DNA from: Lojkania enalia
Lineage: Eukaryota; Ascomycota; Dothideomycetes; Pleosporales
Assembly (NCBI GenBank): GCA_010094045.1
Contig: ML986581.1
Span: forward strand, 930,001-994,000
Length of the DNA stretch: 64,000 bases
Direction: 5' to 3'
Below the pieces are notes generated by a model. That model worked only from the letters and a program-made list of their open reading frames with translations. It searched no databases and was not told where the DNA came from. Below, in pieces: positions 1-64,000 of this stretch. Both the position numbers and the translations under genes were made by a program. The stretch's first letter is position 1. Every line of letters begins with the position of its first letter.

Positions 1-763
1 AGAGCTATGCAATGCGACAATGACATGGATATCTCAACGGAATCTATCCCGTGAAAGCAGCCCATCTTGACCCAAGACTCTTCAACCACAACCACAAACA
101 ATAGACGCTGATGGGTCCAAAGACTCGATGAAGCAGCCCTGTGAAGTGAGATTTTCAACCACGTGTCTGACCGTAGGGCCCGAATACCCCTGCGCGGGAC
201 CGCTCACAAGATCAGTAGGACGGGGCCTTTTTTTTTTTTTTTTTTTTTTTGGGGGGGGGGGGGAGTTTGTAGGGAATAGGTTAGAAGGGAAACAGGACTA
301 TAGGTTTGGTGGGCGCATTGAGTTTGTGTGATTTCTTACGTTTTACTGGTTGCTTGTGGGGAGAGAGAATTAGTGTCTTGGTTGCGAGAAGGGGATTTGA
401 TAGGTCTCTAAGGTTGACATGTAGCAGGTGATAATATATCGGATATCTCCTGAGGACGGATCCCTGTATAGGAATTGATGAAAGGTGTTTAAAGAAGGAC
501 ATATATGGAGCGTCGGTATTAGTTCATGATTATATTAAAACATTACAGTACGTAAACGGCGTCATGAGAATTTCGACACAGAATACAATGTGGCACTAGA
601 AATGCCCTTCTAATACATATAGATGAAAAAATTTCATACGAAAGGATCCGTGGGAAACAAGTCGCAAGGATCGGAATTAAAAAATCCGATTCGACTATTC
701 TTCACATCTAGACATCTCCCCCAAGGTAATAATTCATTGATAACCTCATGACACTTTTCCCCT
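1..763. other. Left-edge intergenic region
   Basis: No gene can be supported here. The short open frames on both strands have no recognisable protein features and one runs straight through a homopolymer tract. The stretch 3' of the ankyrin gene (about 600-763) presumably carries its 3' UTR and polyadenylation region. The only notable structure is the T/G homopolymer junction listed separately. Confidence 0.5.
228..263. repeat. Homopolymer junction T23-G13
   Basis: A run of 23 T (228-250) is followed directly by a run of 13 G (251-263). Seen directly. Runs of this length are unstable in replication and hard to sequence, so the exact lengths are uncertain. No coding role. Confidence 0.9.
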
Positions 764-3025
764 TCACTCCTCCTCGGCACCGAGATTACTCCTATAAATA
801 TCCTCTAAGCACATTCTAATCTCATGTGAGTAAGAGCTCGTATCGGCATTGTGACGCATCAGCATCGTTATTGACTTCGCTGAACGTGCGGCGAGTTCCT
901 GTTCCGTGGGTCCATCGTAGGACTCCGGTGGCGGCTGGCCTTTGGTAGGTTTTGGCGTCCATGGCATCGTAAAGTTGCTGGTCGCATAATCCAACAGCCT
1001 TGTTACCATCTTCAATGAGCGCACGGTAAGCTCGGGAGGAGCTTTCCGACTTCGAGTCTTGTTGAAACTGGAGCCGGCGTAGTCGAGTGCTCGGTGCACT
1101 GCAGTGAAATCCAATGCTGTGAGGCCTGCGTTGCTAGTCTGATTTACGTCCAGGCCGGTCGAAAGAGCATATAATAAAAGCTCCGGATATGCTTTTTGAG
1201 CGGCGAAGTGTAGAATGGTGGACCCGTTCCGAGATCGGGCTTTCGGATTGGCACCCCAGTCAACAAGTCGCTTAACGGTTGAAAGGATTTGTTGTTCTGG
1301 AATATTCTCTTCGCAGGCCTTGCTGAGGTAGCTCATGAGTGGTGTCCGACCTTGTCTATCATATCTGTTGATCTTTGCACGAACCTCTGTATCAGTGAGA
1401 GTTAAGGTGAGCGGTGCCTGGCTGCGAACGAACAGTTTGTTCTGGAATAGTTCATGCAATTCTGTCTCGCCTCGTCCGTCCTCCTCCCCTTCAATGCGGA
1501 TCCACTCTTCCCATTGAGCAGACATATGTGTAAATGGAATACGAAGCTCCTGGAAGATTTGCGCAGGCCATTCTGAGTATTTAGGATGCTGAGCGACGTA
1601 GTCGATAAGGAATGCGCCTGATGCATCCCGAAATCGCGAAAAGCTACGGATTCTCCATGACCATTCTCGGCTCTGTGAGGTAATTGATAATAGCCATTGA
1701 AGATCGAAATCTGGAGAAGTGGAAAGCAAGGATAAGAAGTGGCGGCCGTCGTGATCTATCCTATCGAAATCGAAAGAACGCTCATCCAATCGGGCGATCA
1801 AGCATTCAAATCTGGAGGCATGCGGCAGATCAGTTTTGCACCTGCACACAGAGCCGTGAAAACCTTGAGGATTCAAAGAGAAAAGGAATGTCTGGCCATC
1901 GTTGTTCAACTCATTAAGAGAAATCGAGCAATCAATCACTGCTAACACAACGTCCGCAGGAGCCCCAGCTCTAGCGGTAAAGAAGAGTGTAGGAGCGTCG
2001 CAAGAGTTGGATTTTAGCGCGATCCCCAAATCCAACTGGTATTGTGTGAGCTGAGTGCCGGAGCAGATAATATCCCGAATTTGCTTGTGGATACAACTCG
2101 AAGTCTCAGAACAACACATGGATATGAGACTTGCGTTGGCTTTCTCAATCTGACGTAGGTGCTCAGCGTACGTGGCCCGGATGTTTGCACGAATGCTAGG
2201 TGCTTCACTTTCCCCACCGAACATGGAAGGCGAAAACACGGAAGAACTGCCAGATGTTGCTATGGTGCTGATCGAGAATCTGCCGCCCACAGCGCCCATA
2301 ATATCGGAAACGAAAGATGACGTGCAGCTTTCTGTGCGGAGGATACGCCGAATCTGCCGATTATTTTCGGAGAACGGTAACTTGCGGTCGGTGCTATTCG
2401 AGCTATTATCGGTGCTAGTCCTTGGGGCTTGGCAAGCATTTTTTGATTCTGTAGTGTACTTTTCTTCAATTAACATCCGTATGCTGTCTAGTAGTGCTTT
2501 GTACAATGCATATGACGTTGAGGAGGGTGATAGCGGGGGAGTAGGTGTGTGCCGGACTGCCTCGTTGTACGCCTGTGTTGCAGCACACACAACATCGTAC
2601 ATTGTTGACTCTTCTACATCTTTGGAAAAGGATAGACGGTTAACTACTCCAATAGCCTCTTCATGCCACACATGGACTTCAATCCCTTTGGAACTTAGGA
2701 AAGTAAAGTGTGCCCGCGAATGATTTCTATGGGCGGGGTGCTTCCGATAGCCATTTGAGACGCTCTTCAAAAATGCGGCCCGTTTGCGAGCTGTAGACTT
2801 GTTTGCTGGAAAGAATTTATGATAGTCGTCTGATAACAGCTCACGTAGGATTTGCTGGGCTCGGCGCTCTCTAGAGTGAGTTAGACCTGTATCAGCATTG
2901 AATATCTTTGTCTTGTCGAGACTGACTTCGCTGTGAACGTGCTGTCTCCAAGGACATTGAGAATTTTTACAATCTTGTTGAGCTTCACTCCACACAGTCG
3001 AAGCACAATGAGCTTCTTCTGCCAT
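764..3025 (-). CDS. Ankyrin-repeat hypothetical protein
   Basis: A single-exon frame gives 753 aa from the ATG at 3025, which sits in good initiation context; the longer frame upstream opens only with a TTG. The first 540 residues match nothing I recognise. They hold a basic segment (about residues 65-100) and a Ser-rich stretch (about 170-230). The C-terminal third, about residues 550-650, carries ankyrin-like repeats: the segment DRQGRTPLMSYL, then a degenerate repeat with VDWGANPKARSRNGSTILHFAAQ, then GLDVNQTSNAGLTALDF. Ankyrin repeats mediate protein-protein contacts, so a scaffold or interaction role is inferred; no enzymatic motif, signal peptide or membrane helix is visible. The next supported gene lies about 850 bp upstream and diverges. 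An upstream coding exon cannot be excluded. Confidence 0.75.
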   Translation of the reverse strand: MAEEAHCASTVWSEAQQDCKNSQCPWRQHVHSEVSLDKTKIFNADTGLTHSRERRAQQILRELLSDDYHKFFPANKSTARKRAAFLKSVSNGYRKHPAHRNHSRAHFTFLSSKGIEVHVWHEEAIGVVNRLSFSKDVEESTMYDVVCAATQAYNEAVRHTPTPPLSPSSTSYALYKALLDSIRMLIEEKYTTESKNACQAPRTSTDNSSNSTDRKLPFSENNRQIRRILRTESCTSSFVSDIMGAVGGRFSISTIATSGSSSVFSPSMFGGESEAPSIRANIRATYAEHLRQIEKANASLISMCCSETSSCIHKQIRDIICSGTQLTQYQLDLGIALKSNSCDAPTLFFTARAGAPADVVLAVIDCSISLNELNNDGQTFLFSLNPQGFHGSVCRCKTDLPHASRFECLIARLDERSFDFDRIDHDGRHFLSLLSTSPDFDLQWLLSITSQSREWSWRIRSFSRFRDASGAFLIDYVAQHPKYSEWPAQIFQELRIPFTHMSAQWEEWIRIEGEEDGRGETELHELFQNKLFVRSQAPLTLTLTDTEVRAKINRYDRQGRTPLMSYLSKACEENIPEQQILSTVKRLVDWGANPKARSRNGSTILHFAAQKAYPELLLYALSTGLDVNQTSNAGLTALDFTAVHRALDYAGSSFNKTRSRKAPPELTVRSLKMVTRLLDYATSNFTMPWTPKPTKGQPPPESYDGPTEQELAARSAKSITMLMRHNADTSSYSHEIRMCLEDIYRSNLGAEEE

Positions 3026-3714
3026 GATGTCGACCAATCGCTCTGTCTACCTCGCCCTCTTCTTACACCTGCTCTTTGCCGTGCTTTCCTTTTCTCAACT
3101 CTGTAAGTGTATGGCGGCATGATAGCTGACAAGTATTTGAAGCGCTCACAATGAGCTTTTGCAAGCCTGTCGAAGATGAAGGATAGAGGGATACAAAGAG
3201 AGGGGAAAGTCTAGGCCAGTGACGAATAAAGGGGCTGTGATGGACGTTCATTGTATCATCTAGTAGATTTGTATAGGAGGAAAATGGGACGATTCAAGAA
3301 AACTGCACGTGCAAGCCGTAATCCCTGCATCCCGCAACAGAAGCTCGAAGAGGATTGGACGACGGCCGCAAGGCTGCGGAAGGCGGCGCCCTCGAGTGAA
3401 AAGCACCAGGGTCTGAGCACCTGCCAAGCATGCGCTGCTGACACCCTGCAGATACCGAAAGAATTACTGCCCTGCTATACGCTGATGTATCCTCCCAAAC
3501 GTCAAGAGCCCGTATCAGAGCCGTTTCGAGAAGTCTTCAAGCAGATCTCACCGGAAAGTTAACCGTCAGTGTCACTAGAGACGATTCACTACCGGCTCGA
3601 TATGATCGAGCTGTAGCAACTCTCGCGAGGGACATCCGCAGCAATTCCTGAAAGATGATTTGCAGTTGACATAGACGTTTAACCGCAGACCTCTTTATAA
3701 GCGATGCAGAATCG

Positions 3715-3722
3715 TATAAAAG
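3715..3722 (+). promoter_or_regulatory. TATA-like box
   Basis: TATAAAAG lies about 150 bp upstream of the candidate small gene starting at 3870 and is on the same strand. It is a good TATA consensus at a distance compatible with a fungal 5' leader. This is the only regulatory support for that small gene. Confidence 0.35.
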
Positions 3723-3869
3723 GAGTCCCAAATGTTTCTGGATTGTTTGGATTCCAAGGGTTCCAGCGTACTTCGATTCACCATTTGCATTCTGCTTGAT
3801 ACCTGCCGTTCGTACTGAGCCTCTTAGACATTGCGATTCCCAATATTCATCTGCTTTAAGACCATGACC

Positions 3870-4141
3870 ATGTCTGACACCGGTAAAGGCTCCTTTCAGG
3901 ATAGTCTAGGGGAGATGACTTGCTACTGACGCAAGGTACTGACCTGTATGGCACAGAGAATCAGTCTATGGCAGCCGCTTCTCTTGCGTCCAGCATCACA
4001 CAGGCTCTGCTGCAGTTCTTTGCCATTGCCATGATATATCATTATCGCCGCCGTATTGCGGGTGGCATTGATCGATGTAAGTACTTTCGTTGAGTCTTGG
4101 AGACTTCCCGCTAATATTATAAAGCTACCGTGCCGGAGTGA
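3870..4141 (+). CDS. Candidate small single-pass membrane protein (3 exons)
   Basis: Not visible as one open frame. Three exons, 3870-3882, 3936-4076 and 4125-4141, join in frame to 56 aa. Intron 1 (53 nt) begins GTAAAG and has a CTACTGAC branch-like element close to its AAG end; intron 2 (48 nt) begins with the consensus GTAAGT and has GCTAAT before its AAAG end. The product has a polar N-terminus, one hydrophobic segment (about residues 21-41) and a basic flank HYRRR, as in a tail-anchored or small organellar membrane protein. An in-frame ATG two codons upstream (3864) could also start it. A TATA-like box lies 150 bp upstream. I do not recognise the family. The three-exon frame agreement is suggestive, but the exons are short enough for this to be chance. 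Confidence 0.35.
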
Positions 4142-5626
4142 CTCTCCTCATTACTACTTGGAGCTAGAAGCTAGTGGTCGAAGGGCTATGCTTGGTTAAT
4201 TGAGGATGGTGATCAAATGCTATAGCACAGTTACTGTTTGTAGATAATCAAGGAGGCGTGAAGGTCCTTCGCTTCGATGCTTAGCAAACACGGACATCTG
4301 GATCAAGCCCTTTTTCCGACGTGTTAAGTAGAATGATTGATAGAGACGATCCTCCGGAATCAATCTTCCCTAAATATGACGATGACTAGATGCATTCAGT
4401 GGGCTAAGCCCCGGCAATGTGGAGATTTGAAAAAAACGCTGGTCTAGACAGATACAATAATAATAGCCATAGAAACTAGATCCTAACGACAAGGTTAAGC
4501 CCGAGGCGGTAACCGGTGATGACCAGGCTAAGTCCTCAACTCGAAACATGTAGGCGGTGATGAGTTCTGTTTCAAACCTCGTAGGGCTGATCGATAGGAT
4601 GGTGTAAGTAGAGTGATGATGACAACACGATGGTGGACGGAAAGAGACAAGTGCTGAGATAAACTTTGGTTGGATACCAATAAGATCTTATCGCCCTATG
4701 AGGAAGGTATGCTTAATGCTGCGGACGAAACCGACGGACAGCGAAGTAGTCGACTACACCTACACTACCCTATTGAAGGATGCGGAGAAATCATGCACTG
4801 GGAGTGCGCTTATAGGAGATTGATTTTCCTGAAGGATAGTAGTTTCATGCAGCTTTCCCATTTCCATGGCTGAACACCTTCCTCGTTTCCGATATTTCGA
4901 AAATGCGCAAGCCAAACTACTCTTATTGATCCATTGTCCTCTAGACTATTGTTGTGGTACAGAACTATCTTCTGGTGTACCGATCTAATAGGTTCGGCAG
5001 CCACAAAACAATCTATTTGTGGTAGATACCGCTTTTTTAGAGTGGGACTGGGGTACACAGGAGGAGAACCACATGCATGCGCTCAATTTGTCGGTCCATC
5101 TGATTCAGGGTCAGATAAGCCAGCAACTCCTGCTATCCTAGCATTTAATCACCATCGAGAATATTAAGAAAGGAACAAAAAAAAAAAAAAAAAAAAAAAA
5201 AAAAGACATACGACGGTGGGGATTCGCCTTGGGTCTACCACAAGACTACTAGCCCGCCGGTGAACAGATTCAGTTGCAAGATCAGACGGATTTGCCTGTT
5301 TTCTGCTCCCTATGGTCGTATGTGTCAGTTCCCGCAAAGCCGTCAAGCTATGAGCACTTCCAACCACGGTGGCTGCATTAGCACTCGAGGATGTCCGATA
5401 TGGATTGCCATGTTGCGTGTTTTGGCCCACAGTTTTATCGGCTAGCCCGGCATGGTCCCTGAACAAGACAGCAATTTCTCGCGAGCTCATATTGAAAAAT
5501 GGCAGAATTGGAGATGCACACATTGTCAAGATACAATGCGGTGGAGATGCACATCTGAGTATCGCAAGACTCTATAAATATATTCATATTGGCAGACAGG
5601 AGCGAACATCCTCCAAAGTCCTGACC
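4142..5626. other. Intergenic region with an A28 tract
   Basis: No convincing gene. The open frames at 4670-4873, 4810-5058 and 4934-5167 overlap in different frames and have no protein-like features. A 28-base poly-A run lies at 5177-5204. Confidence 0.45.
5177..5204. repeat. Poly-A tract (A28)
   Basis: An uninterrupted run of 28 A. On the minus strand it follows a short stretch resembling tRNA D- and T-arm pieces (GTGGTAGAC and GGCGAATCC), but these are too close together for a tRNA. No target-site duplication was recognised. Confidence 0.9.
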
Positions 5627-7884
5627 TTAGATTGAACAAGCGCAAGTCCAACGAGAGTAAGAGGCCGTTTCAAGCAGGACTTGGCACCGCTCTTGTCTCC
5701 CTGCGATGCAGGGTTGTGTTACCGAGATGAAAGTGAGACGGGTTTCAGACACGGGGAGGGATACCCTGGCCGTGAAACGAGGGCTAGCCTGGTGAAGGGC
5801 GCTGGAACATTTGGGAGCCACGCGATGGAACGACGGAAAGAAATTTTGCAGGAGATTGCTGTCCTCATACCCGCGATTCACAGGATGAGCGTTGCCAGCA
5901 AGCAGGATGAAAAGAGTTACGGGAGACTATCTAGGCCAGCGGAACAGTCATTCGCCGCTGTGAACATGACTGCAGTTGACGCTTCTTTCGCCGGCGACGC
6001 CACGTTCCCGAGCGCATTGCACTTTTACACGCATGTGGTGAATGGAGGTAGCTTGAGTGCTGACTGGGGCGGTTTGAGGTGCTCGAGTCTGCAGAGGCCG
6101 ACACTTTCGTTATGCGCTACTGCTCATTCTCGCTATGACTGGCTACTTTTGCATGTCGAAGGAGTCCTCGATTGACCTTTACTCTCCGCGCAGTAGTCCG
6201 TCCGCAGCAGCAACAGTGGTTCCTGCTGTTGTTGAGGGCGCTCTTTTTTATTATTAGAAGCTCTGGATAGCTGAGCTCGTGGCTGCAAACTCGGTCGGGG
6301 TTGTGCGTGCAGCTGTCGCGCTGTGAGTGGCCAGCAATGGGGCCGCTGCACCGCATAGCCGCCGTTGCCCCTCGTCAGAGGCCCGTCCCCGCCGGTGACT
6401 GGAGGTAGAGACGCTATTGATGTGGAAAGACGGTGCTTGCGGTGTGAAGTGGATGGTTCTGTTGAGCAATGAGAGAGCGCGCGTCTGGAGCCTGGACTGC
6501 GCGTCTGCTGGCTCTACATTAGGGGGTTTTTTTTTTGGAGCACGAATTGGACAATACATTATTGGGAGGCGTGATGGTTCGCTCGTCCATGGTTGGCCCG
6601 GCTGCTGATGGCTGGAGAGGGCTGAGACCGGAGCCAGACGTGACAGGCGGTGGAAGCGGGCCAGGCGGAAGCGGCATCGCCGCCCCTCTATTGCATCTCG
6701 CGCCCGCATTCCAGCAGAGTCCAGTACAGTATTATTGCCATGCCTGGCTTTGCTCTTCGTTCTCCTGCTGCTGCCGATGAGGTGATGATGGCCCGGCCAT
6801 GAGACGCAGGAACGAGTTTGATGTGGATGCGCCCGCGCATGACGAGCTGCGGCCGCGTGTTTCAATTGCACACCCGTGCAGCGCGAGGCCCGACAGCCGG
6901 CTAGGGCTTGTCGCTGCTCACACTCATCCTCGCTCGTTGTCGCGCGGTGGTGCAGGGCAGGGCAGGGTCCGTATCAAGCGCAGGAGGGGTGACGCTGGTG
7001 GGTGGTGGAGCCCCTGAAAATTCTGGCCCGAGCGGTTGTGAACGCTAGCGGTGGCGCCAAGACACTGCCCTCGCCAACCAGCGGCCAACCCTGCCCGTCC
7101 CCCCGTCCGCTGCCCTTATACCAACGCCCGCTTGCGCTCGTCCCGCTGCCTCTTCTTTCTCTCTTGCTCTCCGTCGCCTCGCCCACCCATCGTCCTCTTT
7201 CCTCCCTTATCCCGCTCTTCCTCCTCCCATCTCCCTCGCTCTCTACTACTACTCCTCTTCTTGCAGTTTTCTGCATCCCTTATATTGTCCACTTGGACCC
7301 AGTGTTAGCTCCTCTTAATCCAGCGCGCCCAGTCCCGTCGCTCCCTTGAGCCTGATCGCCCACCCAGAGCCCGCCAGTCGCCATCTGAAGATCTCGCTTT
7401 CTGGCTCTATCCAAGTCCTTTCGACTGCAGTTCCTGTATCCAGCTTCCGCGCTCGTGCATTGCCTTTCTCTTCACCAATTCCGCTTCGCCTGTCCCGCTT
7501 GACGCCGCCTCCAGCTCCGGACGCGTTCCTGCCTTGTCCAGCTCACCGCGACAGCGCGACTCGACCTTTGTTAATACTCGCACTTCCCGCCCGTCGGCCT
7601 CTCTTTTCCATCTTAGCCATTACACGTTAACTCGCGATCATACGATCCTTAATCTAATCGACCAGTCAACTTTCACGTCTGCTGTCCGGCACACGTCCTG
7701 ATCCCACCCCGCTTTCCATCGCGTGTGCCTTGTCGCCGACACTCCCTCATCCGCACCATAGCTGGCCACAGACGACGCCCAGCCATCTCTTTTCGATCCG
7801 GTATCCTTGTTATTTGCGTCTGTGCATCACTTTTCCGCAACATTGCTCTTTGTCTCGCATCCACTTAGAAAAAAACGAGAAATC
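5627..7884. promoter_or_regulatory. GC-rich upstream region and long pyrimidine-rich leader
   Basis: About 2.2 kb of GC-rich sequence precedes the gene at 7885. From about 7050 to 7880 the plus strand is strongly pyrimidine-biased (many CTCTTCCTCC-type runs), which is typical of core promoters and long 5' leaders of well-expressed filamentous-fungal genes. Several open frames cross the region on both strands (for example 5681-6175 plus and 6254-6871 minus), but their composition follows base bias and none shows protein features. The likely content is the promoter and a long, possibly spliced or uORF-bearing, 5' UTR of the downstream gene. Confidence 0.5.
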
Positions 7885-9579
7885 ATGAGTATGGACGCTG
7901 GCGGTCTTGCTCAAATGACTTACAACAACAACTTCCAGCCTAACGGTGGCATTGGCTTACCCGGTGCTGGTTTTGCCTCTCGCGGCAAAGGCGCGACTCT
8001 CAAACGCCTAAACCTCGCCTCCCCTCCCAAGGTTGCCTCGATTGCTGAGAACGCCGTCGAAACTCCGACCCCTCGCACGAGTAGGTCCCATCTTCTCGCC
8101 GGTCTGCGTACCGCTCCAAAAACCCCGACATCCGCGCAGCCACCTGCTTCGGCTCCCTATAACCAGGGTCAGTACAACATAGAGTCGGGCCGGTTCAGCA
8201 GACAAGGCTACGGCGGTCTCAACCAGGGCGTCCCCCAGACTGCCATTGGAGCCGGCTTCTCGAACTCGACTCAGAACCAGTTTGGCCAACAACACATGCT
8301 GTATGACCAGGTTTTGGCCCCACCACAGCTCCAGTTCGATGATGGCGAGATTGACCCCAACATCGCTGCACAGCTCTTGGCAACCGAGCTGTATCTCGCT
8401 CAGCGGCAACAACAGCTCCAGCAACAGCTCCTCAACCTCACTGCTCAGCAGTTCGGCGGCCTAAACCTGAACGGAGCTCGTCAGTCGCAGCAATTTGCTT
8501 CCTCCCTATTCACCCCTCAAATGAGCGCCTATGGTCAGCAGTTCCAAAACACGTCGGTCCCTCAGGAGACCGTTCAGCCTGGCCTTTACCTCGCGTACAA
8601 CCAGTTGACGGGTCAGTACAACTATGTGATGGACCCAAGCTTCCAGCAGAGCCAGCAACAGAACGATATCCATGCTCAAATGGTGCCATCCAACCTGTCG
8701 CAGTCGCCGCCTCCACCAACTCCGAGCTTCACGGCATCCCCTCCCAAGGCCAATACGCCTACTCTCCAGGTGTCCCCCCCGACCGAGGTTAATCCCATGC
8801 CGTGGGGTTCGCGCAGCTCCTCTCCGCCAAAGAAGTCGCTCACGCCGCCTCAAGATGTTGTTCCTCTTCCACCCCCATCTGCCAATGCGTTCCGCCGAGG
8901 CCACAAGAAGACTCTCTCCTCGCTTGCCCTGGACAATAAGACGAACGATACTCCCGAGGGCCCCAAGTCTGCATTTACCCGGCCCGTTGGATTCCCAGCA
9001 ACTCCAATGACTGGTACCTTTGGCCCAGGGCAGGGTCGTGCAGGTGAGCATCCCGTTCGCCAGCCACGAGGACCCCCACCACTTGAGGAACTCCAGGTCA
9101 GCCCCACCACAAAGCACGAGGGCAGCAAGAACTTTGCCACCCGCCAGCGTCGGCAAGCCGTGAGCAACCTCGTCCGTGCCGGAATTGGACGCCGCGGTGT
9201 GCGCACAGGAAGTGCCGGCAGCATGACCCCAGTGAGCGAGACTGAGATGTCTTTCCCACTTTCTTCTGATGACTCCGAGAGCGTACACAGTGCTGGAAGC
9301 GGCAGCCTCTCGAGCAAGCCCAGTATTGGAAGTCTACGTGCTGCTGCAAATGGTGCTATTGGCTCTGAAAGGAAAGAGCTCAAGGAGCGATCCCGTGAGC
9401 GAAAATCGACTGGCGATTCGTATTCGGCCAACAGCGTTAGCAGTGATGAAGGTGCATCCGTTGGCGGTGGCTTGGTTGAGATCCGGGTTGAGGAACCCAA
9501 GCAAGCGCCTGGCGAGCGCCGAAAGATGCCAATGCTCATACTCACCAGTGCCGAGAAGCGAAAGAGTTCCATGTTCTAA
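7885..9579 (+). CDS. Conserved low-complexity ascomycete protein
   Basis: Single exon, 564 aa from the ATG at 7885 (context AAATCATGAG). The frame is open 26 codons further upstream, but without a better start. The N-terminus, with NGGIGLPGAGFASRGKG, looks like a conserved ascomycete protein of unknown function (recollection, not checked). A Gln/Leu-rich segment (about residues 165-185, AQRQQQLQQQLLNLTAQQ) could form a short coiled coil. The middle is rich in Pro, Ser and Gln, with SPPPPTPS- and SPPKKSLTPP-type motifs resembling SH3-ligand or proline-directed kinase sites. The C-terminus is charged and Ser-rich and ends in TSAEKRKSSMF. No catalytic domain, signal peptide or membrane helix is seen. 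It is probably an intrinsically disordered regulatory or scaffold protein. Minus-strand open frames across it are codon-bias shadows. Confidence 0.85.
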   Translation: MSMDAGGLAQMTYNNNFQPNGGIGLPGAGFASRGKGATLKRLNLASPPKVASIAENAVETPTPRTSRSHLLAGLRTAPKTPTSAQPPASAPYNQGQYNIESGRFSRQGYGGLNQGVPQTAIGAGFSNSTQNQFGQQHMLYDQVLAPPQLQFDDGEIDPNIAAQLLATELYLAQRQQQLQQQLLNLTAQQFGGLNLNGARQSQQFASSLFTPQMSAYGQQFQNTSVPQETVQPGLYLAYNQLTGQYNYVMDPSFQQSQQQNDIHAQMVPSNLSQSPPPPTPSFTASPPKANTPTLQVSPPTEVNPMPWGSRSSSPPKKSLTPPQDVVPLPPPSANAFRRGHKKTLSSLALDNKTNDTPEGPKSAFTRPVGFPATPMTGTFGPGQGRAGEHPVRQPRGPPPLEELQVSPTTKHEGSKNFATRQRRQAVSNLVRAGIGRRGVRTGSAGSMTPVSETEMSFPLSSDDSESVHSAGSGSLSSKPSIGSLRAAANGAIGSERKELKERSRERKSTGDSYSANSVSSDEGASVGGGLVEIRVEEPKQAPGERRKMPMLILTSAEKRKSSMF

Positions 9580-10463
9580 AGAGGTGATGACGGAATGGAG
9601 AACATGGTTCTAAGACTCTACTCGGGTAGATCTTTGAGTTAGAGCTCTCACTTGTGCATATTTGGTGGCGTTCCTAGGGGCGTCGCGACGTTTACGGCCA
9701 CTCACGACTTGATTTCCTTGCTCTTCGTTTCGCAAAGTAGTTGCATGGGTGGCTTTGTTGGTGGCTTATCTTTTACGATTACCCTTCTTCGCCTCTTTAG
9801 TCTCGGTAGCATACCTGGTTGGATGTTGCTAGACTCTGGAGGTTCCTCTTTTTGACTTCTTGTTTTGATTCGGAATTATGTGAACTGTTTTTAATGAGCA
9901 TTCCCATCAGACTGGACAGAGCAACAAATTTAAGGGATAGGTTTTGGAAGGTTACAGACAACGAGCCTTCGAGCCCGTGGCTGGGGGTTCCTTGCATTCC
10001 TTAGCTTATGGTGTCGGAGGACAACCGATTTCTCTTGGCAGGAAACGGTATATCAAAATAGTGGATGAGGATGAGTGGGTCATATAGGATGACAACCTTA
10101 ATGCTATCACACTCATTTCAGCGTAATTTCCCGACCTGGTGAACATCTTGTGACAAACCAGGTACAAATCTGTTCAGCTATGCCATTGACCTCTAGTGGG
10201 AATAAGCTTTAGAATGTTACTATTGATATCTCGGTACCTGTGCACCTCACCTCAAGGATTCGGAGGGAGAAGGTGGGGTGGAAGGCGGGGCAAGGCAAGC
10301 TCAATCGTCATAAACCAAAATTCCCTCACCCAACGCCCATGCCTAAAATACTATCTTAACGACCCACACCCCCTCACGCATGGGCCTATTGCGACAGATT
10401 CACGAAGAGCAGAACGCGAATCTCCTCGGTTCACTGCCAAACCCCCTGATTCAGAAACCGACC
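9580..10463. other. Intergenic region: 3' UTR of upstream gene and BUD32 promoter
   Basis: No supportable gene; the plus-strand frames here are short and without features. The frame of BUD32 is open from 10380, but the ATG at 10464 has the better context. Confidence 0.5.
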
Positions 10464-11396
10464 ATGGCATCCGAATCCGCCGACCCTCTTCCCCATGCAC
10501 CGGAATCGCAATATACACACACCCTCCCACTGCCCTTTACGAACTCCGACCTCGCTGTCCTAACACAAGGCGCTGAAGCCCTCGTCTATCGCACCACGTT
10601 CCTCACGCCGCACACGCCCTGTGTCCTCAAGTACCGGCCTCCGAAACCATACAGACATCCCATTCTGGACAAGCGCCTCACGAAAGCTAGACTACTCGCT
10701 GAAGCTAGGGTGCTGGTGAAATGTCGGAGGGAAGGGGTTAAGGTTCCTGCTGTGTTGGGTGGGGACTGGGAGATGGGATGGTTGGTGCTGGAATGGATCG
10801 AGGGGCGGACAGTAAGGAAGGTGTTGGATGAGTGGGTGCATAGGTTGGGGTTGAGGGCGAGGGATGGGAGGGATGTGGTAGATTTGGCGGATGAGGTTGT
10901 GCAGAGGGATGAGGGGGAGATGCGGAGATTGCTGGGCTTGATGGGTAGGGTTGGGAGGGCAGTGGGCAGGCTACATGAGGTGGGTGTTTGTCATGGGGAT
11001 TTGACGACTAGTAATTTGATGGTGAGGCCGGTGGAAAAGAAAGGGGGACAGGGCTTTGCGAAGAGGCAGACGGCTAGTGCGATGAGGGAGGTGGCTATGA
11101 GTGGGTTAGAGCCTGGGGACCTGCAGGAGCCGGGACCGGAGAGGACCGAGGATGATCTTGAGGGGGAGATTGTGCTGATTGACTTTGGGTTAGCCACCCA
11201 AACGATTCATGAGGAGGATCGAGCGGTGGATTTGTATGTTTTGGAACGCGCGTTTGCGGCTACGCATCCTGCTGCGGAACATCTGTTTCAGGAAGTGTTG
11301 AGGGTGTATGGGGAGAGCTTTAAGGGAGCGAAGGTTGTGTTAAAAAGGCTAGCGGATGTCAGGCTAAGAGGGAGGAAGAGGACCATGATCGGTTGA
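10464..11396 (+). CDS. BUD32: EKC/KEOPS complex kinase/ATPase subunit Bud32
   Basis: Intronless, 310 aa from the ATG at 10464 (GACCATGGCA). Bud32 is the PRPK-family atypical small kinase/ATPase of the EKC/KEOPS complex, which makes t6A37 on ANN-decoding tRNAs together with Kae1 and also affects telomeres and transcription. Seen here: QGAEALVY nucleotide loop (residues 35-42), the ATP lysine in VLKYRPP (Lys56), the HGDLTTSN catalytic loop (177-184, Asp179), and DFGLA (240-244). The C-terminal tail RGRKRTMIG matches the basic Ser/Thr tail that in yeast Bud32 is phosphorylated by Sch9. A roughly 40-residue hydrophilic insert separates the catalytic loop from DFG; the yeast protein has a much shorter linker here, and such inserts are probably common in filamentous fungi. 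The next gene, at 12029, is unrelated. Confidence 0.96.
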   Translation: MASESADPLPHAPESQYTHTLPLPFTNSDLAVLTQGAEALVYRTTFLTPHTPCVLKYRPPKPYRHPILDKRLTKARLLAEARVLVKCRREGVKVPAVLGGDWEMGWLVLEWIEGRTVRKVLDEWVHRLGLRARDGRDVVDLADEVVQRDEGEMRRLLGLMGRVGRAVGRLHEVGVCHGDLTTSNLMVRPVEKKGGQGFAKRQTASAMREVAMSGLEPGDLQEPGPERTEDDLEGEIVLIDFGLATQTIHEEDRAVDLYVLERAFAATHPAAEHLFQEVLRVYGESFKGAKVVLKRLADVRLRGRKRTMIG

Positions 11397-12028
11397 AAGT
11401 CGAACATAAACACCTTAAGTCACAGTGTCACTAACCTTGAGAGATGACGTTAAACATGGCCATAGCGTAAATAGCCTCAAGAGCATGTCAACTTCTCTCG
11501 GCGGGAAGTTGAGAGTTGAGGGTTGAGGATAGCGCAGCACATGCCTAGTCATGGAGAGGTTACGACGGCCAACCCCACGTGTATACCCATCAATGAATAA
11601 CGGTACACTTGCTCACCTCGCATCAAGCGAGTTTCATTAAGCATCATCTCATCTACGCAAGTAATCGTCAATCCGCGTACTCGGCTCCACTTGCACTCAC
11701 CACCTTACTATTGTTCGGCCTGAAACGCCTACGCGGACCTGATAGCACAGAACTGCTGCAAATTTTACTTGAGAGTATTTCAAATTCTAGCGAGAACAAT
11801 ATTATCAGTTTCGCACTCACCCGCCAGCCTTCTTACGCAGCCAACAATACTAACCAACCATAATGCCAACAGCTCCTCGTTGCACACATAGCGTATATAT
11901 ATTACCCCATCTAGCCTTCGATTCCATAGAACTTTCCGAGCTCAGAATCTCTAGTATCCACGACTCCCATCATCCCATTACGAATTCATCCACAACGTCA
12001 GCGAGCATCTTCGCCCAGATTTCCAACA
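11397..12028. other. Intergenic region upstream of small gene
   Basis: No supportable gene. A TATATATA stretch at about 11894-11901 lies 130 bp upstream of the ATG at 12029 and could be its TATA element. The frame starting at 11863 (145 codons) overlaps the 12029 frame and is His/Ser/Thr-rich without features, so it was not called. Confidence 0.4.
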
Positions 12029-12394
12029 ATGCATCAACTCATCATCATTGTCTCAATCGCCATCCTCAAAATATTCTACACCTCCCCACTTCTCGTCGCC
12101 ATCAAATATATTCGAACTACTCCAAAGCTCCTTCCAGTGCTTCTAGCCATCAACACGACGACCACACATCCCGCCCCAGTCGTTGCTCTCGACACCAAGA
12201 ACGCTACGCCTGCATCTATTCCCGGCGCCTCAACCTCCAACTTCCACTCACCAGATCTATCCTCTTCAAAATGGAGCCAACTCACCACTTGCAAGCCTAG
12301 CAACAACGACGACAATACGGACAAGAACACTGGCAAGGGTCTGCCTACCTGTCAGGCGAATCCAATTCCTGGCGCGCAGTGCGCTGTCATGTGA
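12029..12394 (+). CDS. Small hydrophobic-N-terminus protein with C-terminal CaaX-like box
   Basis: Single exon, 121 aa. The first 45 residues are very hydrophobic (LIIIVSIAIL, then LLVAI and LLPVLLAI) with interspersed Lys, more like one or two membrane segments or a signal anchor than a cleavable signal. The rest is Ser/Thr/Asn-rich with three cysteines (88, 108, 118). The protein ends CAVM, which fits the CaaX prenylation signature (a Met-ending box usually means farnesylation). A TATA-like stretch lies about 130 bp upstream. I do not recognise a family. It could be a small secreted or membrane protein, or a chance frame. A cleaved secretory signal would conflict with cytosolic prenylation. 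Confidence 0.4.
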   Translation: MHQLIIIVSIAILKIFYTSPLLVAIKYIRTTPKLLPVLLAINTTTTHPAPVVALDTKNATPASIPGASTSNFHSPDLSSSKWSQLTTCKPSNNDDNTDKNTGKGLPTCQANPIPGAQCAVM

Positions 12395-15300
12395 AGCCTT
12401 CTAACCCTTCTCTACCTTGAAAATAGTATGTTGCATGTATATTCATCTTATTTTATACATGTATCGGGTTTTTACTAGTGTGATCAGGCACCTAGCCCAA
12501 TCCTTCTCGCACCTCTCCGCCTCTATCGGCATCGAGCCTGACTCTTGAACGATCAGTCTGCGTTTTTCTATCTTGCGCGGCTGGCGATTGATGTTGGCGG
12601 TTAATAATGCGGTGATCAGATGGTTTAGAGTTTGAACGGATTAGGGATGAGGTGTGAGTTTGAGATGTTTAATAATGCGTAGGGCTTGAATGTAATATCT
12701 AGATTTGCTTTTTCTAGCCTATTGTGCGTGCGGCGTGCTACATGCCTTCGGCGCTACTTCGCATGGGTATGCGGCAGCGTCCCGGGAATAATATTCGAGC
12801 TCTTTATGGGGTTAGAGTTATGTAGTTGAAATATATTTTATCATATTCTTTGACAAATGTTCGGTGTACGTCTTTGCCTCATATTCACTTCTATTTATTC
12901 TTGTTGAATGTGTAAGGTCTCACACATGGCTCTCTATATACACCATTATCACTCTACGGCACGCTGTCGCGGACTATGAATTATTTCCTCACGTCTGTCG
13001 AAATGGATGAATAGAGTGTAATATGTTTTGATGACATCGTGAGCACTCAAGATGCTATTGCTCTAGCAAATCGCGGAGTTGTTCTTGGCGAGGACTAAAT
13101 GCCCGCGACTAGAACTTGCTTGTCATAAGCTTGTTCCTCGGCTATCTATCGGTCTGCGCTCGGCGCCTATTGACGACATTCGGTCAGACTGTGTTCCCCC
13201 CCGAGAGGTGGTGTCAATTGGTGTGATGTAAGGCTCGTGTCGGGTTTCGTGATGGCGAGCGCTTCAAGAAAAAAGTTTCCCCTTTGGAATTTAGGCGAAT
13301 AGCAGAGAACCATTCCCCGAAGGATTTGGGTCGTGTAGACGCCCGGAATATAAAGTTCCGCAAAGCGGAAAATGGTATGGCGCTTTGATTCCCCGTCGGA
13401 CTTCTGAAACGCAGAGAACTCTGGAGATAGTTGGGCTCGGGGGTGCTACGGTTTTGTGGAAGCAACGTGCTGCAAGTGTTTTAATAGATCGAATATGGAT
13501 AATAGGTCTCACCAAATGGTAGGGGACAAATGTTGGATGACGTGAAAAGCGCAGGTTTCCATGTTGACGTCTCGGTGAATGTATGTTCTCCTGGCCCTAA
13601 CAGAAAACACGAGAGTAAAGTACAACGATTCCGGATCACGCTGCCTATTTCTCCGAAGCATTGGTTCAATGATCGTGACGAGTTGCGACATGGATATCGA
13701 AGCTTACATGGCGCGATTGTCTGCTTCTGGAGATTCATCAGAATGGAGAATCTCGCAGTGCCGACCTTCTCCAGCCGTATCATTCGTATCTCTTACTTTT
13801 TCTATTGCTTTTACGTATTTGAATACGGAAAATGCGATGCCAGACCTTTCTGATGTCTTAGCAAATCAGCTTGCCCCGTCATGTCAGCTCTAGTTTGCGC
13901 CACTGGTCTAATGTGACACTCAAGACTTTTCTAGAAACGTTCGAAGCTGCCAAGGGTGTAATGCGGTACCAAGTCACTTCCAAATGCCTCGCGCGGAAGA
14001 TTGTCGAAATGGCATCGAAGCTACCGTATGCTTGTGTGTCGTGTTGCATCTGCGATCCTGACTGTTGATTACTTCTTTGTGGCGCGGCTCCTAGAATTGG
14101 TATGCAGATGTGAAGACCGGTAGAAAGGGAGCGCGTAACTTCGGCTGTGCGATGAGCTGTTCTGAAATATGCAAAGTCCCCCTAATTAAAAAAAAAAAGC
14201 TCATCGGGGAAATCCCAGAGATATATCTGCATTGCATGGCTCGCATTGTTGCTGTCAAAGATTCTGCTCTAGGGCTAATAATAGTACAGGGAGATATTCC
14301 GTACATACAAATACCTAGCACTATTATAACTGCACATCAAAGGAAACATACCATGGAGAAGTATGTAAGATGAAGTTTGATAGCTCGTTAGTTGTCCGGT
14401 ACCGATTAAGGCGATATTTGCGTCATTTATTGGCTTCGATCCAATGGGAAGATTGTTGCGCGAGATGGATCATTGTGTCGTGCGCATGCTATTGATGCTG
14501 GCGATTTTATCATGCTCCCAGTCATACGGGCGTAAAGCGTGCCATGTCTTGCTCCCTTGTAAACCTCAAAGATCGTACACCAAGTTGAGAATGATAGAAC
14601 TCAGGTCCTAGAGAGATTTGAATAGACGCGGGCTCCCTATAGATGGTGTGTGATATACTGAGCGGAGCGATGGATGACGAGTTTCGTTCCTGTCATCTAA
14701 AAACTTATGCCCCCCAAGGAGCAAATAAGCTATACGGGCTAGCATCCTGCGCTGTAGTACATTTGATTCAACTAACTATTGGAAACTTTCCTTACATATA
14801 ATGTGAATCGAACTGACGCTGCATGTTTCTGAGTTACCTGCAAAATATCTAGAAAGGTGGCGGGCTTCCTACCTGGTATCCTGGATGTAGAGCACGGCGC
14901 CGCAACAATAAGCACCTCGAAAGAGCCACCACTGAGAGCCTAGCTCGCTGCCACCAATGTTAGGATTTGCCCATATGTCCAGGCTTACCTAGGTGCTACT
15001 CTCCTCCGTGCAAGGCTTGTATAGGACATCAAATTGTACTCGTCCCCCTAATTGCTCAACATATAATGTATCTACCCACGTTCGTTGCGCGTGACTTCCT
15101 AATTCCGAGGCCAAAGGTATGCTCTTAATCACGCTAGGCTGCAAGGCAAGATCCTATAGGCGCGAACGTATCGCACCTGACCGGCATTTCAGGGGTGGTT
15201 AAGTATCTGCGGAGAACCCCACGCTTACTGAGGGCGAGTGGTGTGTCTGGGTAATGCTTGTCTTCTGCTGCCGGTCGACACCCATTAGCGACGCAGTCCA

Positions 15301-15689
15301 GACGTCTTACCGTAACTATTCGCCAGCGAGGCCTTGTCTCCTCAAATCACCGGAAATTCACACCCCAGCCCTGATCAAACATGCCACGGCACTCCCGCAC
15401 CCCAATACGGGGCCTTCAGCACAGTTCACCCTGGGGTTCTCGAGATATTCTAGCTCGATAGTCTAAAGTGCCTTCTGTGGTGGCGGCTAGCGGGTCCAGC
15501 GTTGGAGAGAGTAGCAGAAAGATGCATGATATTTGAATATAAAGGCCCCCTTGTGCTCAGGACTGTAACCTATCGATTCTAGAGATATTTTGCCCTCGTT
15601 AATTAATTTTAGGCCCTGTGTCTACGCCTCACTCTTAAACTCCTACGACGGCCTGATCGACTTCCCTCAATTCGTAGGGAGGGATGTCT
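12395..15689. other. Gene-poor stretch
   Basis: About 3.3 kb without a supportable gene. Frames of 60-107 codons (for example 13530-13853 and 13579-13893 plus, 13481-13783 minus) overlap one another and lack protein-like motifs. Base composition is mixed to AT-rich. Decayed mobile sequence is possible, but I see no terminal repeats or recognisable transposase or reverse transcriptase pieces. Confidence 0.4.
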
Positions 15690-17460
15690 TTGTAATAGCG
15701 GACATTGAGAAGAATATATACGCGGTTGATATTGAGCCACCATCACTAGATGTAATAAAAGACACTTTTGAGCGCAAAGAATAGGCGGTTGGCGAAGCTG
15801 CCGCCGCCTACAGCAATGTTTAGACTGCCGAGCAATATGGCTACGTCGAGCGAGAATATAAGGCAACCCGGTAGCCAATTAATTCCCGTTCTAACTTGCT
15901 CTAGTCTTAAGTCTCGTAATATCTAGTTCATCGCCCTCGGAGGTACAATTGGTACGGGGCTATTCCTGCGTATTGGATCCACCTTCACAAATGTAGGCCA
16001 CTTTCCGTTCTTCTTCGGTACATGATAACTGGTGTTGCAATCTTCAGTATGATATAGAATTGGGTGAGATGTCGACTTGCCCTCCATTGCCAATGTTATT
16101 CCCCAATACTGTGCAAGATATGTGGACCGGCTCTCGGCTTCGCTGTCGGATGGAACAATTGCATGCCAAGAGGAACACACAATGAAGCGGAAACAGTCTT
16201 CGAACATCCTTATAGTATCAATGCGCTATTATCTTTTGCGCTGAGACCTCCGTTGCAGCAGCTCTAATGCAATTTTGGGATTAAAAACAGAAGATTAACC
16301 TAGTCGTTTGGGTCTCAATCATTATTGTCCTCATTGTCTGCTTGAATATCTATGCAGTAGCAATATATGGCGAGGCCGAATTTATCTCTGCTGGCATTAA
16401 AATTATCATGATGCTGGGTCCGCTCATCTGTTCTTTCGTCATATTTCTCGGCGGAGCACCTGATCATGATTAACGTGGGTTTTGGTACTGGGAGAACCCT
16501 GGAGTTATGAAAGAATGCATCGACCACTGCGCTACCGGTCGCTTTGCCGGTCGCTAGTCTGCACTAGTCAACGGCGCTTTCTCCTATGGAGGCGCAGACA
16601 TGGTAGCTGCCGCTGTTGAGGCTGTCAACCCAAGGAAGAACATTCCCAAAGCTGTTCGACGTGTTTTCTGGTATATTCTCTTCTTCTATGTCCTTGGATC
16701 ACTGATGATTGATGTTTCTATCAGCTCTGGTGACTCATAATTGACGGTCGACGATGCCTAGGGTGCCTAGAGTTCTCCGTGTGTTATTGCCATGAAGAAC
16801 GCAAGCATTCCTATGCTCCTTCATATCATTAACCTTGTTATCTTGATGCCGGCCGCATCATCCGGAAACACTTTCTTGTATACTAGCTCGCGTTACTTCT
16901 TCGGTGTTGCATAGAATAGTTAGGCCCCCAGAATTTTTTCAGGTGCTCCAAAACTGGCGTCCCCTAGTATTGCATTGCAATTACGGCTTCCATTTCCCTG
17001 CTCACTTACATGAGCGTATCTACCGGGGCCAACCAGGTTTTTCTATTGTTCCAGAATCTTGCCATAGTTGCTCAGCTGTTTACCTGGCGCTGCATCTGCA
17101 TCTGCTGCATTTACTTCAAGAAATCCCTTGCTCTTCAAGGGATTGACCACAACACTCTTGTCTTAAGTCCCTTGGACAGCCGTACATTGCTTGAGTAGCT
17201 TTGATCTATTTCAGGTTGATAATCATTTTCAAGGGTTTCAAGGTGTCCACAGAGAAGATGTGAGGATCCAACTAGCTCACGTCCTTGCCTATGTTGGGGT
17301 TACGATCTTCTTCTATACGCGTTTTGGGAGATTGTGAAGCATCCTAAATTTGTCGACCCTTCTCACTCCGATATACGGACTGGCAAACAGGTACTGGATG
17401 CAGAGCTCTGGCTTGAGCAGATCCCTAGAAACATAATTGAGAAATCCTGATTCTGGCTTT
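15690..17460 (+). pseudogene. Decayed dicarboxylic amino-acid permease (AAT/APC family)
   Basis: Pieces of one fungal amino-acid permease run in order across changing frames. They are EQYGYVERE (about 15830), FIALGGTIGTGLFL (first membrane helix, about 15930), CARYVD then after a frameshift GPALGFAVGWNN (about 16110-16150), SIIIVLIVCLNIYAV plus IYGEAEFISAGIKI (about 16320-16400), VNPRKNIPKAVRRVFWYILFFYVLGS (in two pieces, about 16630-16700), NTFLYTSSRYFFGVA (about 16870), YMSVSTGANQVF, and a C-terminal LDAELWLEQIPRNI (about 17400). Several in-frame TAG codons stand where intact permeases have Gln, for instance after FFGVA and before APRIF, and between RNI and FIALGG. That pattern is CAG-to-TAG, as in repeat-induced point mutation or cytosine deamination. 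When intact, such proteins import amino acids across the plasma membrane. The N-terminal start is lost or unidentifiable. Confidence 0.88.
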
Positions 17461-18814
17461 GTTGATTGGCTTGTTTGTCACCGGAGTGTGTTTGTACCAA
17501 ATGGAAGCGCTCCTTCGGTCTTTAGGCTATCGATTAGAATTGAAAAATTACTCGGAAAATTCACTCAGATCCTGTTTCACAAATGACTGATGACTTATCG
17601 TTTGTCTCACGATTTAGTTATATTAGTACTACAGCGAATACCCCCCGCAGTGTAGCACACATTTTGAGTGATAGTGGTGGAATAAGATGATCGTAGGCAA
17701 CCACTACTAAACGGATTTGACAATGCTTAATTCTGCGAAGGCTGGAGTCCTCCTTGGTGTCCAGTCTGTCACATGTTTCTACTACCCTATTATAGTTGGT
17801 CTGTTTTTCAGGCCTATATAGTCTCGCCATCGCTAGCTTCTACCGAGGCAGGCCACTTACCCTCCTTCAATACATCAATATTTGCCTCAGCAATTGATGC
17901 TCCCTGATACGCGACAGAGTCAGTCCTCTGAAACTGAACGTGATGTTTGTTTAAGCTTTGAATAGGTTGCCTGCCTTCCGCTCTACGACCGGCATTACCT
18001 AAGCCCCAAGTCCAGATAATACAATTTAATTCATTGAATGGAAATCCTCTTATGTCTCTAGAATAAATTATTATCGATAGCGTTCAACCGTTTGCTTGTT
18101 AGAAGCTAATGTGGGTTAGTGAGCAGCCTTTTTGCATGCAAGTTCCTTGAACATCAATTCATCGATTATCGCGACGAATTTAGAATCGATATTGAGTTTA
18201 TTCGTGAAGATCTGCGGCTTAAGGTGATGTATTTATTTCGCATCTGTGAAAGTGGTGGGTACAGGATGGACAGGAAGCCGAGGCCTCCAGTCAGGTGTCT
18301 AAACAGGCTATACCTTTGACAGAATAGCACCAAATCTCCCGGTGGCCCTAGCGAAGGAGGTGGGATTCAGTAAGGAGTTTCGTCTGTTTAAGGCATCAAC
18401 GTCGCGAATCCGTCGCCGCGTCAGCACATGAACAACAGTTTGCTGCAGCATATTACGACGCAGGATAGGCTTAATATATTGAGCTGTTTTGCCTATATCG
18501 TGGTGTGCCCCCATTTATGTGCAGTACAGTTCGCCACTGGCACCCCTCCAAAATCGTACCTCAACTCTAGTCAGTGAGTTTCTACGAGTAGTTCCATCGA
18601 GGTTCTGCAACTGCGCACAACGCTACGGCTGTATCTTCCTGGTTTCTGTTCCACATTCAGAGTAATTTCCCCCATAGCCATCTGGCCATTCCGTCGAGAA
18701 AACTGGCGAAGACGTGACCCAGCGCCACGAATAAGCCGCTTAAGGAAGAATTCTAGCCCGAAGAATCGTTCAATACAAACACCCAGATCTTTTAGCAAAT
18801 CGAAGCTTCAAGTT
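17461..18814. other. Intergenic region between permease relic and regulator
   Basis: No supportable gene. The frames at 18119-18319 (plus), 18308-18514 (minus) and 18571-18798 (minus) are short and unrelated to anything I recognise. The last 300 bp presumably contain the promoter of the Zn2Cys6 gene. Confidence 0.4.
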
Positions 18815-21181
18815 ATGATTCGAGGATCAACCAGCACTCAGGATCAAGCACCTAAAAAGGTCCCGGAGCAGCAATTGAATCGAGCATGTGAAGCATGTCG
18901 ACTTTCCAAAGTTCGGTGTTTAATGAGTCCTATCCCAGGGTCTACACAATGTCAAAGATGCGTAAGGGTTGGCCGGGCTTGCGTATTTGCGCCGCCTGCG
19001 AAACGGAAGCAGAGGAAAAGGACTGATGTTCGGGTTGCAGAGCTCGAAAGAGAAGTGAAACAAATGCGGTCGCTCCTAAAGTCCAATCAAATATCGCCGG
19101 GGGAGTCTAGTGATCATGACCACGAGCCAATGGCCGAGGAGGCAGAAGAGCAAGAGGAACATCATGAAGATGAATCTCCCGTGGATGGTCTAAGTCATGA
19201 AAAAATGATTACACCAGGTACACAATCTAGTGACTGGGCAGATGATGTTAAGCGTGGTGCAAGCCGACCAGATCGTATGGCATGGACAAACAGTGATGGT
19301 CAGATCTCTCCCTATATTCGATTAGATGGCGGACCAAAGGACTCCTTCAGCCAGACAGACCTCGACATCATAGATCGCGGTATTATTAGCCAAGATATGG
19401 CTGAAGAACTGCTTGATATCTATCGGAAGGACCTTGTACAAGCCTGCCCTGGAGTTGTTATCCCCAATGATTGGACTGCGTCCCAATTGCGAGCAAAAAA
19501 ACCCGCATTATTCCACGCAGTTATGGCCGCCGCATCACACTCTAAAGGCGCAGGTTTAGCCAACCGGTTGCACGAGGAGGTGATCTATCTCTATGCGAAG
19601 TCGCTCTTCATCAAAGGCGAAAAATCGATTCAGCAGATACAGGCCTTACTTGTGACAGTGGCCTATTATACACCTCCAAACACACCAGCACAGCTCCAAA
19701 TCTTCCAATACGCGAATATGGCGGCAGGTATGGCATTGGAGCTTGGATTAGCTACTAAACCTAGAACACACGAACAGCTGCCGAAGAGAGCAATTCGATC
19801 GTTACAGCGGATATCTTCTGCTGAAGAACTGTTGGAGAATTGTCGAACAATTTTGACATTATATATTTTGACTGCCGGGTATGTAACTTTCGTAGCGCTA
19901 TTGTTGAAAATGGTTCCTGATTAGCTTAGGTTTTCGATGCGGCTGCGGCGACCTAATATGCTATTGTACAACAGCTGGATGGAGGAATGTCTGGCATTGC
20001 TTCAAAAGTCACCTCTTATAGATGACAAAAGGCTTGTCGCATGGCTGAAGCTTCAAAGAATTGCAGACGAGGCCAATACAGCATCCGGCTTTGATGACGC
20101 AAGCACGAGTTTTAGTCTTTCCGAACTCCGCTTGCAAGTAATTCTAAGAGTATTTGAGCGACGGATGCTTGATTGGCAAAAGTCCATACCTCAGGAGGTT
20201 ATGAGCTGTGCGTGAACAATCTAATATTGATTATAGCAGGCACTGACGGATTCTGTAGTGTCCATGATGATCGAATATCACCAAAACATGCTTTCAATGT
20301 GGGAGTTCGCAATGGATGGTGGCCGATACGATGCTCCTGATTATCGTAATCGACACCTCTCACTTCCCGCGCTTGACGACGACTCTATTCAACCTGAGTC
20401 GCTCCTTTCGCGATCAGCCCTGCAAATAAATGCTACAATTAAGTGTATTAGTGCCGCACATTCATTGCTAGATTGTTTTCTTCAGCTCTCTATCGAACGA
20501 TTACAGAAGGCTCCGAATGTTCTATTTGTCCGCTCTATATACTCTCTCGTAGCTCTCATGAAAGCCGATTATGCTGTCACCACGGACGCCGAAGGTCTCG
20601 GCGAAGTACTTGATTCGCAAAGCTTGAGAGTAGATTTTTATCTCGAAACTGTTATACGCAAGGCCGAAGAAGCTATAGGGCCTCAGAAATGCCGAATTCC
20701 TTCGCATTGGTTTCACATCCTGAATCTGAAATTGAAAACTTGGTATGACGAATATAAGCAATGGCGTAAAGATGGTAGATACCTGAAGCGCAATATCCAG
20801 CAGAAAATGGAGGGCCAGGATGGCACCACCCCTGCTACTCAAGCACCATCCTCAGCATTAGACGATATAAAACCGAGTGGAACTCAGCAAGTATCAATTC
20901 TACCATCAGCAATTCCCGAAGTATCCAACTACAACACAAATAACACTTACCCAACCTGGCCAGCGTCTGCCCTCACTATCCCTTCTACCGACGCAAGTCA
21001 GTCCTTTCCGACAGACCAACAAGCCTTTACAACAGAAATGGGCGATTTCTCGGGTGCCTTTCAACACGGTGATTTGTATCTTTGGAACGATATTAACGAT
21101 GGATTCGGCGGCTGGATCCCGCAAAGTGGCAGTATTTACAGCGATTTGCAATTTGGGGGTTTCAACGGTCAGGGTATGTAG
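18815..21181 (+). CDS. Zn2Cys6 fungal transcription factor
   Basis: Three exons, 18815-19878, 19930-20207 and 20259-21181, join in frame to 754 aa. Both introns are 51 nt (donors GTATGT and GTGCGT). The N-terminus holds the binuclear cluster, Cys25, 28, 35, 46, 49 and 56 (CX2CX6CX10CX2CX6C), followed by a basic linker KRKQRKR and a predicted dimerisation coiled coil (about residues 68-90). An acidic Glu/Asp-rich patch lies at about 100-130. The remainder looks like a fungal-specific middle homology region, including GFSMRLRRPNM across exon junction 1, and ends in a Ser/Thr/Gln-rich, acidic-aromatic tail that may be the activation domain. It is a nuclear DNA-binding regulator, probably recognising CGG half-sites; targets are unknown. 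It lies between the permease relic and an MFS transporter, so local regulation of transport is possible but unproven. Confidence 0.92.
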
Positions 21182-22991
21182 AAAGAAAAAAGCTAGATGG
21201 GTCAAGGGAGCAGTCCCGTGCATTCGCCTTTCCTTCTTTGGTCGATGAGGTGAACTGTTGGAGGCCTCAAATTCTGTGTCATTAAATGTTAGTAGTAAAT
21301 GCATTTATGGATACGAAGCTATAAGGTATCAACATAGCGATATCTCTGGGCTCAAAGTATAAATGTGCCAACACCTGACCTTATATCAACTGCAAGAGAT
21401 AATTTCAACCCTTATTTGGGAAATTATAATGTCGAAGTTAGGGAATAGTAGGATTTAGTGATAACTCATACTCCATGAAATCGTCATAGCACTCTATATA
21501 AATGTCGACTAGCTTATGAAGAAACTCCAGCATAATCGTCGGGCGAAGAAATAGAAAGCCTTCTATGGAATAAATAAAATTCCATAGGACGTTATATATG
21601 ATTTTAGATCTCCATGTGAAAAAGCTTTAGTTCGCAATCATCTTTCTATAGATTTGGGGGAGTTCCGGGGGAAAACATAGGAATACTGACATTGTGGATG
21701 ATGAAGTCTTGAAAAGGAGTGATGTTGAGGGGGAGTGCCGTGGGAGATGGTAGACGGTCTCTATTTAAATGATCACGAAGACTGCCGGCGGTTCGTTTGG
21801 TTATAACGCATGGCCATGCGTTCGTCGGTGGCGAGACGGACGTGGAAAAGAGGGCCCCGTGTCCACGCCTGGCCTTTTTTGGAGCTTGAAGAGAAGTTCC
21901 GGCTCCTATTCATGTGCTTCTTGACCATGGGCTTGACTGATGTGCCCATAGTGGGATTCGTAAGCTCGTATGAGGTTCGTAAAGTACGTGGCTAATCCAT
22001 AAATAAATTCCACATCACAAAAGAGCTAGTGAATGTCTACATCTAAACACGAATAATACTCATATCGGAATAGTGGATCCTCATCAATGGGAACTTCTCC
22101 TAACTCTGCAATCTTCCGTCTCCAATTGTCATATCTCTCGTGCAACACAGTGTGATACTAGGTAGAAAAGTCAGCCAATTCGTATAGGAGTTCCTACACA
22201 AGTATTAGATGACAAAATATATGTGCTTCTAGATCGGTTAGTAGAACTTGAAGAATAAGGCCCTAAGTTCCGAATCTCTAACAACGAAGCACGCTATCCT
22301 GCGTAACGAATGTCTAATCCTTCATTCGAGCTCGACGATTTGCTCTCTTAAAATCAGGTACGTAGTTTGACGAGATGATTCAAGGGGCAAAATGAGATGC
22401 TGAGCGTAGTGAAAATCGACTTCATAAGGTCATGTTGAACCAATGACTTGAAGGATGCCGCACCCTCTCCTTATGCAAAGATTAAGGCTCTATTGGTCTG
22501 CATGCAGGCCTGCCCTGCGTTCGTCGGGATGGGGGAGCCCGTATTACATGTCTGGAAGAGACGGCATCATCAAAGAGTTACCCAATTAATACTAGCTCTG
22601 TCGTAGATAGAGGAAATGGCCCTGTGCACACGCCTTTCCCCTTTAGGCGGATAAGGCGAGCTCTCACCCCTTCCGACTGGGTCCTCGATTTCAACTTGGA
22701 AAATCTGGCGAATACAATTCCATGTTTGATAAGAATGCATGTAGTATTTTGAGATATGGGAAGGGACTCGAATTTCATTTGGAGATGGGGTTGTATTTAG
22801 TTGACACTGGCACCCACTTGTTCCTGGCTTTCTTGCTCCCTATCTTGTTCAGCCTTTAACAACTCAGCTCCCTGTGTTGATTACTTTCTCACTCACCCAT
22901 CCATCATAGGGCTGTGGCGTGCATTATTTGCTCTCTGTCTATTGCGTACTTATTGGTCCCATCCTGACTAGCGGCGTTCCTTTGTCCTATC
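21182..22991. other. Intergenic region
   Basis: 1.8 kb with no supportable gene. The frames at 21810-21995 (plus) and 22578-22778 (minus) have no recognisable features. The sequence is largely AT-rich with GC-richer patches near 21800 and 22500. Confidence 0.4.
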
Positions 22992-24843
22992 ATGGATACA
23001 GAGCCTACAATGACGGCCCCTTCTACTTCGCCAACTGTGGAATTGAAGCCACTGGGTGCTGTAGCCACTACGGTTGCGGATCCAACTAAATCAGGCCGAC
23101 CCCATAATGCACCCGATTACCCTACAGGAATCAAGCTGTACACAATCCTGGGGTGTCTCTATGCAACAACATTTCTAGTGGCCCTAGTACGTGCTACTGA
23201 TCTCGAAAGCGGAAGGCGCTAGATGCTAAATAGGGGTTTTATAGGATAGATTGATCGTTTCAACTGCAGTACCTACGATAACCGATCAGTTTCACTCTGT
23301 CAACGATATTGGGTGGTATGCTAGTGCCTATCTGTTGCCAAGCTGTGCTTTCATGCTAGTGTTCGGGAGATTGTACCGCTTGTATCCGGTTAAGGCTGTC
23401 TATCTGTAAGTTTGTGAATACGTTTTTGCGCCTTGTTGACTGACCAATGCAGAACATGTGTAACGATCTTCGAGATTGGGTCGGCTATCTGCGGCGCCGC
23501 ACCAAGTTCGGCTGTACTGATTGTTGGTCGTGCTGTTGCAGGCTTTGGAACAGCGGGCTTGTTCTCCGGTACGGTTGTCATAATGGTACATACAGTGCCT
23601 CTGCAGAAGCGAGCTCTTCTTCAAAGTCTTTTTGGTGCTGTATTTGGCGTTGCCTCTGTTCTAGGTCCTGTATTAGGTGGCGCGTTTACGGAGAAGGTCT
23701 CCTGGCGATGGTGTAAGCTCTTCCATCTTGTCGGGGTCGTTCAAAGCAGAACTACAAGCTGACAAGCCTGAAGGCTTCTATATCAATCTCCCTATTGGTG
23801 CTGTTGTTATCGTTAGCCTGACTTTCCTGCTCCACATCCCAAGCCCAGGCACCTACTAAACTTTTACACTCTTCCAGCAATTTCTTCAGCTTGACCCTAT
23901 CAGTACTGCTGTGTTCTTGCCTGGCACAGCACTCTTTCTCCTAGCTCTTCAATGGGGTGGCGTCGAATACCCATGGTCATCTGCTCGCGTCATAGTATGT
24001 CTCGTCCTCTCGGGAATCCTCCTCCTCGTTTTCATCGGGGTTCAGATATGGAAATGCGAGGAGGCTACTTTACCTCCGCGTGTCATTAGCCAGCGCTCTG
24101 TGGCCGCCGCAGCATACTATATATTCTTTTCTGGCGCCTCAATGCAGGTGTTTGTTTACTACATTCCGATATGGTTCCAATCAATCAAAGGTGTCTCGGC
24201 TGTCAACTCAGGCCTGAATACACTCGCCCTCGTTCTATCTCTTACTGTGGCTAGTGTCGTAGCTGGTATCATCACAAATCGCACTGGATATTTCACGCCT
24301 TCCATGATCGTTGGATCCGTCATCCTCTCTATCGGGGCGGGCCTAATAACAACCTGGACTGTTGACACCAGGGGTGGGAAATCGATCGGGTACCAAGTGC
24401 TCTACGGCTTTGGAATAGGTCTAGGTCTCCAGCAACCTAATATGGCGGTTCAAACCACGCTTTCGAGGCAAGATATCCCGATTGGCACTGCGCTGATGTT
24501 CTTCAGTCAAATGCTTGGAGGTGCATTTATGATTTCCGTTGCGCAGAATGTGTTTGCTGCGTGGCTTCAAGATTATCTGGGGAGTACTCAGGGGATTGAT
24601 GTCGAAGCAGTGATCAAAGCCGGTGCTACCGGAATAAGAAAGGTGGTAGAGCCTAGTCTCTTAATGCAAATTTTGGAGTCTTTCAACAAGGCCTTGACTA
24701 AAGCGTTTTATGTAGGTCTGGCAGTAAGTTGTGCAGGAATTGTGGGAGCATTGCTCACTGAGTGGAGGAGTGTTAAGGATGGGGAAGGGCAGGGTCATAA
24801 TATCAATGTAAAGATGCAGGAGAAGGAAGAGGGAAAAGCCTGA
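22992..24843 (+). CDS. DHA2-type MFS drug transporter with an in-frame stop (probably disrupted)
   Basis: Four exons, 22992-23186, 23245-23405, 23453-23712 and 23774-24843, join in frame (introns of 58, 47 and 61 nt with GTACGT, GTAAGT and GTAAGC donors). They give a 14-helix DHA2 major-facilitator transporter, the family that exports toxic compounds by proton antiport at the plasma membrane. Seen: DRLIVSTAVPTI (helix 1 end), GWYASAYLL, GRAVAGFG, the motif-C type GPVLGGAF, WRWCFYINLPIG reconstituted across intron 3, and FLPGTALFLLALQWGG. One TAA at 23857-23859 interrupts the otherwise continuous frame just before FLQLDP. It may be a nonsense mutation (for example CAA to TAA) or a sequencing error. 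Alternatively a frame-preserving 66-nt intron (23812-23877, donor GTTAGC, branch CTACTAAAC, acceptor CTTCCAG) would remove it, but would also cut into a membrane helix. Confidence 0.78.
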
Positions 24844-27485
24844 ATTCGATTCTAGGCCAATTTGCAATTGGCACTCGACAGTGTCGAGTTGGTTTGGCTC
24901 TGCTCATGTAGGCCGATATAAGCGAGTGGATCTGTTCCATAGGCAATACAGCCACCCTTACAGGAAAGAGTAGGGCGGAGCTGAGATGCGCCACGGCTGC
25001 AAGCTTAGTTTCCTGTAGGACAAGTTTTATGTTTCCCTTTCCCTGGCTCTAACATAACACTATAATCATAAATATTTCCTTTAAATGTCCCCGACTCTTA
25101 CGCTATCAATCGTCTCGGATGGGGTATAGGCATATGGGCTCGAAGGGCGTCACGATCGACCACATGGAGGCTAGGGCGCTGGATAGGAATAATAATGACG
25201 TGCTCTCTAATATTGACCTACTATCATGATGAAGGTCGCCTCGCAATGGGCCATCTACAAATGTTAGCTAGCGATAAGGAGACAAGAAGTGGATGAGAAC
25301 GCACCTTGGCTCAATGAGCTGTTCATCGGCACCATTATCAGTTTATGAAGTATAGAATGATAAACAGTGCTATGGGCTATATATACTCACTTCATCCGTG
25401 TTGAGAATACGTGAGCAAAACGAAATATTGACTACCAACTAGGGATTCGCAACTTGTGATGAACCTATGATTACTAAGCAGCTAAGCAAATCTCACGCAT
25501 AGAACGATTATTTGTCTGCGGGCTTCACTCTCCCATGATCTAACGGCTGCTATTATTTGGAAGCGAAGTCATTCAGCTAAAGCTAAATATTGTAGGGAGG
25601 TCTCACTAAATTGATATCTGTATAAATTTAAAGGACACTTTTAGTAACGCTAGGATGATCTCAATGCAATGACTCAAACTAGTATCTATATTCTCTCGTT
25701 TGACTCCGGCATTTTCTAAGATCTCATAAATATCCTGCTCCACTTTCACTATCGCTGTGTTTAGGTCCCACTTATCCTGATGATCGGCAAATAGTTCTTT
25801 AGATCCCTACAAACCCCAATCATATAGTAGATTCTTTCCCATTGTTTATCTGAAACTAAGGAAGTAACACTGATAAGAATCAATATATTGAAACGTCACG
25901 GAATTGGTTGTCTCAGCTTCTGGCGGACACGAACACCTGCGCGCCGACGGCATATATGGCGTGTTTTCCGTCTATATTGTACGAAGCTGCAATGTTTACC
26001 ACCGACATGGCGAATGTGTATCTCTTCGCCGCACAAGCGCTCGAGACGTGCATTAACGGACAAGAAATGGTTGGCGAAAGGCAGAATAGACAGGGATTGA
26101 CTAATGAGATGATCCACTAGGTGAATCTAATGGTCTCCACGGTGTGACGCAAGAATTACTATTCGTCTTGCATGTTCTGCAATGAAGGGGCGCAGCTTTG
26201 CGTTGTCTTGAAGGAATTGTTGTCTGACTGGAAAAATCTTCTCGCAGATCGCTCGGCTTCTTGCCTCGGCGATCATTTCCTTACAACCTATAAGCAACTC
26301 AGTTCTTGGACAAGTCTGCAGAGGTGATGCAGTCTCGGAGACCTGAGCCGAGTATGATTGAGTACCTTACAACGAACAAAGACTTCACACGGGCACTCAA
26401 TTGATGAGCCGTCCCTCATTGATTTGATGTGCACCTAAAGCTGACCCAAATTCCTTGGTGGACATAGACACAAATATCCTAATGAATAATACACCGCTTT
26501 TTGCAAATTCAAACTAGATATTTTAGAGTTATGCTGAGATCACGGCCTCCTAATCGCGATATCCCTTGGGATCAAGTGTTGGAAAACCCAACAAATCTTT
26601 AACATGTTAAGGGGAGGTAATACGAGAAATCGGACCACCAAGAGCTATCTTGAAACTAGCGGTCTGGCAAGCACGTCGTCTGCGGGCGCTTCTTATCGCT
26701 CCCGCGCGAAGCGGTTCCGGCAGCGCGGCCCACGGAGGATGCTCACTGGGTCCCCGGAATCATCCGCCTTTGGGACGACGGGACAGGCGCATCTTCAAAC
26801 CTCCTGGTCCCTACGGAAGCAATTGGAAAAGCTGCTGTCCAACGCATTTTGCTATCCGCGTTCGAGGTTCTAACCGCGCTACCCTGTCTGACGAGGTTGG
26901 AAAGGGTCGATATCGCAAAACTTTGCCTCTCTCGTACTATTAGCCGGCACATCCACACTGTCTCTGGTGCGGAGATGGCGAGCTAGCAAGCCGAGATGGA
27001 AAAGATGGGAGCCTCGACCGCAGCCACGCCTTTGGCCCATTCAAGACGGTTAGCCTAGTAAAGGTAGCCGAACCCCAATCTCGCTGCAAGCCATATCACC
27101 CCGGGCTATCCTCGCTCCTGGCTCACAAAACGTCTGCCTTTCCCCAGCTTCCCCCGGTCCGTTTGTATGTCCGTCGAGAAAAGAAGCGAATTTCCAGAGG
27201 CCGGGATCCACGCTCGGACATACCTAGGTAGGTATCGGCTAGACGCACGAATCCCAGGTCGGCAGCAGCCACAGTTAATCCTGGCATATCAACGGCGAGA
27301 CTTTACAAGGGGAAGGAGTGAGCAAACTACGCCGCATTGCCCCTCACTCTCAAATTTCTCACGACCCCTTATTTTGCTGTGAGACATCGCCCCACCGGTT
27401 CTCCCGCCAGACTTACCATCCTCCCGGCTAAGCTTTCCGTGGCATCCCCGTTTGTTGCGCCCGCTGGTCCTTCGAGTTAGTGAAC
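24844..27485. other. Gene-poor stretch with a GC-rich island
   Basis: 2.6 kb without a confident gene. 24844-26600 is AT-rich. From about 26630 to 27450 the sequence becomes GC-rich, and all three plus frames stay open for long stretches between about 26640 and 26990. One of them, with no ATG near its beginning, has a protein-like composition, for example VPTEAIGKAAVQRILL. I cannot assign a family. It may be a relic exon or a biased promoter region of the following MFS gene. A frame at 25908-26120 is also unassigned. Confidence 0.35.
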
Positions 27486-29160
27486 ATGTCTGAGAAAAAT
27501 ACCGCCGAAGAGACGACGAAGAGCAGTTATGAACATGAACTTAGCGAGCAGAATGTCGTGCCGCGGTATATCACCAAGCTTGACTTTCGGCTCATTCCTG
27601 TCCTAGGTGTCACTTATACAATCCTGTTTTTGGATCGAACAAACAGTGAGCCAACCTAATCTGTCAATTACTAGTCTGGCGTTAACATTTTCCAGTCGCC
27701 AATGCCAGGATCGAGGGCCTCGAGGACGGCCTGAACATGCCTGCAAATGGCTTCAATACTAGTCTCTGGATTTTCTTCATTCCATTCGTGTTAATTGAGA
27801 TTCCGAGTAACATGATCATGGCGTTGCCGCGCGTCAAACCAAATATCTTCCTGGGGATTAACATGATCATTCTAGGGATCATCTCCACGTGTCAAGGCCT
27901 TACTCATACCTACGGCGGTCTGCTAGCCTTGCGTTTCCTGATGGGCATCTTTGAAGCTACGCTTCCTGCTGGTGAGTAGCTTGTTGAACCTTGACGTAAT
28001 TGATGCTAACATAGCCAGGCGCCGCATTTCTGATCGGAGAGTACTATACTCGCCGCGAGGCGTCTCTTCGCTTCGCCCTCTTCTTCACCTTTGGTGTTCT
28101 CGGGCCCGCCATCAGTGGAGTGAGCTTCTTTAGACTGCCAGAGAAAACCCCTACTAAGTTTTTCACAGCTGCTTGCGTTCGCTATCCGCAACATGAACGG
28201 AATTCAAGGAAAAGAAGGCTGGAGATGGTAGGTGCCTGCGGTTTTTTTTCCTAGTTAAAGACTGATCATTTGGTAGGATTTTCATCATCGAAGGCATCCT
28301 CACAATTTTCATTTCATTCTTTGTCTTCCTGTTCGTGCCCGATTTTCCAGAAAAGACTAAGATCCTCTCTCCCGCCGAGAAGGAGCATCTACTAGAGAAG
28401 CTGCACAGTGACAAAGGCGACCAAAAGCTTGACATCAGGTCTGTCAACTGGGTTAAAGTCCTTTCAGACTACAAAATCTGGTTTCCGTAAGTTCAAAGCC
28501 TTCCTCCAGTACGCGAAAATGACTCTTACAGTTGTTAGGACCCTCATGTTCTTCTGCTGCGATATGACAGCCGCATCCATGTCTTCCTTCATCCCCACGA
28601 TTCTCACCGAGCTTGGTTGGAAAGCTGCCCGCGCCCAAGTCATGTCGATCCCTATCTGGTTGACAGGAATCGTCTTCCAACTCTTTGGCAGCTGGGTCTC
28701 GGGTCGTGTTGGTTGGCGCTTCCCATTCGTACTTCTGGGGATTACAATCGTACTCGTGGGCTGGATCATTCAGATGGTCTATTCCGAGCGCAAAGGCCTC
28801 GCAGCCGGTATTCGCTATTTCTCACTCTACTGCATGAGCGGCGGCACTTTCCTTCAGATGGCTATGGCTACTGCATGGATGACGAACAACCTGCGTGGTC
28901 GAGCTAGTACAGCTGTAGGGACCGCCATTATCCTTGGTCTCGGAAACTGCGCGAACTTCGTGGCGACCAATGTTTTCATTAAGGCGGAGGCGCCCTTCTA
29001 CCCCACTGGCTTTAGAACGGGTCTAGGCCTTACCATCGCAGGCGCCATGTTCTGCCTAATTTTTGTAGCCCTGCTATGGTGGCATAACCAAAAGCTTGAC
29101 AGCAAGAGGAGAGAAGTTGGGGGTGAGGATGACCAGAAGGAGTATAAGTATCAATATTGA
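27486..29160 (+). CDS. Dal5-family MFS anion/vitamin permease
   Basis: Six exons, 27486-27645, 27696-27971, 28019-28119, 28169-28227, 28277-28486 and 28539-29160, join to 475 aa. All five introns are 47-52 nt with good GT-AG ends. Hallmarks of the anion:cation symporter (Dal5/allantoate permease-like) group are seen. FLDRTNIANARIEGL is rebuilt across intron 1, EYYTRREASLR lies in exon 3, EGWRWIFIIEGI spans intron 4, and LSDYKIWFP stands before intron 5. Twelve hydrophobic segments are expected from family knowledge. Such proteins import allantoate, nicotinate, pantothenate or similar organic anions at the plasma membrane; the substrate cannot be told from sequence. The cytosolic C-tail is charged. 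The GC-rich zone upstream probably holds the promoter. Confidence 0.92.
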
Positions 29161-29220
29161 GATGATGGCATGCAAGAAGCAGACGAAGGTGGTAATGGTC
29201 CCTTCATGACAGATATGATT

Positions 29221-29221
29221 C

Positions 29222-29253
<32 letters not shown>

Positions 29254-29283
29254 AATAATAATATTATTATTATTATTATTTTT
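29221..29283. repeat. Compound trinucleotide microsatellite
   Basis: About ten GAT/ATG units pass into ATA units and then ATT units, ending in a T run, within the 3' flank of the Dal5-type gene. Seen directly. It is a stepwise compound repeat, probably length-variable, and lies about 60 bp after the stop codon, so it may be in the 3' UTR. Confidence 0.92.
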
Positions 29284-30063
29284 GGGGACACAGGGGCCTT
29301 AACGGACTTAGTAATTCTTTAGAAATATAAAATGAAGAGGAGGTTCAGCTAGGTATAGCTGAGCTTCAGCAGCACGTCCCAAGCCCCATTCTGTTGGAAT
29401 CATGACATTATGCGCTAACTAATCCGGGACTGGTGTGAAACCCGGACCGAAATTGCGGGCAACGCCATTTCACTTGAGAGCCTCTCTTCGCCTATAGTTT
29501 CGCATCAATCGTTCTAGATCTAATCATGGCCCCGTCGATCATAGCCGCAACTGCTGCCGTGAGTTACCGGGGCTTTATATTCAATTAGTCTATCGCAAAC
29601 CTTGGAGAAGTTCTTTGCTTTATCTAACTGACATTCTGACTATTCAGCCCCTTTCATACCCTCGGACCGCGTTGCCATCGAGTTGCTAGATATCTACTAA
29701 ACATGGTTATCGAACACTCTCGCGGCATTTCATAGCCACAGCTACATGTCGAGGATGGACCGACCTTAGTAAGATGAATGTAGTCTCTCTACTATCCGGT
29801 CGGTAACCACGCTATGTGTTGATCTCATAGCCTTGATTGCCTAATGGCTGGATTGTCAACGCAGCTATCAATTCTTCACTATTTGACCTTCCGATCCTGC
29901 ATCTACTTGTATGCGCCGGAAAAGCTTCTGTGTCGACGGAAATAGATTCCGACATGGCTAACCCCGGCTCATCCTCGCTGCGGGGTGAGCATGAATCCGC
30001 CTTTCATCCTGTTCCTGTCCTCAAGGTCTTGTCGAACTAAATATCAAGTACTAAACACTCATC
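29284..30063. other. Intergenic region
   Basis: No supportable gene. One plus-strand frame at 29837-30040 is short and featureless. The end of the region is the promoter of the aldolase-family gene. Confidence 0.4.
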
Positions 30064-31190
30064 ATGGACAAAACTTATAGAACCCTTCCTCAAACGATCT
30101 TCCGCAGCTGTAATTGGCAGCCGCATGCCCGACAATGCTTCCGCCAACCTCTCCGTACCCTTGCAACCTCCTCTGAATCTCGACGCGCATCGGTCGCTCA
30201 AAGCATTCGTGTTGATCACGCGGAAGATATTGGAAACCAGACGGTAGCTGCCATGGGACGTACAATATCTGGCAAGGCGCTCAAGATTAGGAAGTACCCG
30301 GCGTTCGAGAGGTTGGAGGATGAGAGGTTATACCGGAAACAACATCTTGCAGCAGCATACCGGATATTTTCTGCAAGAGGATTCGATGAGGGGGTTGCAG
30401 GACATATCAGTGTGAGGGATCCTATTCTGACAGATCACTTCTGTACGTCCGGGCTTTTCCTATGTGGATAACCGTCGGTAGCGGAAGAGCATGGCATGGC
30501 TCTCTAACAGACGATGTGAGCTTACATTTCACAGGGCTAAACCCCCTGTCCGCTCACTTCAGCTTGATACGCGTCTCAGATCTCATCCTGGTGAACGAAG
30601 CGGGCGAAGTTGTTGAAGGAAACGAGCCCATCAACGCCGCCGCCTTTGCAATACACTCTGCAATCCATAGAGCAAGGCCAGACATTCACGCTGCCTGCCA
30701 CGCACATTCAATTTATGGAAAAGCTTTCTCGGTATTTGGAAGGGAGCTGGATATGATCACGCAAGATAGTCTGCGTTTTTACAAAAGTCACGGTGTTTAC
30801 AAGCAGTTCGGCGGTGTGGTCCTGGCTAGCGAGGAAGGGGAGCGGATCGCGGAGGCTTTGGGTACACTTCTTTCTTCCATCTTATCCCTTTCGCTAACGT
30901 AGCATGAAGGTAACGGCAAAGCAGCAATCCTCCAGAACCACGGCATCCTAACCTGTGGGCGGTCGGTCGACGAAGCAGCCTTCTGGTTTCTGAGCTTGGA
31001 AAAGACGTGTCACGCGCAGTTGCTGGTGGATGCAGCCGCGAAAGGAAGTGGATATAAAAAGAAGATCATCTCTGATGAGGAGGCAGAGGAGACATATAAT
31101 CAGGTGGGTACACCAGAGAAGGGTTGGCTAGCATTTCAGGGATATTATGATGAAATTCTTAGGAAGACGGGAGGCGATTTCTTGAACTGA
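30064..31190 (+). CDS. Class II aldolase/adducin-family protein
   Basis: Three exons, 30064-30442, 30535-30861 and 30910-31190 (introns of 92 and 48 nt), join to 328 aa. The fold is the class II aldolase/adducin head: LEDERLYRKQHLAAAYRIF, DHFWLNPLSAHF (created by splicing intron 1), NEPINAAAFAIHSAIH (Glu157 as the family acid), HAACHAHSIYGKAF with the zinc-type pair His182/His184, and ILQNHG with His246. These are the metal ligands of fuculose- and ribulose-phosphate aldolases and of fungal relatives. The first 40 residues are rich in Arg and poor in acidic residues, suggesting a mitochondrial presequence; usual family members start near the equivalent of residue 65. Substrate unknown. Intron 1 is longer than most others in the window. 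Confidence 0.9.
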
Positions 31191-31462
31191 GCAACAGGAT
31201 ATGTGTGGAGAGTGATTGTGCAGGTCCGTATGACCTCACTATCTTGTGAAACCTGCATATTCTAAAAATTCAAGGATTCGAGCATCAGGCATTCAATAAA
31301 CGATGACGCTCCACTCGTAGCTCTCATCCTTATTTGAGAGGCAAAGTTTTCTTTCAATTGCTAATGCAAAATTTATTCATTTTCTCTCTTCAGCCATTCT
31401 TTGGTGTACTACCTTCGTTCCATATGATCTGTGATTACTTTCATTCAGATCTACTTGCCAAG

Positions 31463-32702
31463 ATGTTCTCTCGAGCTTTCCTCGTTTCTTCGCTTACTAC
31501 TCTTGCATCTGCGCATCAAAATTTCCATGAATTATTCGTGAACGGCGTGAACACCCGATATCAAATTGGTATTCGCGTATCATCTTCAAATAGCCCTGTG
31601 ATAAGCGAGGTAGAGAAATGATATGTCTGTATTTTTCAATAAGTTTTTGTAGACCGATGTTACGAGCAAAGACATCGCTTGCAATCTAAATAGAGACGTA
31701 GTTCCCTCAGGCGTATAGACAGTTCCTACCAACGAGTGCAACACTATCAAGGTCCAATGGGACCAGTCAGGGCGTCCGGTCTGTCTTGTAAATACAATCT
31801 GGCTTATTAGGAATGAGTGTACTAATCCATTCTTAGGAGCTATTATGCATTTTATTTATGGTCCTGTTGACGATGCAGGCATGGTTACTGGTATTGGTTC
31901 TTGGGTGAAAATCGACAAGCTCGACTACGTAGACGGAAAATGGGCAAACGGGATCATGCGGGCACAGAATACAACCAATGAATTCAAGTTCCCCAACGGC
32001 CTTGCAAGCGGAGAATATATGGTATATATGCATTGTTTCTTCTACGATCCCTCATAAATCAATTTACAGGTTGGCTTTGAGTACTCTCTAGCTTCGATCT
32101 AAGATGCTCGCCCTTCATGCCGCCCAAACCTTCGGTAGAGCCCAGTAAGAAAACAAGATACCACAGCTGAACTTCTCCTTGACCCTGTTATATTCTATAT
32201 CAGATTCGCCCAACCGAAGATTACCGGTATGGGCTCAAGATCGTGCTCGCCTAGCATCGGGCTCCCTAGAGCATATACTGCCGAGGGTCCTAATATTTAC
32301 ATTCCAAATATTATAATGGCTTTGACCCGGAAACTTATACCGCATCCGGTGGCCCTATCGCTTCATGCGGTGGTTCAAGATCTTCGACCACGCCCAGCGT
32401 GCTATCGTACGCTACTCTAATTCTATAGCTGTGCTTCCCGGTACCTCCGTAACGTCAATTGTGCCTACTTCCAAGACCGTCTCCACCATAGCTAGTCTTC
32501 AAGCGTCAACCGACGCTAGTGGCAGTGTCAAGAAGTACTATCAATGATAAGGTAACTATCCTCCCAATGCAGTGGCAAATTAGTTCAAATACCGCATGTT
32601 AACATGTGTAAAGTGAATGTTCTAATTGGACTGGCGCGACGGCTTGCGAATCTGGCACGGCTTGCGTCAAGCAAAAATGGTTACTACTCACAGTGTCTGT
32701 AA
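31463..32702 (+). pseudogene. Decayed AA9 lytic polysaccharide monooxygenase with CBM1
   Basis: A secretory signal (first 17 residues) precedes HQNFHELFVNGV, the mature N-terminus with the copper-brace His typical of AA9. A 43-nt intron (31610-31652) leads to TDVTSKDIACNLN. A TAG at 31716-31718 breaks the frame, and then come GPVDDAGM, GSWVKIDKLDY, WANGIM and LASGEYM. After a degraded intron and a frame change follows SKMLALHAAQTFGRAQ, with the second copper His, near 32115. Farther on are PRAYTAEGPNIYIPNI, a Ser/Thr-rich linker, and a cellulose-binding CBM1 relic: NWTGATACESGTACVKQ, then after a one-base shift NGYYSQCL and a stop at 32700-32702. The intact enzyme oxidatively cleaves cellulose outside the cell. 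Several stops and shifts show this copy is dead. Confidence 0.88.
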
Positions 32703-32948
32703 TTGCGAGATATTCCGGTCTATGTGCTAGGAAATCTCGAAGTGGAGTGCCAAATGCTGGAGTGAAATTCGTTTTTGATTATTATTTCTCTTTTTTTATA
32801 TATCACAGCAGATGATGCAAAGCAGACCTGCTAGTTACTTGGATTTGAAAACCTTTATTGTTTTTTTATCAAAAATTTCTCCTCTCTGACCCTGGAGAAT
32901 GCAAAAAGCTGAGAACATAAAATCAGGCGCAAAACATTCAATGTCTCA

Positions 32949-35900
32949 TTATGATTCCACAGCGATCCTTGGTAGGTACAAGTAGGTATCCTCTAGGTGT
33001 TTAACAACATCCCCATTCTGCGTGCGGCTTCGGACAAGCTTCTGCGGAAACTTGCCTGTAAGCCGCCATGACGGCAAGCTTGCCAACGGGTTGTCTTCTT
33101 TCTCCAACCCTGCCTGTGCTCCCGGAGCGGGCTCAGCAGTGCCATTCGTGCTAACTTCATTCTTATTCCAACACAGGAACCTTGCACATAATGCCAGTAG
33201 ACCCTCATCTTTATCGTTTACGAGAACATTATTCTTCTTAGCAAAGCTTTCCCACTTCTCTCCTAAAGTGTCCCATCGTTCCTGATTACTCGCTTCCGAT
33301 TCTTCGGTTGTGCTCTCCGCTGGTACATATTTATCCTGTATTGAGGCGAGTATTGGCGCTGTTTTTCCGTCTTGAGCTGGGCTCTCGTATCTTGGCAAGA
33401 ACCAGTCGTCGCCATTTTGGCTTTCAGGTGGGACAAATCGGAAATCCATAACCCTCAATTTGGCTGCATCACTCGCTTTCAAGACCGGGATGAAGCTTTC
33501 AGCCAGTTTAGGGAGAGGCGCGGAGAGAACTAGGCCCATGGCTAATGGTGTAGTTGCGTCTTTGTGATTCAGCAGGGACGAAGCGGAGGTCTTCGAAGGA
33601 TCCGTGGAGGTATCGTATTTTCCAAAGGTAGCAACGGGAACGGGCTTGATGTCGAACTGCACGTTGGACCATCCACCAATCACCTCATCTATAGTTCTAG
33701 ATCTTATCGTGATAGTGAACTCGGATAGCATGGGTTCTTTCATTCGCATGGGGCGAGAATAGATCCTCGAATCTTCCGGTTTTAAAGAACCTAGCTGTAC
33801 ACCATCGCTCGGATTGCTTGTACTTGCGGCTATAGAAGCCGAGCTAATGGCGAAATCCGTAGCTATACGAAACTTGAAAGACCCGCCTTTAACATGCCAT
33901 AGGACGCCCGCACCCGTACTTGTTGGATCCGCTTTCTCACCCTGTTCTTCCACATCTTCATTTGTATGGCTGGACGGTGGGTTTGGGAAATTCCCGTCTT
34001 CGAGTGTGAACTTGAGTGCGGCACCTTCGACAATCTGTGGTTCTTCTTTATCAGAGGCTTCGGACTGGCTTGATCTATCGGCAGGCACGATCTCTGAAGT
34101 ATCGTAATAAACGATGCTTTGTAATCGCCTTAGATCGACATTAGTTTTCGAGTCGACGGGAGGGCCAGGATTGTGCATCATCATCCAGAATTGAAGAAGA
34201 TTAAGAGCAGGCGCTGGCTCGGGGCTTTCTCCAAAGTCAACGTCGAAAGCAAACAGATAGAAATCGACGCTGTGAGACATTGGTTAGTTATGGCGAAATG
34301 TTATAGGGAACGGGGTCACTTACTGCGCAATACCCCCGAACTTGGGGCCTTGGACCTCCAACCATGCTCCAACCGATACTTTAACATGATCATGAATGAA
34401 CAAGAAATCAATAGCCGCTTCCACACCGACAGACACCCGAAATTCTGCGCAGTAGTGTAGCGGGTGGAAGTTAATCAGGCAATCGAACTGCGCATCGAGC
34501 CAGGCCTTCACAATACCAATGTCTAGGCTAACATGTATCAATGCACCGCCCATCACGACCTTGGGAGTGACCGCAAAGTACGCTTCTCCGATTACACTTA
34601 AGCTCTTTCCGACGTTGAAGGCAACACCGACTCTTTTTGGCACGGGGTACCAAGCTGGCCTATCGTACTTGGGATGATAGCCGCCAACCGAGAAGACCCA
34701 GTCCCCAGCATGTGGATTCGATCCGAACCAATACACTAGAGCGAATCCGCCATACAAACGGCATTGCGGAACAAGCAGAAACGAAGTCGGTGCCAGAGCT
34801 GCCTCGGTTCGGAAATAGCCGTCACTAAAGTTGATTTCTGCTAGCATCCCGAGTTCGACATACACCAAACACTTGGACCTATCTGGCATATCTGGTGGCA
34901 TTTGTGCGACAGCATCAGCAAAAATGTTCAAAATGATGCCAGAGTCCCTAAATGCTAGCATGACTACTGCAGTCACTGTCAACACGTAAAATGCCTGAAT
35001 TGTCATACCTGCAGCGAACCAATACGCATCTCGCTTCGGCGTCACCCAGCTCCCGGGCGGATCCACCATTTTTTGGACGATTGCCATTGGGTCGTTGCCT
35101 ACCCCCATAGAGGATTTGTCGTTGATGAAGGGGAAGTCGAAGATCTCTTCAATCTTTGGAGTTCGGACGGATGAATTGAAACCAAAGCCAAGGCGAACCC
35201 CCGAGATAGTAGCGAATGCGAGCGTCACGAGTTTGCCATTCAGCTTTGCGTATAGGAAGATTGACTTGTAGCCGTTCATAATGGCGTATTCGCCTACACC
35301 AACAAAAGTATAGGGAACGAAGCCAATACCAATGCCTCCAAGGTATATCTCCTCTTTGCTCGGTAGGATTCGGTGCTCGAACCCGCCTGCTATGAGTACA
35401 GGGGGCTTGTCGAAGGTGAGACCCATTCCGTGGATCACGGGGGTCATAGACCCGAAGACGCTCGTTAGGTCGTTGAGCTTGATTTCGTCGAGGGGGACGG
35501 CAAATCCGAAACCCAGGAGCTCGAGAGTCATGGGACCCATGGCGAATTTCGCGTCTATGGTGATGGCAATGCTCTTTTTGCCGTTCTGTTCTTTGAACTG
35601 AAGGCTGACAGAATTGATTGCTAAAGGCCCAGCTTTAATCTCGAGAGCGCCTTTGGAGGGGGCGGATGGCGGAGGAACAGGCGGATTTGGCGTTGCTTTT
35701 ACAAGTGCACCGGTTTGTTTCGGTGGGACTAAATTTGAGTCCGATTTCGGGGACGTCTTAGTAGCAAAGATGTGATCAAGTATGGCTAATCCGCTTCGAA
35801 TCACCATGAAATGATGTCCAGGAGCAATGACGACCTTGTTTGCACTCTCCGGTGGACGTTTTTCCGCCCCCTGACCCGTTAATTTCCGATAATACAGTGT

Positions 35901-38327
35901 ACCTTGGCCTTGGAGTACTGAGCTGTTCAAAGCATCGACCTCAGCTTCGAGAATGCCTTTTTGCTTTATGTCTCCGGCTTCGTTAACCCAGACATACTCT
36001 AGCTGGTCGAACGGCTGTGCAAGTTCCCCAATAAGTGGGATCTTATCAATGAGAGGGATCTTATCTGCTGAAAATCGTAGCACCATCTTTGTCTTCTCTT
36101 TGACCTTGTTACCAATCTGTGCGAAAGTAAAGCTAAAGGAGCCGATAGCAATCCTGAACGCAAACAGAACTTGGTTTGCCCCAAACTTTTTAACTTTAAT
36201 CGTCACCGCCGCCTTGTCATTGGACGATGGTATAGCAATATCTTGGACGAATGGAGGTAGCAGGTCCGCGACATGATCTACGAGAGAGTTCATTACCGTA
36301 TATACTGTCGCAGTTTTGCCTTCTGAAGCTGACGTGCCTAAATCGCACTCGAACGACCAGTTCGTTTGCGCCTTTCCATCCGGTGCATATTGAACTTCTC
36401 CCAAAGCTTTGGTTCCATCTGGTAACACCGGCGTCCCAGCTGGGTTTATAGCATTTGCGGCAGTCTTATTACCAGCATAGGAACTAGCGTACTGATACAA
36501 CAACCGTAGCTGTAGCTCGCCGACTTGTACTACCCCAGTAAAAGTAAAGCTAGTTGCGGGTCCGCCAACTGTTCTCGTTTCTGTAGTACTACTGTCTTGT
36601 CCTTTGTCATACGTATAAGTTATCCGCAGTTCCGGAATACTTAATTTCCCAAGCACCGACTCGAGTGGGCCTTTATAGTCTGGATCGAAGGAGTCTAGGA
36701 GCATGGAGCCAGTGACACCTTCGGCGTAGCCGGTAAGTACCCAGTCTTTTGTGTTCGTATAGCTGACCATAAGCCCAAGGTCAGCCTTTTCTTTGGAATT
36801 TGGGGGTTGAAGGGTAAAGTGGGTGCTCATCATGCAAGAAAATTTTTCCTTCCCGATTGATAAGTTGACATCGAGCACATCCCATTTGAATAACTCAGGA
36901 ACTTTCGGCTCTGTCGAAGAAGAATCAGGTTCTGGGGGGCTGACTAGCTTTGCTGACAACCAGAGGACGCTGGAGGCCTTGTGATACGAGATGCTCGCCA
37001 TTGCGATTGCGAATGGAAGAACTGAAGGGATGGATTTTAGCTCCTCAGAAAGATCACGTATATCCCAGAATAATTTGTCCTGGCCGTGATTTGCGGGTGG
37101 GAAAATAGCTTGGCAGGGTTCAAAATCTGGTAACAGCTTGTCTTTTGTAGTAGTATAAAATCCCGCAAGTACAAGTCCACCGGAGAAAGTCCCTGAGAGG
37201 GAGTTATAGTCTAGATAGACTTCCATATCAGACCATGTGAGACCAAATGTTGCCATCCAAAACAGCTTGTTGTCGACATCCTTTCCTGCCGATAGGCGTA
37301 GAGGAATAACGTGCTTAAGAATACTGTCTTGAAGGGGTACTTCAAGTTTACTAGACAGGTGGGATTTGATGACGCTGAACATTCCTTCACCTTTATTCGT
37401 ATCTTCGGCCTCCTCCTCGTCTTCTAGGTTTACCTCTTTTTGCGTAATGGAGACAGACATTCCATTTGGCTTGAGGTGCACCCAGAGAGAGAAGAACTTT
37501 ACAGGAAACTGAATAGTCAGGCTATATGTGCTGTGAACTGACCATTCAATGGCCGAATCGTCTATATCATCGTCACCAAAATCGATAGGCAAGCCGTACG
37601 TTGTCTTCTGGACTAGTATGCGGGCCTCCGTGAGCGAGGATACCGTTAGACCAAAGTCCGAGATGGTTGATATGACCGCGGCAGGCACAGTCCCTATCTT
37701 GAATGCAAGAGCTGTGTCAATACGTAGTTCCTGACCTGGAGTCAGCCAGACGGCATTTCGGTCGGAATCGAGATCTATCTCGAGGAAAGTGGCGAGGCCA
37801 ATGCCGTTTACGATGTCCCTTAACAACGATACTTTTTTGGTCATAGGGACAACATCTTCGCTTTTTGGATCAGTGTCTCCGGCATCCTCTGACTGAATAT
37901 CTTTCGAATAAATGCCTTTCGGATCGCTTCCATGTGGATGGTTCTCATTCGAATCTGAATTGCTTGGTTCTGCCTCGATCTGCCAGCTTTCATCAGGAAC
38001 CTTGCCATCCTCCAAGACATCGAATGTAGACAAGACATCCTCAAATTTCAATTTCGCCGTTTTCGCTGTCTCTACATTCAACGGAAGGATGATAGAGTCG
38101 CCCACAATGTAGTCATTGTCTTTCGTAGCAAATTCAAATTGACTGAGGGGTCCTGTGCCCCTAAATGCACAAGTCAATGGTGGGTTCTCTTGTCGAGGCT
38201 CTCCCTCCTTGGATTCTGGAATGTTAAGAGCGCAATTAATGTCTGGATTGTCGAGGTAGTCCAGCCAGTCGGCGTGAGGCCCGTCTTGGTTCCGGTTGAG
38301 GATCGATAATAATGGATCCTCAGCCAT
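32949..38327 (-). CDS. Giant DUF6603-like protein of unknown function (2 exons)
   Basis: Exon 1 spans 38327-34324 and exon 2 spans 34269-32949. They are joined across a 54-nt intron (GTAAGT donor, CATAACTAACC branch, CTCACAG acceptor) to about 1774 aa. The splice makes GGIAHVDFYLFAF continuous. Residues about 930-1345 resemble what I recall of the DUF6603 domain found in bacteria and fungi: GFGFAVPLDEI, YLGGIGIGFVPYTFVGVGEY, FATISGVRLGFGFNSSVRTP and VFSVGGYHPKY. Before it lie repeated beta-rich segments, an acidic linker (about 120-155) and a Pro-rich linker (about 875-890). After it lie another beta-rich tail and acidic stretches. There is no signal peptide and no clear multi-pass membrane region. 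Function unknown. It is divergent from the four-helix membrane protein and opens the block of giant genes. Confidence 0.9.
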
Positions 38328-38807
38328 GGCTCCTGATTTTACGCATCAACTCAGCATAGAGCAAGGATCTGCTTTTCCGGTGATAAGAAATGAGAGTATG
38401 TGTATGAAGCACGCCTCATCCGTGTTTTGGGAGGTACCATCAAGATACTCAGGTTTAGCTCATCGTGTAATAAAACGGTTTAGACCGGTATAGAAAACCC
38501 ACATTGACCGAACTCTGAGGCCATGAAGTTTTCCAGCACCCGTTCCAATTCTCTTTGTCGTATGTTTTCAATTAATGATTCAACCTACAAGGTTTATTCT
38601 CCACTCCCCAGTTTGCGTGGTCGGCCGACCCTCGCCAACGCATAGCTCGTATTCTCGTCAAATATAATTTTTGCTCATGATCCTCTCTAAACTCGGCCAA
38701 TTTTTATCGTATCGGGAATTTACTTTATCGCCTGATATTATAGGTTAAAAAGACGTGCCCTGCATCGAATCTGCTGCCATTAGCGCAAAATACTATCGCC
38801 TCGCATT
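38328..38807. promoter_or_regulatory. Divergent intergenic promoter region
   Basis: 480 bp separate the start codons of the DUF6603-like gene (-) and the four-helix membrane protein gene (+). Both promoters must lie here, so shared control is possible. It is AT-rich toward the plus-strand gene. No clear TATA box was identified. Confidence 0.5.
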
Positions 38808-39605
38808 ATGGTCTACTATCGGCATTTTCGATTCGTGCCTGCGGCACTTGCCTTTTCCTTTGCAATCGTCGCTTTTGTTTTCGCAATACTGTCTATCACT
38901 TCGAAAGAATGGGCAGTTCGAGACAACTTTCTCCCTCAAGATCCGCCCAGAGATTGGAAAACTCCGTACTATACTCTCTACCGATCCCCATTTCAAATAT
39001 GCACGGCGCGCCAAGCTCAGGACCCAGAGTCAGGAGATGAAAATCCGCCTCCTCCTTTGGTCGAATGCATCCACTATAGGCCTTTCGGGCGCAACAAGAC
39101 TAGCTGCGAGCTAGAAGTCGTGACACAAGAGGATCAATCTGCCAATGTCGGGGATGCGCGACTCTGCCAACAGATTCACTATGTAGGAGACTTCATCATC
39201 GCAAGTACCTGCTTCATTGGTCTTGGTCTTATAACGACTGGCATCATGTTTCTACTCACTTTCCTCCGAACCCGTGAACGACAGCGTCACAGTGACAACA
39301 CTCGGACGGCGACTCATATTAACGTTGCGTTGCAGTTGTTCTTCTTTATTGGTTTCGCAACCGGGATAATATCTCAATTCTACGCAATTCTTGCTTTCAT
39401 TCAGTCACTTCCCAACCAGGCCGACTTCGCATCCAGCAGTGGAGTGGGTGGTAGTGAGGAGACAAATGTTTACGGAAATCATGGGCCATGGTACCAGGGG
39501 AAAGGATTAAGCGTGTATGTGACGTGCGCGTGGGCTTTTGCTGCTGCAGCTGGCGTGACAGCAAGTAGAACTTGGAAATTGCCGAATTGGAGTGTGCTGG
39601 CCTAA
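38808..39605 (+). CDS. Claudin/SUR7-like four-helix membrane protein
   Basis: Single exon, 265 aa. Four hydrophobic segments at about residues 10-31, 128-152, 172-198 and 233-252 give a tetraspan layout. The first extracellular loop is long (about 95 residues), holds four cysteines (65, 87, 100, 120) and an NKT glycosylation site (Asn96). The Cys-rich first loop and short cytosolic ends recall fungal SUR7/claudin-like plasma-membrane proteins, though the exact family is uncertain. A basic RTRERQR loop follows helix 2, consistent with the positive-inside rule. It is 480 bp from the divergent DUF6603-like gene and 335 bp upstream of the S8 peptidase on the same strand. If the block is a system, this could be its membrane component (inference). 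Confidence 0.82.
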   Translation: MVYYRHFRFVPAALAFSFAIVAFVFAILSITSKEWAVRDNFLPQDPPRDWKTPYYTLYRSPFQICTARQAQDPESGDENPPPPLVECIHYRPFGRNKTSCELEVVTQEDQSANVGDARLCQQIHYVGDFIIASTCFIGLGLITTGIMFLLTFLRTRERQRHSDNTRTATHINVALQLFFFIGFATGIISQFYAILAFIQSLPNQADFASSSGVGGSEETNVYGNHGPWYQGKGLSVYVTCAWAFAAAAGVTASRTWKLPNWSVLA

Positions 39606-39940
39606 ATATATTGATATAGCATATTGGATCATTTAGCTCACTTTACCTATCTAAAATAACTATATTTAGCGAACGTAACCTGATCTTGAACACAGGATAA
39701 CGTAGGACTTAACTCATATGATATGTGCATGCTATAGTATCTGTGGGAGACATGATGCGATGCCAGCTCTAGTGCAAGGCTAACTTTGGGAGCTAACATG
39801 GAGCATTGCATCTCGTATCTCGGAAGCTTCTACAGTACTAATCACTCCTCATTCGAAGATAATCATTTCAGTATCTTGTCACAACATTTGAGCAACGATA
39901 AATTCAAAATCGACGCCAGAAGTCCGACCCCGTTTCGAAG

Positions 39941-42175
39941 ATGGAAGGCTTGGAGATTGGCCTCAATGGAAATCTTGTTGACGCTGAAACACAACAAGAG
40001 GGAGGGAGGTTCTTTGCCGCTGACGCATCATCAAGCAATTATATTTTGTTGCAATGCAAAGACGTTCTGACTCTCGAACAAAAAGAAGAGCTCAAGCGCC
40101 TGCACGTGACGCTTCTAAGCTATCCTGCCTACAATACATACTATTGTCGATACGAGCCGACGGAGCTGGACGAAATCAGAGCGTTGCCATATATCAATTA
40201 CGCGAACATTTATCGACCGGAGTTTGTCACAGAGGCAGGGCTCAAAGACAAATTGGAAAATAGTGATGAAGGCCATCAACCACCGGAGGAAAAGCGTTAC
40301 GAAGTGTACATAAGTCTTCATGAGGACCACCGTAATCGGTTAGAACAGATCCGTCAAAAGATAATCCAGGTCCTAGGGATAGATCCAGAACTGGTCAATG
40401 CCGATGCATTCATTTTGCGCGCTAAGTTACAATCGCATGAAATTGCACGTGTTGCAGGGATCGACGAAGTACAGAGAATTGAAGAAATACCAAGGCTAGC
40501 ACTCTCCAACAATCACGCACGGGTTGATCTAAACCTTGAATACATAATTGGCGCCGCCAATTCAAGGCTTGTGGTAGGAGGGGGATTGGGCCAAATAATT
40601 GCAATTGCTGACACTGGCGTTGACGACCAACATGAGGCGTTAAGAGGTCGTGTCCGCGTCATTGAGGGAAGTAGGAATACAGACGCCAGAGGACATGGAA
40701 CCCATGTAGCTGCAAGCGCAATTGGAAGTGGCAACTCTCTGGAATTCGGACCCATACAAGGTACTGCGCCGTTTGCTACGGTCTTGTCTCATGTCATAGT
40801 GGACAATGCCGGCAATATTACTTGGAGTCCACTGATGTTCCAAAGAGCCTACAATAGAGAATACGGTGCTCGCATCCACAGTAACTCATACAACGTATCA
40901 CATGCAGGGATCTTCCAACAGCGTCAATACGACGGATTAGCGCAGGATTGCGATCGAATGGCCATATGTTTACCCCAGTTAGTAATTTTATTTTCGGCTG
41001 GAAACTCTGCGCCGTTCAAAAATGTTACAAGTGATGGAGAGATCGAATCACAGGCAGCTGCTAAGAATGTGATAACAGTTGGAGCTTGCGAGTCGACGCG
41101 ACCAATGACTAGAAACCCTCTTACCTATGACTACTATGTCGCCGTGCCCATACCGGGTTATTTGGCTTTAAACCTGGCTGGGAACCGTGATCAAATGGCA
41201 TTGTTTAGTAGTAGGGGCCCTACAAAGAATACAAACGGTGGTCCGGACGATAGACGCATCAAACCTGATGTAGTTGCGCCTGGTACGGTCATATACTCTG
41301 CAAAATCTTCACAGCTCGATCTCACATTACCTAATATCTTGCCTGGTGCCATAGAAGCCGGAGTGCCAAATGATGGTCGATGGTCGTATATGAATGGGAC
41401 AAGTATGTCAACGCCACTAGTTGCGGGGTGCTGCGCAACTATTAGGGGAAGGATTGCACTCCAATGCCATAATCTTGCTAGAATACCCAGCGTTCTAGTT
41501 AAGGCTATTCTCATAAACGGTACGAAGTGGATGGTTGGGACGAACCAGGACTCACAAGGTTTTGGGAGAGTCAATCTCGCAAAGTCAATGGTGTGCTTTT
41601 CAAATCACTTGGGATGCGGGTTTTGGCCAAAGCAGGAAAGTGACTTTGCCCGGATGCAAATGATACAAGGCCAGGAACTGAAAATTCGAGTACCATTACC
41701 AACAGCTAACCCATATCCTGACGGGATTACACCAAGGTTTTCACTGACAGTTACCATGTGCTACCTCGATTATCCTGATCAGTCCGGTCTGGTTGATCAT
41801 CTCTCCTTAAAAGTCCTTCAAAAAACCAGACTCCCTGATGGAACGTTCCCTGAGCGATACGGAAACAAGCTTCCTGGAGAGCCTGCCGACAATCGGAATA
41901 ATGTCCAGAAAGTTATATGGGACGGTATAAGTGCTCCTGCTCCTTTCCAGCACCCCGATCCATTTCGAATTTACGTTAGGGTGGAACGTCTTGCACGGGA
42001 TGCGCAATTTCTGCATCATTTTGCGCTGGCTTGGCATGTTGAAGAGATGAGCAGAGGTGATGCACAATTTGATTTTTGGAATGAACGGATGCCTTCTACC
42101 GATGCTCGTAATAGGGTATATAGACTTGCACAAGGAGTTGCGGCTGCACCTCGGTGGCGTATAATTCGTAGATAG
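39941..42175 (+). CDS. Subtilisin-like serine peptidase (S8), no signal peptide
   Basis: Intronless, 744 aa. The catalytic triad is complete: Asp224 in IADTGVDDQH, His252 in GHGTHVAAS, Ser488 in NGTSMSTPLVAG, with the oxyanion Asn355 in FSAGNS. Residues 1-200 form an N-terminal region that could be an I9-like propeptide or a sensing domain: YEVYISLHED and LEQIRQKIIQVLG look like a prodomain fold. Residues about 570-744 form a C-terminal extension that may be a beta-sandwich (jelly-roll), as in KP43-type subtilases. No secretion signal is seen at the N-terminus, which is unusual for fungal S8 enzymes and suggests an intracellular role or unconventional export. It is convergent with the 1180-aa giant gene (141 bp between stops). 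Lack of introns and domain layout are compatible with a bacterial origin, which is inference. Confidence 0.93.
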   Translation: MEGLEIGLNGNLVDAETQQEGGRFFAADASSSNYILLQCKDVLTLEQKEELKRLHVTLLSYPAYNTYYCRYEPTELDEIRALPYINYANIYRPEFVTEAGLKDKLENSDEGHQPPEEKRYEVYISLHEDHRNRLEQIRQKIIQVLGIDPELVNADAFILRAKLQSHEIARVAGIDEVQRIEEIPRLALSNNHARVDLNLEYIIGAANSRLVVGGGLGQIIAIADTGVDDQHEALRGRVRVIEGSRNTDARGHGTHVAASAIGSGNSLEFGPIQGTAPFATVLSHVIVDNAGNITWSPLMFQRAYNREYGARIHSNSYNVSHAGIFQQRQYDGLAQDCDRMAICLPQLVILFSAGNSAPFKNVTSDGEIESQAAAKNVITVGACESTRPMTRNPLTYDYYVAVPIPGYLALNLAGNRDQMALFSSRGPTKNTNGGPDDRRIKPDVVAPGTVIYSAKSSQLDLTLPNILPGAIEAGVPNDGRWSYMNGTSMSTPLVAGCCATIRGRIALQCHNLARIPSVLVKAILINGTKWMVGTNQDSQGFGRVNLAKSMVCFSNHLGCGFWPKQESDFARMQMIQGQELKIRVPLPTANPYPDGITPRFSLTVTMCYLDYPDQSGLVDHLSLKVLQKTRLPDGTFPERYGNKLPGEPADNRNNVQKVIWDGISAPAPFQHPDPFRIYVRVERLARDAQFLHHFALAWHVEEMSRGDAQFDFWNERMPSTDARNRVYRLAQGVAAAPRWRIIRR

Positions 42176-42316
42176 GTAAATTATCATTTGCTCTAACCGC
42201 TTTCAGTTCATGCGCAAAGATTGACACGTCAAAGATACACAAAAATAGACCACTAGGTAGAGAGCTAGTATGAACGAAATTCCTTGAGTAAGACTAGCCT
42301 ATTCTTTCGCCTATTC

Positions 42317-45300
42317 TCACATTTCTATCTCTTGATCATCTCTTGTCTTTAATTTCAGAACCGCATAACTGTTCACAACTGCTTCACCCTCCGGATGTGC
42401 CGCAGTACTATACCATTCAGACCAAGTAATCAGTACCTTTCCCACTCCTACCATCTTTTCCTTCCCTTCCATCTCCACGTAGGTCTCTTTTCCAGGAGTA
42501 GTGGGAGCAATGTTCGTCTCTGCAAGCCGAAAGCCTAGCTCTACTGTTTTACGATCATTACAGAGTAACTTATAATCGAAATTGGCTGCTCTAGGCACTA
42601 AGATGACATGCAAGAATGGCTTTGTGGCATCATTCTGCAAAATGGGTACGAAGAACTGGTTGCTGAGCATGCGCACACCAGGACCGTCATAATTTCGCCC
42701 CAACAGAGCTTCGTGCGCCCGCGGTGTACTTTCTATAGGAATGTCAAAGACAATTTTGATGAGCTTGTCCGTAGATGTCTTGGAAGTGGCTCGCTTGCGG
42801 ATACTGAAGATCAGATCGAAGTAGAATATATTTTCTGTGGGGATATAGTCGTTTGCTGGGTACTTTTCCCGCCCACCTCTAGCTGGCTGACGAACTGGCG
42901 GATTCCGATAGTCTGGAAAGATGGTGAGGCTAAAGTTACTCTGTGGAGTAGATGATGCGGCAAATTTTGCGGCGGATGAAGCCATTGAAACAGAAGACTT
43001 CAATAGCGGCTGGAAGGGCTGAACAAGGAGCTGGTTATGGGGCGTTTGGGTTGTCCGTAGCGTTGCGTTTTGTGTCTGTTTCGCTTTGCCAGCTGCTCCA
43101 GATTTGACCTTCTGAATTTTGACTTGCTTTTGAGTAGCTCTCAGTCTGGGGCTTATGCTGTCTTTCTCTCCTAGTAGCACCCTTGTGGTATTCTGTTCGC
43201 GTACAAAGAGCGCCCGCTGTCGGGGGCGAGGAGTTTGATCGACACCTAGTGGAGGGCGGATCTTGAAATAATAACTCGGGTCATTAAGCTCGAGACCTAG
43301 TTCACAGGAGTTCGGCGTAGGATCATTGTAAGCCTCCTTTCCTACCTGACCTAGTTCCCTATTGATCTCGCTCGCCATTTTGCTTATGTATAGGCATCTG
43401 GTATCGAAATTGAGCCATTCACTTGCGTTGGAATTAATTAGTTTCTTTTCATCTGGAGAAATCCCAGGACTGCTAGTGTAGAGCTGACGAAAGACGTAAT
43501 CCACCTTCTTATTCTCGGCATTTATTCCAGATCCAAGAGCAAATCTTTGCTGATGCTGTGGTTGAGCTAACACAATCGAGTTTAGTTCTTCTGGCTCCCT
43601 ATCGAGAAGACACATTAAAGTCTGATCATCCCATCTTGTCCATCTGCACACAGGGAAGCGATTATCCGAATTATTCCAATTTACTGTAATTCGCAAGTCC
43701 GGCATGGCTTTGACAAGTTTGGATCGGATGATAAAGCCGTAGCATGGGATCTGTGGTTTGAAGCCTGCTTCCGGGACATCGGTTGCGAGATACTCGTTGA
43801 ATCGCTTCTTAATCTCCCTTCGAACAAAATCGTCGTCCTCATCTAAATGGTTTGCAACAGAGAGAGCACCATCGAGAAGGCAGTCAAGCCAGAAATCGTC
43901 AATATGGAAAAAGCGAAGGGATTCCGGAGGGACAAAGGATGGCTCTGGGATAATGTACTGAGGAGGAATGCCACCCAAGGACAGCTTCTCTGCCATCCAA
44001 GAATGAATGATTGGCCAATCACTATTGCTTGGGCCTTCTTTATTGAAGCCATTGTACAAGATAGGCGCACCGTGTTCGTCGGTTCCAGCTCCTGTGATTT
44101 CCTCAATAGAGTGCCTCAACTCATCTGTAAATACTGGGAGGGCCTCTACATCTTTAACGTCTGTCGCGACCTGACGATCACTAGGTGCTCTGATCCTGTG
44201 GGAGACAGATGTATCGCCGTTACTCTCGTCGCGAATGGATGCCACTGCGCCTGCAATAGCTTGTATTACAACTGTTTTAGAATGCATACCGTTCATTATC
44301 ATCCTCGCACTATCGGCTGAAGTATTCCGCACGACTGAGCGGAATCTCATTAACGCGGAATTGAACGCACAGTCGGAGATTGCTAGCAACTTCCCGAGCT
44401 GCCAGGCTGAAGAATAGGATAGGTCCATTAGACCAGTCTCAGGATCAAGGATCTGGTAATCCTGGGAATTTGTGGAACAGTCTGGCATTGTCACCGGCGC
44501 GGGTGGATGAGGAGCTTTCAAAGGTATAAGCGGACCACGCGTGAAAGCACTTGTCTCCTCCCCAGTTTGAGTTCTCCACCTCGCTAGAGTATAGCCTCTC
44601 TTTAGTCTTTCTGCAAGGGCTTTGGAGGGACCGTTCTTCGTTTCCATAGTGTCTAGCTTCGATATAATCTTATCATCTGCCCTCAGCATTTGCTGGTTCT
44701 CCGTCAAGTTTCTCATGGTCGAGACGAAGTTGACGGGATCAGCAGGCAGAGCTGTATAAACCCAAGAAAATAGAGACACCATTCCCACACGTTCTTCTAT
44801 TGCTACCTCGCTTTTGATTGCCCATGTGCCAAGAGTGGAATCTAAATGCTCAATTGATACAAGATGGCAGATCTGCGTTCGAGGTTGGGTCATATTGGTG
44901 GATAACTCTTTCCATTTATTGTCCTCTAGAACCATTTCCTTCAGTGCCCCAGTACGACTCGCAATTACAATGGAGAAAAGACCCTCTTGCTCAATCCCTG
45001 CATCTGGACAGCCTTCAGTGTTAATATGGCGCACGTGAGCCAAGTACTTATATTGTTCGACTCCGATGCAGTCTGTCTCTTTGATGCCATCACTCGTACT
45101 CACCTGTATCTTGTCCGTGAACATAGACTGGATTAAGCTTTTTCTAGGGAAAATGATGTCCACAGGGTCAGCCAAGCTCGCTAGAGATGTGAATTCCTTT
45201 CGATCATTGTATCCGGCGGCATAGTTGATTTGTGCAGACTTGTTGATTTTGCCAAAATAATCTGAGATAGGCATAGAGAAAGTCCCACTGCCGTTCTGCT

Positions 45301-45859
45301 TCCCCATGTCCGTTTCCTCGGTGAAACCCGGCAGATTCAATGCCTTAGCTTCTTCCAGCTTAGACAAGTGTAGGTCAGCAGGATCGAAAACCAAGAGGGC
45401 AACCCATGGCACCATATTTCTGGGGTCATCTTTCGAGCTTCTAGCCTCAGAGCTTCTGGTCGTGATTCCAGCTGCGATTTCCCACGGGTAATGTGGGTCG
45501 TTGAGGACTAGATGCGGCAGTATCCTCCCCTCATCCTCATGTCCGTCAGGCGGATAATAGCTATTGATGATATTTCTATCCAAAGAAAATCTAGGAACCA
45601 CCACCTCGAATTCCTGTGGCTTTATAGCGTGCTTCGGATCCGCATCGGCCGATGTGTTCGTAACTTCTAGATGCTCTTCACCGGAAGATATTCTCTGAGT
45701 GGCCTCGATTTCGTAGAAGCCGGCTTGGAGACTAGGCTTGTAGAAGCTGTATAATCGCATCTGATCTTTCTCCAACTTCTTAGGGTCTGTGACTTCGGGC
45801 TCGCGAGCGTTGCGGACAGCTCTGGCCATGTGGCCATCGGTTAGCTTTCGAGCGGACAT
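42317..45859 (-). CDS. Giant orphan protein (1180 aa)
   Basis: Intronless, 1180 aa from the ATG at 45859; the frame is open five codons further, but only with a GTG. No family I can name with confidence. Near the N-terminus are conserved-looking patches: INSYYPPDGH (about residues 98-107), LPHLVLNDPHYPWE (114-127) and PWVALLVFDPADL (151-163). The body is mixed alpha/beta. A basic Gln/Ser/Thr-rich linker (about 900-985) separates a C-terminal domain of about 195 residues. There is no signal peptide, membrane helix or nucleotide-binding motif. It is divergent from the 1386-aa giant over a 554 bp promoter region and convergent with the S8 gene. A structural or assembly role is conceivable, since the patches recall large uncharacterised bacterial proteins (recollection, unverified). 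Confidence 0.88.
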   Translation of the reverse strand: MSARKLTDGHMARAVRNAREPEVTDPKKLEKDQMRLYSFYKPSLQAGFYEIEATQRISSGEEHLEVTNTSADADPKHAIKPQEFEVVVPRFSLDRNIINSYYPPDGHEDEGRILPHLVLNDPHYPWEIAAGITTRSSEARSSKDDPRNMVPWVALLVFDPADLHLSKLEEAKALNLPGFTEETDMGKQNGSGTFSMPISDYFGKINKSAQINYAAGYNDRKEFTSLASLADPVDIIFPRKSLIQSMFTDKIQVSTSDGIKETDCIGVEQYKYLAHVRHINTEGCPDAGIEQEGLFSIVIASRTGALKEMVLEDNKWKELSTNMTQPRTQICHLVSIEHLDSTLGTWAIKSEVAIEERVGMVSLFSWVYTALPADPVNFVSTMRNLTENQQMLRADDKIISKLDTMETKNGPSKALAERLKRGYTLARWRTQTGEETSAFTRGPLIPLKAPHPPAPVTMPDCSTNSQDYQILDPETGLMDLSYSSAWQLGKLLAISDCAFNSALMRFRSVVRNTSADSARMIMNGMHSKTVVIQAIAGAVASIRDESNGDTSVSHRIRAPSDRQVATDVKDVEALPVFTDELRHSIEEITGAGTDEHGAPILYNGFNKEGPSNSDWPIIHSWMAEKLSLGGIPPQYIIPEPSFVPPESLRFFHIDDFWLDCLLDGALSVANHLDEDDDFVRREIKKRFNEYLATDVPEAGFKPQIPCYGFIIRSKLVKAMPDLRITVNWNNSDNRFPVCRWTRWDDQTLMCLLDREPEELNSIVLAQPQHQQRFALGSGINAENKKVDYVFRQLYTSSPGISPDEKKLINSNASEWLNFDTRCLYISKMASEINRELGQVGKEAYNDPTPNSCELGLELNDPSYYFKIRPPLGVDQTPRPRQRALFVREQNTTRVLLGEKDSISPRLRATQKQVKIQKVKSGAAGKAKQTQNATLRTTQTPHNQLLVQPFQPLLKSSVSMASSAAKFAASSTPQSNFSLTIFPDYRNPPVRQPARGGREKYPANDYIPTENIFYFDLIFSIRKRATSKTSTDKLIKIVFDIPIESTPRAHEALLGRNYDGPGVRMLSNQFFVPILQNDATKPFLHVILVPRAANFDYKLLCNDRKTVELGFRLAETNIAPTTPGKETYVEMEGKEKMVGVGKVLITWSEWYSTAAHPEGEAVVNSYAVLKLKTRDDQEIEM

Positions 45860-46413
45860 AATGGCAGGTACCACGGCTAGGCATTCGTCAAAGAATAAAC
45901 CTCAAAAGGATTATACTTGAGGATCTATAATATCCATACAGGAAATTATATCGACACCTACGTCGATTAGGCCCCTGGGGCTCGGGCGGCGACGGGACCG
46001 CGCATGCTGCCAGCAGAATCGCCCCGCTCGAACTCACAATTTTGATCGCAACACGATCCCACTGCATCCGTTAGCGAAGAGCGCAGAATTACCGACCACA
46101 TGATCTATTGCATAGGATGTGAGGCTGCACTTGAATATGCATCTCCCGAGGTCGAATAGCAAAGTCGTCGCGTGAGGTGATGTTCTATGAGTGTCTCACG
46201 CCACGAAGGAATGTACACTATAGTTGCTGGTGCTAATCCTGCCTATTGCATTAAATAACGTACCATATTGCGTTAACGGAACTACAGGTTTCGGAGGCAC
46301 AACAAAAATCAGTCCCGTACCTCACCCAGACAGGACATTGCAGTTGCTCTCTGAATTTGCCTAAGGCTCTGCCTCGTAAGCAATAAGCCAACCGACCCTG
46401 TTCTCTCCGTACA
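45860..46413. promoter_or_regulatory. Bidirectional promoter between two giant genes
   Basis: 554 bp separate the ATG codons of the 1180-aa (-) and 1386-aa (+) genes, so both promoters lie here. The head-to-head arrangement supports joint regulation. A GC-rich patch lies at about 45965-46035. No clear TATA box was recognised. Confidence 0.55.
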
Positions 46414-49400
46414 ATGGCCACCGAGGAGCTCCCCAACGTCTGCATACCAATGCACTTGGATGCATTTGTCTTGTCGCCTGCTCTTTGCGACGAGTCAAAA
46501 AGATCCAAGATCGCGCCGTTCACTCAGCCAAATTATACCGCTCTTCGTCTTGACGGCCAGTTTCTGAAACACGACCTACTTGATCACATTGATTTCCATT
46601 CTTCGCAACCCGCAACTCGAAATCCGCGTATAGCTGATATCGGTGCTGCATCTCCAGGTAATCTCAAGCTTCATCGACTGGGGGTTCATCTGTCATGGTC
46701 ACTTCCCAGATTCTATCGAACAGCAATAGCAAGTGGACGCGGTACGATTAGCAATGGTAAAGATCCTTCACAGCCTGTTTTCCGCCAAATACCAAACCGC
46801 TGGCTTATCACCCGCCGTCTCAAAAATATGAGTGATGCGCCTATCGATTTTCCAGAATATCAAAGCTGGGTCGTGGAAAGTGATGTCGTCCAAAATATTA
46901 AGACAATCTCCGCAGAGGCTGACCTGGAAAGCGATGTATCACCATTTGTCTCATACAAAGGTGATTCCAACGACCCAGATGTCCTCAATGCACAAACGGA
47001 GGTCTTTTTGGGCCAGAAGTTTGACCTTAGGGACTATCCTAGCCCTCAAAAACGCGACTATCTCCGAAATGGATTGACAATAATGAGTTCGTCCAATTCC
47101 CTGTTTGCCGATTTTGCCCTTCATAACTGCAACGTCTTAAGTATTATCGACAATTTTGCGTATAAACGCAGCACAAATGACAGCAACCCAAGGGATGAAC
47201 GCTGCAGTTATCTCGCAAAGGCCTTGTGCGATTATTACGTTGTGGGATGGCATCACGATCCGGAGGTCGATCCTTTCAATATGGGCGTCGGAACTAAGGA
47301 TGTTGACTTAACAACACGCCTCAGGAATTTGATGCTGAAACTTAGTCCCTCCGAGGCAAGCGACTTGGGAAAGTATAAAAGTTCTACGGGCGCGACAAGA
47401 TGCTTGGTTCATGGAGCAATCTACGATGTGATGTATGAGTTTTCAGGCCAGCCTCAGCGTAGTTTAGTTGAAGAAGCCGCGCAGCTGTTCGCAAACCCTG
47501 GAAATCAACTACCGCTGAGCACAGAAGAGCTAAAAAAGTTGCCACCAGACGAGGCTGCCCGAAAAAGGCTCGAGTACGAAAGAATGGAGCCATTGTCGAT
47601 TGGGACAACGCCTTTGGATGCTATTCTGACCTTTCTAGAGGCGCATCAAAGTGATAGTGAGGAGGAAAATATCTTTGGGCCCGGTGGATCGGGGCTGTGC
47701 AACAAGGTTGTTGAGTTGGCACAGTTGCTGTACGCGGCTGCGGATGGCTACGATGCTCGTGTCCAAGCCCAAGACTTGATAGCCCAACAAAACTTTTCCA
47801 GATCTGAGGGCGGCTCTCACTGGACGCTTGCAACAGCAGATCAAGCAAGGAGCGGCAAACCTAAGACGCCCACAGCCGAGGAGAAGGGAAAGCTGCAGGA
47901 ACTAAATGAAAAACAGCTGCAACTCGACGCAAGTATGCGCAAACTCCGTGCACTGAGGTGGGAACTCTTCGCCGAATGGTTCAAGTTCAAGAGCGAATTC
48001 CTTCCACAAGTAGGGCGACAGAAGCTGTTTGATATGTACAAACGGCGGGTGAATGCAATCTTGGACATGATCAAGGGTCACGATTCATCAGGTGGACCAG
48101 TGATAGGGTTGCTAACCCAGATAAAATCGCTTAGGGAGGATATTGAAAATATACAAAGGGATGTGGACTGTAAGGTTTCTGCTGATGAACCTTTTAGAAT
48201 CCGTTTAGACCCAACACTTTGCATTGCTGGGCTAGATTCTGGGTGGCCTGTGGACGTGATGGAGATGCTCCAAGTACGGCTTGATAGCGAGTTAACAAAT
48301 GACGACTCACAAGCGAAAGCAATATTTGGTTCCTTGTCGAACCCTATAACTAATACACACGGGCTGCAAAGCACTGCGAAAAAGATCCTTGCAGAATCGC
48401 TCAGTCGGTCGAACTCAAAGGCGCAAAATGGAACATCTGGATTGGTGAACATAACTGGCTTTCAATCATGGAATAGTACGAACCCTTTCGTTCCCTTGAT
48501 AATAGAATGGGAAGCGATTTACTATCACATACGCAAGGAGTCCTGGGATGTGCAGCTCCGACCTAGTCCTGTTGGGCATCCGCACCCTCAGTTCCGATAC
48601 GTTCCTGGTAGTAAGCCACTTCTTTCAGATCCTAGCAATAGCACCAATCAACAAGACTTTCGCACCTTGAGCGGCAGAGTACCGGTATTACCACAACCAT
48701 TGTTCAACCTACAAGATGTCGTTCTTCAAGTGCTCGATAGCAACTCACCAGAAATCCCTGTCGATATCGATCGCGATACTCTGAAAAAACAACTTCAGCA
48801 GATCAAAATTATATCAGCGCCATTGACTGGTATCATGAGCCACCTTCTTACAAGATGCGAAGGGGCGCATGTTAAGCCCAATGTTAGAACGCAAGGGGAG
48901 GTCGTGATTCCATTAGCTGCGGCGAACGCTAGCGACATCAATATGGGGATCGAAAACCTGGCCTTGGTGGATTCAGAGAGTACATTGACGCCATACGGGT
49001 CTCTGATGTCCTTTGGGAAAGACAGGTACCCGCAGAACCCGTTTAAGCCGGTCACACATGGGCAAATGCTCCTCACCAAACTCAACATTGTCGATAAATT
49101 TGGTCAAGCAATATGCCTGCCATACTCAAATAGACGTCGAGTGCACGAGACTAACCCTCCAGATGCAGGTATTTACCCGTGTCTGAGTGACTATCTTTCC
49201 CCCGACATCCTAAAGACATCACCCGATTCTGCAATAGGTTTTTTAAACACAGTTTTTCCTACGCCCGAAACACAGGAAAGGCAGTGGCCAGTCTGCCAAT
49301 TTATCCAGCTTACCCCCAGCATCAATCAAGATGCGCGCATCAATGCTGCATTCCTCATCCAGGATACAATCTCTTCCCAAATGCAGACATACTCACCTTG

Positions 49401-50574
49401 GCGTGAAACTACAGACTTCGAGTCGCCAATCTGGGGTTGGCTGGTTATTAATTACGCCAATAACGGTCTACAGTTCTTCCTCGGCGATGGAACCTTCTAT
49501 CGGGAAGTTAGGAGAGGCGGAGTACTTGGCGCGCATGTCTCCACAAAATGGCTACCTTATGACCCTCCATCGAAAGGACTTGAGCCGACAGATGCAGGGA
49601 CACAACAACTGGATGAACTGCTCAAGCAGCTCTCACACGAAGTTGATCAGGACGGAGAATATTTGCAAGCCTTCTTCAACATGATCAATAGATCGATCCA
49701 AAATATGCCATTTCCTCCGTCAAGTTATGCAGGCTATGCAAACGCTATCGTGGGCAAGCCACTAGCGCTTATCAATGTTGGTTGGAGTATAGAGCTGGCC
49801 GAGCCACCGATTAAGCCACAGTTCGACTCGTTGGAGGAGCGGCCTAATGACTGGAAGGACGAGCTCTTGCGGTACAACTTCGAGCTCAAAGTTGGAGATC
49901 ACGAACGAAATTTCGATGGCGTAGTAGGCTACTTCCACTCTGCAAATTCGACTTCACCAACTCCTGGCGTGTCTCAGACCAATTTCGACACCCTATATAC
50001 ATACTTCCCGCCCACAAAGCCGCATAGCAAATTTAAAGAATTAAAAGACGAATATCCAACGCTAAACCCATACTACATCGATCCGGAACCTTCAATCACG
50101 CCAAACATGACTTCCGCCAAGAATAGTAAATACTTTGTGACATCCATGCTCATGGATCCGTACACTGCAATTCACGGGTATAGTCCCATTCTTCCGACCA
50201 AATCGCTCACTATACCACCTTGGACAATTCAAACAGCAATGGACAAAATGCACGCTTTCTTCCGACTAGGTCCATCGCTCTTCACCGTCGACGTTCCAAC
50301 CACGTATGAGCAGGCCGTGAAGCCTAAGGACGATGGTAGTAAATGGGGCGTTAGGTTGCCGCTGAGCGGGCAGAAGGGCACGTGGACCTGGTTGCAGCCA
50401 TATGCTCAAGAAGGCTGGGGTGAGGATGGAAATGAGAAGGTAGCAAAGTTTGCGCAATTGGATGTCGTAGAGGACCAGGGGGAAAGAAAGTGGGAAAGCA
50501 GCCCATATACATTTTTGGAGGGCTATTTGCAGTTAATGGGAAGGTTAGATAATCAAGGCGGAAGGATACAATGA
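46414..50574 (+). CDS. Giant orphan protein (1386 aa)
   Basis: Intronless, 1386 aa; ATG in good context (ACAATGGCC). No named family recognised. The N-terminus holds MHLDAFVL (about residues 13-20), GVHLSWSLP (90-98) and IPNRWLITR (126-134), patches I associate loosely with large uncharacterised bacterial proteins (unverified). A charged helical segment (about 487-590), with KLQELNEKQLQLD and LREDIENIQRD, should form a coiled coil. The last 900 residues are mixed alpha/beta with no catalytic signature I can see. No signal peptide or membrane helix. Together with its divergent neighbour it forms the core of the giant-gene block; one may need the other for stability or assembly (inference). Confidence 0.88.
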   Translation: MATEELPNVCIPMHLDAFVLSPALCDESKRSKIAPFTQPNYTALRLDGQFLKHDLLDHIDFHSSQPATRNPRIADIGAASPGNLKLHRLGVHLSWSLPRFYRTAIASGRGTISNGKDPSQPVFRQIPNRWLITRRLKNMSDAPIDFPEYQSWVVESDVVQNIKTISAEADLESDVSPFVSYKGDSNDPDVLNAQTEVFLGQKFDLRDYPSPQKRDYLRNGLTIMSSSNSLFADFALHNCNVLSIIDNFAYKRSTNDSNPRDERCSYLAKALCDYYVVGWHHDPEVDPFNMGVGTKDVDLTTRLRNLMLKLSPSEASDLGKYKSSTGATRCLVHGAIYDVMYEFSGQPQRSLVEEAAQLFANPGNQLPLSTEELKKLPPDEAARKRLEYERMEPLSIGTTPLDAILTFLEAHQSDSEEENIFGPGGSGLCNKVVELAQLLYAAADGYDARVQAQDLIAQQNFSRSEGGSHWTLATADQARSGKPKTPTAEEKGKLQELNEKQLQLDASMRKLRALRWELFAEWFKFKSEFLPQVGRQKLFDMYKRRVNAILDMIKGHDSSGGPVIGLLTQIKSLREDIENIQRDVDCKVSADEPFRIRLDPTLCIAGLDSGWPVDVMEMLQVRLDSELTNDDSQAKAIFGSLSNPITNTHGLQSTAKKILAESLSRSNSKAQNGTSGLVNITGFQSWNSTNPFVPLIIEWEAIYYHIRKESWDVQLRPSPVGHPHPQFRYVPGSKPLLSDPSNSTNQQDFRTLSGRVPVLPQPLFNLQDVVLQVLDSNSPEIPVDIDRDTLKKQLQQIKIISAPLTGIMSHLLTRCEGAHVKPNVRTQGEVVIPLAAANASDINMGIENLALVDSESTLTPYGSLMSFGKDRYPQNPFKPVTHGQMLLTKLNIVDKFGQAICLPYSNRRRVHETNPPDAGIYPCLSDYLSPDILKTSPDSAIGFLNTVFPTPETQERQWPVCQFIQLTPSINQDARINAAFLIQDTISSQMQTYSPWRETTDFESPIWGWLVINYANNGLQFFLGDGTFYREVRRGGVLGAHVSTKWLPYDPPSKGLEPTDAGTQQLDELLKQLSHEVDQDGEYLQAFFNMINRSIQNMPFPPSSYAGYANAIVGKPLALINVGWSIELAEPPIKPQFDSLEERPNDWKDELLRYNFELKVGDHERNFDGVVGYFHSANSTSPTPGVSQTNFDTLYTYFPPTKPHSKFKELKDEYPTLNPYYIDPEPSITPNMTSAKNSKYFVTSMLMDPYTAIHGYSPILPTKSLTIPPWTIQTAMDKMHAFFRLGPSLFTVDVPTTYEQAVKPKDDGSKWGVRLPLSGQKGTWTWLQPYAQEGWGEDGNEKVAKFAQLDVVEDQGERKWESSPYTFLEGYLQLMGRLDNQGGRIQ

Positions 50575-51857
50575 ATTCACGATCTGATAGCTAGCACTAA
50601 TGCTGACTAGACTCCTAGTCAATGTAACTATCCTCGTCATAACATTTTTGACCTATCGCATGAGTGCTATTCCTCGTATGGTTCCTTCCTATACGTCTGT
50701 TACCTATTATATTTTATTTTATTTCGCCATATAACTTAATATTTTAACATTCTGTATAGCAGGATACCGATCGAGGACAAGTTTCGATATGGCGGGATAG
50801 AAGATCAAGCAGTATATGGCTTCTTGAACCTTAACAGATAGTAATCAACGGAGCTCTCCTCATATGCCCTGATACCTTACAAATATTAAGTCATCTTCAT
50901 CGGCATTCATATCATCTGGGGGACCCTCTGTACTTATGAATACTAGGGTGTCCACCAGTCTCCTTCATGCACGCCTGGATGGTAACTTCTAGAGGAAACG
51001 GATTGCGCTAGAACAAGGGATCTCTCCATTCATTTGAAGTCAAAGAACATTCTTTAATAGTCATTTTATATGGAAAAGATTGTCAACTAAGCCTTAGCGG
51101 GCGCTCAGATGATGCTCACATCTGTAATGTCGTCTTCTGTATTTGTTTATGCCCAAAGGACGACTCGCCTGGCTTAACCCTAGCTGACGAAACGTACTTC
51201 GCTGCGCTCATTTTCTAGTTAATCAGATTTGAAAATTAGTAAGCCCAGCCGTCTTTTCTTTTCCTTCTCATGCTCATCCTTGCCGTCGTCTAATCTGTCA
51301 TGAAAGTCACGGTGAATGCTAGAAACCGGTGGTCAGAGCGTGAGGGACTTCAGACTGTTATTATTCTCCTGCTGTCCTCAGAGCTCACAATAATTGACAA
51401 CAAGAGACTTTTCGTAACTTAAATATAAGGCACTTTGGAGAAATCTCAAAGTTCCTATAGTATACTCAAAGAATGGTAGGGCCCTTGAACATTCCAATCT
51501 TTAACATGAAGACAGTCGATGCTATTACTGCAGTGATATATATAGTTCTTGCGGAGTGCGCGCATGATAGCAGGAGTTCCGGGCGGCCGGGGAACATAGT
51601 CGTCCTATCAATCTAGGAGCGTTCTCGGATGTCTTGGCCATCTAGAATCCTGTAAGTATTGGTTATACCGGTACTTTGAATTGTCGCTCTGGATATATGA
51701 ATTTGGACCAGACGGCTGAATGAATACCGCTAAATGCGAATAGAATCTTTCTCTATTAGTGTTACATCCGCAAAATTTGTTATAAGCTTTCCATCACTTT
51801 TAGATATGATATTCATACTACGAACAGAGGTGTAATTTTATGTTTTGCATATGATGC
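50575..51857. other. Intergenic region at the right edge of the giant-gene block
   Basis: About 1.3 kb of AT-rich sequence with many stop codons in all frames. No gene, repeat or element border was recognised. It separates the giant-gene block from the metabolic neighbourhood. Confidence 0.45.
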
Positions 51858-52979
51858 TTACGTCTCTGGGTTCGGAGCTATCAAGACATCGCTGCCCCAT
51901 TTCGTACCCTTCTCCGCCAAATCCAACCCCTCCTCTAAACTTTCTAGTCCAAAAGTCCCTGCAATGGTCAACCCAACTTCCTCCCCAATCACCACATTTC
52001 CGTTCACCAGCATTTGAATGAACTGCTCAACATGCCTGCGCTCATACATGAACTGTCCTCTTACAGTGATATTCTTGTGCATCAAATGAGTATAGTTGAC
52101 CACGATATTCGAGTTAACACCTCCCATAAGAACGGCCTGCCCGTTGCGGCGAAGGGCGCCTATAGCAGCTGAGATATGTGGCGGCGTCTCCGGACCGGAT
52201 GCGGCCGGTGGAGAGAAATCAATAAAGACATCAGCGCCTTTACCATCAGTTGACGAGAGAATCGCGCCAGTATCTTTCTGGACATCTCTAGCAAGCTTGA
52301 TAGTTGTCAGCCGCTCTTTTGCGCCGGGGAACCGATACAAGTTCTGCAACCCGACTTCATCGCGTCCGATACCAATGACTTTTGCGCCCATCGCAAGCGC
52401 TGCGAGGACTGCGCCCCCAGAAAACTTGCCAGTTGCCGGGCCTACAATCACGGTCTTTCCTGGAGCGACCCCCGCAAGTTCCAGCCCGCCGTACGCAGTC
52501 AGTGTGAGATGGATAAGAGCAAAATCTTTAACGCTGTACCCTCTGCCACCCTTCTCCTTGCTCTCGAACAAGGATGGCGGCAGTACGTGAACGTTCTCAA
52601 GGGGAATCAACGCCTTCTCGCCATAATGTCCATGCCGCCAAGCATCCATCAACCGACCCCCACCGTACATACCGGTGAGCATTTGAGTGTCCGGATCATC
52701 GCGCCCGCTAATGAGCGAATCAACCCAGACAATGTCACCAGGCTTAATGGTGACGGCGTCGGGCCCAACTACTTCGACGCGGGCGACGGATGAGTTTCCA
52801 GGCGTGAGTGGGAGAGTGACTGGGAAGATGCCTTTGAAAAGCGCTCGAGAATAGTTTTGAAGTACAGCGTAAAGGGGGTTTACGAGGACTGAGCCGGATG
52901 TTACGGTGGGTGTAGGAAGGTCTTTGACTTCAGGTAGGTTGTCAAACGATTCCAAGATAAGGGCTTTGTAGGTCGACAT
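51858..52979 (-). CDS. MDR-superfamily oxidoreductase, zinc-independent type
   Basis: Single exon, 373 aa. Medium-chain dehydrogenase/reductase layout: an N-terminal GroES-like part (VLVNPLYAVLQNYSRA, LPLTPGNSSVARV, VKPGDIVWVD-like at 79-86) and a Rossmann half with the dinucleotide-binding stretch VIVGPATGKFSGGAV (about residues 177-191). The GHE motif and the cysteine cluster of zinc alcohol dehydrogenases are missing, so it resembles zinc-free quinone/enoyl reductase relatives. It probably reduces or oxidises a carbonyl or alkene with NAD(P)H in the cytosol; the substrate is unknown. A TATAAAA box lies 120 bp upstream. It sits near a P450, an FAD monooxygenase and an SDR, so a shared pathway is plausible. 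A small part of the usual catalytic half appears divergent. Confidence 0.9.
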   Translation of the reverse strand: MSTYKALILESFDNLPEVKDLPTPTVTSGSVLVNPLYAVLQNYSRALFKGIFPVTLPLTPGNSSVARVEVVGPDAVTIKPGDIVWVDSLISGRDDPDTQMLTGMYGGGRLMDAWRHGHYGEKALIPLENVHVLPPSLFESKEKGGRGYSVKDFALIHLTLTAYGGLELAGVAPGKTVIVGPATGKFSGGAVLAALAMGAKVIGIGRDEVGLQNLYRFPGAKERLTTIKLARDVQKDTGAILSSTDGKGADVFIDFSPPAASGPETPPHISAAIGALRRNGQAVLMGGVNSNIVVNYTHLMHKNITVRGQFMYERRHVEQFIQMLVNGNVVIGEEVGLTIAGTFGLESLEEGLDLAEKGTKWGSDVLIAPNPET

Positions 52980-53098
52980 GGCGATGGAATTGGATATTGG
53001 CAGTTATTTTTAGTAGCTGGAGATAATTGGGTGAGGAAATATTTGGTGATGAATGATGAAGGCAGTAGTCTGACTGGAAGAGCAGTTGCCGTCGCAGA

Positions 53099-53105
53099 TT
53101 TTATA
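53099..53105 (-). promoter_or_regulatory. TATA box of the MDR oxidoreductase gene
   Basis: On the minus strand the sequence reads TATAAAA, 120 bp upstream of the ATG at 52979 and correctly oriented. Confidence 0.5.
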
Positions 53106-54023
53106 TCCCACCCGTTCATTGTGTCGGCCTGATTTCCTTCCAATATTATACATCTCGGGAATTTCAGGTAGATGTTATTTGTATGGCCTGAGCGACTTGG
53201 GTGGGACGCCTTGGTATTTCCCTTAAATCGCATTTGATTCCGTACCCAGTCTGAATGTAAGCATCCATCGTGTCATGAAACATCTTCAACTGAAGCTCTA
53301 TGGAGTGACTTTAAGTAGAATACTATATTAGTCAAAAAACAAAAAAAAAGTGGCTGCGACTATAGTCATTGCCAAGGTATTTTATTAAAGCTGAATACGA
53401 CGGCGGGTATAGCTCCGGACCAGCCAGCAATCCTACACCCGGTAGATACCATTTTCGGAAGGATAGGTAGAATACGATTCAAGGAAATCGAGCGATTTTC
53501 TGCATGAAACGCAGAATTCGCTATGACACTATAGGGCCATTGTAGCTGCTAGCCGTGACGATCAAGGCGTCAGTGGTTGTTCAGAAGCTTACTTTAGTTA
53601 CTCTGAAGATGATTGGTGTTTGCAGAACCTAACTTGTTGAATTGATGAGATTATCCTGGGACGGGTTAATTTTCGCACGCAGCCTTCTGAGAAATTCTGG
53701 TGCGGAAGGCACGCCTTCCCGGTAATTAGTCATAATGTCTCCAGGCTTAAACCTATTTAAATATATTACATGATCGGCGTGCTCTACGCTATCGAGTGTA
53801 CAGAGCGCTTTATGGTTGCCGTTTTTCGTCCGGATTAAGAGTTTTGGCAAGATGCATATCCTTCAGATGCAGCTGCAAAAAAAGAATGAATTTCAGCAAA
53901 AATTCGTTAACTGATGCGCTAATGTCACACACTTCCTAGTTAGCCATATTTGCTTCTCGTTCCGTTCTATAACATCGTCATTGTTGCCATTCCAGATAAT
54001 TATTTTCCTTCTGTATAGAACCC
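53106..54023. other. Intergenic region
   Basis: No supportable gene. A minus-strand frame at 53629-53850 opens only with a TTG and has no recognisable motif. Confidence 0.45.
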
Positions 54024-55928
54024 CTAGTTCTGCTGGTAGAACGTGCTCATCCTGTATTTCGTCTCGCCCTCAAACTGAGCCAAATCCGCGAGCGCTTGCT
54101 CTCCTTCTCGAATGATTGTCTGCTTAATTTCCTCGCTGCGCGGCGTAATGCTAACCTTGAAGGGCTGTGGACGCCAATTCAGACCGTTCCTGTACAACAT
54201 CAGTATTATTTTGTTAACACCTATTCGAACCGATACTCACGTGTAGTCGAAAATGTCCACTGCGATTGGCTTCCCACTCTTATCAAGCGCAGGCTCTACC
54301 TTAAATCCCCATACCAACCTTGCGACAGTCAACCATGTTCCTTGTTCTGCGAGCGCTTGGCCTGAGCAGACTCTCCGTCCCCAGCCAAATGTCATATAAC
54401 CTTTCTCCCCAGGGAAGGGTCGGGCGTCAGGACTGTCCTTCATGAATCGGTTAGGGTTGAAACGATCTGGATCCGGAAACTCCTTCTCGTTGTGGTGAAT
54501 AGCCCAGACATTTCCTTGGACCCATGTCGATTTAGGGATTAGCCAGCCGTTGTAATAATCGTCTTGCACTGGAGCATGAGGTTGACCGCCAATGATTGCA
54601 ACTGAACGCCATCGGAAGACTTCCTTGACAAAAGCGCGTATGTAAGGTAGGTCGGCGTCATCTTCAAACGAGGGGCTTCGTCCAGAGCCGACGACGCGAT
54701 CCAATTCCTCCCATGCAGGAATGAGAGTCTCCGGAAAGGCGCGCATAGCAAGTATGGCGGTAATAAGAGTGCTGCTCGATGTATCAGAGCCTGCTCCGAA
54801 CAGGTTGCCGGCTAGAGCTGATATTTCTTGAGGCCGGAGGTTGTATTTAGGCTTCTCTTTAAAGAGAAATTTCGAGTAGCATTCATCATGGCCGGGATTT
54901 GTGTTGGCTTCCTCTGCGAGAGAATAGAAGAAATCATGCCCACGGTGAGATCGCTTCTTAGATCCAAGCCCATGTTTCCACGGTGCAAATTCGGTAGGGA
55001 CCTTGGCGAGAACTGTTCGTAGTTAGCACACTTTATTCATGATGGGAGATAACAGAACATACCTGGAAAAGTTTCTAGCAACATTGGGAATGTCTTGCCC
55101 GGTACGTTAAGATCGGCGGCATGATGCATCACCTTAATGACTTCAGTAATGATAGGATCTTTAGGATCACCAACTCTGCGTCCGAAGCCAATAATGGACA
55201 CGACGCTAGTCGCGTAGCGTTCGAAGTGCGCGACATACTCTTCAGGAGCTGTAAGCATGTCATAAGCCACTACTTTGCTCTCGTCGTTCTGGAAATCGCG
55301 ATATCTTTTCACTTGCTGAATGCCAACGCCTTGGTGCATTAGTTTCCTTTGCACCCGAAATCGGTCTCTCTGAGCCTGGGACACTGTAATCATATTGACG
55401 AGGTTATTTTGCCCCGCTCCAAGTTCCGCAAAGACCAACATGCGAGGCCGGGAGCAGTAGATGCCCGCTCGTTTATCGAGAAGTTCATTAGCGGCCCATG
55501 CATCGTTGATCCATACTGTTGGGTTCCTGTAGTAACTTAAGTAACCTTATAGGGGGAGGCAGTTCTTCGTGGGTAGCTAACCTTCCGATCCAAACAGTTA
55601 TCAGGGGCGATTTGTATTTTTTGGATAAGTCCTCGAACCAGAACCAGGGCTTAACGTCAGGAAGCTGAAAGGTGTTGCCAACAATCGGGAGAGGCAGAGG
55701 ACCAGGGGGCTACACTTCGGTCAATATACATGATGTTCGTTTATCATACAATTACGAATGGCTACTGACCATCTTTGATCTTAGATATAGCATCCGAGCA
55801 TAATCTGCTAAAATGCCCATAAGGGCTGTGACAACCACCGCCAATAGGACATTTCCGGCGCCAAATTTCGATATACCATGCTGCAAATAGTGCAGCGGCA
55901 ACGCTGCGAATAGTTGCTCTACGGCCAT
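54024..55928 (-). CDS. Cytochrome P450 monooxygenase
   Basis: Five exons, 55928-55770, 55709-55582, 55526-55063, 55012-54241 and 54189-54024, join to 562 aa; introns are 60, 55, 50 and 51 nt. The N-terminus has a membrane anchor (about residues 24-44) for the ER. Exon 2 starts with the Pro-rich hinge PPGPLPLPIVGNTF. The I-helix has AGSDTSS (324-330), the ExxR motif is Glu381-Arg384 in KEVFRWR, PERF-like FPDPDRFNPNRF follows, and the heme loop is FGWGRRVCSG with ligand Cys466. All core residues are intact, so the enzyme should be active with a reductase partner. It looks like the group of fungal P450s that hydroxylate small or aromatic molecules (O-methylsterigmatocystin oxidoreductase-like naming is common), but the substrate cannot be deduced. 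It is on the same strand as the MDR gene. Confidence 0.94.
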
Positions 55929-58231
55929 GACTTTGCTGCCTTTAGAGGCTAAACGGAGATGTTTGGGGGTGAAGTCGAAGTCGTTCCAAGGTTTCGTTTG
56001 AGAATGTCGTAGAATACACCAGGGTTCTGCAGCCACTCCCACAAGGATATTAAATGGCCAATGACAAACAGATACACACTGCAGTGGCGAGCGCAGTGGG
56101 GGTAGTGTACCTATCGAGAAAAGCGATATGCGTTGAACATTTGTCAGGTGCAAGGGCATACACATAACCTTCCCCACATCCTTGTGGTGGGGCAGACGCC
56201 CGGCAATTTCGAGGACGATCTATCATTGGAAGCCGAGTAGCCGTTAGATTTCCGTTTGCTGTTCTTACGCCTCTGGATAGATGCATAACACGATGGAGAC
56301 GAGTTTTAATCCATGCAATCAATTCGCAGTGCGCCTTTGATTCGATACCTATCGCAACCCACACAGCCGAGGCGTAACCGAGATCTGGGCAATCGGAGCA
56401 TGTCACGACCTGTGCTTAGAAAGCTATCTAGAAACGCTATCAACCAAAACAATGCGCGACCAAATGCATTTAGGTGCATCTCTTATGGCAGGAAAGATGC
56501 CAGTGGGGCATTATGAGCTACTTCAGAATCTTCTATTAGCGATATCGAGGAATATAGCGACATTTGACTTAAGCATTAACCTCAATAGTTACTAAATAGA
56601 AACACATGAAGCCCTTGCATATACTCTGTATTAAAATGTAAGATAGATGAATAATGATGCAATTAGAGGGACGCGAAGGATGAAGGAAGTCATAAAAGTA
56701 AACAGATACCGAAAATGTAGGCACGTGCCTCTCGCTTCGGCATCCACGAAGTCTGGAACATAGGCCATCCGATAAGGCTTCAACATGACAAAATGCTTTG
56801 GGGTCTCATTAAGGCTTTTCATCTAATTTATAACTCTCTAAGAATTATTCGAGTATAAATTTCCGGTCAAGTGTGAGAGGAATTTGGAATTTCAGTGCTC
56901 AGAATTGATAGCCAGGGACAATATAGGGGTTTTAACATCGTTTAATAAGACTTGTCAATAGCCAGATGCTGGATAAATCCCGAAAGGATGGGTCTTGTAC
57001 ATTTCCCCTCACCCAAAAAAAACCTCGGTCGGCACGGATGCATCACTAGAAGTATTGCAATATTTATAATGTCCAAAGCAACGAGACGTCTTAAGATACA
57101 ACCACCGCAGGATGTTCGGGGTCCTTCAAGAATCACAGCTGATCTTGAGTGGAAAATGGGACGACCCCGAGCCATGTAAGGCAGGATTTTTTTCGGAAAG
57201 AATACCACAGGAAACGTTCACAAGTTAGGTGAGACCCCGGAACCCTTTGTACTTTTGTAATCGGGCTATCTAAATTCAATATAGAATTAAAACATAGGGT
57301 ATTCACCTCCCCCCCGCCAAAAAAAAAAAAATTTTTTTCTTAGGAAGGAATAGGGTGCACCTGACAGGATTCGCCACTAATAATTATCTAAGAGATAAAT
57401 ACTAGTTGCTCTTGCCTTGGACCCAATAATAGCATCATAAAATATGCAGCGTCGTAACTAGTCTCCTAACCCGAAAATCGATGTGTTCCCCGCAATTCCC
57501 CCAGCTATTCCTCCACGTTCCACTTCCCCAACTTTTACTGCTCACGAGCTTCGTTGCGAGACGGATTAGAACCGTGCTAGTTCCATCTGCCGGTTGTTCT
57601 AAAAGCGAAACCCCAGGTCGTCCAAGGTCACTATCCGAAAGCTAACTCGACAGCCTCGCAAGTCTGACACGTGGATCACGGCCTGGACACAATATTTGCA
57701 GGGGCGTCTAACGGGCAACAGGATAGCTTGCAGCTTGGTCCGTGGCGTATTACTCGTCGTGGCCTATATTGCCGGTGTTATTATCCCGAACAGGTGGTAC
57801 AGCCGTTAAGCGCATGCAGATGACCCTAAAGCGTGGACGTCCATTCACGCTGGGCAAATTGCAGACCCCTATATTCCAAGTTAAGGTGCCCATTCTTACC
57901 CCACGGGCCTCTAATTCGAAGCGACATTTTAACATCCTAGGATTAACATTATATTGATTGGCTCTATTGGTACCCGCCCCCGCATCCCCACATATTAGAT
58001 TGCAGCAAACATCCTGGGGTATTCTGCAGTGATCGGCAAATATGGAGCCCTAGATGAATTGGGTCAGATCGACATTGCCATGAGAGATAATTCATATAGA
58101 TGCACCCGGAGAAGCAATGCTGTGACACCCACCTCTGCAACTTGTGCATACAAGTTCATGTCCTTTCCTTCCTCAACTCATTATTCTTCATAACTAAACA
58201 GCCTTTGGGAGAACCTAAGAGATCTTTCACC
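55929..58231. other. Intergenic region with C/A/T homopolymer cluster
   Basis: 2.3 kb with no supportable gene. At about 57308-57340 a C-rich run is followed by a long A run and then a T run. The last 300 bp should hold the promoter of the sugar transporter gene. Short frames on both strands have no recognisable features. Confidence 0.45.
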
Positions 58232-60047
58232 ATGCCTGAAGCCTCTACGGGAAAGGGGTTGTTGGAAAATTGGAAATGTCTCCTGGCATGCACCTTAGTA
58301 TCCATGTCACCATTCCAATATGGCATTGATTTTAGTCTCATTGGTGGCCTTCAGGCAATGCCCGGATTCCTACGGGTATGTTCTGCGATTCACAAGGTGT
58401 TAGTGGTGACAGCTAACAACAGCACAGGTCTACGGACACAAAGACCCCTCAGTTCCGATCGGTTACAACATCTCAACTGGAAGACAACAGCTCATTTCCT
58501 CATTGATGACACTTGGGGCTTTCATTAGTTCATCTAGTGCTGGTCTGCTTGCATCGTATCTTGGACGAAGGCCCTGTCTCTGGATGGCATGCGTCCTCTG
58601 CTGCGCTTCAAACGTGATTATGATGACTACAACCAACATGTCAGGGCTCTATGCTGGCCGTTTTCTCATTGGAATTGCCAATGGGTGGCTCATGACCTTC
58701 TCACAGCTTTACATACAAGTGAGTCTCGCTCTATCACATCCAAGTTTAGTGCTAAGCATCATGATAGGAAAGCGCACCAGCCCGGTACCGAGGTTTAATG
58801 ATCTCCGTATTTCAATTCTGGACTTCCATCGGCTCGCTCCTCGGTACGATTGTTGACAATGCTACGCACTCGCTCCCCGGTAGAGACAGTTATATTATTC
58901 CTCTTGGCATAATTTACATCGTTCCATTCCTTATGGGAGTGGGCATGATATTCATCCCAGAATCCCCTCGCTGGTTGCTCCTTCAAGATAAGACTGAACA
59001 AGCAAGGAAAAGCTTGTTGTGGATGCGACCACATCCGGAGGCAGTTCCAGATGAAATGGATGATATTCAGACTGCTATCTTGGCCGAGAAAGAACTGGCT
59101 AGCAGTGCAAGCATCATCGATATCTGGAAAAATCCGATTGATCGTCGACGTACCTTGTTGGCTGTTGCCGCTATCTCGACTCAAGCCGCATCTGGGGCTA
59201 TGTTCATGATTGGTACGCCCTAATCCACTCGCTTAGATTTTATGTTTAACCATTTCGCAGCGTATGGTACCTACTTTTTCGAAATGGCCCACGTCGGGAA
59301 CGCCTTCCAGAATACTTGTATCCTGACCGCCGTCGGCGTCGCAGTGATTATGATTAACAGTGCCGTAATTTCAAAGATTGGCCGCCGTAGGGTTTTCTTG
59401 ATGATTGGCATGTTTATTTGTGGTGTTTCTCAATTCGCAGTTGCAGCTGTGTATCACGTCCACCCTGGCACTGTCAGCACCGGCAAAGCCATCGTCGGTC
59501 TATCTGTTGTCTATATTATGGGTTATAACGGTATGGTCGCTACATACGCGTGGTTGGCTGGTGGAGGTTTGCATTCCCGAGACTATGGCGATCTAAACGC
59601 ATTGCTAATAATGCTAGAAATTCCATCCCAACGCCTTAGATCTTATACATTCGGTATTGCAGCAGCCGTGGGCTTCGCAGGCGCATGGCTTGCTACATTC
59701 ACAGCCCCTTACTTCATCAATCCTGATTCCCTGAACTGGGGTCCCGAGTATGGTATGCAATATTGACCCCTTGATGTCCCTGATGGAGCCGGTAACTAAC
59801 ATGAATAGGCTGGATCTGGGGACCCTCTTGCATGCTCACTGTGGTCTGGGTCTACTTCTACCTTCCAGAGATTAAGAACAGGACTCTTGAGGAGATTGAT
59901 GAAATGTTCGAAGCTAAACTCCCAGCAAGAAAGTTCAGGAAGTATGTTTGCACTGGAAGGCATATCACTGACAACAAAGTTGCGGTGGACACGAAGAGCG
60001 AGGAGAATGTGGAGAAAGAGGCTACAGTGCATATTGAGAAGACTTAA
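58232..60047 (+). CDS. Sugar-type MFS transporter
   Basis: Six exons, 58232-58375, 58428-58718, 58768-59212, 59261-59566, 59618-59752 and 59809-60047, join to 519 aa (introns of 52, 49, 48, 51 and 56 nt). Fungal sugar-porter hallmarks: GRRPCLW after helix 2, QLYIQESAPARYRGLM (across intron 2), PESPRWLL after helix 6, SKIGRRRVFL in the second half, EIPSQRLRSYTFG (across intron 4) and the C-terminal PEIKNRTLEEIDEMF. Such proteins import hexoses, disaccharides or related compounds such as quinate by proton symport at the plasma membrane. Intron 4 is 51 nt, has no stop codon and keeps the frame, so an unspliced form would insert 17 residues just before the conserved EIPSQ motif. It lies between the P450 and the FAD monooxygenase, so it may import that pathway's substrate. 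Confidence 0.94.
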
Positions 60048-60614
60048 ACCTGAGCGGCCAGAGTCAGAAGTTCTTAATGTTGACCTGATTGAGCGGGAGA
60101 CTGTTGGAATTGGATGTATTTGGGTTAATGGACGTCGAGGGTCGGGGCTTAGTTGTAGAATTGCTAAATTTGTAACGGTAGTTATGAATGATGAGATATG
60201 TTCACTTCAAATACAGATTCTGGCCAATTTATCTGAATTGCCATGCAGCTGTCTAATGTAAAATGTTACAAAGGATTGTCAAGGTTAGGACAATTAAAGC
60301 TAAGAAAATAGCTTCGAACTTAACCCCCTAATAGTTACACAACATCCTCTGCATATCCGATATTCCATGTCTCAGCCCTATGCACCAAAACACGTTGCAC
60401 ACGTTGGCAAACCCGGTAGCGTAATGATGGACCCCACGCCAATGCTCCGAGCGTGGCTGAGCTCGTCCTAGGCATCCAGAACGTGGGAGCAAAAATCAGA
60501 CAGGCACAAGACCAAGCCAAGAGATTTATAGTAGCGGCTAGCTACAAGTTGAACAAAATGGTGGTATTGATTGAAAAGTAATGTGTACACAATAATTGAG
60601 GACTCGACGCCCGT
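60048..60614. other. Convergent 3' region
   Basis: The sugar transporter (+) and FAD monooxygenase (-) genes converge here; the 567 bp contain their 3' ends. No additional gene is supported. The frame at 59887-60261 overlaps the transporter's last exon in another phase and continues into the 3' region. Confidence 0.5.
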
Positions 60615-62037
60615 TTATGCGGCTGTGGCTGTTACATTGGCAATAATTTCATCTCCAACCTCCTCTGTATGCTTTTCAGTATCGAATGCAAAAATCCAGT
60701 CCTCACGCGGAAACTGGATAGTCTCAGGGTTTTTCTTCACGACCTCCCAGTCCGTCTTGTGCCACATATCCCTCGTTGTCTCACCTGTCTTTTGCACTTT
60801 CCTGACACGATCGTATCGCACTTCCTGATAGGCCCTCAATGCACCCTTAATATTATTCTTTCCTGCCTTACGGAGAAGGACGGCGAGGGTAACGCCGTCC
60901 TCTAACGCCTGTGTAGCGCCCTGCGCGCTTGTTGGTAAGAAAGGATGCGCGGCGTCACCTACGAGACAGATCCTTCCGTGGCCTGGCGCACTACCGTAGC
61001 CTGACACCCAAGTGGGCAGCGGATCCCGGTATACAAGCTTCCAATCTACGAGTACCGATTCAGGAGTCTTAGATACGATCTTCTTACACATGGGATCCCA
61101 GCCTTCGAGGACCTTGTAGACGTCTTTGAGGTAGCCGGGGAAGGACCACGATTCAGCGATGTCGGCTTCGTCGCGGTGCGTGAGCACCCAACAGCAGTCT
61201 GAGCCGTCCTTGATGGTGCTGAAGAGAAAGTGAACGTCGGGCCCTGAACAGAGAATGAGTTGGAAGTGGAATGGTTATGAGAGGAAGTGCCCACCTATCC
61301 AACCGTTGAAAGTGTCGCCGTTCTCGCAAAATTGCTTAGTCTCTGGGTCCGCAAGCATGTCTTTGTTGCTGAACCATGCTCTCCAAACTGCATAGCCTGA
61401 TGACTTTGGCTTGTCTTCGTAGCCTAGGACGAGTGTTCGCGCTTTGCTTCGTACACCGTCGCTGCCAATAACAACATCTCCTTCCACTTTCGTGCCATTC
61501 TCTAGAATGATGCCCGCGCCAGCTTCCGTTTCGAAATAGTTTTCTACTCGGTGCCCAAGATTGATTTCCACGCCAATCTCCTTGGCATAATTAAAGACAA
61601 CCTCATGTAATTCTCCCCGATGACCGTTGAATACAGGTGCCGTCTCATCCTTCACGGGAGTCTTCTGGTTGATAACGATCTCCCCGGTGTCCCACTTGTG
61701 GATATTAAACCCATAATCGGTGAGATCAATGGAAAGCTCACGCATTTTGCGAGATATCTTTCCATTAGACCATCTATGGAAGATGCGGCCTGCATTGGGG
61801 CCGAAAGAGATAATATCTCCAAGTATCTTGAGCTCTGGAAACGCTTCGTAGATTACAGGTGAGTGGCCTTGTCGGACGCATTCTATGGCTGCTGTGAGGC
61901 CGCCGAATCCTGAAAGTATGTAAGCAGATAAGGTAATGAATGATTGAAACTGATGTGAAATCCAACATACCAGCGCCAACAATAATGACCTTGATGCCTG
62001 TTGACGGTTTCGTTTCCAAAGTCTCTGAAACCGCCAT
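60615..62037 (-). CDS. FAD-dependent monooxygenase, salicylate-hydroxylase-like
   Basis: Three exons, 62037-61971, 61909-61295 and 61243-60615 (introns of 61 and 51 nt), join to 436 aa. An in-frame ATG at 62079 would add 14 residues. The family is the class A flavoprotein hydroxylases: the FAD-ADP motif GAGFGGLTAA is rebuilt across intron 1 (about residues 21-30), the DG motif reads DVVIGSDGVRSKAR, and the GD motif GRICLVGDAAHPF is at 317-329. All three diagnostic motifs are intact. Such enzymes use NAD(P)H and O2 to hydroxylate (sometimes decarboxylate) salicylate, hydroxybenzoates or fungal polyketide products. It is convergent with the sugar transporter and divergent from the SDR gene over about 870 bp; the pairing suggests a shared pathway for an aromatic compound. 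Confidence 0.93.
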
Positions 62038-62910
62038 TTTGGGGAGCTTTGACTCGTCGATCTTTGCACGAAGTGGCATGCGTCGCAACTTCAATTGGAC
62101 TCTGGGACGTATCCTAGGCTCGGACGAAACTTGACGAACTCAATTTTAAAGTTCTAGGAGAGTAAAGGAAAGATGTAAGCTTCAACAAAAAGATATCCAG
62201 AACCCCAGAACCCGCGTCCGTTCCCTCGTAGTGGGGCTCAGCATCCCGGATCATCGTATGCCCTTAGCCTATAGCATTCTTCAAGAAATCATCTGACAAC
62301 GGTCTGATTTCTTCCGAGTATCTAGGCGACATGCTCCCGATGTCCGATGGAACCGATGTGAGGTTGCACAATTGCCGGTCTAGCCCGCCAGTCATCGTCC
62401 GTTCTGGATAGCGATTCACGCACCGCTCTATGATAGTTTCGCGCCTAGTTCAAGACTCCGAGGCGGTTCGTGGAGGGGTGGAGGTACATCTGCCGAATAT
62501 ATTGCTTGTTCTCGTGACTTGATGTGAAAGACCCAGTGTTAGTTGGGGTGAATACGTGCCCCACATCCCCGCAACACGAACCCCGCATACGAATTGCACG
62601 ACGCTATACCATTTGGGGTTTGAGATGGCTTGCAAACACCACGCATGCGCTCGGGCGATGGCTTGTGGAGAAATCTCGGGCCTAGAGATGAAACCTGGAT
62701 GGCGGCGAGACTTGGAGTAAATCTGCCGGGAGATATCACCTGAAGTATGGTAGCTGGACGTGCAAACCCAGGTTCGAGAGTGCGGCCTGGACTATCTAGG
62801 AGGTTAGGGCCGATAGAGTTGACAGACACGTGGGGCTTGAGCTTAAATCAACTGATAGGTTATGACACATTCTCTAAAATATTTTCCGACTGAAACGACA
62901 GCGGTGCAAA
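62038..62910. promoter_or_regulatory. Divergent promoter region of FAD monooxygenase and SDR
   Basis: 873 bp lie between the two start codons. No separate gene is supported; minus-strand frames at 62450-62635 and 62539-62829 lack features. Joint regulation of the two oxidoreductases is plausible. Confidence 0.45.
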
Positions 62911-64000
62911 ATGACGATAACACTGACACATCCGGAGTGGAATCAGGAAACGAGCGGCCTTCAAGTTGCAAAGGCGTTCGGCGACCAAATTCGTGGGAAG
63001 AATGGTGACATATGTCCGACAGAATGAGAGAATCTCCAAAATTAACCTATATGTAGTTCTCATAACTGGCGTTAGCCCCGAGAGCATAGGTTCCTCCACC
63101 GCCGTCGCCGTCGCGTCTCAAAATCCTTCGCTCCTTGTTCTCGCATCTCGAACTCAATCCAAACTCGATGAAGTCGTTAAACAAATCAGAGATGCCTACT
63201 CCGATGTCAAAGTTAAAACTGTCCTTCTGGACCTCATGTCGCAAGAGGCTGTTAAGAAAGCTGCCGCCGACGTTGCAAAACTTACCGACAGTTTAGACAT
63301 CATCATCAACAATGCTGGCATAATGTCGCCTAAGAAGCTCTGGACGGCCGAGGGAATAGAAGGACAGTTCGGTAGCAACCACATCGGACACTTTTTATTC
63401 ACGAATCTACTCATGTCGCAGCTCCTGAATGCGGCGAAGACAAACCCACCCGGCGCAACACGTGTGGTAAATCTCACCAGTCTTGGACACCGTTTGAGCC
63501 CAGTGAGGTTTCATGACTACAACTTCGATGGTAGCCCAATACCAGATGAAGAGAAGCATCCCGAGAACCTACCGCCACTATTCTTGAAAACGTTGGAAGG
63601 CGAAGGCACGTATAATGGGTACATTGCGTATGGTCAGGCGAAAAGCGCAAACATTCTTTACTCAATTGGTCTAAATTCTCGATTGAATAAGGAAGGTATC
63701 GTAAGCTATTCAGTGCATCCAGGCTGTAAGTTTCTTTTCTTCATCGACGCTCTGGAGAACAAATGCTAAGAACCATAGCAATATGGACTGGGCTGAGTCG
63801 AGACCTCGATGCAGACGGCGAAGCAGCAATCCGAAATACGAGCCCTTTCTGGAAAAACCAAGATCAAGGATCTGCGACCACCCTGGTCGCAGCTTTGGAC
63901 CCTGCGTTGAACAGTACGTATATCATTTTAAGGGAGCTTAGGACATAGCTAATGGAGTTTTAAAGAGCCCCAAGGCATATTGCTTCACGACTGTCAGGTC
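62911..64000 (+). CDS. Short-chain dehydrogenase/reductase (partial at right edge)
   Basis: Exons 62911-63004, 63057-63725 and 63779-63913, with a fourth beginning at 63966 and running off the window. Introns are 52, 53 and 52 nt, all with good consensus. The first exon supplies an N-terminal segment leading to VLITGVSPESIG, the cofactor loop (TGxxxxxxG variant, about residues 35-43). Further on are NNAG (116-119), the catalytic Ser173 in NLTSLGH, and Tyr223/Lys227 in YGQAKSAN. This is a classical/extended SDR resembling retinol-dehydrogenase or WW-domain-oxidoreductase-like fungal proteins; it should use NADP(H). Substrate unknown. The start at 62911 is supported by the splice that joins directly to the Rossmann fold. 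The visible end, ILLHDCQV, matches the usual near-C-terminal region, so only a few dozen codons are missing. Confidence 0.92.

Follow-up and report, generated by a model that had tools for sequence, protein, structure and literature searches.

Three linked genes for giant proteins in the fungus Lojkania enalia form an undescribed system with bacterial relatives

The genome of the ascomycete Lojkania enalia carries three genes for giant proteins (a DUF6603 protein, p1180 and p1386) that are one co-inherited system. Our searches support the view that this system of giant proteins is undescribed, that it has bacterial relatives and that two of its three families are unnamed. We see roughly an even chance for the fuller reading that the trio corresponds in fungi to an operon conserved in bacteria, likely acquired once, with products that are predicted to form a membrane-engaging complex. 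Conservation of the trio as a unit, with the gene order largely retained, extends over deeply diverged bacteria and is seen again in fungi, and linkage this tight between such distant groups is usually the sign of a single physical machine; the function of the trio sits unseen in many fungal genomes.

The window, that is the whole stretch of 64,000 nucleotides that was analysed (positions 930,001 to 994,000 of contig ML986581.1), had been described in an initial annotation as containing a block of five adjacent genes with three giant proteins of 1774, 1180 and 1386 residues, and the open reading frames that we found in the window agree with this in coordinates and size:

34324..38327, minus strand: exon 1 of the DUF6603 gene, residues 1-1334 (open reading frame, PF20248 match with E 7e-122, splice model)
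34270..34323, minus strand: intron of the DUF6603 gene, 54 nt (GTAAGT...CACAG, with an in-frame stop within)
32949..34269, minus strand: exon 2 of the DUF6603 gene, to residue 1774 plus the stop (splice model)
38808..39605, plus strand: small membrane protein, 265 amino acids (open reading frame; neighbour of the trio at the second locus too)
39941..42175, plus strand: S8 peptidase, 744 amino acids (PF00082, E 1e-35; neighbour of the trio, membership not supported)
42317..45859, minus strand: p1180, 1180 amino acids, no named family (open reading frame, ATG at 45859)
46414..50574, plus strand: p1386, 1386 amino acids, no named family (open reading frame, relatives in fungi and bacteria)

The 54-nt intron that had been claimed is present in the DUF6603 gene (34323-34270), and once it is spliced out the protein has 1774 residues; the DUF6603 domain starts at residue 896 and the PF20248 match spans the intron, reaching window position 34008. 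In Pfam, exon 1 scores 407.9 bits against a gathering score of 27 (417.8 bits in the genome search). Apart from the DUF6603 and S8 genes, no open reading frame of the block has a Pfam match above cut-off. Neither p1180 nor p1386 has a match above threshold in Pfam, NCBIfam, PHROGs, PADLOC or the PDB sequences, and no relation was found between the two; a search of the PDB sequences with the three profiles returned 0 matches. PHROGs gave nothing for DUF6603 exon 1, p1180, p1386 or the DUF6603 protein of one bacterial locus (L022), and p1386 is without match among 50,697 phage records. While one of the three giants bears a DUF6603 domain far above cut-off, this is a domain of unknown function, and the partner genes and the operon are absent from the open-access literature searched for DUF6603 and PF20248; a search of the open-access literature for Lojkania enalia found no paper.

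The genome has a second, diverged and rearranged trio cluster (C239), which is accompanied by the same small membrane protein. This protein adjoins the trio at both loci, which bears out its assignment to the block. The four helices assigned to it are plausible, because a simple hydropathy scan finds four segments above threshold in the C239 paralogue; the window copy shows three. Intron poverty is not a hallmark of the family, since at C239 the counterparts of both p1180 and p1386 are interrupted, each aligning in three pieces. At a further place in the genome (C297) there is a p1180-like fragment with internal stops and no other trio match within the 20 kb examined. The S8 peptidase (Peptidase_S8, 123.9 bits against a Pfam gathering score of 21.8) has the motifs DTGVD at 224, GHGTH at 251 and GTSMSTP at 486, which we take to be the Asp/His/Ser motifs of the catalytic triad. 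Its proposed membership of the system is not supported: there is no match in the C239 stretch examined or in the six bacterial loci tested, and its only other relative found in the genome (C82) has 32% identity. An IetS-type defence peptidase, to which weak matches of the S8 protein pointed, is not supported either, as the protein reaches 15.4 bits against an NCBIfam equivalog cut-off of 900 (E 1e-9 at best against PADLOC IetS).

In other fungi, locus tags allowed linkage to be checked for 22 DUF6603 entries: at least two trio genes lie within four gene numbers in 13, one of them a chytrid, and the remaining nine have no partner among the matches listed. The trio recurs in several bacterial groups, where its order is that of an operon, DUF6603 > p1180 > p1386. 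This operon is seen at nine of the first 12 bacterial loci, and exactly this order at 16 of 19 triad-class loci found via DUF6603 alone. The initial annotation had proposed a search for co-occurrence within about 20 kb, and all three genes are at most 20 kb apart at each of these 19 loci. DUF6603 and p1386 mark the same nine of 398 genomes of one phylum, with reciprocal presence; among 395 genomes p1386 is present in nine, eight of which also have a triad-class DUF6603. The three proteins also diverge in a correlated manner (rho 0.93, 0.86 and 0.87). At eight of the first 12 bacterial loci (L020, L024-L030) p1180 is a single open reading frame, at the other four it is two, and the idea that p1180 is a fusion made by fungi was dropped because of the single frames. 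Rather than being scattered, which had been named as the sign of a chance neighbourhood, trio homologues are adjacent at the second locus, in other fungi and in bacteria, so that adjacency is above chance and the co-inheritance that had been suspected is supported for the trio. That unrelated genes merely came to lie side by side is thus exceedingly improbable for the trio, for which nothing speaks in its favour, and we reject it on the repeated linkage (C239, fungi, bacterial operons, reciprocal presence); it may still apply to the S8 peptidase, which is absent from the other loci tested.

A second type of DUF6603 operon, class B (L048, L060-L063, L065-L067, L070, L071), has three genes in the same direction: DUF6603, a gene for about 1050 amino acids and one for about 1700 amino acids. 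Between the N-termini of the middle gene product and p1180 there is a weak match (hhalign probability 56%, E 1e-4); however, the last gene has no relation to p1386 and the DUF6603 proteins form a separate clade. No relation was found between the last gene and p1180, or between the middle gene and p1386.

DUF6603 is predicted to be all-beta and strongly amphipathic, judged from a model of a fungal relative of the window protein (pLDDT 75, pTM 0.63), and the amphipathicity of its strands is far above that of shuffled sequences. All nine Foldseek matches at E<=0.001 are outer-membrane beta-proteins, with TM <=0.22, so a barrel is a candidate only. Long antiparallel amphipathic strands are shared with ushers, SlpA, SprA and TonB-dependent receptors; differences are the low TM values, the occurrence in fungi and Gram-positive bacteria and the first residues of the trio proteins, which show no obvious signal peptide by eye. 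Two stretches of the DUF6603 protein were flagged in the hydropathy scan and could reflect a different mode of membrane interaction.

Our best reading of the trio is an assembly that would engage membranes and serve in contact or recognition, with a mechanism that we infer as follows. The proteins would be made in the cytoplasm, as suggested by their first residues; DUF6603 would contribute a large amphipathic beta-sheet, either as a lipid binder or closed up to form a pore, and p1180 and p1386 would be the scaffold of the complex. In bacteria, a fibre-like protein encoded beside the trio could turn the complex into an appendage for contact or recognition, and in fungi the small membrane protein might dock it at the membrane. 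A fibre-like gene lies beside the trio at 14 of 31 bacterial triad loci, and one such gene has a PLAT domain. The window and the C239 stretch yielded no such gene, and the role in fungi may therefore be a different one. Only tentatively do we propose the most far-reaching version: a new kind of machine, lipid-engaging, built of three giants and common to bacteria and fungi, which bacteria would equip with interchangeable fibre tips for recognising other cells or acting on them, and which fungi would have captured once, as a duplicating, patchy cassette docked by the membrane protein.

Some of these neighbours would also fit a phage-tail-like or injection-type particle, with the trio as body, the fibre binding a target cell and cargo being delivered. 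One fibre gene (L026) has a constant stem and a variable tip; for the fibre part at L056 there are three phage protein matches, two of them annotated as tail fibre and the third as hypothetical; a Pfam Collar protein is encoded close to L058 (two of 14 scanned neighbours matched) and a gene annotated as baseplate V lies about 9 kb upstream at L025. As in phage tail fibres and spikes with intramolecular chaperones, there is Peptidase_S74 in the fibre-like genes, above cut-off at L056 and just below at L058. At the sensitivity used, however, the searches gave no phage relatives for the trio itself, neither in PHROGs nor, for p1386, among the phage records; genes for sheath, tube and ATPase are not among the part of the neighbours that was scanned, and the two fungal loci, the window and the C239 stretch, have no fibre gene. 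We consider such a particle unlikely. We give no more credit to an intracellular lipid-handling complex without any intercellular role, in which DUF6603, with p1180 and p1386 as partners, would be an ApoB-like beta-belt or lipid bridge. The strand amphipathicity would suit it and ApoB100 is at rank 20 of the Foldseek matches, but with E 8.5e-3 and TM <=0.12, and a distribution that is patchy (9/398, 16/395 and 5/199 genomes) and in bacteria partly plasmid-borne is unlike that of housekeeping genes.

When the DUF6603 tree is rooted on class B, the fungal proteins form one clade within the bacterial triad class; the forks that nest them there have support of 92 and 81, and branches are long. Given this nesting with moderate support, one ancient transfer from bacteria to fungi is likely. 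The unrooted p1386 tree separates only fungal and bacterial sides. Acquisition from bacteria, as suspected from the window, stands as likely, but old: GC3 is 0.42-0.50 in the block versus 0.44-0.63 in eight neighbouring open reading frames, on which ground we reject a recent transfer, and the fungi form a deep clade to which a chytrid belongs. The same two traits, depth and host-like composition, would also fit ancient vertical descent with many losses, or passage from fungi to bacteria; the nested position of the fungi, the much larger bacterial diversity and the operon arrangement in bacteria argue against both, and we consider either improbable.

Bacterial operons in fungi are known for metabolic functions; with the trio, what fungi gained from bacteria is likely an entire machine and not a pathway of metabolism. 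Linked bacterial genes that stay together in a fungal genome are also described for operons acquired by yeasts of the Wickerhamiella/Starmerella clade (PMC13376923, PMC11952965); the trio differs from these in its giant proteins of unknown function, in its much greater age and in its presence in a chytrid too. The operon can be tested in culturable bacteria, as it is found in Streptomyces clavuligerus (pSCL4) and Paenibacillus polymyxa.

The three giant genes of the window, encoding a DUF6603 protein (PF20248, 1774 aa) and two proteins of 1180 and 1386 aa (p1180 and p1386), form a conserved gene unit, and we consider with high confidence that they constitute one system. The initial annotation had placed them in a block with a small membrane protein (265 aa) and an S8 peptidase (744 aa): ORF calls on the window recovered all five reading frames as described, and the only intron proposed, of 54 nt, contains an in-frame stop between borders that are canonical. 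The Lojkania enalia (Ascomycota, Pleosporales) assembly that holds the window (58.1 Mb; the window is C4:930001-994000) has four of the five families clustered a second time, on contig C239, despite deep divergence and rearrangement.

Gene order in the window:
DUF6603 protein, minus strand
membrane protein, plus strand
S8 peptidase, plus strand
p1180, minus strand
p1386, plus strand

Gene order on C239 (span about 16 kb):
p1180, minus strand
membrane protein, plus strand
p1386, minus strand
DUF6603 protein, plus strand

In the profile search of this genome, PF20248 was found at these two places only. The membrane protein likewise matched only C4 and C239, p1180 matched both and a fragment on contig C297, and p1386 was detected by tblastn in the fetched C239 stretch. 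The same tblastn search found no S8 peptidase in the C239 cluster; its matches in the genome are C4 and a 32% identical relative on contig C82. Identities between the window and C239 are 29-43% in the main pieces and 55% in one piece of 40 residues (tblastn). The C297 fragment (12500-13276) resembles part of p1180 and contains four in-frame stops; it is either a relic or an intron-broken gene. The closest match to p1386 is the deposited Lojkania enalia protein (99% identity over 73% of the query); as this model has 1321 aa and aligns, in its best local alignment, to 73% of the open frame of 1386 aa (window 46414-50574), it may contain a spurious intron or exon.

Homologue searches, with about 8000 candidates scored per family, identified at least 48 relatives of p1386, at least 173 of p1180 (the best 120 were used) and at least 86 of DUF6603. 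Linkage in other fungi was approximated from the 22 named fungal DUF6603 proteins whose locus tags we judged to be serial: in at least 13 of the 22, a relative of p1180 or p1386 lies at most four tag numbers away, a lower bound because each homologue list covers about 8000 scored candidates and gives one name per homologue cluster; for the other nine, no p1180 or p1386 is within four tags among the matches listed. Linked entries are from Exophiala sideris (where the trio are three consecutive genes by locus tag), E. xenobiotica, Fusarium beomiforme, Xylographa soralifera, X. trunciseda, Trapelia coarctata, Naviculisporaceae sp. PSN 640, Pyrenodesmia sp., Squamulea sp., Cladophialophora chaetospira, Zymoseptoria brevis, Rachicladosporium sp. 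and the chytrid Spizellomyces punctatus. Percent identities of the three families covary (rho 0.93, 0.86 and 0.87; 36 pairs from nine loci, which have loci in common, so that p-values for rho overstate).

Bacteria have the trio as an operon. Two distant p1386 relatives (P0047, P0048) align end-to-end with the fungal proteins, and profile searches on the ORFs of 12 loci found via p1386 (six from one bacterial/archaeal genome scan and six of eight plasmid records) showed the order DUF6603, p1180, p1386 on one strand in nine; L019 and L021 start at contig edges, and L028 is without DUF6603 and has p1386 split in two pieces. As these loci had been picked through p1386, a second sampling used PF20248 alone, which was present in 9/398, 16/395 (15 above cut-off) and 5/199 genomes of the phyla of genomes G004, G001 and G002; the sampled phyla are presumably Pseudomonadota (L023), Bacteroidota (L019) and Acidobacteriota (L020). 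Excluding places covered by the first loci and a weak match in G510, 29 neighbourhoods were taken. Nineteen have a DUF6603 of the class that accompanies p1180 and p1386 (A4 profile, E<1e-100), with exact order and strand kept in 16 and a complete but differently ordered trio within 20 kb in three (L058, L059, L068).

When the p1386 profile (A11) was run over the same genome samples, p1386 and DUF6603 marked the identical 9 of 398 genomes (Fisher p 1.6e-18). In the other phylum, p1386 is present in 9/395 genomes, eight of these with triad-class DUF6603 (p 8e-12); the ninth is G001, which carries the contig-edge locus L019. Since 8 of the 12 A11 rows derive from sampled genomes or from the locus anchoring one sample, self-hits of those genomes are expected, and the informative part is that no genome among the 398 and 395 except G001 has p1386 without DUF6603. 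All seven over-cut-off DUF6603 genomes without p1386 have the second class, class B.

Class B DUF6603 occupies the other ten neighbourhoods (L048, L060-L063, L065-L067, L070, L071; A4 profile, E 1e-16 to 1e-33), in which profile searches gave no p1180 or p1386 hits. It looks like a parallel operon, because one further large gene recurs in 10/10 loci and a second in 8/10. These partners (about 1050 and 1700 aa) have no Pfam match in the set scanned (L060); the N-terminus of the middle one weakly resembles p1180. Weaker DUF6603 matches were also found on haloarchaeal plasmids. On a Halalkalicoccus plasmid (L074, 7218-25383), the gene is flanked by large hypothetical genes, and the giant gene next to it bears the annotation BGTF surface domain-containing.

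In the p1386 tree (24 bacterial, 19 fungal and 13 metagenome rows; 56 in all), a single branch (support 100, length 2.2) splits the bacterial rows from the fungal and metagenome rows. The DUF6603 tree, rooted on class B, comprises 62 rows out of 63, one from the triad class having been lost, with six class B rows under half filled and several long bacterial branches; it places the 23 fungal rows in one clade (100) within the triad class, with forks of 92 and 81. A single ancient transfer from bacteria to a fungus is the simplest reading. Fungal branching departs from species order: Fusarium oxysporum groups with Decorospora and Lojkania, and a long distance separates the two Lojkania copies, so that duplication and loss have occurred within fungi, perhaps also transfer among fungi. 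The L021 and L022 operons are nearly identical (end branches 0.05 and 0.06) and come from bins titled Sedimenticola (Pseudomonadota) and Polarisedimenticolaceae (Acidobacteriota), indicating either misbinning or recent transfer.

For p1180 and p1386, nothing was over cut-off in Pfam or NCBIfam, no PHROGs or PADLOC match was found at E 0.01 and no PDB sequence match at E 1. A hydropathy scan flagged two segments in DUF6603 and no hydrophobic segment in p1180 or p1386. DUF6603 is predicted to be amphipathic and mostly beta: in the AlphaFold2 model of P0186, a fungal relative sharing 37% identity with the protein of the window (pLDDT 75, pTM 0.63, residues about 500-710 mostly >90), long antiparallel strands predominate, and strand hydropathy alternation in the core is 3.29, compared with 1.40 ± 0.24 in shuffles (reached by 0 of 2000). 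All nine Foldseek matches at E<=0.001 are outer-membrane proteins (among them SDBC/SlpA, SprA, PiuD, PapC and FimD; TM at most 0.22), with ApoB100 at rank 20; this indicates a common strand pattern and does not prove the fold. Against a viral library, six matches reached E<=0.001, none with a TM above 0.13, and two of the six are named as tail proteins. The p1180 model (pLDDT 83, pTM 0.66) had no Foldseek match at E<=0.001; its top matches are Ig-like or fimbrial domains, covering at most a tenth of the query by TM.

A family of fibre-like genes with an Ig-like start accompanies the trio, adjacent or nearby, in 14 of 31 bacterial triad loci; 13 of these supplied the profile, leaving L029 as the sole new locus, and several 20-kb stretches stop short of the expected place. 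For Peptidase_S74, the L056 gene scores above cut-off and the L058 gene slightly below it, and PLAT is present in the L027 gene. Tandem copies in L026 are about 80% alike over the first 250 columns and differ in the last 90 (8/43 and 8/29 aligned positions alike), the sequence pattern of a constant stem with a variable tip. In L027, similarity is highest in the middle, and one copy alone reaches into the PLAT part. The fibre profile found no such gene in the window or the C239 stretch. With low to moderate confidence, we propose that the trio would assemble in the cytoplasm and engage a membrane, with contact guided by the fibre in bacteria and the complex docked by the small membrane protein in fungi.

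Metallo-beta-lactamase-fold genes are directly upstream of the trio in L041 (5481-7637) and L056 (13839-15512), and 3 of 14 neighbour proteins scanned matched Lactamase_B. On a Paenibacillus polymyxa plasmid, about 9 kb upstream of where the operon starts, there is a phage baseplate V gene with pentapeptide, GH-E nuclease and ankyrin genes after it (L025, 1-2773). On the Streptomyces plasmid, the annotation names a CATRA conflict system and a CHAT-domain protein (L026, 1-4581) at a distance of a few kb from the operon copy. In the metagenome p1386 relative P0021, the C-terminal part includes a LysM domain (PF01476).
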